From positions 4,270,678-4,334,677 of the forward strand of contig OZ020515.1 of NCBI GenBank assembly GCA_963971425.1: 64,000 bases of DNA. The letters run 5' to 3'. The stretch comes from Bryoerythrophyllum caledonicum (Eukaryota; Streptophyta; Bryopsida; Pottiales; Pottiaceae). Every line of letters starts with the position of its first letter. The stretch's first letter is position 1. This document shows, one piece after another, positions 1 to 64,000 of this stretch. The position numbers were made by a program, and so were the translations under genes. The notes below the pieces were generated by a model. It made no database searches, was not told the DNA's origin, and saw only the letters and a program-made list of their open reading frames with translations.

Positions 1-1100
1 AATGGTCTTGGGCCCTACTCGATGCAAGCTAAAGCTCTCCCATAGTACCCTAAGTTCTTAAAGAGTCGACCAATAGTAACCCACACCTTTCCCAAGCCAA
101 GTCACCCTCTCTTCTCCAATCACCAACAAAAGACCATAAATTAGAGAATGACATGCAGGGTGACCCCATTTCACGTTCATAAAAGTTTGTTTGGGCTTTC
201 CTAAAAGTAAAGGGAGGTGATTCCACATGTCACTTCAAATGTTATAGTCTTATGATAGTAACTGGGACCACATGCACATGATGATTTGGCTTGGGAAAAG
301 TGTAGGGAACTAGCGATCAACTTTTTGGGAACTTGCGGTACTCCGAGGGAGCTTTAGCATGCCCAAGAGCATTGATTGCCACTACTAATGCATTTCATTG
401 GTGCAAAAAAGTGAGCATGAGACTCTTGACAATCTAATATGGTGCATAAAAAAATCTCACATTATCTTGCATGTCTAACATCTTCTCTTTCCCAAAGTGG
501 AAGCACTTTCAAGAAAAATCTATTGATTCAAAAATGTTATAGATCTTGTTTACATTACCAAAAAGGAAATTATCCACTTTTAGTATGGGTTCAAATTGCC
601 CATGTTCTTTGGAAGGGATAATCCTCTTGAACCCATGCCCACCAAAACCTCACAAATTAGACAGAAATCACCGCTTTGCATTTGCAATTGGGTCAGTAAT
701 TCATCTTGGGTTTTGCTCCAAATCGGTTACATTTGCAATTCTCAAGTTCAAATTCGCCCTCACTTGAGGTGCATTCCTGAATGCGGATGGTTTTTTCCTC
801 AACTTCTTTGGGTGTGAATTTGTGAAGTTAGAGTTCTCTGGATTTTGTTGGAGGCAAAGTTGTAGGTTTTGATGGTCTGGAATTTTTGGAATTTAAAATC
901 TCCATTCCAATTTGAATGAAATGACGTTTGAAGTTTTGAAAAATACTTAAAATTGAATAAGTAATTGCAATTTGAATTTTGGGCCTAAACCATGGTTGAC
1001 CGATTCACTAAACATAGAAGTTATTTGCACTCCACAAGTTTTGGCACTATGATGTACACCCTAAGTGGAATTTTGAGAATTATTAAGGAGACTTAATATT
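1..1100. other. Non-coding stretch, nothing recognised
   Basis: AT-rich sequence with only short, overlapping open frames that lack recognisable motifs. I see no exon pairs, terminal repeats or RNA gene here. It lies beyond the 3' side of the minus-strand TNL gene. Confidence 0.4.
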
Positions 1101-1109
1101 TAATATGAA

Positions 1110-1540
1110 AAAAATAATGTTTTCTTTAGAAAATCACAATAATTTCATATTTTCACCCAAAAAAAGTCTATGATTTTTGTGACATAAACAAGACATGTGA
1201 TCTCATCTCAAAAAAACGAAATGAAAAATTTCCACTCATAATAAATGAAAAATTAGAGCACACAGTAGAATGGAAATTAGAATTGATGCCATAGTCATAG
1301 GCTCCGTTGTTCTAGGCTTAAATACAACACCATACATGTAGAATAATGTAGCCACCAGCAAAGTCGTTCTCACGTTTAATGGTTAAATGCTCTACCTAGG
1401 AATATGGACCTTAGTTTGTTTGCACAAGAATAGCGAAGTCGGTAGTAACAATACACTTGAGCATATTAGAGCATGGCTACCACGCCTTGGAACCATTGCG
1501 CAAACAAGCTTGCTGAGAATTTAGTTGACGGGGAGCTCCC
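1110..1540. repeat. TNL-flank repeat, left copy
   Basis: This segment matches 62,640-63,050 in the same orientation over several hundred bases, including the shared strings accatacatgtagaat and gagaatttagttgacgg. At the right edge the matching copy abuts a broken TNL gene, so the repeat is probably the 3' flank of an ancestral TNL unit that was duplicated. A shorter, more diverged piece lies near 51,820-51,900. No coding potential is evident. Confidence 0.7.
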
Positions 1541-3907
1541 CACCACGATGGATATTCAGGACAACAAATATAGAAGGACGCCAATTTTTTTGCAAATACA
1601 CGGAAACTTGGTATAAGCTTGACCGGGCGCCAAACATTTTGGAGTAGGTTGGTCATTGGGTAGGCTCGTCAGATCCTGAGCTCTTATGCGATGTATTGGA
1701 ATAATTCTTTTATGCTCTACTGCGCAAAATGTGTTGCAAAAATAGTTGTATGTCGTGCGTTCCCCGAGGTTCTTGTTGGAATAGCCTGGCATGGTCCTAC
1801 TAGAGTTTGGTTGCCCAAAATGGTCACTGTCCACGCATCTGGCGCGACTTTTTATGACGTCCTCTAAACCGTCCAGAGCAATGCCATGCTCTTGTGCACA
1901 TGAAGGTGGAAGGGAAGCTCTTTGCTTCATTAGAAGCAACCCTATCGTCCTTCACTTATGCAAAATGTGGAAATGGATGATTTTCCTCGTTGTTGGTGAT
2001 CAAATTGACTCAACTGCTTCTAAAATGCTTGAAATAGTAAGTGAGAAGCGACAAGGTTGTTGATAGTACTTGTTGCAGTATGACTATCTCAATGAACTCT
2101 ACTTTCAAATCAGTCCTTATATTCCAAAAGCTTCAACCAGAAAAAACCATCCAACATTCAAGCCTATAAGCATTGATTGTCACAATACAAAGTGCTAAAA
2201 CTCATCATGTGTGTAACACTCTAACTTGTTAGAAGAACTCCATCTATCATTACATCTTGGGTGTAATTTGCGTACATGAAGTTGATGAGATTAGTCTTAA
2301 TTTTCAAGGCTTCTGTAGTTTCATGCTTGTCAAAACAATTGAGATTTTAGATTCCATGTTACACTATATGTACAAGTGTTTAGAGAAGGCTCCCAAAACT
2401 TTGCCAATTGAGTTGCAATCTAGTTCATCGTTTTGGTAGTTTGGAAAGTACTCTCTAAAGCTATACACATACTAGACATAATAAAAGATCATTGAATTCC
2501 ATTAGCGGATTGGAAGGTAGGTCACTGATAAATTGAACTTAAGTTGCCGTGATGATTCAGAATCAACACAAATATAGGTGTACACTACGCCGAGAGCTCA
2601 AAACCTCCAAAAAGCGACTACAACCAGGCCCTTCAAGCAAGTTTAAGCTGAAAGCCCAAAACGTAAGATTGCACATATGTCGACTTACCTCGGAATTGCA
2701 TTATCAAGGTGCCAATTTAATGCCACAATTATCAATGGCATCTGCTCCAAGAGCTGCAAAAAGCACTAATAACACCATTTAACTTGATCGTATGCACGCA
2801 ACTCCTCAAAGCAAAAGAAATCAATTGGCAACTACAACTTTCCGTCAACCTCTTTTAGAAATTCAAGGTCCATCAACCTCAAAAGTGATATCTAAGGATC
2901 GAAATGTCAAGAAGGGTGCTCTGTCCACAACACAGGTACTAAAATTCAATAAAAAATGACAAGTTTTTATCTATCATTTTGGCGTAGGTTAATAAAAGAA
3001 ATCTAAAAAATATAACAAAATGTGGTATATTAATATGTGTATTATAGGTAGAGCAAGTTCTTACCTCTTTGGTGGTTTTGATGTTTGATATTTTGAGAGA
3101 CAAGTTCTTCGGCAACTTGGAATCAATGTGACAATGCAGAAAGTTCCAAGTTAGAGAAAGAAATATTCAAGAGGATTATATGATATAAGTTCATTACATG
3201 CATGCCATGTTATGGTAACAACCATTGCAAACTGTTCATAGCAAAACAAGGAGCTATTTGTGCATACTGTTAAACCAAACTTCAACAACAAAAATTCACA
3301 AAGCGCTCAAATAGCTATTTCAACAACTACAAAACCTCCACCCTCACGAGAGAAAAGAGACTTCAAAATCTTAGCAACCAACCAAAAGAAAGAAGATTGC
3401 CAGGAAATTGACCAACACTATATCACTCCGATGCGTGTCTAGAGACATACAAGCAAACGTGCGAGAGATATAAAGAAACATGCACGACGAGATCGAGTCC
3501 ATGGCACGAGCCAAACAAACCAGGCATTCAACAAAGCAGTCAAAGAAGGCAAGCTATGTTGAAAAGTGAAAGAAAGGCAAATCCATGATTTTGGCTCCCC
3601 ATATACATAAGAAAATGGTTTGCATTACAAGTATACGTAGTTCTTTATCATAGATGTGGATAAGCTCTCAAGATCAACTCTGATGTTGCACTAACACAAA
3701 TTTCTTCTTCTATAATGAACGCTTAGAAAAACTATGTCCTCGTATATTATTATCCACAATACTCAAGAACTTGGGTTTTCCTCCTCTAATGCAAACACCT
3801 ACCACGCCTTTCATTGGTGCAATTAATAAAGTCCTGTTGTTTGACACTAAACATGGAACAAACTTCAAGATGGATTTGAAAGAAGAAAAGACCTACATAT
3901 CTACAAA
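1541..3907. other. Region downstream of the TNL gene, no gene recognised
   Basis: Mostly AT-rich with scattered short frames. The corresponding interval is missing from the right-hand TNL copy, so it may belong to the 3' untranslated region or flank of the TNL unit. No terminal repeats or known domains seen. Confidence 0.4.
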
Positions 3908-6900
3908 CTATCCTATTTGGCGCAATAGTTCCCTACCATAAGAATTAAGTTCTTCCCTTGAACATACCTTTTCAAAGGACACTGGCCAATGATCAACTCC
4001 AGAACCATCAAATGAAACCTTAATCAAAGCTCTAAGATCCCAAAATGTATTTGGTGGCCTCGTAAGATTTCGGCACCCAGATAAATCCAAAAGTTCCAAC
4101 GAGCTCAACCAAGCAAATGACTCGAGCAAACCTTCAATTCCAGATTCCTCCAAGTCTAGAATCATCAAAGTTCCAAGGGCTCCAAATGAATCAGGTAGCT
4201 CCATCAAATTTGAACATCCTGCCATATCCAATCTCTCCAATGCCCTCAAACTTCCTAAGGACTCCGGCAACCCTTCAATTCCTGAGTTGCTCAGGACTAG
4301 AGTCCTCAAAGTTCCAAGGGCTACAAATGAATCTGGTAGCTTCTTCAAATTTGAACATCCCGCCATATCCAATCTCTCCAATGACGTCAAACTTCCAAAG
4401 GACTCCGGCAAGCCTTCAATTCCTGAGTTGTTCAGGACTAGGATCCTCAAAGTTCCAAGGGCTCTAAATGAATGTGGTAGCTCCTTGAAATTTGAACATC
4501 CCGCCATATCCAATCTCTCCAATGACCTCAAACTTCCAAAGGACTCCGGCAAGACTTCAATTCCTGAGTTGTTTAGGGCTAGGGTCCTCAAAGTTCCAAG
4601 GGCTCCAAATGATTTTGGTAGCGAACATAATTGTTCACTAAATCTCAAATTCAACATTGCCAACTTGCTCGCATTTCCAATGGACTCACACAAAGCCCGA
4701 AAATTACAACCTCCTAATTCCAAGATCACCAACTCACTACTCTCAGGGATTGGAAGGAAACTTGATATTGTAGTTCTTGAGTATTGATTCCAAGAAAACC
4801 ACTTCAAGTTATTTGGAAGGGACAATTTTGTCATTGTATTTAACGAACATCTCATTATGCGCAGCTCTTTCAAACCAGATAAATCAAGTCCAATTGAAGG
4901 ATTTTCCATCTTATCATTTGAAGCCGCATTAATGACCAAAGTTTGCAAGAACTTAGGCAAGTTCTGCACATTCAAACATACCACAATCAAATGGAAATAG
5001 AGCTTTTAAATACTTGCAACGAAGAGAAACCCCACAAACACTATGTTATCATTACATGCATGTGATGGATATATATTACAGATGAAAGTCTAATAATTAT
5101 GGAACGGATTAGTACACATTTATCAATCATGAAGTGATAGTAAACAAGCATTATCAAAATAAATTTTTGTGAATCTAAGAGTTCAAGTCTCCAAAACTAC
5201 ATTCACAACGGAATAGAACAAATTCTATCCTTACAATCAAAGCTTCAAATATAAATGGATCTTAACATTGATTAACATACCTCACAATTTGTTAACAACT
5301 TTGAAGATTCCGGTTTCCATAGGCGTCTTGTCACTCCCTCTCTTGCTTCTTCCTTCCAATCCAATTGCACGTCCCATGTCCCGCAAGTGGTCATGCATGC
5401 TAAAACATCTATTTCCATCCACTTCCACCAAAGCCTTTTCCACAAGGCTTCGAACACCTAGTGTGGCAATCAACAAACCTTGAGACCTCCAAACTTCAAT
5501 GGCCAAATCTTTGGACTTTCCAAGTAGAGCACAAGCAACATCCAAAAACATCTCTTTATGTGAAGCTTGTAAAGAATCATAGCTTATCCGAAGGCACTCA
5601 TCCACTATAGAGCCACATTCAAGTCTCTTCAACACATCTTTCCATATATCCATGTCCTCTTCATCCTTCAAAAGAGCTCCACAAACTTTTAGAACCAATG
5701 GAACTCCACCACATCCTTTGGTGATACATGACACCAATTCTTCAAGCTCTTGGTCAATTTGGACCTTACTCGCAAATGCATGAGAAGTAAATAGTCCTCT
5801 AGAATCCTCATAGTCCAACCGTTGGACATCATGGACATACACCTCACTAGTCACGTCAAATGACTCTGCTTTCTCAAGTAGACGCTTGTTACGAGATGTG
5901 ATGATGCACATGCTTCCACCAGATAACATCTTGCAAGATACCAAGAATTCCATTCCAACTTTCTCAGAGACATCATCCAATACCACAAGAATCTTCTTCT
6001 TACATAATCTCTCCTCAAGAACAACTTTTCCCATTGATTTGTCTTCAATTCCAATTGATCCACTCTTACACAAGTCCTTCAAAATGCGGCTTTGCACATT
6101 CGCTATGCCACCTTGCATCACCTTGTCTTTCACATCTTCAACAAAAGTACTTGTTGCAAACCTTGAACTCAAACGATTATATAACTCCCTTGCTAGAGTT
6201 GACTTCCCAATTCCACCCGTTCCCCATAGCCCCAACATCAAAACGCTCTTCTCTTCCTCAAGTCTTTGAATAATCTCTTGTGCTATTATATCGACCCCAA
6301 TGACATGTTCTCCGACATGCAATGGAAGTGGCTTATTGGCCCATTCAAATATCCTTCCCACAATTTCATTCACGATATCTTTCTCCAACCTACAAATCAA
6401 AAACATCATATCAAATCCATAGTGAAATATTAAATGGGCGCAATGTATCCTCCCTCATCCTTTAAACACTTCTCACCTTTTATCTCCTTCATTATACTCC
6501 CAACCATTCAACTTTGAGCCTTTCTCCAAATCCTTTCTCCATTGTTCAATGAGAGACGCATTATGTCTTTCCTTCAACTTTACATATCCACTTGCCATCC
6601 GACCTTTCTCCAGAAACCGCACTTCCCAAGGCTCAATTTTGTAGAACACTGGAAGAACTTTCACACCAGGAATCTCCAATATGACATGTAGTTCTCTCAA
6701 ACACCACTCCGATTGCGCATAATTCTCTGAAAAGATGACAACTAGAATTGGTGTTGTCTTTATGGCATGCTCAATGCATGTCCAAGAGTCTTCACCCTTA
6801 TCAATGGATGCACAATCAAGAAACGGCCGCAACCCAGCATACTCCAAGCCGTCATATAGAAACCCCACAAATACGGTTTTTGTGTCGGGGCCTCGATGAC

Positions 6901-6937
6901 TAATGAAAACATCATAGTTCTCAAATACTTCTCAAGA
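3908..6937 (-). CDS. TIR-NBS-LRR disease resistance protein (three visible exons)
   Basis: Intracellular plant immune receptor of the TNL class, expected to sense pathogen effectors. TIR exon about 6937-6477 begins with YDVFISHRGPDTK and ends at AAAAG|GTGAGAAG. An 87-bp intron ends in TTTGTAG, and the NB-ARC exon runs 6389-5281 with P-loop GLWGTGGIGKSTLA, kinase-2 KKILVVLDDVSE, RNBS-B SMCIITSRNK, GLPL GCGGVPLVLKVCGALL and MHD SMHDHLRDMG. The LRR exon starts near 4963 after TGTGCAG and ends with a stop at 3908. Oddities: the TIR frame meets a stop just upstream of EVFENYDVF with no ATG, so a first exon is missing or lost; and an in-frame TGA sits immediately before the donor GAG|GTATGT after the NB-ARC domain. 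Either another donor is used, a TIR-NBS protein is made, or the gene is damaged. Family assignment is firm; intactness is not. Confidence 0.9.
4130..4690 (-). repeat. Tandem 141-bp LRR-coding repeats
   Basis: Inside the LRR exon a 47-residue unit (two leucine-rich repeats, with SGIEGLPESFGSL and LERLDMAGCSNL) recurs about four times. The string ttccaagg recurs at 4171, 4312, 4453 and 4594, an exact 141-bp period without indels. The units are nearly identical, which suggests recent duplication or gene conversion within the ligand-sensing part of the receptor. Confidence 0.9.
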
Positions 6938-9900
6938 CAACAAAAGATTGAAGATTAGTTTCAATGTCCCACCAATTCACTTCAACAATCACATGTCTAG
7001 AATGACTTGAAGGCATTGATACCAAGAGTTTAGGCCTAGTTTCCAAAATAAATAAGTAAAATTGGCCCTAAACATCTCTTTGTATCTATAATTAGCTTTA
7101 AGAGGGAAAAATGGCAGCTCAAAAAGATAGGCTAGCCTTCCTCACTTTCAAAGGCAACTAAGACTAGTACTAGTTTAACTTCAAAGATTATCAAAATAGG
7201 ATTCTTGTCCATTCACCACCAAGCTACTCCATCAATATAGAAGGTATTGAGAGAGAGGAAAGAATAGTACAATAAACTTCAGAATTGGTATCCCATTAGA
7301 ACCCAAAGTGATTATACAAAATAAATGGATGGTAGAATAATCCCCTTACCTCCACTTGTGGGCAACCTTTTTGAGGGCCAAACATCACTCGCCATGGCTG
7401 CGGTGACACTAACACTAGTGTTGCCCTGCAATCAATAAGAAAATAGAAATAAATTGACAATATTAACAAGAAATCATACACGCCTGTGATTGTCCAGCCC
7501 CACATAAACCATGCACTTCATTCTATATGGAAATCATCATCATTTAAATCATGAGCTATTATTGTCAACATAATTCAAACATGGTCAAAGATAGGAATGA
7601 ACATGTGATGAAAACTCACAAAGAATTGGCTTGCTGCTTTCCTACACTACTTTTTGCACCAAGCAAGTCCCATTTGTAATGACTACTTCAAAGCGCATGT
7701 GCACATTTCTCTTCCGATGCCATGCTTGTCAGACACACCGACGTTGTCTTCATGATTATTAGAATGAAAACAAACTCATAAGACTTGGTGGCAATAAATG
7801 CAACAACCACCAACCAAGAACCTAGAAACAACCCTAACTTTGAGAATCTAATTCTCATGATACTCTCAAATACGATTGGATATGCAAAATAATGAAGTTC
7901 AAATATTTAATTTGGCAACACTAATGACAATAACAGTCATGAGAATATCACCATTTACATAATTCTATGATGCACATTTGATAATGACAAGAATTGTGTT
8001 ATTTCAACACCCCATAACAGAGAAAGAACACACTTCTAAAAGCTAATCCACAAATAGGCCTCCAAAAGCTTGAAAAGAGTTTATGAAACCCTAAGCTAGA
8101 CCATATTCTTGAACTCAAAAACCAATAAATACTGATACCAAGGTCATCACCCACATGACATCAAGCATGTCAACATGTGCCTAAGAAACCTCACCATCGC
8201 TTAGTGAACACACCAACAAGTAAAAAAGAAGAGAAGTGGTATATAGAATAGGGTGTCACTTCTAAACTGTCTTCATAATTAAGACTTGTACAATTGGTAT
8301 TTAACACCATAATTTCCTTTGACCATTTCACACTGCCAGCATTGCAATATTGCCAAATCTAGTGTAAATTATACAAAAGAACGAGAAAGACATCATTGTA
8401 GCCATTCATTGTTGGATCTTGAGCTAAATGAATAAATCACATGCTCACAAGAGATGGAGCACATTTAAAACAATTGTACAATAGTTCAAAAATTTGCCAA
8501 TGCACATTCTAAATTTTTTTGTGAGCTGAGTTAATATCCGAATGAGCACCCAAAAAACCAATAAGAAGGTTGATACCACATTTTGCTGTTGAAATAAATG
8601 AAATAATAAAAGTAAAAGTATCCAATTTTTAAGTCATGAAAGACATCATTATTTTGTACCTTGCTCCACTCTATGATCAACTTGGGATTAAAATGACCAA
8701 CTTGGGATTAAAATTGTCTTTTACACTTAAGAGAAGATCCACCTTTGACAATCTCAAAGTAAACTATCTTATTTATTTGTAGTAAAAATCTGAAAGTCCA
8801 TAGAAGCTTCTAGCCACGCAAATTGCACTTATAAAGGCATAACGCCTTTTTTTTTTTTAAAATTTTAAGAGGTTCACATATTCCCATATGCCACTGCTAT
8901 GCTAGATATCTAAAACAATCAGATATTTAAAGAGAAACAAGAATTCGCTGACAAGTATCCATCCAAAAAACTTTTGAAAGCTACAAAGGATGTGGATACA
9001 AAAAATCATCACTACATTCAAGAGCTCAAGCAAAAAACCTCACCATCATCAAAGGAGAAACACCGAAAACCTAGATAGGAAGATATCCAGGGTAAATAGT
9101 TACGGTGGTTGTAGGACATACCATGTTTGCCAACCCTGCATCTGCGACCACAACAAAGAAGATCAGTATACAAATCACAATCTCAATAAGAAAAAAAGTC
9201 ACAGCAACTCCCTCCTCACCAATACGATTCCTACCATTGTCATGCAACAGAGAGCAAACCCACTGGATAATAAGTTCTGCAATCTAAACCTCCAAACAAG
9301 CATCCATGTAAACTTCACCCAAACATCCCAACTTCACAACATGAATACAGTGAGTATGCGGTCAAACACCCAATCCACGAAATCAACAAGGAACTCGCAC
9401 AGCATAGCATATCAAACTCTTACAAAACACCAACTCAAGAACACGAGAAATGACTTACAACCTAGTGATAGTGCGGAAAAGTCATCAGACATGTTTCTGC
9501 ACCTCGCATGGCAAAAGGAAAACCAATATGCTATTTCCACATCTCACATGAGAGGAAGATACAAACAAACACTTCCAAAACTGACTGACAAGCAAAGCCT
9601 ATCCAAAAAGCTTTCACAACCCCACACATGAGAAGCCCAAAACCCTAACCATCTCAATTTGTGAAACAGGAGAACGAACATACGAACATCATCACCGACA
9701 TGTGAGCAAACTCAACCAGACAACCTCAGCGTCGCCAAAACAGCAACACCGACAAACTGAGAAGAAGATAACTGGAGTAATGGTTAGGGACGTACCACAC
9801 TCGCCAGTTGCTCCACTTCTGCAACCACAACAACAGATATCAGTGCAGAAATCACGATCTGAACGAAAAGAAAGACCAAAGAAACTCCCTCTTCACCGAC

Positions 9901-10477
9901 ACAAAGAGTTGCACCTAAAATCCATCTCAAAAAAAAAGCTAGAAAACCCACCAAACATACCCTACCATGAAAACCCAGGAACAAACCATCCACGTCCACT
10001 TCACCAGGCCATCCATCAATCCAACCAGAGACAACCCAAACCATAAGTTACTACACTCACACGAAAGCTTAAGAAGAAGCTGACAATGGTACCGACAAGT
10101 CACGGTCGACGACTCACCTGAAGTTTCTGGAAGAAGCGAAGCTGTGGCAGTTCAAGTGAGAGGATGGCGATCTGCGAGAGAAGGTGAGCTGCAACCGCAA
10201 GAAAGACGATGTTCTGTGAAGGAAAGTGAAAGAGTGTGCAAATAGTTCGATGGAAGCGTACTTGAGACTGGGTACTGCACAAAAGCAACTGTACGATGGG
10301 TATAGATGATGTTCGACGTAATCTATGAATTTCATGGATTATGCAGGGGAAAGTCTAGATCTGAGGTACGTGGGTTTTGTTGGTCGCCAGGCTTGACCGG
10401 GTCTGGAGGCGTTGGTTCGCGGTCTCCGGTGACCGTGGGTGCATTATTGTCATGTGTCCAGTAAAGTCAAGAAGGAA
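6938..10477. other. TNL upstream region, no gene recognised
   Basis: This should hold the promoter, and possibly a first exon, of the minus-strand TNL gene, but I could not fix either. Two features stand out. A diverged direct duplication pairs about 9,090-9,215 with 9,770-9,895 (shared core of tctgc.accacaacaa plus actccctc.tcacc). A short direct repeat of caacttgggattaaaat lies at 8,680-8,715. The open frames at 8,990-9,631 and 9,702-10,046 are Lys/Gln/His-rich with no domain and are not convincing genes. Confidence 0.4.
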
Positions 10478-10725
10478 TATTGAGGGTCCATTTCAAACCG
10501 GCACTTGTATTACCCAAAACATGGTCAAGCTTGACGTAACCCTTAGAAGCTGAAGCTGTGTGACTTATTTGCTCTAACACCAACTGTACTAGAATGAACT
10601 CATTGTTGTTGCATTCTAAATTACAAACACCACTACGTTTGACGCTCACTTTGCGGCACTCATCGTCTTGAGAGGTGTAACGAATAACCATCCTCCAAGA
10701 ATTGCAACAAATGAAGCGGTATTAA

Positions 10726-11673
10726 CCCCTAAGGTACCGTGACAGTTTTACACCAAAAACACTTCAAAATTGTTGGATTCTAGTGCAATGAACAAAGAAG
10801 GAAACAAAAACTTTGATTTCTAGTTCTGACCGTAGGATCTCAATAAAGATTTACTAAGTAATATGTAAACAAAATTTCTTAAACTTTGACTGCACGGATT
10901 GAATGATTATAGTGTTTGAAGTCAAGTACCTCGTTCATTTTCTTCCCTACATATAGTGGATCAGCAGACTTTGACTTCACCTCGTGTTGAAGTTTTGCAC
11001 TACACGAGGTCTAAATCCATTACTACCTTGTTAAGCATGATGTTAGTTCCATATACACCAATTTTTAGAGGTAAAGGAGGAGTGTAGCATATTCAAAACA
11101 ACTGTGCAAGGAGTGGAGGTTTGAAATTTGCCAATTCACACTTTAAATTTTTGTGAAATTAATGTGTTTTTGATTAATAATCAGAATGGTCCATAAGAAG
11201 GTTTACACCACATATTGTTGTGGAAAAAAATGAAAAGTGAAAAATATAAAGATATCTAGGTTTTATGTGGAAAAGAAGAAGATTTTTTGGTACCTTGCCT
11301 GAGAATGAATGACAATGTGTGAAAATGTTTAACTTGGGTTGGTATGCTATTTTTCACTAAAGACAAGAACTTTTTTTGGACAATATGAAGGGAAATAATA
11401 TTACTTGCGATTATTGAAAATCTCACATTCAATAGAGTGTTCTAGCAAAAGTTTTTGGAGGTGCCCAAGGTGCCCGCTCTCCCTATTTGAAATTCAAATT
11501 CCTATAACTTTTTCATCAAATGTCCTATTGAGGAAAAAAATTGTTTTCCCACTAAGGTCTTGGTAATGCCTTTTTAAAAGTAAAAATTTCAAAGAAAAAT
11601 GTTGCAAATTGACACCATAGGAACCTGACCAAATTTTCAAAAAGCCCATTTTTGACACTTGGTCCTTTAGGGG
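10726..11673 (+). mobile_element. piggyBac-like MITE (TTAA target), copy 1
   Basis: A 948-bp element flanked by TTAA on both sides (10722-10725 and 11674-11677), with ends CCCCTAAGG and CCTTTAGGGG. The uninterrupted paralogous site at about 32,507 reads ggtatgaatgaaatgaatgacc where this copy reads ggta-TTAA...TTAA-agaaatgattgacc, so the insertion ends are supported by an empty site. It has no coding capacity. TTAA target use and CCC-type ends are typical of piggyBac elements; membership is inferred from that. Confidence 0.8.
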
Positions 11674-11767
11674 TTAAAGAAATGATTGACCAACATTTTT
11701 TAATGCTTCTAAACATGTTATGATCGATATGTGTGGACATTAATTCCGAACGTGCTCTTTAACTTAA

Positions 11768-12611
11768 CCTCTAACTGACTGGGACTTGTGCTTCACGATT
11801 AAGACATTCAATTACTATTTTCAACCGTAGGATCTTTAAGATAACTGTTAAAAGAAGACACCTTGAAAATATGACTATGCAGATTGCTAGATACATGCAT
11901 TTGAAGAGGGCAAAATTGTTTTTTCCTATTGCGCCTGGACAGGGCAAAATTGTTTTTTGCCATTGCGCCAGGACAGGGCCAGTGTACTTTGACTCAAGAT
12001 AATGGCATATTTTTCAACTACACATTGCATAAGGCTCAATAGATCTATGTTCTACCTTATATTAGGTCATTGCACGCCAAAAATCACAAATAATGGAGGT
12101 GTTAACAAGAAGAAAAATGGAATTGCAATGACTAGGGGTATAGAAAGTGCCCTTTAGTTAGGAAAGAAATTTTATCTTTTAATTAGAGAAATAATTTTTG
12201 GATCTCAAATCCAAACGATGGATAGAATTATCATGACTAATTCTAACAATTGAAAAAATAATTTTTAAAAAAGAGTGAAATTCTTAATTTCTATGCATTT
12301 TTAAGTTAAAACAATAAAGGTTGCCAAGAACTTTCCTTCACACTACCCATCTCAAAAAAGTGCAATTGTCAACTCTACAATAGCACTATTCATATGTATA
12401 GTATCCTGCCAAGGTGCCAAAATAAACATGCTTCTTATGTTTGAAGCACCATAACTTTTTCTCTGTAAGTCCCAAAAAAAAAAATCCCCCAAAAATAACC
12501 CGTGTTTCTACTCTCACTAAAATATTTCAAGAAGTTATCTTCAAAAATGGATTTTTAGGAACCTGCCCAAAATCGATTTGTACCCTGCAGGTACAAATGG
12601 TCCTTTAGGGG
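11768..12611 (+). mobile_element. TTAA-flanked MITE, second subfamily
   Basis: An 844-bp element between TTAA at 11764-11767 and 12612-12615, ends CCTCTAACTGAC and GTCCTTTAGGGG. Its interior differs from copy 1. The paralogous empty site near 32,595 reads ctttttcacTTATtcctaaaag against ctctttaacTTAA...TTAAtcccacaag here. A truncated relative lies at 52,183-52,856. Non-coding. Confidence 0.75.
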
Positions 12612-12848
12612 TTAATCCCACAAGTGAACCTTGTCATCAGATCATGGACGGTGAACCTGGAAACCTTCAATTGTGCATGTTCCAATATTCCCAGAGTTGT
12701 ATTTGCCATGCAAAACAATGCAAATTATCAATTATGAGCATCATGTTTGTTGAGATTAGAGTAGAAAATGAACATGCATTTTGAACAGATGTTTCAAAAT
12801 TCTACAGATTAATAAGGGACATACCAACTGTGATTCTCGCGTTGTGTA

Positions 12849-13201
12849 AGGTAAGCCCCCCTAATATCGACAAGTTAAGGAATGTGCATATATGGAGAGA
12901 GGAGATAATTATACTATTATTTTTCAGTGATAGCCAATAGAATTACAATTCCCACCGAAATAATTTCATATTTTTCCAATGAAAACTCAATTAGTTATGA
13001 GTTTTCAAATTGTGCAGCCATGTTTAGTGGTTGGCTAGCAGTAGGTAACCCCATAACCAACGACCAAAAGTAAGGATCTTGACTAATAGCAAACCTCCAT
13101 TTGGAGCTGAGTTGGTGATAATGGGATGGAAGAGGGTTGGATATACCCCAATTTTACAGGCGTTCGCTATGAGTTTCTGTTGGTTATGGGGAGGCTTACC
13201 T
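12849..13201 (+). mobile_element. TA-flanked MITE, copy 1
   Basis: A 353-bp element with inverted ends AGGTAAGCCCCCC and GGGGAGGCTTACCT, flanked by TA. Related copies are at 31,692-32,019 and 61,028-61,384. The TA duplication suggests a Tc1/mariner-type (Stowaway-like) mobiliser. No ORF of note. Confidence 0.8.
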
Positions 13202-13969
13202 TAATGTATTTTATTTGTGCGGCTGGAGTTTTATCATGTTCAAGTTGGAGTGGTATGATTTCAAGGATCTGAAACGCTGACTGATCAACAAGAAGGTGTA
13301 TTTTGATATTTTATTCCAGAAGGTTTTGTGGACTGTTGTGGGAGTTTGAGGTTGTTAATTAAGCATCTTTGCCTTCAAGAGGGTGAAGTAATTTCATACC
13401 ACTAATCTTTGTCCTGTATGCATAGATTTAGTGGTGAAATGAACAAACAGTGAATTCACACTTTAGTAGCATCCATTGGAAACTCAAGTTCTTCTACTTC
13501 TTCAATGAATTTCAATTTGCCTCTCAAATATGTGGGAAGTATAAAAAAAGGATTACACTTACCAAATGGCTTAATACAACATTATTAAAATGGTGCACAA
13601 GTAATCTTCAGCCAAAACTCCTAGCCACTTACCCAGTAACTATATTTTAAAAGGTAAATGAAGAGGCTTTGTTGCTCACCAATGTCATAGAGCTTCCAAC
13701 AATATATATGATATTTTAGGGATATCCACAAAGAAAGGAGTTTCTCCCTATGTTAGATTAGTCAACCATGTTGTTTGGTAAGATTACACAATAGTAAAGG
13801 CATAATTTATAACCCATGAAAAGCTTTGGCTATGATTCATACAAAACAATTCAAATTGCTCAATTTGGTGCAAAGAGTGGATAAAAGAAAAATAGTCATT
13901 TATTTCCGCCTCCAACCATGAGATCTTAATGTATACTACTAAAAATACATGGCAACATATTTTCATCTT

Positions 13970-14720
13970 TGACAATATAGATGCAAGATTATAGTGGTTG
14001 AGGTGAAGAAAAAAGTTTTCTTCTTCCCTACAATCAGAGGATTGTTTGACCTTGACTTCACTTGGTCTTAATGTTTTACATTATACAAGGTCTAAATTTT
14101 ATACCATCATGTTTTATATGATGTCAATTGTTTGTACACCAATTTTTAGAGGTATCTGAGGAAAAGTTAAGCATGTCTAAAAAAAATAAAAAGAGTGGTT
14201 CAAAACTTGCCTAAATTTTTAATAGATCTATTTTTGTGTACATTATATATCCAAAAATTCTAACTAAATCTCATGCTTCTTCCTGGAGCACATCAAATCA
14301 AATGAGAAAGACATCAAGATTTCTAACCTCTATGAAGAATTTAAACTAGATTTTTAGCACCTTGCCTAAAATTATGAGAAAAAATTGACTTGTCTTGGGG
14401 TGAAAGCTTTACACTATGGTATGTCATTTTTTTTACAATCTCAAATAAAATAATGTTACTTGCTTGTATTAAAAAATTTGCATTCACCAGAGTGTTGTAA
14501 TAAAAGCTTTTGGAGTTCTTTAATGTGCCCGCTCTCAACAAAAATGTTTTATGATGGCATAAATTTTTTTAGAGGTTTCATGCAAATAAAAATGATATTT
14601 CCATGTAGCTCTTGTTTTCTTGCACCTTCATACAAAGTTTGAAGGATCAAAAATAAAACTTGCAATCGTAGGAACATGCTGAGAAAGCCCAACTTGTGAC
14701 TTTTAGTCTATACAAGTTAA
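13970..14720 (+). mobile_element. Decayed piggyBac-like MITE
   Basis: Recognisable by internal landmarks shared with copy 1, in order: the ttcttccctac block, gaccttgacttcacttggt, acaccaatttttagaggta, acttgcttgtattaaaaa and gtgcccgctctc. The terminal motifs are not preserved. An old copy. Confidence 0.55.
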
Positions 14721-14759
14721 GATATGCAATAATTTTGATGGTTCTTGGCCGATTGATAT

Positions 14760-14815
14760 CACAAGGACATGGAGTTAGTGGTGGAACAAGTTAGACACTT
14801 CATTCACGCCGGCCC
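14760..14815 (+). mobile_element. Fragment of LINE 3' end
   Basis: Matches the LINE 3' untranslated region (gacatgg.gttagtggtggaac and cattcacgccggcc), stopping in the first arm of the terminal hairpin. No clear target duplication. Probably an old copy whose 3' tip has been lost. Confidence 0.6.
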
Positions 14816-15436
14816 TCATTCCAAAAATACTAACTCTAAATGTCAACATAGACCTAAATGTGGCTAACACTAAATGCAAATTCAATACTATTTGTCAATT
14901 TATTGGAATAGAAAATAAATTACAAGAGTACAATTGGTGGTATTAAAGAAAAGTTAGTTTGAACAATTAGTGTGCAATTACATAATCAATGGCATGATGA
15001 GGTGTAAGGTCTCTCCAACCTAACCGCATCTTGACATTCACTGCTATTTACCTCGCTATACAACACTCTAAATTTCAAGTTTACAACTAGAGTGGCTACA
15101 TAGTGAAGTAAGTAATACTAAATGTCAAGCCTTCAACTAGAGTGGGCTTCATAGTGAAGTAAGTAATACTAAATGTCAAGCCACACCTTATACCATACGC
15201 ACGGGTCAAACTTTTGCCAAATATTTAGTTTCTCTTCAAAGGGTGACTTCAGCATTACGGATATCACCTAGGCAATACATGGATATTACCCAGACAAATT
15301 TCTTTTTCAAAAAAATTGGACATTCTCCATTGTAAATTTAACTCCTATTAATCCAAGGTATTATAGAGGAATCTCTACTCCATGATCAAAAACTACCAAG
15401 ATGGACTTTTGAAAATATAACCGCAAAATCTTCTAC
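14816..15436. other. Non-coding spacer with a small tandem duplication
   Basis: Contains a roughly 57-bp direct tandem duplication at about 15,075-15,185 (caactagagtgg.ctacatagtgaagtaagtaatactaaatgtcaag). It ends at the 3' insertion point of the large LINE. No gene seen. Confidence 0.5.
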
Positions 15437-15459
15437 AAGAAGAAGAAGAAGAAGAAGAA

Positions 15460-15484
15460 CGCCGGTTCCCTTCGGGAACCGGCG
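15460..15484 (-). other. LINE 3'-terminal hairpin and (TTC)n tail
   Basis: A perfect 11-bp stem (cgccggttccc with gggaaccggcg) around a 3-base loop, followed on the element's sense strand by TTC repeats (seen as gaa repeats at 15437-15459 on the plus strand). The same structure ends every LINE copy in the window, with paired changes in the stem, so it is likely the RNA element recognised by the reverse transcriptase. Confidence 0.85.
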
Positions 15485-15696
15485 TGAATAAAGTGTCTGT
15501 TCGTTCCATTGCTAAGACCATGCCCACCGGACAAGGAATTAGCGAACTGGAACTACTTCCCCCTTTCGAGGGTAGACACTATGTAACGAGTAGCTAGAAA
15601 CCAACCAACAACGACCAACCACGACCAAACTAACTAAACAACAAAAAGCAAAACCAAACAGGCAGCCAATCAGGAAGAGACAGAGTGGCGAAGTTC

Positions 15697-18600
15697 CTAA
15701 GGGGGGTCTTGCCTATCAGGGAGGACTTGGTTGTTTTCGATTTTGCGTTTATGCAGCAAAATAGACATGGCATGTTGAATAGCGATGGTGTTGATATTTT
15801 TAAAGGTAGTTTTAATTGTATCAATGGGTATCTTGAAGGTATCTTCGAGAGTTTTCATAGATGGGATAAAGGTGGTGGCACGAGCGCCGGATGTGATAAC
15901 AATAAGGGGGTCCACATTCCAGCCGAGGGCAATGATGTCGTCTATGAGGGGTTGGTATTTATCTATTTTGTTTTGTATTGTTTCCGGGGAGAATCTATGG
16001 TTGCAATATGTAAATTCGATGAATTGAATGGTGTAGTCTTGGTTGATGTTCTCGGGTGGTGGGTGGTTGTATGATAAACCTTTGACACAAAGAATGTCCG
16101 GTTTGAGCCTAGTGTTGCAATGACATCTTTGGGTCATACATGAGCATGGAAGTAGCCATGGGGGGATTGTGTTTTCTTGTGGATTGCTATTAAAAATGCC
16201 GGCGTTCATAAGTATGAAACATCTCGATTTTTTGTAGGAGGTGATTAGTTTTCGAATTTCCCATACTGCTTTATTATGTCTTTTGATGATTAGAGAGTGA
16301 ATGTGGTGGTTTTGGCATTTGAGTAGCACATGAAGCCATGTGTCAGGGTCCGTTGAGGGGCATATGGGGCATGTTATGGATGGGAATCTTTCTATTCCAA
16401 AGAAGAGTTGTTTGCGAGCGTTTCCCATATACTGACCCGTACGGAATTTGATGAGGCACGTTATTTGTGAGTCTGAGATGATGGGGTTTTTCCAAAAGTT
16501 TGTAGAGAGTTCATTGTCTATGTCGTTATTGTTAGTCCATTTTTCTATGTTAGGAATATTTTCTGAGATTGTATCCAGGTTGTTGTAGAGGTCTTGTTTT
16601 TTGAGATATTTGCCCAGAAATCTAGTTGGGCCTTTGTCGGGGGTATCTTCTTTGGAAGACCAATCTTCTTTTTGAAAGTAGTATGGGGTGGCATGAGCAT
16701 GTTCGTGAGGGTCTTTGGCGTTTTTGTGTGTTTTTTCTCGGCCTTCTTTTGCAAGTTTGTCTGCTTGTTCGTTGCCATCAATGTTGGCATGGGCTCTGAC
16801 TTTGTGAAGGGTAGTGATTTGTGTATGTTTTTGTAACATTTGTACCATTGATGTTAGTATGGTTTGGTCGGGGTGACTGTTGTGAAGGGTTGGGTGTGTT
16901 ATTTGAGTGTTTAGTAGGTAGAGTGCATTTATACAATCGGTGAATATATGTGCAGGTTCATTTTTGTATTTTGTTGTGATGATTTGTAGTGTTTTGTGAA
17001 TGGCCATGAGTTCTGCTCTGAGGATATTTTGTAGTCCATGGAGTCTTTTGGCTAGTTTAATTTCTTTGGTAGAATTATATATGCCATAGCCAGCTTTTTC
17101 TCTTCGCCAAGAGCCCGGGCTAACTTGTTCCGGTGGTTTAAAGGAGCCGTCGGTGTAATAACTGTATGCAGGGTTAAATTTTGGTGTGGTATGTGTTGGG
17201 TAGTCTGGGAGAGGGGGAGGTATGACGGAGTAGTTTAATGTGTTGTTGTCATAGTTTAATTTTGACCATTTTTTACTTTTGTTTACAGGGGTTTGTATGG
17301 GTGTTGTGGGGCCGGTATTGTGTATGGTCGTTGTATGTCTAGATTATCTGTTATGGAGGTAAGTTCCGCAAGTTGTTCTAGGGAGCCCAGGTTTTGATTT
17401 TGATGATGGACGCATAGTATTTGTAATGTAGATGGCTAAGTTCGGGGTTTTTTTAGCTCGGGTGGGATATTAGGTTCTTCGTATGGTATTGTGTCTGCTT
17501 CGAATAATGCAATGATGTGGGAATCTGGGAATGGGTTTGAATGTTGGTTGTTGTTTTGGTACCAATTGTTGTTCGGTGTGACGATGATTGTTTTTGTGTT
17601 ATTTGGATCGTGTTTGGCGGCAAGTCTAGCCCGATGTATGGCTTGTTCTATGTCTTTCTCGTTGTGGGGGTGAGCTATTCCATTTCCGATCCATTTGTGT
17701 TCAAAGGCCTTGCCTAGGGATCCAAATATTTTGTCTCTTTCGTACGGTGAGTAGAATTTATTTAGTTTGGTAGGACATGTGATCGGGGAGGAAAAGTATG
17801 AGTGTTCTATGTTAAAGGATGATATTAGTGAGTCTAAAATGGGGGTGGGTATTGTGTATTGCGCATTTTTTAGGGGGTCAGTTTTTGGTATTCGATATTT
17901 ATATCTTTAGTAAAGCCATATTAGTTCGGTTTCAAAGGGTTGGGTTGTTGGTTCAATGTTTGTAGGGGTTTGTAATTTTGTATGATATTGGTTCCATAAC
18001 CATTGGACCCGGGTAATGGGTATGGTGTGTAAATGTCGGCCGTTTTCTTCGTATAGATGTGCTTGATTGTTATCTATTTGAATTGTGTTTGTGGATGTAA
18101 GGATATCATTTTCGGGGTTGCATTCTGTTGTGTAGATGTTTAAGAGTGGGATAATTATGGGTGGCATTACGGACCTTGAGTCTGAGGATTGTTCTTGTGG
18201 ATGGTGGGCAAGGATGATATCTGAGTATATTTTGTTTTGGATCTTTTGGTAGTATTGTTTTAATTTTCCAGTGTTATGTGTGGAGGTATTGGTGTCATGC
18301 CGTGGAAAAAGGTCTCTTTGGGGGAGCCATTTATTGTATGTATTATCATTGTGTTGCCATTGGCATAGATATTTTGTGTAGGTATTTTGTATGTTATTTG
18401 TGTCTGTGTGTTGGATATGTTTATGGTTTATGATATTATTAATGGGGTATGTGGTAGGGTTTTTGGCGATGTATGTTGGGGGGCTGGGGTGGTATGTATG
18501 TGGAGGGTTAGGAGGATTGGTTGGTGTGGGAATATTTCTTGGGATGATGTTATTGTTAAGGGTGATGAATGGATCTTTAAGTGTATGAGAGTATGGGTGT

Positions 18601-21600
18601 ATGTTGCAAGGAGTATGACATATAGTGGGGCATGTTATGTGGCAAAATAGTTGTTTAGCAACACTTAGGGCACTCTTTATTAGTTTAGATGGGGTGAAGT
18701 GATAGGTTTTGAAGTCCTCATTGTTCATGATGTGTGTACCGTTAGGTAATGTAATTTGGTTTAGTTCAAAAATATTTTTTGAGAGGAGTTTTTGTAGAAG
18801 CTTTTGGGAGAGTTGGCCATTGAGTGTGTTATGATTTAATGTTTCTTGGCTCCATAGTATTTCTAGTGTTGTAGGATTAGTGAGGAAGTTCGGGAGCGTA
18901 CTTTTAAGGTGGGCTTTAGCTATATGTTTTAATAAGAAGAATGTTCGTGTTATTGGTGATCTTATGCAGTCACTTTTTGTAATTCTCAGTATGTTTTCAG
19001 CGCCACCATATTGGGCAAGGACATAGTGAGTTAATCCATTATATATTTTCCCAAGTCTTCCTTTATCGTTTAAAGCATTTTGCAGTTGTTCGCCTATACA
19101 TCGGAGGTATGCGTTTTTGAGGGAGAAAGCTTCAAGTCCAAATAGGTTATGTGGTAGTTGGGTTATTGCATTTGACATACATTTTGGTAATCCACATATG
19201 GTTTTTTGTATGGCTATTATTTTTTTATCAAGTTTTTTGATAGCTGGCATAGAGTATGGTACACCGTAGAAACTGTATGCCACACTTGGGCGTAGTACCG
19301 TATCAACCATTTTTATTTTTTGTTTCATGGTGGCTGGGCATGATGTTAGTTCTTTGCATTGTTTGATGAGTTTTGTCGTTGTGGTGTGGATTTGGATTTT
19401 CCATTTTAGTGAGGGAACAAGGTTTGTGCCTAAGTATATGTATGGTTCATTTTGGTGTAGTATGGGGATCGGTTGATTGCGGTAATTGATGTTCGAGGCT
19501 TGCATTAGGGCTTTGAAAGTGGTAGGGTTCAATTTGGATTTGTTTGGGCAACCGGTAGCGGCACATTTTGGGACACCTATGTCCATACCGGCCCATTTAC
19601 AATATCTATCAATTTTGTTTAGTTGTATTTGGATTGATTTGATTTTGTTAATTATGGTGGCTAGGTCATCCGCGTATGCGGCAGAGTTTATTATGACCTG
19701 TGATGTGCCAAAAGTGTATCCATAATTTCCTCTTTCTAGCCATCTGAGTAGTGGTTCTAGAAATATAATGAATAGGTATGGGCTGAGGGTATCCCCCTAT
19801 ATAGTTCCTCTTTGGATGGGTATAGGTTTTGTTTTCCCAAAGTGTTCACCGGTATAACATGTAGATGATTTAGAATAGATGTTTCCAACAAGTATAGTTG
19901 CATCTTTTGGGTAACCAAGGTCCATCATTATTGCTAGAAGTCGGGCATGGTCAATTGAGCCAAAGACATTTTTGAAGTCCACGTATAGTATGTATATATC
20001 TTGGTTAGTAAACTTTGCGTCTTCTAGTGCGGCTATTATAGTTTGTATTTGTCGTGCGGTACTTCTCTCTACTCTAAATCCTTCTTGACTATCATGTAGG
20101 ATTTTGAATTTTTCGCTGTATGAGGATAGTATGGAGGTGAGTGTACTGGTAAAGAGTTTGTATATTGTGTTAGCTAGTGCAATTGGTCTATGGTTGGGTA
20201 GTATGGACGGGTCGCCTTTTTTGTATAGTAGAATTGTTGTACTTAATTTCCATGAGTTTGGTATCTGTTTTTGTTTATAGCAGTGGGAGAAAAATAGAAA
20301 TAATAGCTTGTGAATTCTTGGAGGCATGTTTTTTAGTATTGAGTTTGGTATGCGGTCTAGGCCTGGGGCTTTATTATTTCCAAGATTTTGAAGGCATGTG
20401 TCGTATGTGGCTCTGTTGAGGTATTTATGTAGTGGAATTTCTGGTTCGCCCCGTTTGTCAAGGGTATATCCGTCCAGGTCGTGCCAAGGGTATTGGCGTA
20501 TTGCACATGTGCATTCTATTGTATGTTGTGGCTGGTAATTACATGTTGGTACTGTTGGTCTATTGGTTTTTGTTTGTTGGTTAAATATTTCATTCGCAAT
20601 GTCTTCGGGGCTAGTTAGAATATTATTATATTGATCTTTGATACAATCCATTGGTGGGGATTCAAGGTTTTTAAAGACTTTTTTGTTAATTTTTTTGGGG
20701 CTGATTTCGTATAGTTGTTTGTATTTTGAGATGGTTTTTTTAATGTTTTCTTTTGTGTATTTTGTGATTATTTTCCGGGCTTGTATGTTGGCATTTTTTG
20801 CAATTATCGCGATATCTTTTATCCATGTACTGTGGGGAAGGTCCGGAGGCGGCGGGTAGGGATTTGGATGTGTTGTATAGTTAGTAGTTCGTTGTGTATG
20901 GGGTGGTTACGCCACTGAGGGTTGTTTTTTACAATTCTAATGGTTTTACGTATGGTATGGTATGTGGTTAAGTGTTGTTTCCAAGTTTTAGAAAGTTTGC
21001 GGGGTAGATACCCGCCTTGTTGAGAGGTTCTGTTTGTCATTTGGGGTATTGGGTATGCTCTACAAGTTTGTTTTAGTGTATCAGAGATTTTTTTGATGAG
21101 TTTGTCTAGAGCGTGGCATGCTTCTTGCCATTGTGCTTGTGTTAATTGACTATTGTTTTCAAGAGTGTTTATGAGGGAGTCTATTTGTACGGAGTTTTCT
21201 TCGATTTTCTATGTTGGTTTTTGAGATGGGGTTGAGTATGCGTATGGTGTCTTTGTTTGGGATTGTAGGAGTTCTACTAATTAGTGTGTTATTTGGGATG
21301 TGCAGTTGTACGGGTGAGTGGTCCGAATTGAGAATAATATCTTTGTTTGTTGTGGAGGTGTATTGTGTGTTGTTGTTTGTCTTTATATAGAAACCATCTA
21401 TTAGACTCCAATCACTATAATTGTAGCCACCTTGTCTAGATAATTGTGTATCGGTATTGATGTAAGTGAAGTTTAAGTTTTCTGTGAAGCGGCGCCATTG
21501 GTAATCAATGTTTTGAGGGGGGTGTGATGGTTTCCATTTTGGCGGCCAATTAGCGCTATGTCTCTATTGAAGTCTCCACATAATAGGTATGTATGATTGG

Positions 21601-23255
21601 GATGATTATTAATATGGGTTGTAATAGTGTTTTGTATATCTAAGAGAAATCTAGTATCTTCGGGATGGGATGGCATATACATGTGAAAGATTAACCACGG
21701 TTGTAGTGGGTGATTAGTGATTTTAATTATTTGAATGTATGGTGATATGTGCATTGGGGTAGGGATTTTGTTGATGTTGCCGGGGAATGTATATTTTTTG
21801 TGTATTAATGTAAGGAGGCCACCGCGGCCTGGTGTGTATGGTCTCCTTTGTTGCATGCATTTTGTAAGTGCATGTGTATTGTTAAAGATGAGTTTATAGT
21901 CTTGAAATATATTTTGTATGTATTTTGTAGATTTTGTGGCGGTTAGTTTTGTTTCTTGTATAACTATAAGAGCCGGTGGTGTGTCTGTGTTTGCGACTAG
22001 AGTTTGTAAGCTAGGAAGGGCAGTGTTTAGTGAGGAGGCATTCCATGTGATTATATATGTATTTTCTTGGTTTGGTCTAATGTTTTGATTTTGAGGAGGG
22101 ATGTAGGGAAGAGGTGGGGTTGGGTGCGTGTATTCTGGTATAGGGTCTAGGCATTTTAGTGTTTCATTTATGAGGTTGTTAGGGAGGTAAGGGAATTTTA
22201 GTTTTATTATATCATTTGAGGGTGGTATGTCTTGACTATGTAAGAAGTCGTATAGTCTTTTATGTATTGAGTTCTCATGGTTTATAATATTTTGGTTGTC
22301 TACAAGGAATTCAGTATAGGGGTGTGGAGTGTAAATGTGTTGTTCTGGTGGGTTTTGTAAGGTTGATAAGGTTTGTAGGAGTGTATTAGTCCATGTAATT
22401 GTGTTTAAATTTTGTGGATTTAGAAGTTGGTTACATTTATCTATGTTTGGATGAGTAGTGATTATTAGTGCATATAAGATGTGGGGTGGTGGATGCGTAT
22501 TTTTTTGTTGTATGTATTGGGCAATGTTTGGGTGGAAAGTGTTGTGTATGTGGTATAATGTGTGTGTGTTTTTTAGAAATGGTGCGAAGGGTTTTGCAAT
22601 GTGTTCATATTCTGGTTGGAGTTTTATGGTATTAGGTATAAAGTAGATTTTGGCATTTTTCTTATGTGATGTAGGATGTCTTTTTAGTATATTGGGCATG
22701 GGTCCCGGGTTGGTTTCAATGTCTCCTCCTAGAAGTAGTAGGAGTTTGTGGTATATATGTTTAGTGGTGTATTTTAAAGGCTTTGTTGTGTTATTAATGG
22801 CTTGTTGGTTTGGAGGTAGGTGGATGTTTGTATTTTGTGTGTGAGTTGTGGGATTATTTATTTTTATAGTAGGTGTAGTTGTTTTTGTCTTTAGTTTATA
22901 ATCTGTCCATGTGTTTTTTGTGGTTGTTTTTGTTTTAGTGGTGTATGGATGTATGTATGATTGGTTGTATTTTATCTTGGTTGTTTTTGTCCGTGTGCAT
23001 ATGTAACTATTAGGTTTAAGACTATTTGTATGTGGGTTTATGTTGGTTTTTAAAGTGGCTTTTAAGTCCTTTTTTTCATATGCGGTGTTATTATATACTT
23101 TGTGGTTTGTACAATTGTTTGTTTTGGTGTTTGTATTAGTATTTGGTATGAAATATGTTTTGGCATTCTTTTTGTGCGAAGCGGGGTGTCTTTTTAATAT
23201 GTTCGGCATGGGTCTTGGGTTAATCTCTATGTCTCCTCCGATTAATATTAGTAGT
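15697..23255 (-). pseudogene. LINE ORF2: 2A, endonuclease, RT, RNase H, finger (broken)
   Basis: Polyprotein for target-primed reverse transcription. After the 2A sites (22.7 and 23.2 kb) comes an APE-like endonuclease: TYIITWNASSL, IQETKLTA, LLCGDFNRD (about 22.05-21.5 kb) and, in a shifted frame, LNSDHSPVQL near 21.33 kb. The reverse transcriptase covers about 20.7-18.9 kb: NNKAPGLDRIPNSIL, NHRPIALANTIYKL, YILYVDFKNVFGSIDH, and AAYADDLA near 19,675; an in-frame TAG sits just before GDTLSPYLF, where the family has QG. RNase H retains YYTDGSF (17.15 kb), AELMAIH, IFTDC and GNEQADKLAK, so its four acidic residues look intact. A CPICP...HVLLKC finger follows near 16.35 kb. One clear frame change lies in a C-run near 21,530. 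The stretch 17,007-17,907 is also frame-disturbed. Confidence 0.9.
22697..22745 (-). other. 2A ribosome-skipping motif, intact
   Basis: Encodes YHKLLLLLGGDIETNPGP followed by MPNILKRHPTSHKKNAK. The core DIETNPGP fits the DxExNPGP consensus at which ribosomes skip one peptide bond, splitting the nascent chain between G and P. A hydrophobic Leu-rich run precedes it, as in known 2A peptides. It lies upstream of the endonuclease, so it would separate the low-complexity N-terminal part from the catalytic part. Confidence 0.85.
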
Positions 23256-23258
23256 TTG
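23207..23258 (-). other. Second 2A-like motif, altered core
   Basis: Encodes YYKLLILIGGDIEINPRP followed by MPNILKRHPASHKKNAK, so both the 2A-like core and about 20 downstream residues repeat the unit at 22.7 kb. NPRP replaces NPGP, which would be expected to abolish skipping. The two modules lie about 510 bp apart and arose by tandem duplication of one unit. Confidence 0.8.
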
Positions 23259-23394
23259 TAGTAGATGGGTTTTTTGTTTTGTTTAAAGTTTTTTTGTTTT
23301 GTTTAAAGTTTTTTTGTTTTTGTATGTGTCTTTGGTGTTTTTTTGATTGTATGTATTTGTTTTTGTATGTGTGTATGTATATGTATGTGTTACG

Positions 23395-23432
23395 ATTCAC
23401 GCCGGCCTTCTTCGGAGACTGGCGTTCTTCTC
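23395..23432 (+). mobile_element. 38-bp LINE insertion (hairpin only)
   Basis: The insert consists of the terminal hairpin (cacgccggcc...ggcgttcttctc) and nothing else. It is flanked by a perfect 13-bp duplication, tgtatgtgttacg, at 23382-23394 and 23433-23445. It is an extreme 5'-truncated retroinsertion into the older large LINE, in the opposite orientation. Confidence 0.85.
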
Positions 23433-24084
23433 TGTATGTGTTACGTTGATGGCGTGTTGTTGTCTTTATGTGTGTATATGTTTTTTTATTTGTTTTCGTA
23501 TTATTATTTATTCGTATGTTCGTATTAGTATATACCTCGGTTTTTGTCTCGGTGTTTGTATCAGTATCCTTGTTAGTACTCGTGTTATAATTCGTACTAG
23601 TATACGTACCAATATTCATATTGGTATTTTTATTAGTGTAAGTATCAGTATTTGTATTAGTATATGCAACCATATACGTATCTCTATTCGTACCATTATA
23701 CATATACGTACCAGTATACAGAAAAAGTATATTGATATTTATTTCAATCAGATTCGTATATATTCTTACTGTCATTAGAATTTCTATTTTTAGTAATTCT
23801 ATTTTTGGCGACTTTGGCGCACAACTGGCCGGCGAGACATTCATCCCACCTCCTATTTTTATTATTCTACATACTCTCAACAATTTTCTACTCTTTAATC
23901 ACAAACTCTTCTCATCTTTATATATATCAATTTTAATGTTATTATTAATTTTCCTTTTATCCCTATAATTTATATTCCAAATTCTAGTTTTAGTCTTTAC
24001 TATTTGATTAATACTATCTTCTCTGTTTATTTTTACTCTGAAATTTTTGTTTCTCTTTACAAGTTTCGTTAATTTTCCATCCCT

Positions 24085-24640
24085 CATTTTTGATTTTCTT
24101 AGGAAGCATACTCTATTTTTAGTACTGCTGTTTATAGCTATTTTCTTAATATTTGTATTCTTATTATAATTAATAAGAATTACTACTTTGGTGAAATTTT
24201 CATCCCTTATTTTTGATTTTCCTAGGAAGCATATTCTATTTTTAGTGCTGCTGTTTATAGCTATTTTCTTAATATTTGTATTATAATTAATAAGAATTAC
24301 TACTTTGGTGAAATTTTCATCCCTTATTTTTAATTTTCCTATAAAGCATATTCTATTTTTAGTGCTGCTGTTTATAGCTATTTTCTTAATATTTGTATTC
24401 TTGTTATAATTAATAAGAATTACTACTTTGGTGAAATTTTCATCCCTTATTTTTTATTTTACTAGGAAGCATATTCTATTTTTAGTACTGCTGTTTATAG
24501 TTATATTCTTAATATTTGTATTCTTATTATAATTAATTCCCATTATTAATTTTATTAATTTCCCATCCCTTATTTTGGATTTTCTTAAGAAGCATATACT
24601 ATTTTTAGTGTTGTTGTTTGTTCCTATGATCTTATTATTT
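24085..24640 (-). repeat. Five tandem repeats of 117-123 bp within the LINE
   Basis: The string aagcata starts at 24104, 24227, 24344, 24467 and 24590, giving spacings of 123, 117, 123 and 123 bp. All are multiples of three. On the minus strand the units encode variants of STKNRICFL.KSKIRDG and KNTNIKKIAINSS. The pattern suggests in-frame expansion of a translated repeat. Confidence 0.85.
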
Positions 24641-25520
24641 GAAATCTTTGAAATTTTATAAATATCTATCTTCTTCCTATTTAATTTATAATGTCTCTTT
24701 TCACTCTCCTTGATTTTCCTATTTTTAGACATTTTGATATTCCTTGTCTTCTGATGGTTTTTGGGTTTACCCTTATGTATCTTTATTGCAAAATTTCCAT
24801 TATTGTTTTCATTATTGTTGTTTCCTTTTTGTTATATGTAGTTATGGTACTTATTTTTTCCTTCCTTTTATTATTTTTAATTCCATCTTTTCTCTTATTC
24901 CTTTTATTTTTTATTTTGATTTTGATACTTTTGATTTTTGTTCGTATATTTAATCTATTCCTTTGATTAATTTTATCCTTTTCATTTATTTTCTTGTTTT
25001 TTTAATTTTATTATCTTTTCTTATTTTTTTTTAATTTACTTTCTTTAGTTTTATTTTATTTCCTTTGTTAGTTATATCTTCTCTAGTAGTTATTTGTTTT
25101 GAATCATTTCTAATCTTTGTTTTCCGTATGTATTTCATGTACGTTCTAACTTTTTTATTTCTCTTTCTGTTGTTTACTTCTTTACTAGGTTTAAGATTTT
25201 CCTTACTTTTTGTGTTTGTCCCTTCTTTTATTTTGTGGTTTTGGAGTTTGTCCCCTCCACTTAATATTAGTATTTTGTAGTACGTGGGGTTTTTGTTTTG
25301 TTTTATAATTTTTTGTTTTTGTATGTGGCTTTGGCTTTGGTATTTTCTTTTGTGTTTTTTTGATTGTATGTATTCGTCTTTGTATGTGTGTATGTATATG
25401 TATGTGTGTATGTATGTGTGTATGTATGTGTATGTGTTTTGTTGTGTTTTTGTTGTGTATTTTGTATGTGTTTTGTTGATGTTGTGTGGTTGTCATTGTG
25501 TATGTGTATGTATATGTAGT

Positions 25521-25607
25521 CCAGTGGACATGGTCTTAGTAGTGGAACGAACAGACACTTTATTCACGCCGGCCTCCTTCGGAGACCGGCGTTCTTCTTC
25601 TTCTTCT
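25521..25607 (+). mobile_element. 87-bp 5'-truncated LINE insertion
   Basis: Holds the last part of the LINE 3' region (gacatggtcttagtagtgg), the hairpin and a TTC tail. It is flanked by the 11-bp duplication gtatatgtagt at 25510-25520 and 25608-25618. Inserted into the low-complexity part of the large LINE, opposite in orientation. Confidence 0.85.
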
Positions 25608-26341
25608 GTATATGTAGTATTATTTGATTTAGTATTCATTCGTATGTTTGTATTAGTATATGTCTCAATATTTGTCTTCATATTTGTCTTAGTATTTGTG
25701 CTAGTGTTCATGTTAGTACTCGTACTAGTATTCGTATCAATATTCGTATTAGTATGTGTATCAATATTTGTATTAGTGCAGGTATCAGTATTTGTATCAG
25801 TGCATGTATCAGTATTTGTATTACTGTACGTATCAGTATACGTACTAATATCAGTATTTGTACAAATATACGTACCGGTATATGTATCTGTATTGTTTCA
25901 GTATACATACTAGTATATGTACCAGTATAGGTACTAGTAAATATACTAGAATTTATACTCGTATTATTATACATATATATATATATATATTAGTATTTGT
26001 ACCCGTATATGTTCCAGTGTAAGTATCAGCGTATGTATTAGTATTTGTGCTCGTATTTGTTTTGTAGTATGGTTTTAACTCAACTTTTGTGTATGTTTTA
26101 CATTGTATGTATAGTTTTGTTTTTTCTTTAATATGGTATAGATACTTGTGAGGTTTAATATAATATTGTTTTTTGTATTTAAAATAATGTCTAATACAAT
26201 ATATGTATTTGTTCAATACAAGTATTGATATTTGTATGTAGCTAAGGTATGTAGGAATTTGTGCTATACTATACTTTCTACTCCATAGCGTCGTGGAGGG
26301 AGTGTAGAGGTGGTAAATAGATTTTACCGTGTGGTCTTTGG

Positions 26342-28676
26342 TCATTGCATGTTTGGCGGTTTGTCTTGGAGGAGTGGTAAGTTGGATTTACCGGTCACGG
26401 CGGACATCTTTTGCACTAGTGAAAACATTGTCGCTTTGATGTCTTCCATGTGGTGCTTGAGTTCTTCGTGCTTCATGTCGGTGTAGTCCTTGTTTGCTTG
26501 GGTCACCTTCTTGTTGTTGTCTTCAATCATTTTCTCTACATCCTTCGTGGTACAATAGGGAGGTGATGATGAGGAGGTTTGGACGTTGAATGTAGTGATT
26601 GTGTTGATGAGGGCGGTGTTGATGTCGTCAAAGCCAAAGTCCTTGATGGCATCGGCGGTGGGTGGATGTAGTCCTTCCAAACTCCTTGGGTGGGGCAAGA
26701 AATCCACATAGTTCCCATCTATCCTATGGGTCTTTCTCACAAAAGTTCTATATACAATGGGGTTAGCACAAAGTACATTACAACTTCCATTGTGATAGTT
26801 GTCCCTCTCTCTGTGATACCAAATTTCTCTCACGTTAAGGGCTCCCATGATCTTGTAAATCTCTTGTGAGGTGCTCATGGTGTTCAAGGTGATAGGGAAG
26901 GAAGAAAGAGTAAGGGTTAGAGCTTCTTTCCTTGCCTTTGTTTCGATAACACCATTTGGTCCTTTGGTGTCAACTACTTGCCTTGGGAGCAAGACTTCGT
27001 TTTGCACCACGATGCGGTTGGTGATCATGTTCTTCACTTGTGTTGGTGTTGAGGCAATGATGAATGCCCATGATTCACCATACACCTTTTGTACGTCGGT
27101 TATTTCGTAGTCATGGCCTTGTGAAAAGCTATGCCCAAGTGTTTCTTCAAACACCGCTTGAGCTGAAATTGCCACTAGACACTCACTTTTCACTTTCACG
27201 GAGAGGTTAGAACCTTTAGAAAGGTTGTTGAAGGTCTTGCAAACTTTGCCCACTACATTTTGACCATCTATGTTTAAAATGAATATTCTAAGTCCTTTAA
27301 GCAATGCAATACCATCATATTAGTTTAAGGAGATGTACCTTAAAGTTTCCCGCCCATACACCTTTTGTTTTCCTTTGTTTGACACTAAGACATGGTATAT
27401 ATAATGGGTCATAGACACCGGTGCCAAGCGAGATGTTCATTTTCTCCAACCTTTCCATTATCATGTTCTTGGCCGTGTCATACATAATAGGGGTGTTAGG
27501 AATTTCAAAGTGGATGGCAACATGAAAGTCAAGAGATAGGCCGGTAGATTCGTTCGTCTTGACTTCACAAGGAAGTTGTGTAATGTTATAGTGTTGTTTG
27601 ACAATACCTTTCCTTACCTCCATGTGATACAAGGTTTGTGGAATTCGAGGGAAGGCTACCCGCGCTCCATGGGCCTCTTCGGCCTCTTCTTCTTTGAGTC
27701 CTCTAGTTATCATGTCCTTCACCGTTTCGCCGCTAAAGAGTTCCTCAGCTCCTTCTTCTATTGCGAGTGCTTCCATGGCCTGAAACCCCATCCAAAATTT
27801 GTAAGTAGTAAAGGTGGGTTTAATGGACTTACCTTCATTGGTGTTGGACTTTTTGCTTCTCTTGCTACTGCTGGTTTCGCCGTCTTTGCCTCTTGGTGTC
27901 TTTGATTTTGTGGTGAAGTTGGGGCTATCATCGGTTTGGTCCACCATCTCTAGGCCTAGAGATAGGTTCTTCCTTGCGGTTCCTGCCATGTTAGTTTTGC
28001 TACTTTCTAATACCATTGACGTAATTGAAAAGTTGTGGTGGTATATTAATGTTAGTTTAGAGATAGATATAGGAAAGAAAGAGGTTTTATGATGCGAGGG
28101 GAGGTTTATACTAGGAGAAAGGGAGTTAAGAGAGGATGGGGGGGGAGGTCTAAATACTTCGTAATTTTTACGGGTGGGGGGAGATTTTCTGTGGTAGAGG
28201 GGGAGGTTTGTGCAAGGGGAAGGGAGGTCGTAGTGAGTGGGGGGAGGGTCGCTAGAAAGGGAGGGGGGGTCGGAGACTGTGAAAGGAGGGTCGCTGAGGT
28301 CGAGGGGAGGGTTCTTGTTAGGATTGGGTAGGTTGCAGGGGGGGTTAGGGGGGTCGCTATATGTTCTTGGGAGGTCGCTATTTGTTCTTGGGAGGTTGCT
28401 ATCGGGTCGCCGGGTGAAAAAATGCAGTGCCTCTAAGTTAAAGTGTCGTAGGGACGCAGGGTCGCAAGAACGCACGGTCGCTGAGTTGCACAGGCGCAGG
28501 AACGCAAAGTCGCTGGGTGAAAAAACCACGTCGCTGCCAGGGTTTTGAGGGTCGCTGGGTGAAAATACGAGGTCGCTACCAGGGTTTCGAGGGTCGCTGG
28601 TTAGGGAGGCTGGGTTAGTAATGTCTGTCAAAGGCGTGACTGTGGCATACTCTGCAGAAGGGAGGTTGAGGTTCAA
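26342..28676 (-). pseudogene. LINE ORF1 (gag-like), one frame change
   Basis: Two frames meet near 27,310: 28,676-27,315 (453 codons) and 27,304-26,342 (320 codons). The N-terminal half is rich in Pro, Ser and Asp with SDPP-like repeats, the middle is basic (GKDGETSSSKRSKKSNTNEGK), and the C-terminal half is globular, ending with a charged, probably helical stretch (KDVEKMIEDNNKKVTQANKD). An alternative start is the MVLESSKTNMAG methionine near 28,017. Position directly upstream of the ORF2 region and on the same strand suggests the RNA-binding ORF1 protein of the LINE. I recognise no firm domain; an RRM-like fold is possible but unproven. Confidence 0.6.
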
Positions 28677-30359
28677 GAGAGGGGAGTCGGCAGGGGGAAG
28701 TCGGGGTGTCTTCGGCTGGGAGGGGAAGTTGGCAGGGGGGGTTTTAGATTCAGGGATGGAGGGGGTTGGGGTATCGCAGAAAGGGGAGGAGGGTGGGGAG
28801 CACGAGATGGGCTGGGGGAGAGGGGGGGATAGTGAGGGAGATCGAGAGGGTGGCTGGGAAAGGGAGGGGGATGGTGAGAGGGAGGCGGAGGATGGTGAGA
28901 GGGGGGAGAGGGGAGGGAGGGGCAGTGAAGGAAGGGCGGGGGGATTGTTGGTGATCAGGGAGATAGAGGGGAGGGGGAAGGGGGTTGTAGGGATAGAGCA
29001 GGGGGTGGTGAGGGGATCTGTAGGTAGAGGGTGGAGAGATGGAAGGGGTGTGGTAGAGGGAACTTTGAGAGAAAGGTCTGAAGGTTACCTTGTTGTCTTG
29101 AGGTTTTGCGTTGTTGACATGGATTGTCGTTGCTTGCGTTGCTTTGGATCTCCTCTTGTTGTTGTGTTGACGTGGATTGTTCTTCGATGTACTGTTGCTG
29201 CGGGTTGATCTTTGTTGCTGTGTTTCCGTCTTTTACAGCCTTGCTGTGGGTGTCTCCTTGTGTTGTTGTGCCTTTGTTGTGAAATCTTACTGCGGTCTTG
29301 ATGTGGATGGAGTTGGTGCTGGTTTGTTGGCTATGACGTTGTGTTCTTGTGTCCTCTCGCTCTAGAGTCGAATTTTTTGGTGTTGATGGTGTGTTTGTCT
29401 GCTGCTGCTGCGTAGGCTGATCCAGATCTGGGAAATTTCGCGAGCCCTTCCGCGTGAAGTCTGCAAACACGAACTTAGAGACCTTTTCTTTTAGGGTTTT
29501 GATGTGGATCTTTATGTGTGTTATATCATAGTGAGATCTTGGTGTACTACAGCTAGCGTGTGTGGATGTGGTGATGTACGTGATGTTACTAGTAATTAGA
29601 GTGTCTACAACAAAAAAGCAATGGAAATGGATAGAGATGGCCTGATTTGTTGTCTTGTTGATGCCTTGAAGTAGATCTTTGATGTTTGTTGTGGCAAACT
29701 TCACTCCGGAGGTTGTTCTTCAGTGTTGGTCTCCAGATCTAGTGTATAAGTTTCTAAAACAAATGGTGTTAGATCTATTGTGTAATGTGTGTGTGTTTCT
29801 AACAAAACATGGTGACAGCGTAAAAGGAAAGAACAAAGAATTGAGAGGGGGGTAAGAGATAGCCTATAGGTGATGGCGTGGATCTGGCTTTGTTGAGTGC
29901 TTGTGTCCTGCCAACAGTGTTAGCTCCTTGTGTTGCTCAATCTCTTGTGTAATGGAAACGTGGTTCAAGGAGGAACAAGGGCTAAGCGGTGGGTATCCAG
30001 ATCTCGTTCTAACTACACTCAATCCGGACAGATCTAATGGTTATGGAAGGTCATTGGGTTCAGATCTATGCACAACACTAGTTTCCCACGCTTCAGATAA
30101 AACTTGCAACAATCTCCCTCAAAAACTTGTCCATAACCTCTCAAAAAGTCCAGATCTAATGTTTTGAGCGCTTCCAACAAGTCCGATCTGCCTTCTCAAC
30201 TTCACCAACGTCTAGATCTCGAACAATGTGGGCTCCCAGTAAGGCCAGCAACCTCTTACTGCACATCCCTCAAGATTCTAGACTAAGTCCTTGCACCTCC
30301 CCTCACCACGAATTGCGGAGCTCACTCTCTACTCATTCTCGATCCCTACACAAAGTTTT
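28677..30359 (-). other. LINE 5' leader, strand-biased C/T-rich block
   Basis: Plus-strand 28,130-29,060 is strikingly G-rich (many runs of four or more G), so the element's transcript would be C-rich there. An open frame at 29,704-28,955 is Gln/Thr/Pro-rich without a domain. Further upstream agatct recurs several times (about 29,730-30,230). I treat this as leader and promoter region; the evidence is position only. Confidence 0.45.
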
Positions 30360-30471
30360 AAATCTTCTACAAAACTTATATGAGATGTTGTGGCAAACAT
30401 TTTGTGAATTTTGGCTGTAGAATTAAAAGATACTACATTCGAAGTGAAAAAATATGTCTTCCGAACTAACA

Positions 30472-30494
30472 CTTGGTCCTTTAGGGGTTAATTA
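30472..30494 (+). mobile_element. Isolated end of a piggyBac-like MITE
   Basis: The string acttggtcctttaggggttaa is the right terminus of the TTAA MITE family. The rest of the element is not visible to its left. Confidence 0.6.
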
Positions 30495-30507
30495 TGTACA
30501 AAAGCGA

Positions 30508-30637
30508 GTCTACCCTCGAAAGGGGGAAGTAGTTCCAGCTCACTTTTTCCCTGCCTGGTGGGCATGGTCTTAGAAGTCGAACAAATGGACACTTTATTCA
30601 TGCCGGCCTCCTCCGGAGACCGGTGTTCTTTTTCTTC
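30508..30637 (+). mobile_element. 130-bp 5'-truncated LINE insertion
   Basis: Contains the LINE 3' region from ctaccctcgaaaggggg through the hairpin and tail. It is flanked by a perfect 13-bp duplication, tgtacaaaagcga, at 30495-30507 and 30638-30650. It landed beside the MITE end at 30,472-30,494. Confidence 0.9.
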
Positions 30638-30674
30638 TGTACAAAAGCGACTTGCAAAATAGGGTCCTTAGTTA

Positions 30675-31228
30675 GGGGCGGTTTACACTACGACCCAAGA
30701 ACTCGTCACATGCACCTCTAAAATTTGTGATTGACTCCATCAACTCGTCCCCGGATGACTTGGGTTTACACTACGAGGAGAAAAGAAAAGTGGCCAAAGG
30801 AGTTGAGGTTCTGAAAAGGCCTAAAACAAACCTTGTGGATATTGTTGAAGGGTCCCCCGGATTTTGCAGAGATAGAGGCAAAAAGGTTTCTCTTATTGTT
30901 GAACGAGGAGACTATGGGCCTGAAATGCCGTTTTATTATTATTAATTTTTAGAGGGGGCCCAACGTTACTGTAGATACAATGCCCTTTTTAGGCATTCAT
31001 TAATAAAACCAACACGCCCACTTTTTAGTACATGGTCATTCCTCCCGGTCCAAGTTTAGTTTATACTTGGGGAAAAGCCCAAGGGCTTTAAAAATTACAT
31101 TTTTCTGAAGTGTGACCATGGAAGTGTGACCATGGAAATGTGACCATGAAGTGTGACCATGAAGTGTGACCATGAAATTAATCCATTTTCCTTGGTCATG
31201 GCTCTTGGTCTGTAGTGTAAACCACCCC
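30675..31228 (+). mobile_element. PIF/Harbinger-like MITE (TTA target)
   Basis: A 554-bp element with inverted ends GGGGCGGTTTACACTAC and GTAGTGTAAACCACCCC, flanked by TTA at 30672-30674 and 31229-31231. A 3-bp TTA duplication with G-rich ends is the habit of PIF/Harbinger (Tourist) elements. It includes a small minisatellite with unit gtgtgaccatgaa, about five copies at 31,110-31,175. The 72-codon frame at 30,727 has no recognisable motif. Confidence 0.75.
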
Positions 31229-31239
31229 TTAGTGTACTT

Positions 31240-33310
31240 CCAAGAGCTTCTTCTTTTCGGTCAGATTGTGAACAGTGTTGTGATAAGCTGAGTGAGTCAA
31301 GATATTTGCAAATGGGAATATGGACTATGGAATGTGTACATGCTCAGGAGAAGATATGGAGATGCACAGAAACTAATTGCGGGTGCCTGCATCATGTCAA
31401 CGATGACAAGTGGCAAGTCTGCACCAGTGTAGCATTGGTGGGCAGCATATTCCAACACTCCAGAAAGCTAATCTTGTTCCCGAAGATATCAGTTCTTGTG
31501 GTTATCCATCCAAGGCTTATGATCTGGTAGTAGGTTCTGAACTGGAAGAACAACACTGTACTTTCCATAGCATATTCATTCGATGGATAACTCCATTCCA
31601 TTTTATGGTAACACATCTTTGATACTTGGGCATGACGGTCATGAAAATGGAGCTTGTACATCCTTAATATGGGTGGTGTACTGTCGACACAAGGTAAGCC
31701 GCTCTAAAACCGACAAGTTCAGGAATGTGCATATATGGAGAGAGGAGATAATGATACTATTATTTTTCACTGATAGCCAATAGAATTACAATTCCAACCC
31801 AAGTGATTTCATATTTTTTCGATGAAAACTGCATTAGTTATGAATTTTCAAACTGTGCAGCCATGTTTAGTGGGTGGCCAACAGTAGGTACCCCCCACAA
31901 CCAACGACCAAAAGTAAGGGTCTTGACTAATAGTAAACCTCCATTTGTAACTGAGTTGGTGGTAATGGGATGGAAGAGGGTTGGCTATGGGTTTTGGTTG
32001 GTTATGGGGAGGCTTACCTTATATCATGGACAACCAAATGCATGTGCACCACTCTCACATAAATTTTAAATCTAGAGTACGTTGAAGGGACATCAATGGC
32101 ATTACATTACAATTTTGTTCAGATGGATATACAATGGTCAGAAGTTGTCACATTGGATGGATGAAATCAATCTTTTTTTCGAGCAAGTTTCTTAAGGCTA
32201 CCTAGTTTGTCTCATCAAATGATGTATCTCTCCCTAAAGTTTGGAGCCCACTGTGCTTCCATGTTTTCTGCTTAGTGACTTGTTTTCTGCAAGTCATTGG
32301 AGGCCCTAAACCCTAATGCTCCCAGAAACACAAACACAAGCTGAGTGACTCATTTGCTCTACGCCAAATGACCTGTAATAGAATGAACACAGTGCTATTG
32401 CAAAACTAACTCTCCAATGGCTCACTTTACCGCACTCATGTCCTTGAGAGGTATAGCTTATTTTTACCCTCCATGAACAGCAAGAACTGCAGCTTGTGAA
32501 GTGGTATGAATGAAATGAATGACCAGTATTTTTGAATGCCTATGGTCGAACTGCATATGCATTGATTCAGGCAAAGTTGAGGACTTGCTTTTTCACTTAT
32601 TCCTAAAAGGTGAATGTTGTCATCAGATCATAGACGGTGAACCTGGAAAACTTCGACTGTGCATGTTCCAGCTCCAGAATCCATTTAGCCAGACAATGGT
32701 TGTTGAATTACAAGTGGAAGAAGAATATACATATTTTGATTGAATGACTCAAAAATTCTACCCACGAACAAGAGACAAAAATTGTAGCAAGTGTGATGTG
32801 TATATGTGATTCTCACGTCGTGTACATCTTATCCTCAAGCTGCCTAGTAAGTAAACTTCATATATCAGTAATGTATTTTATTTGTGCAACGCCTTTGCTC
32901 TCATCTTATCATGTTCAAGCTGGAGTGGTATGATTGCAGGGATGATCTGAAATGCTGACTGATCAACGATGAAGATAAGGCCATGGAATGTTGATGAGGG
33001 TTCTCATTTTCTGCCGGGGCAACTTAAGTCATATGCAAGTGCATTCCTGTCAATGTTGTGTACATGTGTACAGAGCAGGATGACTCACGCTCTCACCCCA
33101 AAAGTGTGTATTTTAATATTTTATTGCAGAAGATATTCTACTTTTGTCTTCTCCAACAGACTGTTGTGGCAGTTGCAGCACTTGAGTTGGGAGTCAAGCG
33201 TGGAGACATCTTATCCAATGAGGAAGAGAAGGTAACTCAAGGTAATGTACACAAATGGGCAAAAAACCTGCTTTATGGTTCTTCTCAGTTCTTTGTGTTA
33301 CGCTTGCAAT
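31240..33310 (+). repeat. Low-copy repeat R, copy 2, with exon-like pieces
   Basis: The most complete copy of R. Exon-like pieces: KVEDLLFHLFLKGE with HQIIDGEPGKLRLCMFQLQ (32,570-32,700), and TVVAVAALELGVKRGDILSN (33,160-33,231) bounded by TTCTCCAACAG and GAGAAG|GTAACT, which look like splice sites. Similar sequence recurs at 10.5-13.4 kb and, inverted, at 56.7-57.1 and 60.3-61.0 kb. I do not recognise the source gene. A host gene fragment spread by duplication is the simplest reading. Confidence 0.5.
31692..32019 (+). mobile_element. TA-flanked MITE, copy 2
   Basis: A 328-bp relative of 12,849-13,201 with ends AGGTAAGCC and GGCTTACCT. TA is present on the right flank; the left flank reads CA, probably mutated. 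Confidence 0.75.
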
Positions 33311-33928
33311 AATTGGATATATATTTAGTAATGATATTCTTTGTAGAACAATAGAGTTCTCCGCAAAGTACCCCAAATCCTCAGTTTCTAACCTATAAAA
33401 TGGAAAAGCCACGGTCGCCGAGTCCATTGGCAGGGTTTCACTGTAGACCTTGAATAGAACACTAGATAGATTAGTTTTTGAGCCCTAGAATTCCCAAACT
33501 CGAGTTTGTGCCTAGCTTTCATTTTAAGCAAACTCTGACCCTTCAAGTCATGCACAACTCTAGGATTGTAGGATACATGCCAGAGTGTCATGACGTTCAT
33601 GATTGTTCTTGTTTGTTTTTGGGAGATTTGTGCCATTTGTGCCATAAATAACACCTCCTCAAAACCGTCAAATCTTGAATTTTTTTCACAAGATTACTTT
33701 GCAGCTACACTCAAATACAGGTTAGATTATCTTTTGCATGAAAAAAGGAGGACAAAAGACCGGCTCCCTTTACGAATAACTCAAATATATGGAAAAGTTT
33801 CTTTTTAACTATGGAACTTAAGTTTTAAGTATTTGGCAGCTTTTGATATTGTGATCAAGGATAATTTCTCGTGAGAAAACAATATTTCAAGAAAATTCTA
33901 GCATGAAGATAATTACCATAGCCCTTAA
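33311..33928. other. Non-coding spacer, nothing recognised
   Basis: Several overlapping short frames but no motif, repeat end or RNA gene seen between repeat R and the next MITE. Confidence 0.4.
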
Positions 33929-34862
33929 CTCCTAGAGGCCCAGGACTCCCTTGGGGGACTCTCGAAGGCTTGGGCAGGTTCATGTTGTGTCAAATTTTAA
34001 TAGTCTTCTTTGGAATTTCTAATGTAGATGGACATTACTAAAAGCTTCGTGCAAGTGCAATTTTTTTCCCAAATCCAACATTTATTGGAAAAGTTTTAGG
34101 GTTTTCAGTTTCAAATGGGGGGAGCGGGCACGTCGGGTAACTCCAATTTTTTTTTCCTATAACACTCTATCAAATGTGAGATTCTCAATTCTAGCAAGTA
34201 ATATTATTTCCTTGGATACTGTGAAAAAAACATTTCTTGTCTTTAATGAAAAATAGCACATTAACCCAAGCCAAACATCTTCACACATTGTCACACATTG
34301 TTGGGCAAGGTACCAAAAAAACTTCTTACTTTCCACATAAATCTAAGAGATCTTCATATTTTTTTGCATTTTGTTCTTTCCACTACAAGATGTGGTGTAA
34401 ACCTTCTTATTGACGGTTTGGAATCTCATTCTAAAACATATTTCGTTCACAAATAGATATAATGTGAACCTCCACTACTTGCACAATTGTTTTGAATATG
34501 CTACTCTTCTTTTCTACCTTCAAAAATTGGTGTACAAGGAACTAACATCATGATTAATCTGATGGTGATTTATTTAGACCTTGTGTAGTGCAAAAATTGG
34601 ACACTAAATGAAGTCAAAGTTTGTTGATCCACTCAACCCAAGGAAGAAAATGAGTCATTTTTTTCTAATTCAAACACTATCCTTTTTTAATCTTTGTGGT
34701 CAAAGTTTATGAAATTTGTTGTGGACATTATTCTATAAAGCTTTATTGAAATTCTACGGTTAGATGTAGAATTAAAAGTTTATGTTTTCCTCCTTACTCA
34801 TTGCACTACAAGGAGCAGTTTTGAAGTGTTTTTGTCGTGAAAATGCCTTGGGCCTTTAGGGA
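33929..34862 (-). mobile_element. piggyBac-like MITE, inverted copy
   Basis: A 934-bp element flanked by TTAA (33925-33928 and 34863-34866), ends CTCCTAGAGG and GGCCTTTAGGGA. Inverted relative to the copy at 10,726. Its interior matches that copy over most of the length. Confidence 0.8.
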
Positions 34863-35389
34863 TTAAACATCAGTTAGGGAATCGTATATACATGCAAAAC
34901 ACACAATTAAGCAATTATACACTTGGCCAAGTGCACTACTCGGCACTCAAAAACCAGAAGATTTAGCCCCCAATTTTTAATTTAAAAAAAAATGCTACGA
35001 TCTTACTAACTCTTTTGTATTAAATTTTTTTTTTGTTGTGTTACATGTTGTGTTACATGTTGCGTTACATATTGCATTAAATATGTGTACGTATGTGAAT
35101 AATATGCAAAATATATGAAAACTATTGTTTTAAACTTATGTAGAATATATGATTATTAAATTGGTTTTTTTTTTTTTGAAAACGACATTGTTCATGTACT
35201 TAAAATCTATACATACATCTTGAAACATAAGACAATATCAGTCGTGTATCACTTCCAATACTTTGGTGATTCATTTGTTTTCTTACGTGTTTGTACTATC
35301 ATATAATGAAATACCATACCTTGATGTGAGTGCAACAAATCATTTGTAAAACAAAGCATTATGTGTAAAGATATTAACTTCCAAGCCCT

Positions 35390-35585
35390 GAACATCACCA
35401 AGGCTAGTAGAAGCCGGTTGGAGGTAGTTGAGCAACCTTGAAGTTAAGCAAGATGGTCAAGGAATAGGACTTGGATGGGTGACCAAAGGAACTAGGTTGA
35501 GATTTCCTGGCTCTTCTTGGCTTCGCCTCGCGGAGCCCGCAGGGAACTCGGGGAACTCGTATACCTCGTGTAGCCTTTCACCCAC
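35390..35585 (+). repeat. 5S rRNA-derived sequence, possible SINE
   Basis: Matches eukaryotic 5S rRNA from about 35,411 to 35,490: agccgg, then aagttaagc (35441-35449), then ggaatagg-act and ggatgggtgacc (35473-35484), with spacing close to that of 5S. These cover the internal polymerase III promoter (A box and C box). It diverges elsewhere and continues into unrelated sequence (cggagcccgcaggg) and a short AT-rich tail, so it is not a working 5S gene. A 5S-headed SINE or a captured 5S pseudogene are both possible. Confidence 0.6.
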
Positions 35586-35636
35586 GAGCATTAATTTTAT
35601 ATTAAAATTTATTTTATTAAGTTATGTTCGTGCGGA

Positions 35637-36198
35637 GTATGCGCGCACACCCCCCTGGAGGTTTGGTATCGGGCGGCGTTGAGATGCAGCTCTCCTTCGC
35701 ATGTTTCTCCGCCACTCACACACTCTTCCCGGCCGCTCAATCCCTCTCCACACAGCTCACAGTCCCTCTTCTCCACAGAAATTACAGCCCTTTCTCTCCA
35801 CACAACTCATAGCCCCTCCCCGTGGCCGCTGAAACCCCCTCCCCTCTCCCCTCTCCTTGCCGTTGCTCAAACCCTCTCTCCCCACCTCAAATCCTACACC
35901 GCCGCTCACCCCTCTCCCCGCTCACTGCCTCTCTCCTCCGCCGCTCATTGCCTCTACCCTCTACCGCTCAAACCCTCTTCCTTCCTCCGCTTAAGACCTC
36001 CCCCCCACCGCAGCTCACACCCCCTCCCCTCATACACTCCCCTTTTGCCTCTCCCATACGAGTGTGTAAAACACATATCCATAGAGTCCTAAACCTCACC
36101 GCTACTCCACCCCTTCGGAACCCTAATCCGTCGCTGCTTACACACTCTCCCTCACATGATCCTCTTACCTCCACACGGGTATGCGCACGCACACCCGT
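35637..36198 (+). repeat. Pyrimidine-rich block bounded by GC palindromes (in A)
   Basis: About 560 bp of C/T-rich sequence running from agtatgcgcgcacaccccc to ggtatgcgcacgcacacccg. The open frames here (35,679-36,283) are low complexity and not convincing. A block of the same size and design lies in transposon B at 45,096-45,667. Confidence 0.5.
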
Positions 36199-37168
36199 CC
36201 TCGCGACCAGCCAGCCTCGAAATCAAGGACTGGTTGGGAGAAGATTCGGCCGTCGATCTCCTGCACCTATTGTGGGCTGTTGATCTGGGTGCCAAGGTCC
36301 AGTCCCTTAGCCCGTAGGCTAAGTTGCCACCTGCACCTGCATGGCGCTTAGGATTGATAAATCAATTGTTTAATAGTCTCCTACCTTGACATGGGTTCAC
36401 TCATTTCCTTTGGATATATCGCGTATACCCCAATGTTTGAATTCAAGGGCGAGGATTGTCTCAAATGAGATCGACGGCGATGATTGGCCACGGCCAGTGC
36501 TCGATTTAAAGGCTGGCTAGTGACGAGGCACGCCCCTGGAGTCCTCAACTCGATGCCGTTGCTCCAAACCCGCAGAATCCTAAACCCGCGGCCATCCTCA
36601 ACCTAACACCACCAAACCTAAATCCGGGGCTTCTTTCCTCTCCCGTACTCCTCTCCTCCTTTCCTACTTTCCTCCCGCTATACATATAAGGAGTGAAATT
36701 TTAGTAACTACTTTAAGTATCATGTATAGTGTACGCACACTATGTAAATAATAAATGCTATAAGTTTTTACTATTGATTAATTACATCACCAAGTGCATG
36801 TATAAATGCCTTCATTTTTTTGTCTTCTTCTTATGTATCATGTACCATGTGGAATTTCTTCATATCAATTGGCAATTATCTTTGGATGATTGCATCTTTT
36901 CTACATTACAATTCTTATAAGCTATTTACAAAATTTTGTACAATGATATTAAATAGACATTTATCAAAGTTCAACAACGTTACACTAAAAATTTGTTGAA
37001 AAAGAAATTTAACAACTTGTTAAATTGACAATTTTAATTGCACACAATATTGATCCAAAAACTCTATTTTTTTTTCAAAATTGACAAAAAAATTTAAAAT
37101 GTGGGAATTTTGGTGCGCCATGGCCGTCGTGGTTCCTAAGTGCACTTTTAAATGGCCAAGTGCATAAT
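36199..37168. other. Rest of transposon A, no gene
   Basis: Moderately GC-rich to about 36,640, then AT-rich to the right end. No coding region or RNA gene recognised. The last 40 bases (gtgcacttttaaatggccaa and onward) mirror the left end of B. Confidence 0.5.
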
Positions 37169-37180
37169 TGCTTAATTGCA

Positions 37181-38246
37181 CACAACAAAATACAATAATG
37201 AACCCGCACATATATTCACCGATTGTATAAATGCACTTTACCTACTAAACACTCAAATAACACACCCTACTCTTCACAATAGCCACCCCGACCAAACCAT
37301 ATTAATATCAATGGTCCAAATGTTACAAAACCGAACACAAATCACAACCCTCCACATAGTGAGAGCCCATGCCAATATTGATGGCAACGAAGAAGGAGAT
37401 AAACTAGCAAAAAAAGGCCGAGAAAAAACACACAGAAAGGCCAAAGACCCACTGTACGAACATGCCCATGCTACCCCATACTACTTTCAAAAAGAAGACT
37501 GGCCCTCCAAAGAGGATACCCCCGACAAAGGCCCGATTCGATTTCTGGGCAAATATCTCAAAAAACAAGACCTCTACAACAACCTTGACACAATCTCAGA
37601 AAATATTCCTAACATAGAAAAATGGACTAACAATAACAACATAGACAATGAACTCTCCACAAATTTCTGAAAAAATCCCATCATTTCAGACTCACAAATA
37701 ACATGCCTCATCAAATTCCGTACTGGTCAGCATATGGGAAACGCTTGCAAACAACTCTTCTTTGGAATAGAAAGATTCCCATCCATAACATGCCCCATAT
37801 GCCCTTCAATGGACCCCGACACATGGCTTCATGTTCTACTCAAATGCCAAAACCACCACATACACTCCCTTATTGTTAAAAGACATAATAAAGCGGTATG
37901 GGAAGTTCGAAAACTAATCACATCCTATAACAAATCGAGATGTTTTATATTAATAAATGCTAGCACCTTTGATAACAACCCACAAGAAAATACGGTCCCT
38001 CCTTGGCTACTCCCATGCTCATGTGAGACTCAGAGATGTCACTGCAATGCTACGCTCAAACCGGACATCCTTTGTGTTTAGAGGTTTACCATATAATGAT
38101 CCACCACCCGATCACATTAACCAAGACCACACCATGCACATATTGTAACGATAGATTTTCCCCGGAAACAATCCAAAATAAAATAGATAAATACCAACCC
38201 CTTATTGACGACATCATTGCCCTTGGATGGAATGTGGACCCCCTTA
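37181..38246 (+). mobile_element. 5'-truncated LINE, first part
   Basis: Same family as the 15.4-30.4 kb LINE. It begins inside the RNase H region (YNNEPAHIFTDCINALYLLN) and runs through GNEEGDKLAKKG and CPICPSMDPDTWLHVLLKC with several stops. It inserted into the right end of transposon A with the 12-bp duplication tgcttaattgca (37169-37180 and 51695-51706). At 38,246 it is interrupted by transposon B and resumes at 51,231. Confidence 0.9.
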
Positions 38247-38277
38247 AACACGCAATTAAGCAATTATGCACTTGGCC
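38247..38277 (+). repeat. Left terminal inverted repeat of B
   Basis: Pairs with 51200-51230 over 31 bases with one mismatch. Just inside is gtgcacttgg; an A-run of about 24 bases follows at 38,335-38,360. Confidence 0.9.
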
Positions 38278-38815
38278 ATTTAAAAGTGCACTTGGGTACA
38301 ACGGCGGCCATTGCGAACAAAAGTTGCAAAATTGGAAAAAAAAAAAAAAAAAAAAAAAATGTTTTCCAAAGGAAAAAAAAATTGAGCTTCTGCAACAATA
38401 TTACGTACAATCATGGTTGTTCATATTCGAAGCGATTTTCTTGGCATTTTCAACTAATTTGTGGTGGACCCTCGTTAATGCTAGATAAATGTGTATTTAA
38501 TATAGTTTCACAATATTTCAAAGATAGATTTGAAGGATTGTAGTACATAAACAGGCGTAATTACAAAAAAACATACTTTTTGCAAGGGTTGGCAGTTGAT
38601 TAAAAAATATTCTACGTAGTACAGAATGCATACAATGGTGAAAACTAAATATAGATGCTTCAACAATTGGACTTAGCACCAATAGTAAACACAGCTTTAC
38701 TCTAAAGGATTAATGACATAACGTCTTACATCACCCTTAGAATATACTACTCTTACACATACACTATATATCAATTACCATACACAACTAGTATACCCTC
38801 TAAAAAGCACACTAT

Positions 38816-41089
38816 CTACTCCATAGAATTTAGGGCTGCTTGCAAACGGTCGTCATCGATAGCTTCGGTTTGCATTGCAATATATTGTAGGATGTGAGCC
38901 TTTGCCGATTGAAGAATGCGAATCCTGCTTTCAACCTGCACTCCAAATACATTGCGCTTTCTCCACCCGCTGGCCCCGGACATGGTTCTTTCCAATGTGT
39001 CTACCCATGAAAAAATGCATGAATCTTTCTCTACCCAACTATGGCTCTCCCCAGATGGCTCCCAGAATGAATCCATGCAATTTGCATATCGTTGTGCAGA
39101 AGACCCATGTCCATCAGTAACCCCCCTTTGAATGATGGGCCAATACCAGCAAACCTTCATCTTAAGTCTCCATCGGTTTCTTCCTTCCTCAATCACTTTT
39201 CCCACATAGAATGGTACACCACCTTCTATCTCTGCTCGATCAACACTCAAGGCTACAAACTGTCCACAACGGATATCAGATTGTGGATTAAATGGTGGAA
39301 ATGGGTCGTGATTACCTTCATACATTCCTCCTTCTTCGGCGCGTTCCTCAACATAGTTGCGCTCTGTTTGTTGTGCCCTATGCACTGCTTGATTAGAGGG
39401 TCTTCCTTTACGAGGACCAAAGTATCCTCGAGCCTCGGCATTTGGAAGCATCGCCACTACCTGCTCTACGACATCTATCTCGCGATTTTCTTCACTTGTA
39501 CCATCCATTACATCCAAAGATGCAGTCTCTGTAGGTACAGTGTTGCAGAACTTTGAAGGCCAAAACGGTGAGCAACGATGCTCATTGCTACGATCTTTGT
39601 GTGGAAATTCAGCTAAATAGAGTTTCAATCTTTCAGCCTCTACTTTTGCCTCACGATTCTTGTCTTCATGCTGCAATCTTTGAATGCACCTTTGTTTATA
39701 TACAATGAAGTCATCCAACGCCTTCAACTCTCGTTTGTCCGCTCCAAATACTTCCGCAAACGATGGTTGCTCATCCCTACTTGGCAACGACCTCAAAGTT
39801 TTCGTTCCTGCCTCCGGTCCCCATGGATCCTTGTAATAATGCTTGTGTTGTTCTATAAGACTCATCATTTCCTTCAACGAGTCCACGTCCGACCTCTTCA
39901 ACGTATTTGATATACAACTGAAGCGTTGATCAATATCTTCGTGCGTATGGCCCACTATAAGAAAACATAGTTCCACCTCTTGAAAAAACCCCAATCCTAC
40001 CAATGTAGCACATAGAGCAAACATATAAATGTTTTTGTTCTCGCGTGTGCAGTTGTCCGCTTGGATTCGCAATGTTGGTGGCAAAAAGCCCTTCCTCCGC
40101 AGCACATCTCCAATCACGTACAACAATGTACTCACGACTTGATTGCTATCGTGTTTGTGGTGAGCTCCAAACCACACGTCGCAATATAAACCAATACCAT
40201 GTACAAGAGCACCACACAGATGGGTCTTCACAAACCGGTGTTCAATGTTCTTCACAGTCTGCCGCATCCTCGGTACCATGGTCGTATTTTGGTCCATGCC
40301 ATCCACTATGATGCACATATACAACTCAGGGCTAATATAACACGACCTCTTGAATATCCAATAACGCCTACGTTCTTCCATCTGGTTGCGTAGATGCAAC
40401 ATAAACAACTCTTTTATCTTTATTCTTGCATCCGCATTGGTGGTTCCCTCCATGGCACATTTATACTCCCAACAATGATAACGCTTTGAGAATCTCGAGA
40501 ATGGAGGTACCTGAACGTGGGGATACTTGATGCGCCACATCCTCCGGAACGAACTCATAGAAATGGTTTCACCATCACAAATTGTCTTGACCTCCTCGTT
40601 CACGTAATTGAATACATCAAATTTGGCTGTATTCATAGGAAGGAGAATGAGAGGCACCACTTCGTTGTCACTCTTACGGCGAATACATCGATGAGGTTGA
40701 GGACAACCAGCTTCATCGACAAACGATTTAAAGCAAGCCTCTGCCGCAGACATCCTAGTGCTCTCTCTGATTGGATCTGAAAGGGTATTGCCATGAATTG
40801 ATGTCACTCTTCCATATATTAAACAGTCCTTCTTCAATTGCTTAAAGCGCCTCTGTGAATATCCAACCCCAAGAGCATCGCAGGCATTGCAAACTTCTTT
40901 CCCATCTAACTTTGTTACAAACTTGTCTCAACGAGTTCCTTCCGTCCTTGTGTAAAAAGAAACCAGCATCTGTCTCATCCACGTACTTCGTACTGAAAAC
41001 TCATTACCCCATGCATTATATCGCATGTCCAATAGATACCTTGCTGGAACGTCCCTCAAACAATTGCGTTTGCATCCTCCTTGTTCCAT
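38816..41089 (-). pseudogene. DUF7869-like protein, candidate transposase of B
   Basis: Starts MEQGGCKRNCLRDVPARY (ATG at 41,089), changes frame once near 40,930, and continues DKFVTKLDGKEVCNACDALG through a long open frame to a stop at 38,816. The core carries CIIVDGMDQNTTMVPRMRQT, LRIQADNCTRENKNIYMF and FLIVGHTHEDIDQRFS, the hallmarks of proteins annotated with DUF7869 in plants, protists and cnidarians. The spaced acidic residues (DGMDQ, ADN...EN, HTHEDID) could form an RNase H-like D/D/E site, so I infer it is the transposase of B. Cys pairs near the N-terminus may bind zinc. The C-terminal 150 residues have no motif I know. Identification of the family is good; catalytic role is inference. 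Confidence 0.75.
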
Positions 41090-41104
41090 TGCAATTTGTA
41101 CGGT

Positions 41105-41826
41105 TCAAAGCGATACCTTAGCTGGTGCAGCTTCCGTCAATGATGGCTCTCTTGAATCTCTCCTTCTCCTATTCTGCATAGAATAGGGACGACGTGTTGG
41201 TCTAACATAAGCAAATCCATCTACATGGGGCAAATCTTGGATGTTTGAAGGAGTAGATTGAGAAAATGGTGAATTCTCATCTATGGCGTTTGAAGCATGA
41301 CTACTGCGTCGAGACCTCTCCGTGGATCCTGGTGTACTGATGAACACAGAAAAATCAAATTCTGGGGCCATCACTTGTGTAGGCGATATTTGTGATCCAT
41401 TGTCACCATGGACACCTATGATATCAGGTTCTATTGCCACTACACGTAGCAAAGATCGATGCCAACGAATGATCAAGCCCACACACATGCCAAGGCGTTC
41501 TCCTATAATCTCTCCGGTCCAATGCAATGCATCATCTACCCTAGTGATACGCACCGCCACCTTGAATGGGAACAACTTCGACCCATTCAATTCCATGCCA
41601 CTTTTGAATGCATGCTCCCTGGTTGCTAAGCCCACCACATCCCCTGTTTCAGAAAACAATTCTACTGTCCTTCCAATTCAGATGTCATGATCCCATCAGA
41701 TCTCTGTTGAATTTGCCTTGCACGTGCTGCTCGTACTAATCGGGCCTCCACAGAGCTATTGGAATGCATATTATCCCTTTGGATGTGTGGTCGTATTGAA
41801 GGAGTCTGAATCGTGCGGCTCTCCAT
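41105..41826 (-). pseudogene. Small ORF upstream of the DUF7869 gene (B)
   Basis: Begins MESRTIQTPSIRPHIQ at 41,826 and, after a frame change near 41,660, continues through SETGDVVGLATREHAF, KVAVRITRVDDALHWTGEI and RLGMCVGLIIRWHRSL to a stop at 41,105, sixteen bases before the DUF7869 start codon. The last third is Ser/Arg-rich. No family recognised. It could be a separate accessory protein or the N-terminal part of the DUF7869 protein joined by splicing (a possible GCTAAG|GTATCG donor lies at its end). Confidence 0.5.
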
Positions 41827-42047
41827 TATCACTATTGAAAAAATAGGAACATTTTGGCTGCACACTAGTCAAATACATGTACTAATTGTTAACCTTAAAA
41901 GCACCATTCATCTGATAAAAGATATGTTTCTAAACACATATTTACTGTTCAAAATATGATGATGATATTGGACCTTTTGATAAAACAACTTTAAAATGGA
42001 AAAAATTAAGAATTTGTAGAGCATGAACTCCTTGCACGGGTCTTTAA

Positions 42048-42992
42048 CCCTGAAGGTACAATGACAGTGTTACACCCAAAATACTTCAAAATTCATGGAT
42101 ACTAGTGCAATGAACAAAACAGGAAATGAAAACTATTATTTTTAGTTTTGACCATAGGATCTCGATAAAGACTTATTAAGTAATATATATACATAAGTTT
42201 CATAAACTTTGACCGTACGGATTGAAAGATAATAGTATTTGAAGTTAAGCATATGGTTCATATTCTTCCCTGCGTGCTGTGGATCAGCAGACTTTGACTT
42301 CACTTGGTATCTAATTTTGACACTACAGAAGGTCGAAATCCATAACCATCTTGTTAAGGATGATGTTAGTTCCTTCTACACCAATTTTTAGAGGTAGAGA
42401 ACGGGTTTAGCATATTCAAAACAACTGTACAAGGAGTGGAAGTTCGGAATTTGTTAATTCTAACTGTAATTTTTTGTGAACTTCATATGTTTGAGATTGG
42501 TAGTCCAAATGGTCAATAAGATGGTTTACACCACATATTGTTGTGGGAAAAATAAAAAGTGAAAAATAAAAAGATATCTAGGTTTTATTTGGAAAACAAG
42601 AAGTTTTTTTGGTACCTTGCCCAACAACGAGTGACAATGTGTGAAAATGTTTGACTTAGATTGATATGTTATTTTTCACTAAAGACAAGAACTTACTTTG
42701 ACATCATTAAGTAAAATAATATAACTTGCGAGTACTGAAAATCTCACATTCAACAGAGTGTCCTAGCAATAGATTTTGGACGTGCCCGACTTGCCTGCTC
42801 TGCCCATTTGAAATTCAAAACTCTACATTTTTTTGAACAAATGTCCAATTTAGGTAATAATTGTATTCCCACTAAAGTCTTTGTAATACCTTTCTATAGT
42901 GTAATTTTCAAAGATGAATGTTGGAAATTGACACCATAGGAACCTGACCGAACTTTCAAGAAGCCCATTTTTGACACTTGATCCTTTAGGGG
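42048..42992 (+). mobile_element. piggyBac-like MITE inside B, copy 1
   Basis: TTAA at 42044-42047 and 42993-42996, ends CCCTGAAGG and TCCTTTAGGGG, 945 bp. It lies between the two divergent gene blocks of B. It closely matches the neighbouring copy at 43,120. Confidence 0.8.
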
Positions 42993-43119
42993 TTAAATAT
43001 GCTACACCTGTTTTGCATCCCTAAACATTGGTATAAAATAGAACTAATATCATTTCTGACAAGATGATGGTAAATCTAGATCATGTGTGATGCAATCTTT
43101 TGAAGCCAAGTGAACTTAA

Positions 43120-43960
43120 CCCCTAAGGTACTGTGACAGTTTTACACCACAAACACTTCAAAATTAATGGATTCTAGTGCAATGAACAAAGAGGGTAACA
43201 AAAACTTTGATTTTTAGTTCTGACCGTAGGATCTTAATTAAGACTTATTAAGTAATACAAGTACAAAATTTCATAAACTTTGACTGCATGGATTGAAAGA
43301 TTATAGTGTTTGAAGTCAAGCAAATGGTTCATTTTCTTCCCTGTGTTTAGTGGATCAGCAGACTTTGACTTCAGTTGGTGTCAGAAAAATTCACTACACA
43401 AGGTCTAAATCCATTACCATCTTGTTAAACATGATGTTAGCTCCTTACACACCAATTTTTAGAGGTAGAGACGGGGTGTAGCATAAGAAGGTTTACATTA
43501 CATATTGTTGTGGCAAAAATAAAAAATGAGAAATACGAAGATCTCTAGGTTTTATGTGGAAAAGAAGAAGTTTTTTTGGTACCTTGTCCGACAATGAGTG
43601 ACAATGTGTGAAAATGTTTGACTTGGGTTGGTATGCTATTTTTCACTTAAGACAAGAACTATTTTTTGACAACATGAAGGGAAATAATATTACTTGCGAG
43701 TACTGAAAATCACACTTTCAATAGAGTGTCCCAGCAAAAGTTTTTGGAGGTGCCCGAGGTGCCCGCCCTCCCCATTCAAAATTCAAAACCCTATAACTTT
43801 ATCATCAAATGTCCAATTTAGGAAAAATTTGTTTTTCCACTGAGCTCTTGGTAATGTCTTTCAATAGTAAAAACTTCAAAGTAGAATGTTTGAAATTGAC
43901 ACCATAGGAACCTGACCAAACTTTCAAAAAGCCCTTTTTGGACACTTGGTCCTTCAAGGG
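43120..43960 (+). mobile_element. piggyBac-like MITE inside B, copy 2
   Basis: TTAA at 43116-43119 and 43961-43964, ends CCCCTAAGG and CCTTCAAGGG, 841 bp with an internal deletion relative to the 945-bp copy. Same orientation as its neighbour. Confidence 0.8.
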
Positions 43961-44952
43961 TTAAACGAAGGGAATCCAATGAACCTAGGAAAGCAAATGA
44001 ACCATGTTGTCTACTTGCTATTATTGACACCATTGGAACTTGTTACAATTGCTAATAAAAGAAAGGACTTCTACATCCACATAAAGGTCATTCTACAAAC
44101 AACATAGTACAAAAGCTCAATCAACACATAATATTAAAGTTGTATAAAAATAAATGTTTACCTCAAAATACGTTGCAAGTGTTAGTGGTACACGCATTGG
44201 TGCTTGATGGCGTTCAACATTTAGTCACCATTCCATCGTTGTTGTTGAACATGTTTTTCAACTCTTCTCACTTTACCTGCAACACATGCATAAAATTTAT
44301 ATGGTAAACTATGTGATAAAATCTCCTAATTATCTTCGTATTACATATAGCCCAAAATTATAATATAATATGTAAAAAGTTTAAACAAAAGGAGAAACAA
44401 AGCAAAAGGTCCAAAGTTCTAAAGTCAAACTTTGACTAGTTAACTTGGGGCACAAGGTTCCAACATGGATATAAGGTTTCTATGCAAGACTAGCGGTCTC
44501 TTCCCTTCCCAGTTTGTAAGGTGAGTTCTCTTGCAATCGAAACCTCAAGGCCTTGTGCATTTTTCTTCATTCACTAATTTTTGTCAACTTTGTATGTATT
44601 GTGTAGATTGGAGGACATTTGCACATCGAGGAGATTTTTGCGAATTTGGTAAGCTTCGTTTCAATTCTGAATATGAGGGAACTCCAGGGTTAGACTCAAG
44701 ATGATTAAAGTCAGTTACAGTTCCAATAGAGACTAGTACCAATAGTGGAGCGCACAAATGAGAACATGAACTTGAGTATGTTTAAAATTACAATTACGAC
44801 GAGGGTTTACTGATCACACAACAGTCAACAACTAGAGAGTGCAGGTTTTGTACAACTGAAACACTGGCACCAAAATCACACAAAACTAAAGCCAAGAGAT
44901 ATCTCGTAGAATAGCACTAAGTCCTGAGTATAGCACATCAGTACACTACCTC

Positions 44953-45047
44953 AAACCCTAGCCGCCGCAACCAAAACCTAGCCGCCACAACTAAACCCTA
45001 GACGCCGCAACCAAACCCTAGCCGCCACAACCAAACCCTAGCCACCG
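44953..45047 (+). repeat. 20-bp minisatellite with telo-box core
   Basis: About 4.7 copies of a 20-bp unit, aaaccctagccgccgcaacc, starting at 44953, 44973, 44993, 45013 and 45033 with an exact period. The aaaccctag core matches the plant telo-box found in promoters and leaders of growth-related genes. Confidence 0.8.
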
Positions 45048-45095
45048 TTCCCATAGAGTTCGCACAACACCTCATGGAGCAACCTGTAGACAGGA

Positions 45096-45667
45096 GGTGT
45101 GCGCGCGCACACCCCCCAACTGCTGCTGGTCCTCCATCCATCGAAAAAAGTCCTGGCCTTCATGATGAGTCGCGTGCCACCTCTTGACGACGGTAGAAAA
45201 ATCTTCGTGGGCGCCTGATCTTCAAGTTAAGGCGCCATAACATCAAAAATGTCGGCCCCCTCGCTGCTTCGCAGCCCCCTGGACACCCTAGCTGCGGCGC
45301 TGTGCGGTGCGGTGCGGCGCAGGCGCGGCGCTGTGCGGCACAGGGAACATCAAGGCGGGGCGCGGGCTTCTCTTCCGCTACTTCACATCTCCTCTCTTGT
45401 TGCAGCTGCTCTCTCTGCGGCAGCTCTCTTCTTCACCATTCCTCACACCTTCTCTCACACCCAAACCATTATCCTCTTCTCTCCCAAACCCTAGCCACCC
45501 ACACATTCTCTCTCTCACACCTCCCCTCCATTCCTCTCCCTCACAACTCATCTCCCCTCACAAGACCTTCTCTCACAAACCCACAAGCCTCTCACTCCTC
45601 CAAACCCTCTCTCACGCTCACAGCCTCCCTCACAGCCACTACCAGGGGTGTGCGCGCGCACACCCCT
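45096..45667 (+). repeat. Pyrimidine-rich block bounded by GC palindromes (in B)
   Basis: Left border ggtgtgcgcgcgcacacc (perfect 18-bp palindrome, 45096-45113); right border a perfect 24-bp palindrome at 45644-45667 with the same core. Between them lie a GC-rich start and a C/T-rich run (ctctctctcacac). Frames across it (45,249-45,733) are low complexity. It resembles the block at 35,637-36,198 in transposon A; whether they are homologous is not certain. Confidence 0.55.
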
Positions 45668-45884
45668 CCTAGGACTACCCAAGTTTGCAAAGGATTGATA
45701 CCCTTTGTTGAAACCCTCAAATCCCAACCCTAATCCAAACCCTAAGTTGATACCCTGACTATATACCCTGGTTGATAACCATATGTTATACCCAAGCAGA
45801 CATACCTTGGTGGTGATACCCTGGATATTGATACCCGAAGTACCTTGGTCCATAAAAGATGTTGAGAATATCTCAACCAAATTT

Positions 45885-46600
45885 CGTTAAAAATGCTTAT
45901 TTTAGTGCAATTAGCAAGGGAAAAAAAAAACTATTTTTTATAGGTTTAACCGTAGGATCTGAATAATGACTTATTAAGTAATATGCTTACAAAATTTCAT
46001 AAAGTTTCACCGCACGGATTGAAAGATTATAATGTTTGAAGTAGTGAAAAGGCTCATTTTCTTCCCTGCGTTTTCTGGATCAGCAGACTTTGACTTCAAT
46101 TGGTGTCACATTTTTGCACTATAAAAGGTCTCAATTAATTACCATAATGTTAAGAATGATGTTACTTTTTTATGTACTAATTTTTAGAGTTAGAAAAGGG
46201 GTGTAGCATATTCAAAAAAATTGTGCAATGAGTGGTGGTTCAAAATTTCTCAATTCACGTTATGTTTTTTGGTGAATTTGATATCGTTTGAAATGAGAAT
46301 CCAAATGGTCAATACAAAGGTTTACATCAAATAATGTGGGAGGAAAAATTAAAAGTGGATCATACGAAGCTCTACAAGTTTTATGTGGAATGGTAGAAGT
46401 TTTTTGGTACACTCCTCTAAAATGTGTGACAATGTGTGAAAACAATTGATTTGGATTAATATGCTATTTTTCCTATAAGAACTAACAACATGCTTAACAC
46501 GATGGTATTGAATTTAGATCTTGTGTAGTGCAAAAGTTTTTAGAGGTAGACAAGGGGTGTTGTATGTTCAAAAAAATGTGAAATGAGTGGTGGTTCAAAA
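45885..46600 (+). mobile_element. piggyBac-like MITE remnants
   Basis: Internal landmarks of the TTAA MITE family in order (taccgtaggatct, ggatcagcagactttgacttc, gtttacatcaaataatg), then a second short overlapping piece at 46,478-46,600. Both termini are missing. It ends just before the acceptor of the plus-strand gene of B. Confidence 0.6.
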
Positions 46601-46667
46601 ATTCTTATTCCATACTAATAGTGGCTATCCTTTTGTAATGATATGCAGGTTTTTTGAGTGTTGCGTT

Positions 46668-49600
46668 ATGGCACCACCAAATATTGATAGAATCTGGGAG
46701 AGCCACGGCTGGTGGATCGCGGAAGTGGATGAGTCGAGCGCCTTCTTATGGGTGACAGATTATCCCTTTGAGCTGGGGAAGCGTACATCGGCGTTGGGGA
46801 AGAGTTTTGGCAAAATCCAGGCAATCACTCTTCGACGTGATGATACGGTATACGTTACTTGCGTTGTGGGTCCAGGTCAATCGGAGGTGAAGACTTCTCT
46901 TTCGAAGAAGTTGCTTCTTGCACCTGTCCCTTTGAATCTTCTTCAAAATCCAGGTCAGGTGAAATTCCTCAAATCATTGCAGACGTTTTGGTTGAACATC
47001 TCTCTTGCGGTACGTACCGCTAGACACAACAACGTCTTAGCTTGTTTAGCGTTATCACCGGAGATGGTGCTGAAGGCTAAGAAGATTATGGAAGAACATA
47101 TTAGATATGAAGCATTTCGAGAGAGGGACCCATCCCGTGCGACAACTCAAGCCCCACCAGCGGAACCAGAAGAAAGAGAAGTTTATCGAATTCTTGCTGA
47201 GCCGTTGCAACTGGATTGGCGACCACTGGAGGGGGGAGAGGAAGTGGAGGCCAACATCCCACCACAACTTCTGAGGTACAGACATTACCGAATCCTCCAT
47301 TAACGAGTAGACGTCCTACGAAGAGGCCACGGCGTGTTGACAATGATGTAGCTTCTGGTTCAAGAGAAGGCCCATCAAGTATGGATCCAAGTGGGAGGAG
47401 GTTGATTGAGAGAAATGCAAGATCGGGTGGCAGGATTCCTAGGTCGGGGCTCAGGACATCTGATGGTCATCGTAGGGCCCCTACATCTGTACCGGGAGAT
47501 TTAGCTGATTTGTCAGCCATGGCGCCGGAGGAAGAAGATTTTCACAACCTTCCAGACAGTATACCAGAGGATTTTAAAGACAATGCGGAGATACCACAGG
47601 ATCTTCCAACTCCAATGAATTTAAAAGCACCAGTGCCTACAACAGAGGAGATTGCCAAAGGATCAGTGTGGGGGAATTTTGTGTTTAAGGCACACATAGA
47701 CCGCATTGTCTCTGTGGAGAATCCGGAAACGAACCACCGGGTTTTATCACAGAAGAGGGTCATAGAAGTATTCAACCGCTTACGAGACCCAGAATCCGCG
47801 ACTCGGGTGAGTAGATTGGTACTTTGACCGATCAGATACATCGTGCATACTACCACCGATGATGGTGTCGTTGAGAAGGAAGAGCTGCCATTTCCATTGG
47901 TAGGTACTGCACGAGAGTTTGAGCGCATGTTCATTGCACACGGGAGTGCTTCTGCACATGGTGCTATGGGATCCCAATATTCTTGGCTTCAAGATCATAT
48001 CATTTGGGAACCGGTGGATGGGCAACACATAGTAGCAGCTTGTAAGTTTGCACAACAGCAGTGGAGAGATGGTACTATGCCTTTAAACGAGTATCTGGAC
48101 ACGTTTGAGCGGCGGGAGGCCTCTTTTGTGGTGTATGATGATCATCGCTTTTACATTGAGAAGTCTGCACGGATCAACATGGCGGAGTTCTAGAGACATT
48201 CATATTCTACCATGGAGGAGGATTTGAGGAAGATCCGTCAGATTTGGGATCTATACGGGAGGCCTGATAGCACACTACGTGCGGACGATGTACGCAGGGC
48301 TGTTGCTTTAGTGAGTGCGGCAAGTGCAGTGCACAAGTTGCCCAAGGGAGATGGAGTTGTCACGGTGAAGAGGTTGGCCAAAAACATGGAGGATCTGACC
48401 AATTATGCATGGAATTCAAACAATGACTGCTTCGAAGCTATCATTCAAGTATGCAAAGACTACAAAGACGACATTCTCTTTTACAGCTAAGAGGAAGAGG
48501 ACAAGTGGAAGGACATGGCGAGGAAGAAAGAGCTGGATCCAAATGTGGACGTACGACCAACAAGAAAGGAGATAACGCAGAATTGCTTGAGGCCGTTAGG
48601 TTGGGTTCCGAATCCATATTATCTTCGATTGGCAAAGTCTGCTGTAGCGAAGCCGGTGGGGGAGGATGGAGTAAGACCACGTCAAGCATATTATTTTGAC
48701 GGTGTAAAAGACAAGAATCCACGTCCTCGTACGATTGCCGGTGTGGTTGACCGATATCAGAGACGAGAAGCTGTGATGAATTCCATCCGTTGGTTGATGG
48801 TGGAGAACAAGGAAAGTACACCTAATTCCATGGAGGAGTTCTTTCGTATCCGTATAGGGAAGTATTTTCCGAGGAGTAACGCACAACTTAATACGTTTGG
48901 GAAGCTTTTGAATGCTACCACGAAAAAAGCTTGGACTGCTCCTGTGCGGGGAAAGGTGTCTAAACTGGAAGACATAGGCTACCTCATCCCCCCTTCCATC
49001 AAGTTTCATTATGGTGACATTGCAGCAGGGGGGCGTGGATACATTGGACTGTCCGTGGATGTGAGAGGACTGGCTACTGCTAATTGGGAATGGCAGATGG
49101 AAGTCAAGAAGCCAGGCCAGAGCGGCACAAAGAATCTTCTTCCGGTTCGGTGTAGAAGAGGGTTATTCCGCACCGACTACATAGAGTTGGGGAAACCATG
49201 TTCGTGGGTGATTGATTGTCGACGTGGCGGTGGGAGGCATGGAGATGGTCATTGGGGAGACGCCCAGTTATCCGCAGTTTTTGCACAGCTGGCATTATGA
49301 ATGCCAAATATTGAACGATGGAACGTCATCTTCTTGTTACCAGCGGCCGTGTATGCCAACGAAGAGTTTTTCACGAAGGTGAAGCTTCCAGAGGGGTGTA
49401 CTATGCGACGTGGATGTTGGGCATTTGATCCAAACTCGGTTAATCCCTATGCTCTCGATTTTACAGAGAATGGGCGTCTGGAGCAAGTAGTACAACCAAT
49501 TGGCGATGTTGTGATTTGTATGCAGCACCCTGTGGGTACATCTCCTGGCCCGAACTATGTTTCTGGAGACGTTTCACTTCCTCTTGTTTTCTTGGATCAC

Positions 49601-50632
49601 TGGAGTGAGGCACGCCAACCCTCTGAAGTTGATTCAGTTGAGAGATCTCCATCAGAGCTGGCAAGACTAGTGGGCTCATACTTGCCCCGTGGTTGGGGTT
49701 TAGTGGCGTGTAACATATCTACGGCCAATCCCACGATCCTTGAAGGAGATTTCCAGGGATCTGAGGTTTTCATCATTGACGATTGTACAGACAGAGTTTC
49801 ATTTCTATACAATGAGTTGTCCGACAATTTCCAAGGACAACTGTTGGTTAGGACTGGTGGAACAAGTACTGGTTGCAACATCGTACCTGAGACTGAAGAG
49901 GCGGTTGGTGGAGTGAGGAATGAAGACGACAATGAGGATGGAGGTGGTTTAAATGAGAGATTGCCACGTTCAGGTACCACTGAAGATTTCTCATCTCACA
50001 GTGGTTCAGACGCCGATGAAGATGGAGTGAACCAGTCTCCTCCAAGAGACAGGATTCCATCAACGCAGCGGGCGGTGGGAGATACTTCAGGGCAGACATC
50101 TGCAACACCTACAGAGAGGATGCAAGATACCGGTGTAGTAGATGTTAGATTGGCGGCAAGGGCAGGAGGGGGGCGTACATTTGATGGTCATAGGCTGGAG
50201 ATGGAGGAAGAAGGATTGGATTCATGTGAATTTTTTTCGGTGCAGAGGAGGATTCCACAACCTTTGATGCCTTCTCAATCACAGCCTGTATCGGAGACAC
50301 TAGAGACATTTGGAGGTACTCAGAGTGATATCGGACCAGGTTTGCATTCCGTTCCAAGATCTAGCGTATCCGAGGACATCATTGCATTTCAGGGGGCCTT
50401 CTCATCAGAGCGAGAGATGTCCTTCAATCCTGAAGATGGCTTTTTCTACAATGATGATCGCGTAAGGCATACACGGGAGGGTGTACCTGGCAATTACCGA
50501 TTTGTTGAGTGTGCATCCATTGGCATCGAAGATGTGGGAGATCGTCTAGTGCAGGATCATGAACTGTCCGCTATGGTAGGTAGCGCCATTGGACACGTGG
50601 AGGGAGTCGTTCCGCCAGAAGATGAGCTATGA
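46668..50632 (+). pseudogene. Large unrecognised protein of transposon B
   Basis: Starts MAPPNIDRIWESHGWWIAEV. One frame change lies between about 47,200 and 47,300; from 47,216 to 50,632 a single frame runs on, interrupted by four stops (near 47,826, 48,192, 48,489 and 49,299) with coding-like sequence on both sides of each. The total is about 1,300 codons. Landmarks: HGWWIAEVDESSAFLWVTDY, WLQDHIIWEPVDGQHIVAAC, GVVDRYQRREAVMNSIRWLM, SWVIDCRRGGGRHGDGHWGD, NIERWNVIFLLPAAVYANEE, then an acidic, Ser-rich C-terminal tail. The middle part has a conserved, globular look, but I recognise no family; a nuclease, methyltransferase or DNA-binding role cannot be told apart by eye. It faces away from the DUF7869 gene within the same element. 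Confidence 0.65.
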
Positions 50633-51199
50633 GCCGTGGAGCTATATATTATAGTAGAGCATGCACGCAGTTTAGGTGGCAAGTGCGTTAGTATAATGTA
50701 GTTTGAGATGTGTCTATCGTTCGGTGGTTGGTATATATTTATATATTGGGTGGTCTATATGATATGTTTGATTTTAGAATTCCTCAGCAATAGTGTGGAA
50801 TTGCTTGATTATGTATGTTTTTGCATTATAAAATACAGTGAGGTACTTTACACTGTCTTAGGAAATTGCATATATATTTTTGTATCTCTTACACATTGTA
50901 TTTGTAGTGCACTACTCTAAAATCCTATAATAACTCATAACAAATTTATAATCTCTTTGGGCACATGATTATGATTTTGTAGCAGGATTTGTAAACTAGA
51001 TTAGAAATCATATATTTTCTAAAAAAAGGTAGAAAATGTAAAAAATATATTACTGATATGAACATGAAGATGCCAAGGTATGACACAACAAACACCGAAA
51101 AAATTTAACAAAAAACATACTAAAATTTTGCCAAATTTTGATTTAAAAAAAAGTTATGAGTAAATAACTTGCGGCTTTCTACCAGCAAGCAGTGCACTT
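50633..51199. other. 3' region of B, non-coding
   Basis: AT-rich sequence between the plus-strand gene and the right terminal repeat, presumably holding the transcript end. No gene seen. Confidence 0.5.
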
Positions 51200-51230
51200 G
51201 GCTAAGTGCATAATTGCTTAATTGCGTGTT
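51200..51230 (-). repeat. Right terminal inverted repeat of B
   Basis: Inverse of 38247-38277 with one mismatch, ending cttaattgcgtgtt at 51230 and followed by the CTTA duplication. Confidence 0.9.
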
Positions 51231-51694
51231 CTTATTGTTATCGTGTCTGGCGCTCGGGCCACCACCTTTATCCCATCCATGAAAACTCTAGAAGATACCT
51301 TCAAAATTCCAACTGAAACAATCAAAACCACCTTTAAAACATTAACACCATCGCTATTCAATATGCCATGTCCATTTTACTACGTAAACGCAAAATTGAA
51401 AATAACCAAAACCTCCCCGATACACAAGACCCCCCTTAAATGCTCCTCCGCCCAAATTTATCCTGATTAGTTAGTTTTGTGGTTTTTGGCTACTTGCTTA
51501 GTTAGTTGGTTGATCCGTTGGTTGGTTGTTTGTGTGGTCGGTTTTTGGCTACCCGTTTCATAGTGTCTACCCTCGAAAGGGAGAAGTAGTTCCAGCTTAC
51601 TAATTCCCTGTCCGGTGGGCATGGTCTTAGTAGTGGAACGAACAGACATTTTATTCACGCCGGTCCCCTTTGGAAACCGGCGCTCTTCTTCTTC
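51231..51694 (+). mobile_element. 5'-truncated LINE, second part
   Basis: Continues the LINE interrupted at 38,246: ttgttatcgtgtctggcgctc, C-terminal ORF2 codons (FIPSMKTLEDTFKIP), the 3' untranslated region, the hairpin and a TTC tail. It is followed by the 12-bp target duplication at 51695-51706. Confidence 0.9.
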
Positions 51695-51710
51695 TGCTTA
51701 ATTGCATGTT

Positions 51711-52182
51711 GCAGGTGTTTTATACTCCATTGAATACAGAAAAATGTAATAAATTTTAGCAAGACTTATACCTTTAGATTGCCGATTTTTCATTTGGAGG
51801 TCATTTCAATATCTGAACCTTATCATGTTCAAATATGACACCATACATGTAGAATATTGTGGCCACCAGTGACACCTTCTGACATTTAAGGGTTAAATTT
51901 TGCATTCTAGGCATTTAAAAAAGAATAGTAAATCTTGTCAAAACCACTAGCTCAAATATAGAGTTTATTAGAAGAGTACCACACCAAACAAAGTATTTGT
52001 GAAAACGTCACATGGTATATGAAAATGTCATAAATGATGTAGTCATATATAATTTAATGTCAACTTAAGAATCGCGGCCATTGTGTATGACAGTGGCTAA
52101 AGAGGAATATCCTAGTACTATACACATGACAATCATTTACATCACCCACTTGGGTTGGAGACATGGATAGGGCTAATATATA
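51711..52182. other. Flank of transposon A with a third TNL-flank fragment
   Basis: About 51,820-51,900 resembles the TNL-flank repeat (accatacatgtagaatattgt, then aagggttaaat). No gene seen in the remainder. Confidence 0.5.
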
Positions 52183-53028
52183 ACCCTTAAAGGACTGAGA
52201 CTATGTTTCTCCAAAATCACCCTAAATTGCCTCTCTAAGATGTTACGTTGCAATATTAATTGGAACTACTTGTTACTTTTTCAAGTGTAGGATCTTTAAG
52301 TTGACTACTACAAGAAGACACTCAAATAATTTTGTGAACTTTGAGCGCACCAATTTTGGTGATTGTAATTTGATTTTTTTTCTTCCTTGAACGGGCAAGG
52401 CCAACATACTTTGACTCAAAATAATGGCATATTTTTCTACTACACATTGCATGAGTTTTATGGATTTATGTTCTATCTTTTGTTAGTCATTGTACACCAA
52501 AAATCACAAGTAATGGAGGTATGTAGGATAAGAAAAATGGACTTGCAATGACTAGGGTTATAGAAAGTATCGGTTCACTTAAAAAGAAATTGTAATTTCA
52601 AAATGAAAATAGAATTGTTGGATCTAAAATCCATCGATGGATAGAATCAGTATACATTCTTTTGTGGGGAGGATTTTTTTTTTAAAATCGTTAATTTCCA
52701 CGCAATTTTAAGTAAATATACTGAGAGTTGCCAAGACCTTTCTTTTACTGCTACCCACCTAAAAAATTGCAATGTTGAGCTCTATTATTAAAGTTCTATT
52801 GTGGTACTATTCACTGCTATAATACTTTGTCTGGCATGCCTGCCTCTTAACCCCTAAATTACCGGGAAGGTTCATGCAAGTTCCTATGGTGTCATTTTAT
52901 GATAGTTTTCTTTAAATTTTTTAATGTAGATGGACATTACTAAAAACTTTGTGTGAGTCCAATTTTTTCTTAAATCTCAACATTTCATGAAAAAGTTATA
53001 GGGTTTTGAAGTTCAAATGGGGAGAGCG
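52183..53028 (+). mobile_element. Two nested TTAA MITE remnants
   Basis: About 52,183-52,856 is a truncated relative of the 11,768 subfamily (aaaggactgagac, gactcaaaataatggcatatttt). At TTAA 52857-52860 it is entered by a piece of the main family, cccctaaattaccggg to aaatggggagagcgg, which stops abruptly near 53,028. Confidence 0.65.
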
Positions 53029-53337
53029 GTGTTAATCGGAGATTTGAGCTTATCGTAAGGTCTTGGTAGTAATTTTTCAAAGTTACTAAAATAGTTATGG
53101 ATAAAAAGTAGAACTGTGGATGAATCTGGATAGTGGATGAGACTGTCCGGAGTGACAGTGGATGAAACTATCCAGTCGAGACTTTGGATGAAAGTGTCTA
53201 GAATTTGGATGTCATCCGTCCGGACATCTCTCATCCATCTGGCAGATTAGGATTTGGAGGGGGTAGAGAGCCGCCCTCTTGGACTTTGGGGCTCTTTTTT
53301 TTTTCTCCTCTCTTCTGGTGTAGCAACTTAGAGTGGA
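53029..53337. other. Short spacer with inverted-repeat motif
   Basis: tggatgagactgtccgga at about 53,144 and its near inverse tccggacatctctcatcca at about 53,219 form a weak inverted repeat with ggatga motifs between. It may be a decayed small transposon; support is poor. Confidence 0.35.
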
Positions 53338-53339
53338 TA

Positions 53340-54997
53340 CAGTGGCAAGCACACTGCAACTTAGAGTGTATACAGTGGACAGAGAGGCATCTCTCATAAA
53401 TATGCCCACTGTAGCATAATTAATGAGTTCGTAAGATATTTTTTGGGATTGCTTTAATCAACACACCACATGGCACCTTATTAATATTGACTCCTTTAGA
53501 ATTTGACACTTGTAGAGATTATATATGCAAAGATCATGAAGAGGTGCGTACGACTTATTATGCTCACAAGTTGTGCACACCATAATCTTCTCATTACATA
53601 TCCATTGTAAAGCTTTTTGTTGTGAATTTTTTTTGTAAGATTTGGAGAGGCCCTTGGAGAGTAGCCATGGCTCCTAGAAGATCTGAGAATTATCGCAGAA
53701 CAGTTGTTGAAATGTATGAGCGAAGGAACTCATATAGAGAGATTTCAGCACTTTTAGGCATTCCTCGAAGCACTTGTTCTGACTAGTGCGACGGTTTCGT
53801 GAGAGAGAGACCTTGAAAGACAAAGCTTCACCTGGTAGACCTAGAATTCTTGATGAACGTGGTGACCGTGACATTGTGAGGAGGTTAAATGATCCACATA
53901 CTAGTACAGCTGCAGCTGTAGGACGTGCATTACGATGTGAGGGTATGCGATTGAGTGATGATATGGTGAAAAGAAGTCTTTGGAGGCAAGGGCTAAGAGC
54001 ATGTGTGAAGACCAAGAAGCCACTTTTGACAAAGAAGCATCGAGCTCGTCGTTTGCAGTGGGCAAAGAAGTGCAAACATGCAACTTGGGAATTTTTGGAG
54101 TCATGTCATTTTTTCTGATGAATCCAAGTTCAATCTTTTTGGCTCAGATGGACGTCAATATTGTTGGAGAAAGAGTGGAGAGCGTCTTTTGGATGAGCAC
54201 GTGCAACCTACAGTCAAATATGGGGGAGGAAGCATAGTGGTTTGGGGTTGTATGAGTTGGGAAGGAGTTGGCAAGCTTCATTTGATTGAAGGGAAGATGG
54301 ATAAATATGTATATCGCAATATTTTAGAGACGGAACTTATGGGCACTATACAAGTGCAAGGTTTAAAAGAAGATCATGTTTTGTTTCAACACGACAATGA
54401 TCCAAAGCACACTGCACATTATTTTGTAGATTGGTTGCGTGCTCAAAAGTTTATTACTATTGGGCATCCTCCACAATCACCTGACCTCAATCCAATTGAA
54501 CATCTTTGGAATGAAGTAGATCGTTGTATAAGGAGGTTTGAGAGGAAACCTACCAGAAAAAGTGACTTGTGGGAGAAGATTCAAGAGATTTGGTACAACA
54601 TAGAGGTTGATGTTGTCAGGAAGTTGATACGCTCTATGCCTCAAAGAGCTCTTGATGTCTACCATGCAAAAGGTGGATATACACGGTGGTAGCGCTTGTG
54701 AGTGGTTAAGAGCTAAATCATTGAGTCATATAGTTATATTGTGACTTAATATATTGTTTCTATAGCTGATATACAATAGAATGAATTCGTGCATAAAGAG
54801 TTGGACAAGCTTGTTGCACATATGAATTATTGTGTGTTTTTCTAGTTCATACTTTTATTGAAAACTTTGTGTTTTATGCTTGTTGCATCTATATACTCTG
54901 ATGGTTATATTCTTGCTATTTTATGACAATTCATGTGGATGTGGTAGCTAATTTTCTAAAGAAGCTTCTATTGTACGACTATTTATGCTTGCCACTG
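53340..54997 (+). mobile_element. Tc1-like DNA transposon (1,658 bp)
   Basis: Ends CAGTGGCAAGCA and TGCTTGCCACTG are perfect 12-bp inverted repeats flanked by TA at 53338-53339 and 54998-54999, the target duplication of Tc1/mariner. Size and layout fit Tc1 elements. A third, inverted copy of the CCACTGTA end motif occurs inside the left part near 53,405. Confidence 0.9.
53667..54692 (+). pseudogene. Tc1-like DD34E transposase, two frame changes
   Basis: Cut-and-paste transposase. The N-terminal helix-turn-helix (NYRRTVVEMYERRNSYREIS, ALLGIPRSTC) starts at ATG 53,667. A frame change near 53,784 leads to VRRFRERETLKDKASPGRPR, the GRPR AT-hook-like linker. A second near 54,100 leads to the catalytic part: HVIFSDESKFNLFG, LFQHDNDPKHTA and PQSPDLNPIEHLWNEVD. 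I count 34 residues between the second Asp and the Glu, the DD34E spacing of Tc1. It ends AKGGYTRW. With two frame changes the copy is inactive but otherwise well preserved. Confidence 0.9.
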
Positions 54998-54999
54998 TA

Positions 55000-55544
55000 G
55001 GTGTGGTTAGAGAGCTAGGAAGTGAAGGTATGGTGTGGATCTTGAGTTGTAGTGAGTATGGAAGTGATATATGGAATTTTGAGGAAGTAAAGCAAGACTT
55101 GCTACTCTCTATAATTGTGTATTTGTATTGTGTTGTGAAGGTGTGAGTAGATTTTGTTGTTAAAAGAGCATTTGTGGGAAAACTTGGTTGTGGGTATTGT
55201 AGATCCGGCTTGAATACACTAGATCTGAGATAGATCTAGCCCGATCTACGAAACCCTACACACTACTAGTAGATTAGAGTTGAAATTCGTCCCGATTTGT
55301 TGTGGACATAATTTGTTTTGTTGTAATCTAGTAAGAAAACTCTAGATCTGTGAGTTAAACCCAAGAAAAACAGTGGAAACAAAGTTCCAACTAACTCTAG
55401 ATTCAGTTCTAGATCGAATTTGGAGTTTTAGACCTAGTAAAAGTCCAGTCCCAGACTTTTGTCTTACTCCCCTAAAATTTCAGTTTGAATGAGCGTAGAG
55501 TAGATTTTTCTTTCACTTGAACTTGAGGTGAAATATCCCTTTAA
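55000..55544. other. Non-coding spacer rich in agatct motifs
   Basis: Several agatc/ctagatct strings at 55,200-55,430 give it a look similar to 29,730-30,230, but no alignment is evident. No gene seen. Confidence 0.35.
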
Positions 55545-56496
55545 CAAGCGGGCAAGTCGGGCAAGTCCAAAAACTTTTGCTAGAACACACTATTGAATGC
55601 CAGATTTCCTGTAGCAGCTAATAATATTATTTCCTTTCATATTGTCAAAAAAAATCTCTTGTCTTTAGTGGAAAAAGGCATATAAATCCAAGTCAAACAT
55701 TTTCACACATTATTGCACATTGTCGGGCAAGGTACCAAAAAATAGTTCTTCTTTTTCACATAAAACTTTGAGATCATCATATTTTTTGCTTTTGATTTTC
55801 TCCGCATCATTATGTGGTGTAAACCTTCTTATCGACCATTCGGTTTCTCATTCTAAAACATACTAAGTTCACAAAAAATTATAACGCAAATTGACAATTT
55901 TTGAACCTCCACTCCTCGCACAATTTTTTGAATATGCTACATCCTTTTTCTACCTCTAAAAATTGGAATACATGGAGCTAATATTGTGTTTAACATGATG
56001 GCAATGAATTTAGACCTTGTGTAGTGCAAAAACTTGACACCAAGTGAAGTCAAAGTCTGTTGATCCTTTAAACGGGGGGAAGAAAGTGGACCCTTTTCAC
56101 TACTTCAAACACTATAATATTACAATCCATGCGGTCAAACTTTATGAAATTTTTAATGTTAGTTACTTAATAAGTCTTAATTGAGATCCTACGGTTAAAA
56201 CTAGAAGTAAAAGTTTTTTGTTTTGTCCTTACTCATTGCGCTAAAACGAGCAGTTTCGAAGTGTTTTTGGTGTGAAATTGTCTCAGAAATTTAGGGTTAA
56301 GAAACTGCTTTAAACATCACAACTTTTTGGTTAAATGTTGAATTTAGAAAGAAACTGAACTCCAACAAATCTTTATAGATGTCCATCTACATCTAGAAAA
56401 AAAATCAAAGACAGCTGTTATAAATTGACACCATAAGAACCTGCCCAAACCTTCAAAGGCCTCCCATGGGAACTTTTGGGAATTATGGGATTAAGT
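55545..56496 (-). mobile_element. Rearranged piggyBac-like MITE pieces
   Basis: An inverted partial copy runs from gggcaagtccaaaaacttttgc to an end tttaggg plus TTAA (56297-56300). A second terminal piece lies at about 56,310-56,496 in a different arrangement, ending ttatgggattaa. The family landmarks are clear, the structure is broken up. Confidence 0.6.
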
Positions 56497-56734
56497 TTGA
56501 TGATTCTTGAATCGTAAAATATATAACCCTAATTTCAAATGTGGAATATTTGCAAGACCAACAAGCAAATAGAAATAAAACATGGTAGCAGTAAACTCAA
56601 AACTTCCAACAGTTTCAAGGGTAAATTTGAATCCATTGACTCCCAACTAGCCACCTCAAACTGCTAGAACCGTTGGTTGGGAAAGACAAAATAGCAAAAC
56701 CTTCAGCAATATAATATGAAAATACACCTTTTTC

Positions 56735-57110
56735 GGGTGAGACTGTGAGTCATCCTGGCCTGTACACATGTACACAACATTGACAAGAATGCACTCGCAT
56801 ATGACTAAGGTCACCCCAGCAGAAAATGGGTACTCTCATCAGCATTCCATGGCCTTATCTTCATTGTTGATTGGTCAACATTATGGATCCTTGCAATCAT
56901 ACCACTCCAGCTTCAACATTGATAAGATGAGAGCAAACGAGTTGCACAAATAAAATACACCAGTAATATATGCAGTCTACTTACAAGGCAGCTTGAGGAT
57001 AAGTGTTACATTACGCGAGAATCACATATATAAATCACAGTTGCTACGTTTTTATTCTCTTGTTCATCTGTAGAATTTTTGACACATCTGCCCATAATAA
57101 ACACTCTTCA
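56735..57110 (-). repeat. Low-copy repeat R, copy 3 (inverted)
   Basis: The reverse complement of this stretch matches 32,800-33,100, including the acatgtgtaca block with atgactcac and the ccatggaatg.tgatgag block. No MITE inside. Confidence 0.6.
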
Positions 57111-58037
57111 ACTTTATTTCAACAAGCATGATGCTCGTAATCAATGGTCCTTGTGAGCCAAATAAACCGCCCCCTAATGGGGTGGCTTATCTTGAACACA
57201 AGACCCTACATATGGGATGCAGCCCCTTGTGCAACCATACTTTAACCATTCATACAAGCATGATGACCTAAGGCATGGTCAGTTAAGAGGGTTCGTTAAT
57301 AATTAGTGATGTGATGGCTGAATTCAGCCTTAGGTTGAATCCAACCTTTAGACAAGCGTAAATTCCGCCTCAAAGCTCCGTTTCCAATGTTTTAAAGCTC
57401 CATTAGGTTCAATTTCGCCTTGTGAACTTGATTAGCACCTTAACCACCAATTCCAGGCCCAAGTGCGACCCTGACAGCAGCGATCAGCAGACAGGCTCCT
57501 CTTTTTATATTAAAAGTCTAATTCTTCATTATCTTCATGATTATGACTCCGTTTCTTACGTTTGTTTTTTGAATTCTTATTAGTTTTTCTTGCTTAACAC
57601 GATGGCAGCCTTCAATTAACCGGTTGATTCAATCCGGGACTCACAGCCAACGACCAGCAGTGCACTTAACATACATGTTTATTCAAAATCGTGCACCACA
57701 ATTCACGTGTATACCACATGCATTCACACAAGTAGCCCTACTCAAACACTATACCATGCATGAGCCTCCAGCTGCCTTCACTTACTATTGTGGATTAAAC
57801 CAATTGTTTGGGTGAGTTGATAGCAAACCCTAATCCTAGTGAAAATTTGGCAGCGCTTCCGCGTGATTTTTGTAACTAGAAAATTTAGGGTTCCTTCTCC
57901 ACATGCAATCAAGAGGATAATGAATCAATTGGGAGAGGAAGAAGGCTCCCTGATCTAGCTCAATTCACCCTCTGCCGTGTTCGTGGTCGTTCTTGTGCTG
58001 TGGTCGTCCTCCTCTTCTTGGTGTTCTTCACTCCACA
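57111..58037. other. Non-coding spacer before the tandem array
   Basis: No gene or element ends recognised. The part after 57,830 becomes GC-richer and leads into the 185-bp array. Confidence 0.4.
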
Positions 58038-59036
58038 GCCCGTATCTTCGTCGTCACAACTCCGATCCGTACGTTCTTGATCTTGTTGGAAAGCCAACGC
58101 TCTAATCTATCTAGTCCTAAAATCTTAGCTCGATCGGACAAGAACTCCGCTACTGACGAGGGAAAACCTGAGGCCGTATGAGATCCGCCACCGCTCCTCC
58201 AGCTGGTCGTCCTCGCTCTGACGCCCGTATCTTCGTCGTCACAGCTCCGATCCGTACGTTCTTGATCTTGTTGGAAAGCCAACGCTCTAATCTATCTAGT
58301 CCTAAAATCTTAGCTCGATCGGACAAGAACTCTGCTACTGACGAGGGAAAACCTGAGGCCGTATGAGATCCGCCACCGCTCCTCCAGCTGGTCGTCCTCG
58401 CTCCGACGCCCATATCTTCGTCGTCACAGCTCCGATCCGTACGTTCTTGATCTTGATGGAAAGCCAACGCTCTAATCTATCTAGTCCTAAAATCTTAGTT
58501 CGATTGGACAAGAACTCCGCTACTGACAAGGGAAAACCTCAGGCCGTATGAGATCCGCCACCGCTCCTCCAGCTCGTCGTTCTTGCTCCGCCGCCCGTAT
58601 CTTCCTCGTCACAGCTCCGATCCGTACGTTCTTGATCTTGTTGGAAAGCCAACGCTCTAATCTATCTAGTGCTAAAATCTTAGTTTGATTGGACAAGAAC
58701 TCCGCTACTGACGAGGGAAAACCTGAGGCCGTATGAGATCCGCCACCGATCCTTGAGCTGGTCGTCTTCGCTCCGCCGCCCGTATCTTCGTTGTCACAGC
58801 TCTGATCTGTATGTTCTTGATCTTGTTGAAAAGCCAACGCTCTAATCTATCTAGTCCTAAAATCTTAGCTCGATTGGACAAGAACTCCGCTATTGACGAG
58901 GGAAAACCTGAGGCCGTATGAGATCCGCCACCGATCATCCAGCTGGTCGTCCTCGCCCCGATGCCCGTATCTTCGTCGTCACAGCTCCAATCCGCACGTT
59001 CTTGAGCTTGTTGGAAAGCCAACGTTCTAATCTATC
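58038..59036. repeat. 185-bp tandem array, about 5.4 units
   Basis: The string gcccgtatcttcg (or close variants) starts at 58038, 58223, 58408, 58593, 58778 and 58963, an exact 185-bp period with substitutions but no length change. The last unit breaks off at ctatctact near 59,036. Because 185 is not a multiple of three, the open frames seen on both strands drift in register and are unlikely to be real proteins. Confidence 0.95.
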
Positions 59037-60200
59037 TACTCTCTAATTTTCGTAACGATTGAATCACATTCCAGCCCACAGGAGGGGGAAATCTGGAACC
59101 CTACCTCTCTCTCACTTCCACACACCTCTCTCGGTTTCCTAGCTCCTACCACACACCTCTCTAACTCCTACCTCCCACACTTCGAATGAGCGCCCTCCAA
59201 GGGGGTAACCCCAAGGCCCTTGCTCCCTTCTTTGTTCCCAAGGTCGTTCCCTTCGTCGTTCACAGCCGCCATTTTGGGTGGGCACATTAATGGTCACACT
59301 AAACAACTAGTAACTAAAAGCTAATAAATCACTAGCCACCCTTGCATTTAACACAAGTGGGTGTCCCACTAACCAAGGAATATCTAAATCTAAACTTTGA
59401 CTCCATGCTACATGTGTGTGCATGATCTCAATAAGTGAGTTATAAGGCTAAATTCAAGGATGCAAAAAAATCTAACTCTACCTAGCTTGAATTTCCCTTG
59501 CTTGGGGGAATTCCTAATTTACTTAGTGATTGGTGAGGATTTTTTTTTCCACTTCTTTTTGGACCCTTTGACTATTTTTTAAGGGCTTTTAACGCCTCAT
59601 TCTTTTTTCTTTTCTCCTCACCATCCTCCTTCTTTTTCTCCTAGTTTTTTGGTTTCGTGATTTCTTCATCGTGACCGAATACGGTCTACAACTCGATAGG
59701 GGGTAAATTCTTCTCCACCACTACTCATTTTAATTCTTTTCTAATTTTCTTTTGTCTTTTTTCCCTTCTCTCTTTGCTTTTCTTTTCTGGTATATTCCCT
59801 TTTTTTTTTCTTCCTTTTTGGCTAACTACATAAATTCCGCGATTGCCCATAAATGGCTCCTCTTTTAGTGAGGGGAAAGGCCACTTGGCCATTTTAATCA
59901 AAAAACCACGAGCTAGTCCATGGGATAACCCATTTTCACCACTCATTAGCCTTAATGGACCCGACGTGAGGTCCATTCATCACCGTGAGCCGTTTTTGCG
60001 GCTCACAGTCCTCGTCAGGGCTTTCTGGCGATTTGGAGCCAAATGGCGGAAAAAAAATCCAATAAACAGGAAATTCCTAAAAAAAATGGGAAAAATGTGA
60101 TTTTATATTGCCAAATTACATTGATGGCCGTTTCCACACCACCATATTGCTACTAGTGAACAACATGGATTCCATCATGTCGCCAAAAAGATGTACAAAT
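59037..60200. other. Non-coding region after the array
   Basis: C/T-rich at first (ctctctctcacttcc), then T-rich. Contains a short perfect hairpin, gtgagccg-ttttt-gcggctcac (one loop-side offset), near 59,987-60,008. No gene or element recognised. Confidence 0.4.
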
Positions 60201-60339
60201 CTATGTTTACAGAGATGGATTCTCCTAAAAATATATTTATGGAGAAAATTTGGTTTTGTATGGTTGCAGGAGAAACTTTATGTCGACACATGTGTGGTCT
60301 CCAAAAAGTTTGTATCGCCACTCTGGCTAAAACAGGGAA

Positions 60340-61010
60340 AGGAAAGAAAAAAAAACCCTGGTCCACATTGTTTTTGGAGTTGGAACATGCACAGTTGAAG
60401 TTTTCCAGGTTCACCATCCATGATCTGATGACAATGTTCATCATTCAAGAGAAGTAAAAAAGGAAGTCCTCATCTTTGCCTGAATCAAATGCACATGCGG
60501 ATCAATCATAACTTGTTAAGAAGCATTCAAAAGTATTGGTCATTCATTTCACGAGTACCAATTCATAAGCTGCAATTCCTGCTGTTTATGGAGGATAAAA
60601 ATAAGCTATATCTCCCAAGGACATGAGTGCGGTTGAGTGAGCTGTTGGAGGGTTTGTTATGCTATAGCAATGTGTTCATTCTCCTACAGGTCATTTGGCG
60701 TTGAGCAGATGAGCCACTTTGCTTGTGTTCATGTGAATGGGAGCATTAGGGCCTCCAACAAGTTTGAAATGGAAATGACTTGTGGGAAATAAGTCACAAA
60801 CCACAAAACATGGAAGAATTATGGGCTCCAAGCTTTTCGGAGAGATACGTCATTTGAGAGACAAACTAGGCAGACTTTCAAAATTTGCTCATAAAAAAGA
60901 TTGATTTCTTCCATCCAATATGAGAACTTCTGACCATTGTATATCCATCTGACCATCCTTATTTAAACAATGACATAATGATGTTGTAACATTACAATGA
61001 ACCAAAGTAA
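60340..61010 (-). repeat. Low-copy repeat R, copy 4 (inverted)
   Basis: The reverse complement matches about 32,080-32,700. It still encodes HQIMDGEPGKLQLCMFQLQ, nearly identical to the peptide in copies 1 and 2. Confidence 0.65.
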
Positions 61011-61027
61011 TTCGAGTTTCTACACTA

Positions 61028-61384
61028 AGGTAAGCCCCCCTATAACCGACAAGTTAAGGAATGAGCATATATGGAGAGAGGAGATATTTATACTGTTATT
61101 TTTTAGTGATAGCCAATAGAATTACAATTCCAACCCAAGTGATTTCATATTTATTTTTTGATGAAAACTGAATTAGTTATGAATTTTCAAACTGTGCAAC
61201 CATGTTTAGTGGGTGGCCCACAATAGGTACCCCCCATAACCAACGACGAGAAGTAAGGGTCTTGACTAATAGCAAACCTCCATTTGGAGCTGAGTTGGTG
61301 GTAATGGGATGGAAGAGGGTTGGATATACCCCAGTTTTATAAACGTTGACTCTAGGTTTTTGTTGGTTATGGGGAGGCTTACCT
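61028..61384 (+). mobile_element. TA-flanked MITE, copy 3
   Basis: A 357-bp copy with ends AGGTAAGCCCCCC and GGGGAGGCTTACCT and TA on both sides. The closest full-length match is the copy at 12,849. Confidence 0.85.
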
Positions 61385-61642
61385 TAAATACACTTATGTC
61401 TGCTTCAAGACTTGATATCTACTTATAGAAAATGCTTCAAGATTGTTATATGGACTCCATAAATGATTTTCAAAAAATGAATAGATGACGATTTTATTTG
61501 TGTTCACTGAGTTAGTGTTTGAATATTTAGGGTCAAATTGGTGTATTTCATTGCACCTTGCACTTGGAGATGGTTTCAACATTTTTTAATTGGATATTAC
61601 ATTCTAAAATACAAATTTGCATTTTTAGTTTTGGTGTTTAAC

Positions 61643-62578
61643 CCCTAAATTTCCAAGAGTCTCCTCCGGGGACTCTAGAAGGTTCGGGCAGGTTCCTATG
61701 GTGTCATTTGATAGCAGTTTTCTTTGAAATTTTTGATGTAGATGGACATTAGTAAAAGCTTTGTGTGAGTCCAATTTTTCCTGAATTGAACATTTAATGA
61801 AAAAGTTATAGGGTTTTGAAGTTCAAATGGGGAGAGCGGGCATGTCGGGCAACTCCAAAAACTTTTACTAGGACACTCTATTGAATGTGAGATTTTTAAT
61901 TTTAGCTAATAATATGATTTCCTTTCACATTGTCAAAAAATCTCTTGTCCTTAGTGAAAAAAAGCATATAAATCCAAGTCAAACATTTTCACACATTATC
62001 GCACATTGTCGGGCAAGGTACCAAAAAATACTTCTTCTTTTTCACATAAAACTTCGAGACCATCATATTTTTTACTTGTTATTTTCTCTGCAGCATTATG
62101 TGGTGTAAACCTACTTACTGACCATTCGGATTCTCATTCTAAAACATACTAAGTTCACAAAAAATTATAACGCAAATTGACAATTTTTGAACCTCCACTC
62201 CTTCCACAATTTTTTTGAATATGCTACACCCTTTCTCTACCTCTAAACATTGAAGTTCAAGGAACTCATTCCATGCTTAACATGATGGAAATGAATTTAG
62301 ACCTTGTGTAGTGCAAAAATTTGACACCAAGTGAAGTCAAAGTCTGTTGATCCACTAAATGTTGGAAAGAGAATGGACCTTTTCTTTACTTCAAACACTA
62401 TAATATTACAATCCGTGCGGTCAAATGATATGATTTTTTTAATGTAAATTTCCTAATAAGTCTTAATTGAGATGGTTAAAACTAGAAGGAAAAGTTTTTT
62501 GTTTTGACCTTAGTCATTGCACTAAAACAAGCAGTTTTGAAGTGTTTTTGGTGTGAAGTTGTCAAAGAAGTTTAGGGG
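61643..62578 (-). mobile_element. piggyBac-like MITE, right-hand copy
   Basis: TTAA at 61639-61642 and 62579-62582, ends CCCCTAAATTTCC and AAGTTTAGGGG, 936 bp. Inverted relative to the copy at 10,726 and similar to the one at 33,929. Confidence 0.8.
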
Positions 62579-62599
62579 TTAAAGATTAAAATAAGGCAA

Positions 62600-63054
62600 T
62601 GTGGCATGTATGTATGAGCCAAAGAATTCATGGCTATTCAAAATATGTATTCACGTTTTCTTCAAAAAATCAAAATAATTTCATATTTTCACCAAAAAGT
62701 CTATGATTTTTGTGACAAACAAGACATGTGATCTCAACTCTAAAAAAACTGAAATGAAAAATTTCCACTTATATTTAATGAAAAATTAGAACACACAATA
62801 GAATGGAAATTGGGATTGATGCCATGGTCATAGGCTCCATTGTTCTAGAATTAAATACGATACCATACATGTAGAATATTGTAGCCACCAATAGGTCCTT
62901 CTCATGTTTAAGGGTTAAATGATCTGCCTAGAATTGTGGACCTTACTTTGTTTGCACAGAAATAGTGACGTCGGTTGTGACAGAGCACCTGAACATATTC
63001 GAGCATGGCCACCGCGCCAAGAGGCATGCCGAGAATTTAGTTGACGGAGAGCTT
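62600..63054. repeat. TNL-flank repeat, right copy
   Basis: Matches 1,110-1,540. It ends abruptly at gttgacggagagcttc, where the sequence jumps into a part corresponding to about 4,812 of the left TNL gene. Confidence 0.75.
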
Positions 63055-64000
63055 CTTTGGAAGAGACAGTGAAGCCATAGGATCTAACCAACATCTCATT
63101 GTGCGCAACTCTTTCAAACTATATAAATTAATTTGAATTGGAGAATTATCCATCTTATCATTGAAAGACTCCAAAGTGATGACCAAAGTTTGCAAGAACT
63201 TAGGCAAAATCTGCACATTCAAACATACCACAATCAAATACAAGTAGAGCTTCAAAAAACATCTACAATGAAGAAAAATCCCACGTATACAACAAAATCC
63301 ATATGTGCCTATGAGGGAAATATAACATGATTGAAAGTTTAATAATCATGGTACGGATCATTAAGTCCATATTTACTAATTATCAATTTATAATCAATAG
63401 ATAACATCAATAAAATTGTCTATTTATCTAAAAATTCATGTATCCAGAACTACATTCATGATTGAGTAGAACAGAGCCTATCCTTATTATCACAGGTTGA
63501 TATACAAATGGACCTTAACATTGATTAACATACCTCATTACTCCTCAACAATTTTGAAAATTTGGGTTCCCATAGGCATCTAGCGACTACCTCTCGTGCT
63601 TCTTCCTTTTTAACAATTGCACGTCCCGTGTCTTGCAAGTGGTCATGCATGCTAAAATATCCATTTTCACCCACTACCACCAATGCCTTTTCTACAAGGC
63701 TTCAAATACCTAATGCGGCAAACAACCCTTGAGACCTCCAAACTTTAATGGCCAAATCTTTTGACTCTCCAAGTAGAGCACATGCAATGTCAAAAAACAT
63801 CTCCTTTTTGTTGTGCTTGAAGAGCATCATAGCTTATCCAAAGGCACTCAAAGATCATCTTCTCATCCACTGTACACCCACACTCAAGTCTCTTCACTAC
63901 ATCTTTCTATGTATCCTCTTCATCCTTCAAAAGAACTCTACAAACTTTTAGAACCAATGGAACTCCACCGCATCCTTTAGAGATATTTGACACTAGTTCA
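63055..64000 (-). pseudogene. Second TNL copy, gutted, runs off the window
   Basis: Minus-strand relative of the TNL gene at 3.9-6.9 kb. About 63,255-63,060 encodes the start of the LRR part (IVVCLNVQILPKFLQTLVI, SLKELRTMRCWLDPM). About 63,535-64,000 matches the C-terminal half of the NB-ARC exon (GLPL region to the motif before the intron), with several frame changes and stops. Nearly the whole LRR array and about 3.3 kb relative to the left copy are missing at the 63,055 junction. Shared flanks show the two genes arose by local duplication. Confidence 0.85.

Follow-up and report, generated by a model that had tools for sequence, protein, structure and literature searches.

What is the 13-kb stretch that interrupts a LINE in the genome of the moss Bryoerythrophyllum caledonicum, to which transposons does it belong, and what might its two large genes do? 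The interruption lies in the window analysed here (the whole stretch of 64,000 nucleotides of contig OZ020515.1), and its ends can be read in the sequence to the base: element 1 occupies positions 38,247-51,230, the LINE running into CCCC CTTA and then the element start AACACGCAATTAAGCAATTATGCACTTGGCC at the left junction, and the element end GGCTAAGTGCATAATTGCTTAATTGCGTGTT being followed by CTTA TTGTT at the right one. A base-exact insertion with CTTA on both sides had been claimed in the preliminary description, and this is confirmed by the sequence and by the empty site in another LINE copy (copy 1, minus strand, CTTA at 15,906-15,903), which reads GTGGACCCCCTTATTGTTAT. Since that copy is unbroken at the same site, element 1 duplicated exactly 4 bp and no more. 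The terminal inverted repeats, previously given as 31 bp, are present at both ends but measure 32 bp, with a single mismatch. A 27-base query from the ends (up to three mismatches) matches three places in the window, with 0 expected from 100 shuffles.

The surroundings are nested (Table 1). The interrupted LINE (copy 2), apparently 5'-truncated, is flanked by a 12-bp duplication, TGCTTAATTGCA, at 37,169-37,180 and 51,695-51,706, and splits the right terminal inverted repeat of a second element, whose final bases lie at 51,707-51,710 and whose flanks, GCAA and GCAG, are identical at three of four bases. The dispersed repeat found within element 1 has similar stretches at the equivalent position in several other element copies. 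No Rfam family reaches its gathering score anywhere in the window.

Table 1. Features of element 1 and its surroundings (window positions).
Feature	Position	Strand	Basis
Empty site in LINE copy 1	15896..15915	-	alignment
Second element with the ends of element 1, non-autonomous, ~2.3 kb	34898..37180		end search, sequence comparison
LINE copy 2, target of element 1	37181..51694	+	sequence comparison
Left target-site duplication CTTA	38243..38246		sequence; uninterrupted LINE copy 1
Left terminal inverted repeat, 32 bp, mismatch at base 28	38247..38278	+	sequence; genome end-pattern matches
Gene 1, DUF7869 (PF25273), broken putative transposase gene	38816..41677	-	Pfam; tblastn with relatives P0001, P0005; fold of P0001
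Small ORF, gene 1 N-terminal portion	41105..41677	-	tblastn
Dispersed repeat, ~0.95 kb, two copies within element 1	42044..43969		sequence comparison
Dispersed repeat, additional partial copy directly upstream of gene 2	45889..46605		sequence comparison
Gene 2, predicted ParB-like plus methyltransferase-like, broken	46668..50632	+	stops; tblastn with P0079; fold of P0086
Right terminal inverted repeat	51199..51230	-	sequence; window search
Right target-site duplication CTTA	51231..51234		sequence; alignment with LINE copy 1

The family is abundant in the host genome. A 23-base pattern of the left end has 1,495 matches in the 437-Mb genome and 0 in the control, and the ends read AACA[C/T]GCAATTAAGCAATT... 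Exact 4-bp duplications were found in 23 of 32 copies (13/18 in a first set and 10/14 in a second) and an exact 5-bp one in a single copy (0/18 and 1/14), copies L012, L014 and L016 being left out of these counts; for L012, no right end was found within 5 kb of extra sequence. The duplicated bases vary (CTTA, GGTA, TGAA, CAAC, AACA, AATA, TGTG and CATG, among others). Twenty copies picked by one end include gene 1 in 15 cases and both genes in 11. Starting from the genes, the 35 gene 2 and 43 gene 1 loci considered were the top-scoring of 2,393 and 4,260 candidates. Among these top-scoring loci, gene 1 and gene 2 are divergent in 17/17 neighbouring pairs, and element ends flank the pair on the outside in all 14 of the 17 that were checked for them; for 17 of the same 35 gene 2 loci, no gene 1 locus among the 43 scored lies within 20 kb, and for one more the gene 1 at 18.9 kb is non-divergent. 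The ends thus lead to the genes and the genes to the ends, which upholds the proposal of a transposon that has terminal inverted repeats, duplicates 4 bp of its target and carries a recurring pair of genes, with nine of the 32 copies showing no exact 4-bp duplication. Both genes are broken in the window copy, and copies with open frames exist in the genome.

Gene 1 matches DUF7869 with a Pfam E of 3.5e-45. The window copy is interrupted by two in-frame stops and lacks almost 60 codons, the frame being kept across this deletion; its start region is not recognisable. The small ORF, previously taken for a third gene, had to be withdrawn as such, since a single tblastn stretch covers it and the main gene 1 ORF in the same frame, stop codons separating the two. 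The model of the relative P0001 shows an RNase H-like fold with three predicted acidic catalytic residues, and a DDE/D transposase fold is accordingly the prediction for the gene 1 protein. On whether the triad is DDD or DDE, the adjacent residues E630, D631 and D633 give two pictures: D631 and D633 reach 90% in a 61-sequence alignment and E630 does not, and E630 and D631 are invariant in a 26-sequence alignment. Foldseek gave no PDB match to this model at E <= 0.001, and its top rows are mostly Argonaute PIWI domains, which have the RNase H fold in common with transposases, yet are not transposases. PDB sequence searches returned nothing useful, the related-locus search found no gene 1 relatives in viral contigs or prokaryote genome contigs, and no mention of DUF7869 was found in the literature searched. 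DUF7869 would thereby gain a likely function, namely to transpose a plant element that is present in many copies and duplicates 4 bp of its target.

The very large divergent gene of the preliminary description belongs to a real gene family, although its window copy, with four in-frame stops and a change of frame near 47,230-47,250, is broken; longer, unbroken members occur elsewhere. None of the 11 relatives listed bears a Pfam annotation, and scanning 13 relatives and pieces of gene 2 against Pfam gave only matches judged to be chance, including the rejected candidate CxC3/KDZ (E 0.12 in one of the 13). The model of the relative P0086 (1,125 aa) combines a ParB/sulfiredoxin (Srx)-like domain with a beta-class DNA-methyltransferase fold, the latter resembling active N6A/N4C enzymes by Foldseek, and this is the predicted architecture of gene 2; the model is moderate (mean pLDDT 53, pTM 0.34, 13 sequences), with no PDB match at E <= 0.001 in Foldseek. 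An hhalign comparison with nine beta-class methyltransferases scored 14.6, which is not significant (30 column-shuffled controls reached up to 19.6), P0090 and P0091 having been dropped from its 15 rows because the motif search did not locate both landmarks, and the comparison with E. coli YhdJ alone was not significant either; the methyltransferase claim therefore rests on the predicted fold. In the ParB-like part, EPVDGQHIV, with no arginine, is conserved at the place where, from an alignment by eye, GERR or GCHR, the nucleotide-binding motif of ParB/sulfiredoxin-like domains, is expected.

At the position of the catalytic motif, taken from the model (after strand 568-573), the beta-class pattern [DSN]PP[YFW] is absent: DCRR replaces the expected DPPY in 11/11 aligned relatives and in 5/5 genome copies read, and C-R-R occurs in at least 90% of 13 relatives. 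In place of a glycine-rich SAM loop, the corresponding region has VACNISTA or a similar stretch, both by eye and along the non-significant hhalign path. The methyltransferase-like domain is under purifying selection, with a median dN/dS of 0.215 over pairs of gene copies that are non-independent and include decayed ones; both predicted domains are under such selection and the whole-gene median is near that of the transposase. DCRR and purifying selection together therefore suggest a retooled protein, probably a non-methylating one. Could the gene 2 protein nonetheless methylate amino groups of DNA by means of an unusual catalytic motif, marking the DNA of its own element as proposed for the brown-algal Sola1 protein? 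This is rather unlikely: the resemblance of the predicted fold to active enzymes and the strong selection on the domain would suit it, as would the Ectocarpus authors' suggestion that proteins of this kind bind the transposon encoding them and modify it epigenetically (PMC12477816), but the altered motif in the aligned relatives and the copies read, the SAM-loop region and the rotifer enzyme N4CMT, reported to be inactive when the Ser and Tyr of its SPPY were replaced (PMC8885841), all argue against it.

As for the superfamily, piggyBac and Kolobok, whose target is TTAA, were rejected (TTAA in 0/23 exact duplications), as were CACTA/EnSpm and KDZ, with duplications of 3 and 8 bp, respectively (exact 3-bp duplications in 1/18 and 0/14 copies; exact 8-bp in 0/18). 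Sola, reportedly divided by Bao et al. in 2009 into Sola1, Sola2 and Sola3, is said to have a DDD transposase of RNase H fold. Both the 4-bp duplications and the terminal inverted repeats of Sola are found here, and the element is Sola-like by its duplications and layout. DUF7869 transposases might instead form a new, non-Sola superfamily, the 4-bp duplication and the ParB-methyltransferase partner each having arisen, or been acquired, independently. Duplications of 4 bp are not unique to Sola, no tool used ties DUF7869 to a named superfamily and the literature searched is silent on it. That reading is unlikely all the same, in that the duplication, the conserved acidic residues in an RNase H fold and, for Sola1, the opposite-strand ParB-methyltransferase-like gene (PMC12477816) fit Sola descriptions. 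Of the two possibilities first offered, Sola-type integration is thus consistent with the data, and a new superfamily is not needed.

Does gene 2 then play no part in transposition and persist only by riding along as a passenger? Short derivatives without intact gene 2 (L013, L017/18, L022 and L024) have exact 4-bp duplications, so that gene 2 is not needed in cis; the selection on its two predicted domains, the whole-gene median near the transposase's and the divergent layout of all 17 neighbouring pairs nevertheless make this improbable. That element 1 is a chance repeat or an assembly artefact, for which only the nine imperfect duplications speak, is dismissed decisively by the empty site and by recurrence (the genome-wide end matches and the exact duplications).

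We therefore favour, with a probability of about three in four, a cut-and-paste, Sola-like land-plant transposon with a DUF7869 transposase and a DNA-binding gene 2 partner that no longer ordinarily methylates, the window copy being dead. The ends with their duplication, the pairing of the genes, the open frames of other copies and the purifying selection are observed; from the predicted folds, the biochemical roles of both proteins may be sketched as follows. The DUF7869 protein would be a DDE/D-type transposase acting on the element ends, with a cut staggered by 4 bp in rather AT-rich, otherwise varied targets. The gene 2 protein, we infer, would bind the DNA of its own element, its ParB-like part serving as clamp or anchor and its methyltransferase-like part, having lost ordinary methylation, as a module that grips or reads DNA; it may join ends 13 kb apart or shield the element DNA. 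The window copy would be a dead family member, and internal-deletion copies are presumably mobilised in trans. A more specific version is possible but doubtful: the ParB-methyltransferase protein may have become a dedicated non-methylating DNA clamp with fixed DCRR, an essential DUF7869 partner kept by selection, for instance for end synapsis over 13 kb or shielding from host silencing. If true, a partition protein of bacteria and a DNA-marking enzyme no longer in use as such would have been combined into a two-component transposition system.

Among known systems, Tc1/mariner transposases and retroviral integrases resemble gene 1 at the fold level only, with no PDB sequence match, and mariner duplicates TA, in contrast to the 4 bp seen here. 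The Sola superfamily shares the 4-bp duplications, the terminal inverted repeats and, as is said of it, an RNase H-fold transposase. Among phage and giant-virus ParB/amino-methyltransferase proteins, the 'ParB/Sulfiredoxin' protein of an uncultured Caudovirales phage (BFVD A0A6J5MMM5, 494 aa against 1,125 aa) aligns with the gene 2 model in Foldseek over 763 columns (E 3e-4), the phage alignments having low TM-scores and rmsd of 20-29 Å over the whole length. The phage collection gave no significant sequence similarity (tblastn of P0086, five records at E 3), and the related-locus search found no gene 2 relatives in viral contigs. Three Sola2 families are described as duplicating AWWT (PMC3627910), a narrower range than that of the duplications seen here. 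The bdelloid rotifer N4CMT differs in being an active enzyme that retains SPPY; joined to a chromodomain, it places 4mC at transposons (PMC8885841). A similar layout is that of Sola1-1_Ec32, likewise a giant element, a 21.5-kb Sola1 DNA transposon of the brown alga Ectocarpus, in which a gene opposite the transposase strand is reported to encode ParB-like and predicted N4C/N6A-type DNA methyltransferase domains, where the land-plant gene 2 reads DCRR at the motif position; for its giant elements in general, the same paper describes transposase genes in decay and nested repeats that copies have in common (PMC12477816). DUF7869 is now tied to a second protein family, one that lacks Pfam annotation in those 11 relatives, and a partner of predicted ParB and methyltransferase fold, reported in algal transposons, is now found in a land-plant genome in many element copies, with an apparently altered active site and kept by selection, which makes the role of such partner proteins directly testable.

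The 13-kb transposon nested within LINE copy 2 (element 1; 38,247-51,230) is a genuine element, whose left boundary reads CTTA followed by AACACGCAATTAAGCAATTATGCACTTGGCC and whose right boundary reads GGCTAAGTGCATAATTGCTTAATTGCGTGTT followed by CTTA, its terminal repeats matching at all but one of 32 bp. LINE copy 1, which lies on the minus strand, runs continuously across the insertion point (GTGGACCCCCTTATTGTTAT) and is uninterrupted there, so the duplication is exactly CTTA, as the preliminary description had proposed. Three nested insertions are present in the window: element 2 (about 2.3 kb), LINE copy 2, which interrupts the right terminal repeat of element 2, and element 1. The order of these events is the insertion of LINE copy 2 into element 2 and, afterwards, that of element 1 into the LINE. 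Since element 2 matches element 1 solely over two terminal stretches, of about 72 bp and about 43 bp respectively, it is a non-autonomous relative. By eye, a stretch of its interior (35,398-35,510) is similar to a portion of a 5S rRNA gene; Rfam at gathering scores gave no match in the window.

Across the genome (437,360,962 bases in 894 contigs, window included), a 23-base end pattern has 750 forward and 745 reverse matches, and the same pattern read backwards, used as control, has 0. The 84-bp left end retrieved 1,290 candidates, of which the 40 scored are all 99-100% identical; 20 of those 40 loci were fetched in list order, 10 kb each, in a set that leaves out the window itself and one locus near a contig end. 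A right end lies within 10 kb in six of the 20 (five distinct, with L017 and L018 sharing identical flanks), and for 11 further loci the predicted right ends were fetched and found in all 11. L012, which has no right end in an additional 5 kb, stands together with L014 and L016 outside the end-pair and duplication counts. The 16 end-selected copies measure 5.0-13.7 kb and, with elements 1 and 2, form a set of 18, in which exact duplications of 4 bp are found in 13, of 3 bp in one and of 5 bp in none; random pairing of flanks gives a mean of 0.9 exact 4-bp matches and a maximum of 6 (2,000 trials). As for the remaining five, element 2, L023 and L027 match at three of four bases, L025 shows a one-base shift and L015 no match. 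L018 (G000 C4:22,157,936-22,167,935) and L017 (C4:22,175,696-22,185,695), with the same flanks about 18 kb apart, are apparently a duplicated segment.

Gene 1, the DUF7869 (PF25273) gene encoding the predicted transposase, is present in 15 of the 20 loci with at least 1,005 of 1,063 codons aligned, and gene 2, its divergent partner encoding a predicted ParB-like and methyltransferase-like protein, in 11 of them, as judged from the 10 kb covered at each locus; those 11 carry both. Shorter copies (L013, L017/18, L022, L024) have both element ends and lack part of the middle, and we infer that they are mobilised in trans. L012 contains a second DUF7869 gene (4,273-8,003), 80% identical to the gene 1 relative P0001, with its own left-type end and inside another element copy.

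Searching by genes, the best 43 of 4,260 candidate gene 1 loci are 82-84% identical to P0001 (32 stop-free), and the best 35 of 2,393 gene 2 candidates 65-78% identical to the relative P0079 (19 stop-free). In 17 of these 35, one of the 43 gene 1 loci lies 3.9-7.7 kb away, always divergently, for a chance expectation of about 0.14 pairs, and both frames lack stops in nine; an 18th has such a locus 18.9 kb off in a non-divergent orientation, and for the remaining 17 no member of the set of 43 lies closer than 20 kb. Outer flanks were read on both sides for 14 of the 17 pairs, and terminal repeats lie outside all 14 (one right tip damaged). Exact 4-bp duplications surround ten, the other four showing one 5-bp match, one match at three of four bases, one mismatch and the damaged tip. 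A second end type, whose left end reads AACATGCAATTAAGCAATTTTGCC and whose right end reads AACATGCAATTAAGCAATTATGCA, occurs in 12 of the 14 (one right end differing by one change). When both sets are pooled, the duplication is exactly 4 bp in 23 of 32 copies and exactly 5 bp in one; the 23 sequences are varied and rather AT-rich (G/C in 21 of 92 letters, counted by hand).

In the methyltransferase-like part of gene 2, the strand that leads into [DSN]PP[YFW] in amino-methyltransferases is followed in most cases by W[VI][IF]DCRR; DCRR is found in 11 of 11 aligned relatives and in the five genome copies read. At the position of the SAM loop, glycine-rich in methyltransferases, the family has VACNISTA or similar (aligned by eye). 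In rotifer N4CMT, replacing Ser and Tyr of SPPY by Ala abolished activity (PMC8885841). Median dN/dS is 0.215 for the methyltransferase-like part (27 pairs) and 0.214 for the ParB-like part (26 pairs), compared with a linker value of 0.69 and a C-terminal tail value of 0.50, in a sample of eight copies, three of them decayed, with non-independent pairs. The methyltransferase-like domain thus evolves under constraint despite DCRR, and this difference between domains and linkers argues against gene 2 being simply a decaying enzyme. Whole-gene medians, likewise from non-independent pairs and with decayed copies included, are 0.34 for gene 1 (101 pairs, 16 copies) and 0.37 for gene 2 (45 pairs, 10 copies).

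Coordinates of elements and other features in the window
Feature	Position	Strand	Remarks
NB-ARC and leucine-rich-repeat resistance-type gene pieces	3,908-6,454	minus	
Dispersed repeat, about 0.95 kb	10,722-11,678; 34,078-34,831; 42,044-43,969; 45,889-46,605; 55,547-56,301; 61,674-62,582	both	
LINE upstream open frame with endonuclease domain	21,473-23,302	minus	
Element 2, start	34,898		same ends as element 1
12-bp duplication around LINE copy 2	37,169-37,180; 51,695-51,706		TGCTTAATTGCA
Element 2, final bases	51,707-51,710		then GCAG; left flank GCAA
Open frame with DDE_3	54,030-54,692	plus	E 1.4e-12
Tandem array	58,031-59,070		185-bp units, 88-96% alike

Among the other features, the endonuclease domain of the LINE is preceded by a 2A-like peptide, LLLLLGGDIETNPGP, and by another, degenerate one (GGDIEINPRP); a plant LINE with ribosome-skipping peptides would merit attention. 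The DDE_3 frame resembles a transposase of the Tc1/mariner type, here in the genome of a plant. The dispersed repeat is abundant, and its copies within element 1 are common to several other element copies. The leucine-rich-repeat part of the resistance-type pieces contains internal repeats of 141 bp, and the presence of NB-ARC and leucine-rich-repeat genes indicates that the host is a land plant.

The word DUF7869 does not occur in the texts of the openly licensed papers searched, and among such papers on ParB and transposons the Ectocarpus study alone was judged relevant. The DUF7869 family extends to animals, since the relatives P0054 and P0074 are named from sea urchin and mussel. Sola elements in general generate 4-bp duplications. 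This length is documented for Sola2 elements (PMC3627910), and a Physcomitrella Sola1 is entered in the table of a review (PMC9033089). Compared by description rather than by transposase sequence, the element described here would work like a Sola1 having a ParB-methyltransferase partner, and it may be a Sola1 by descent.
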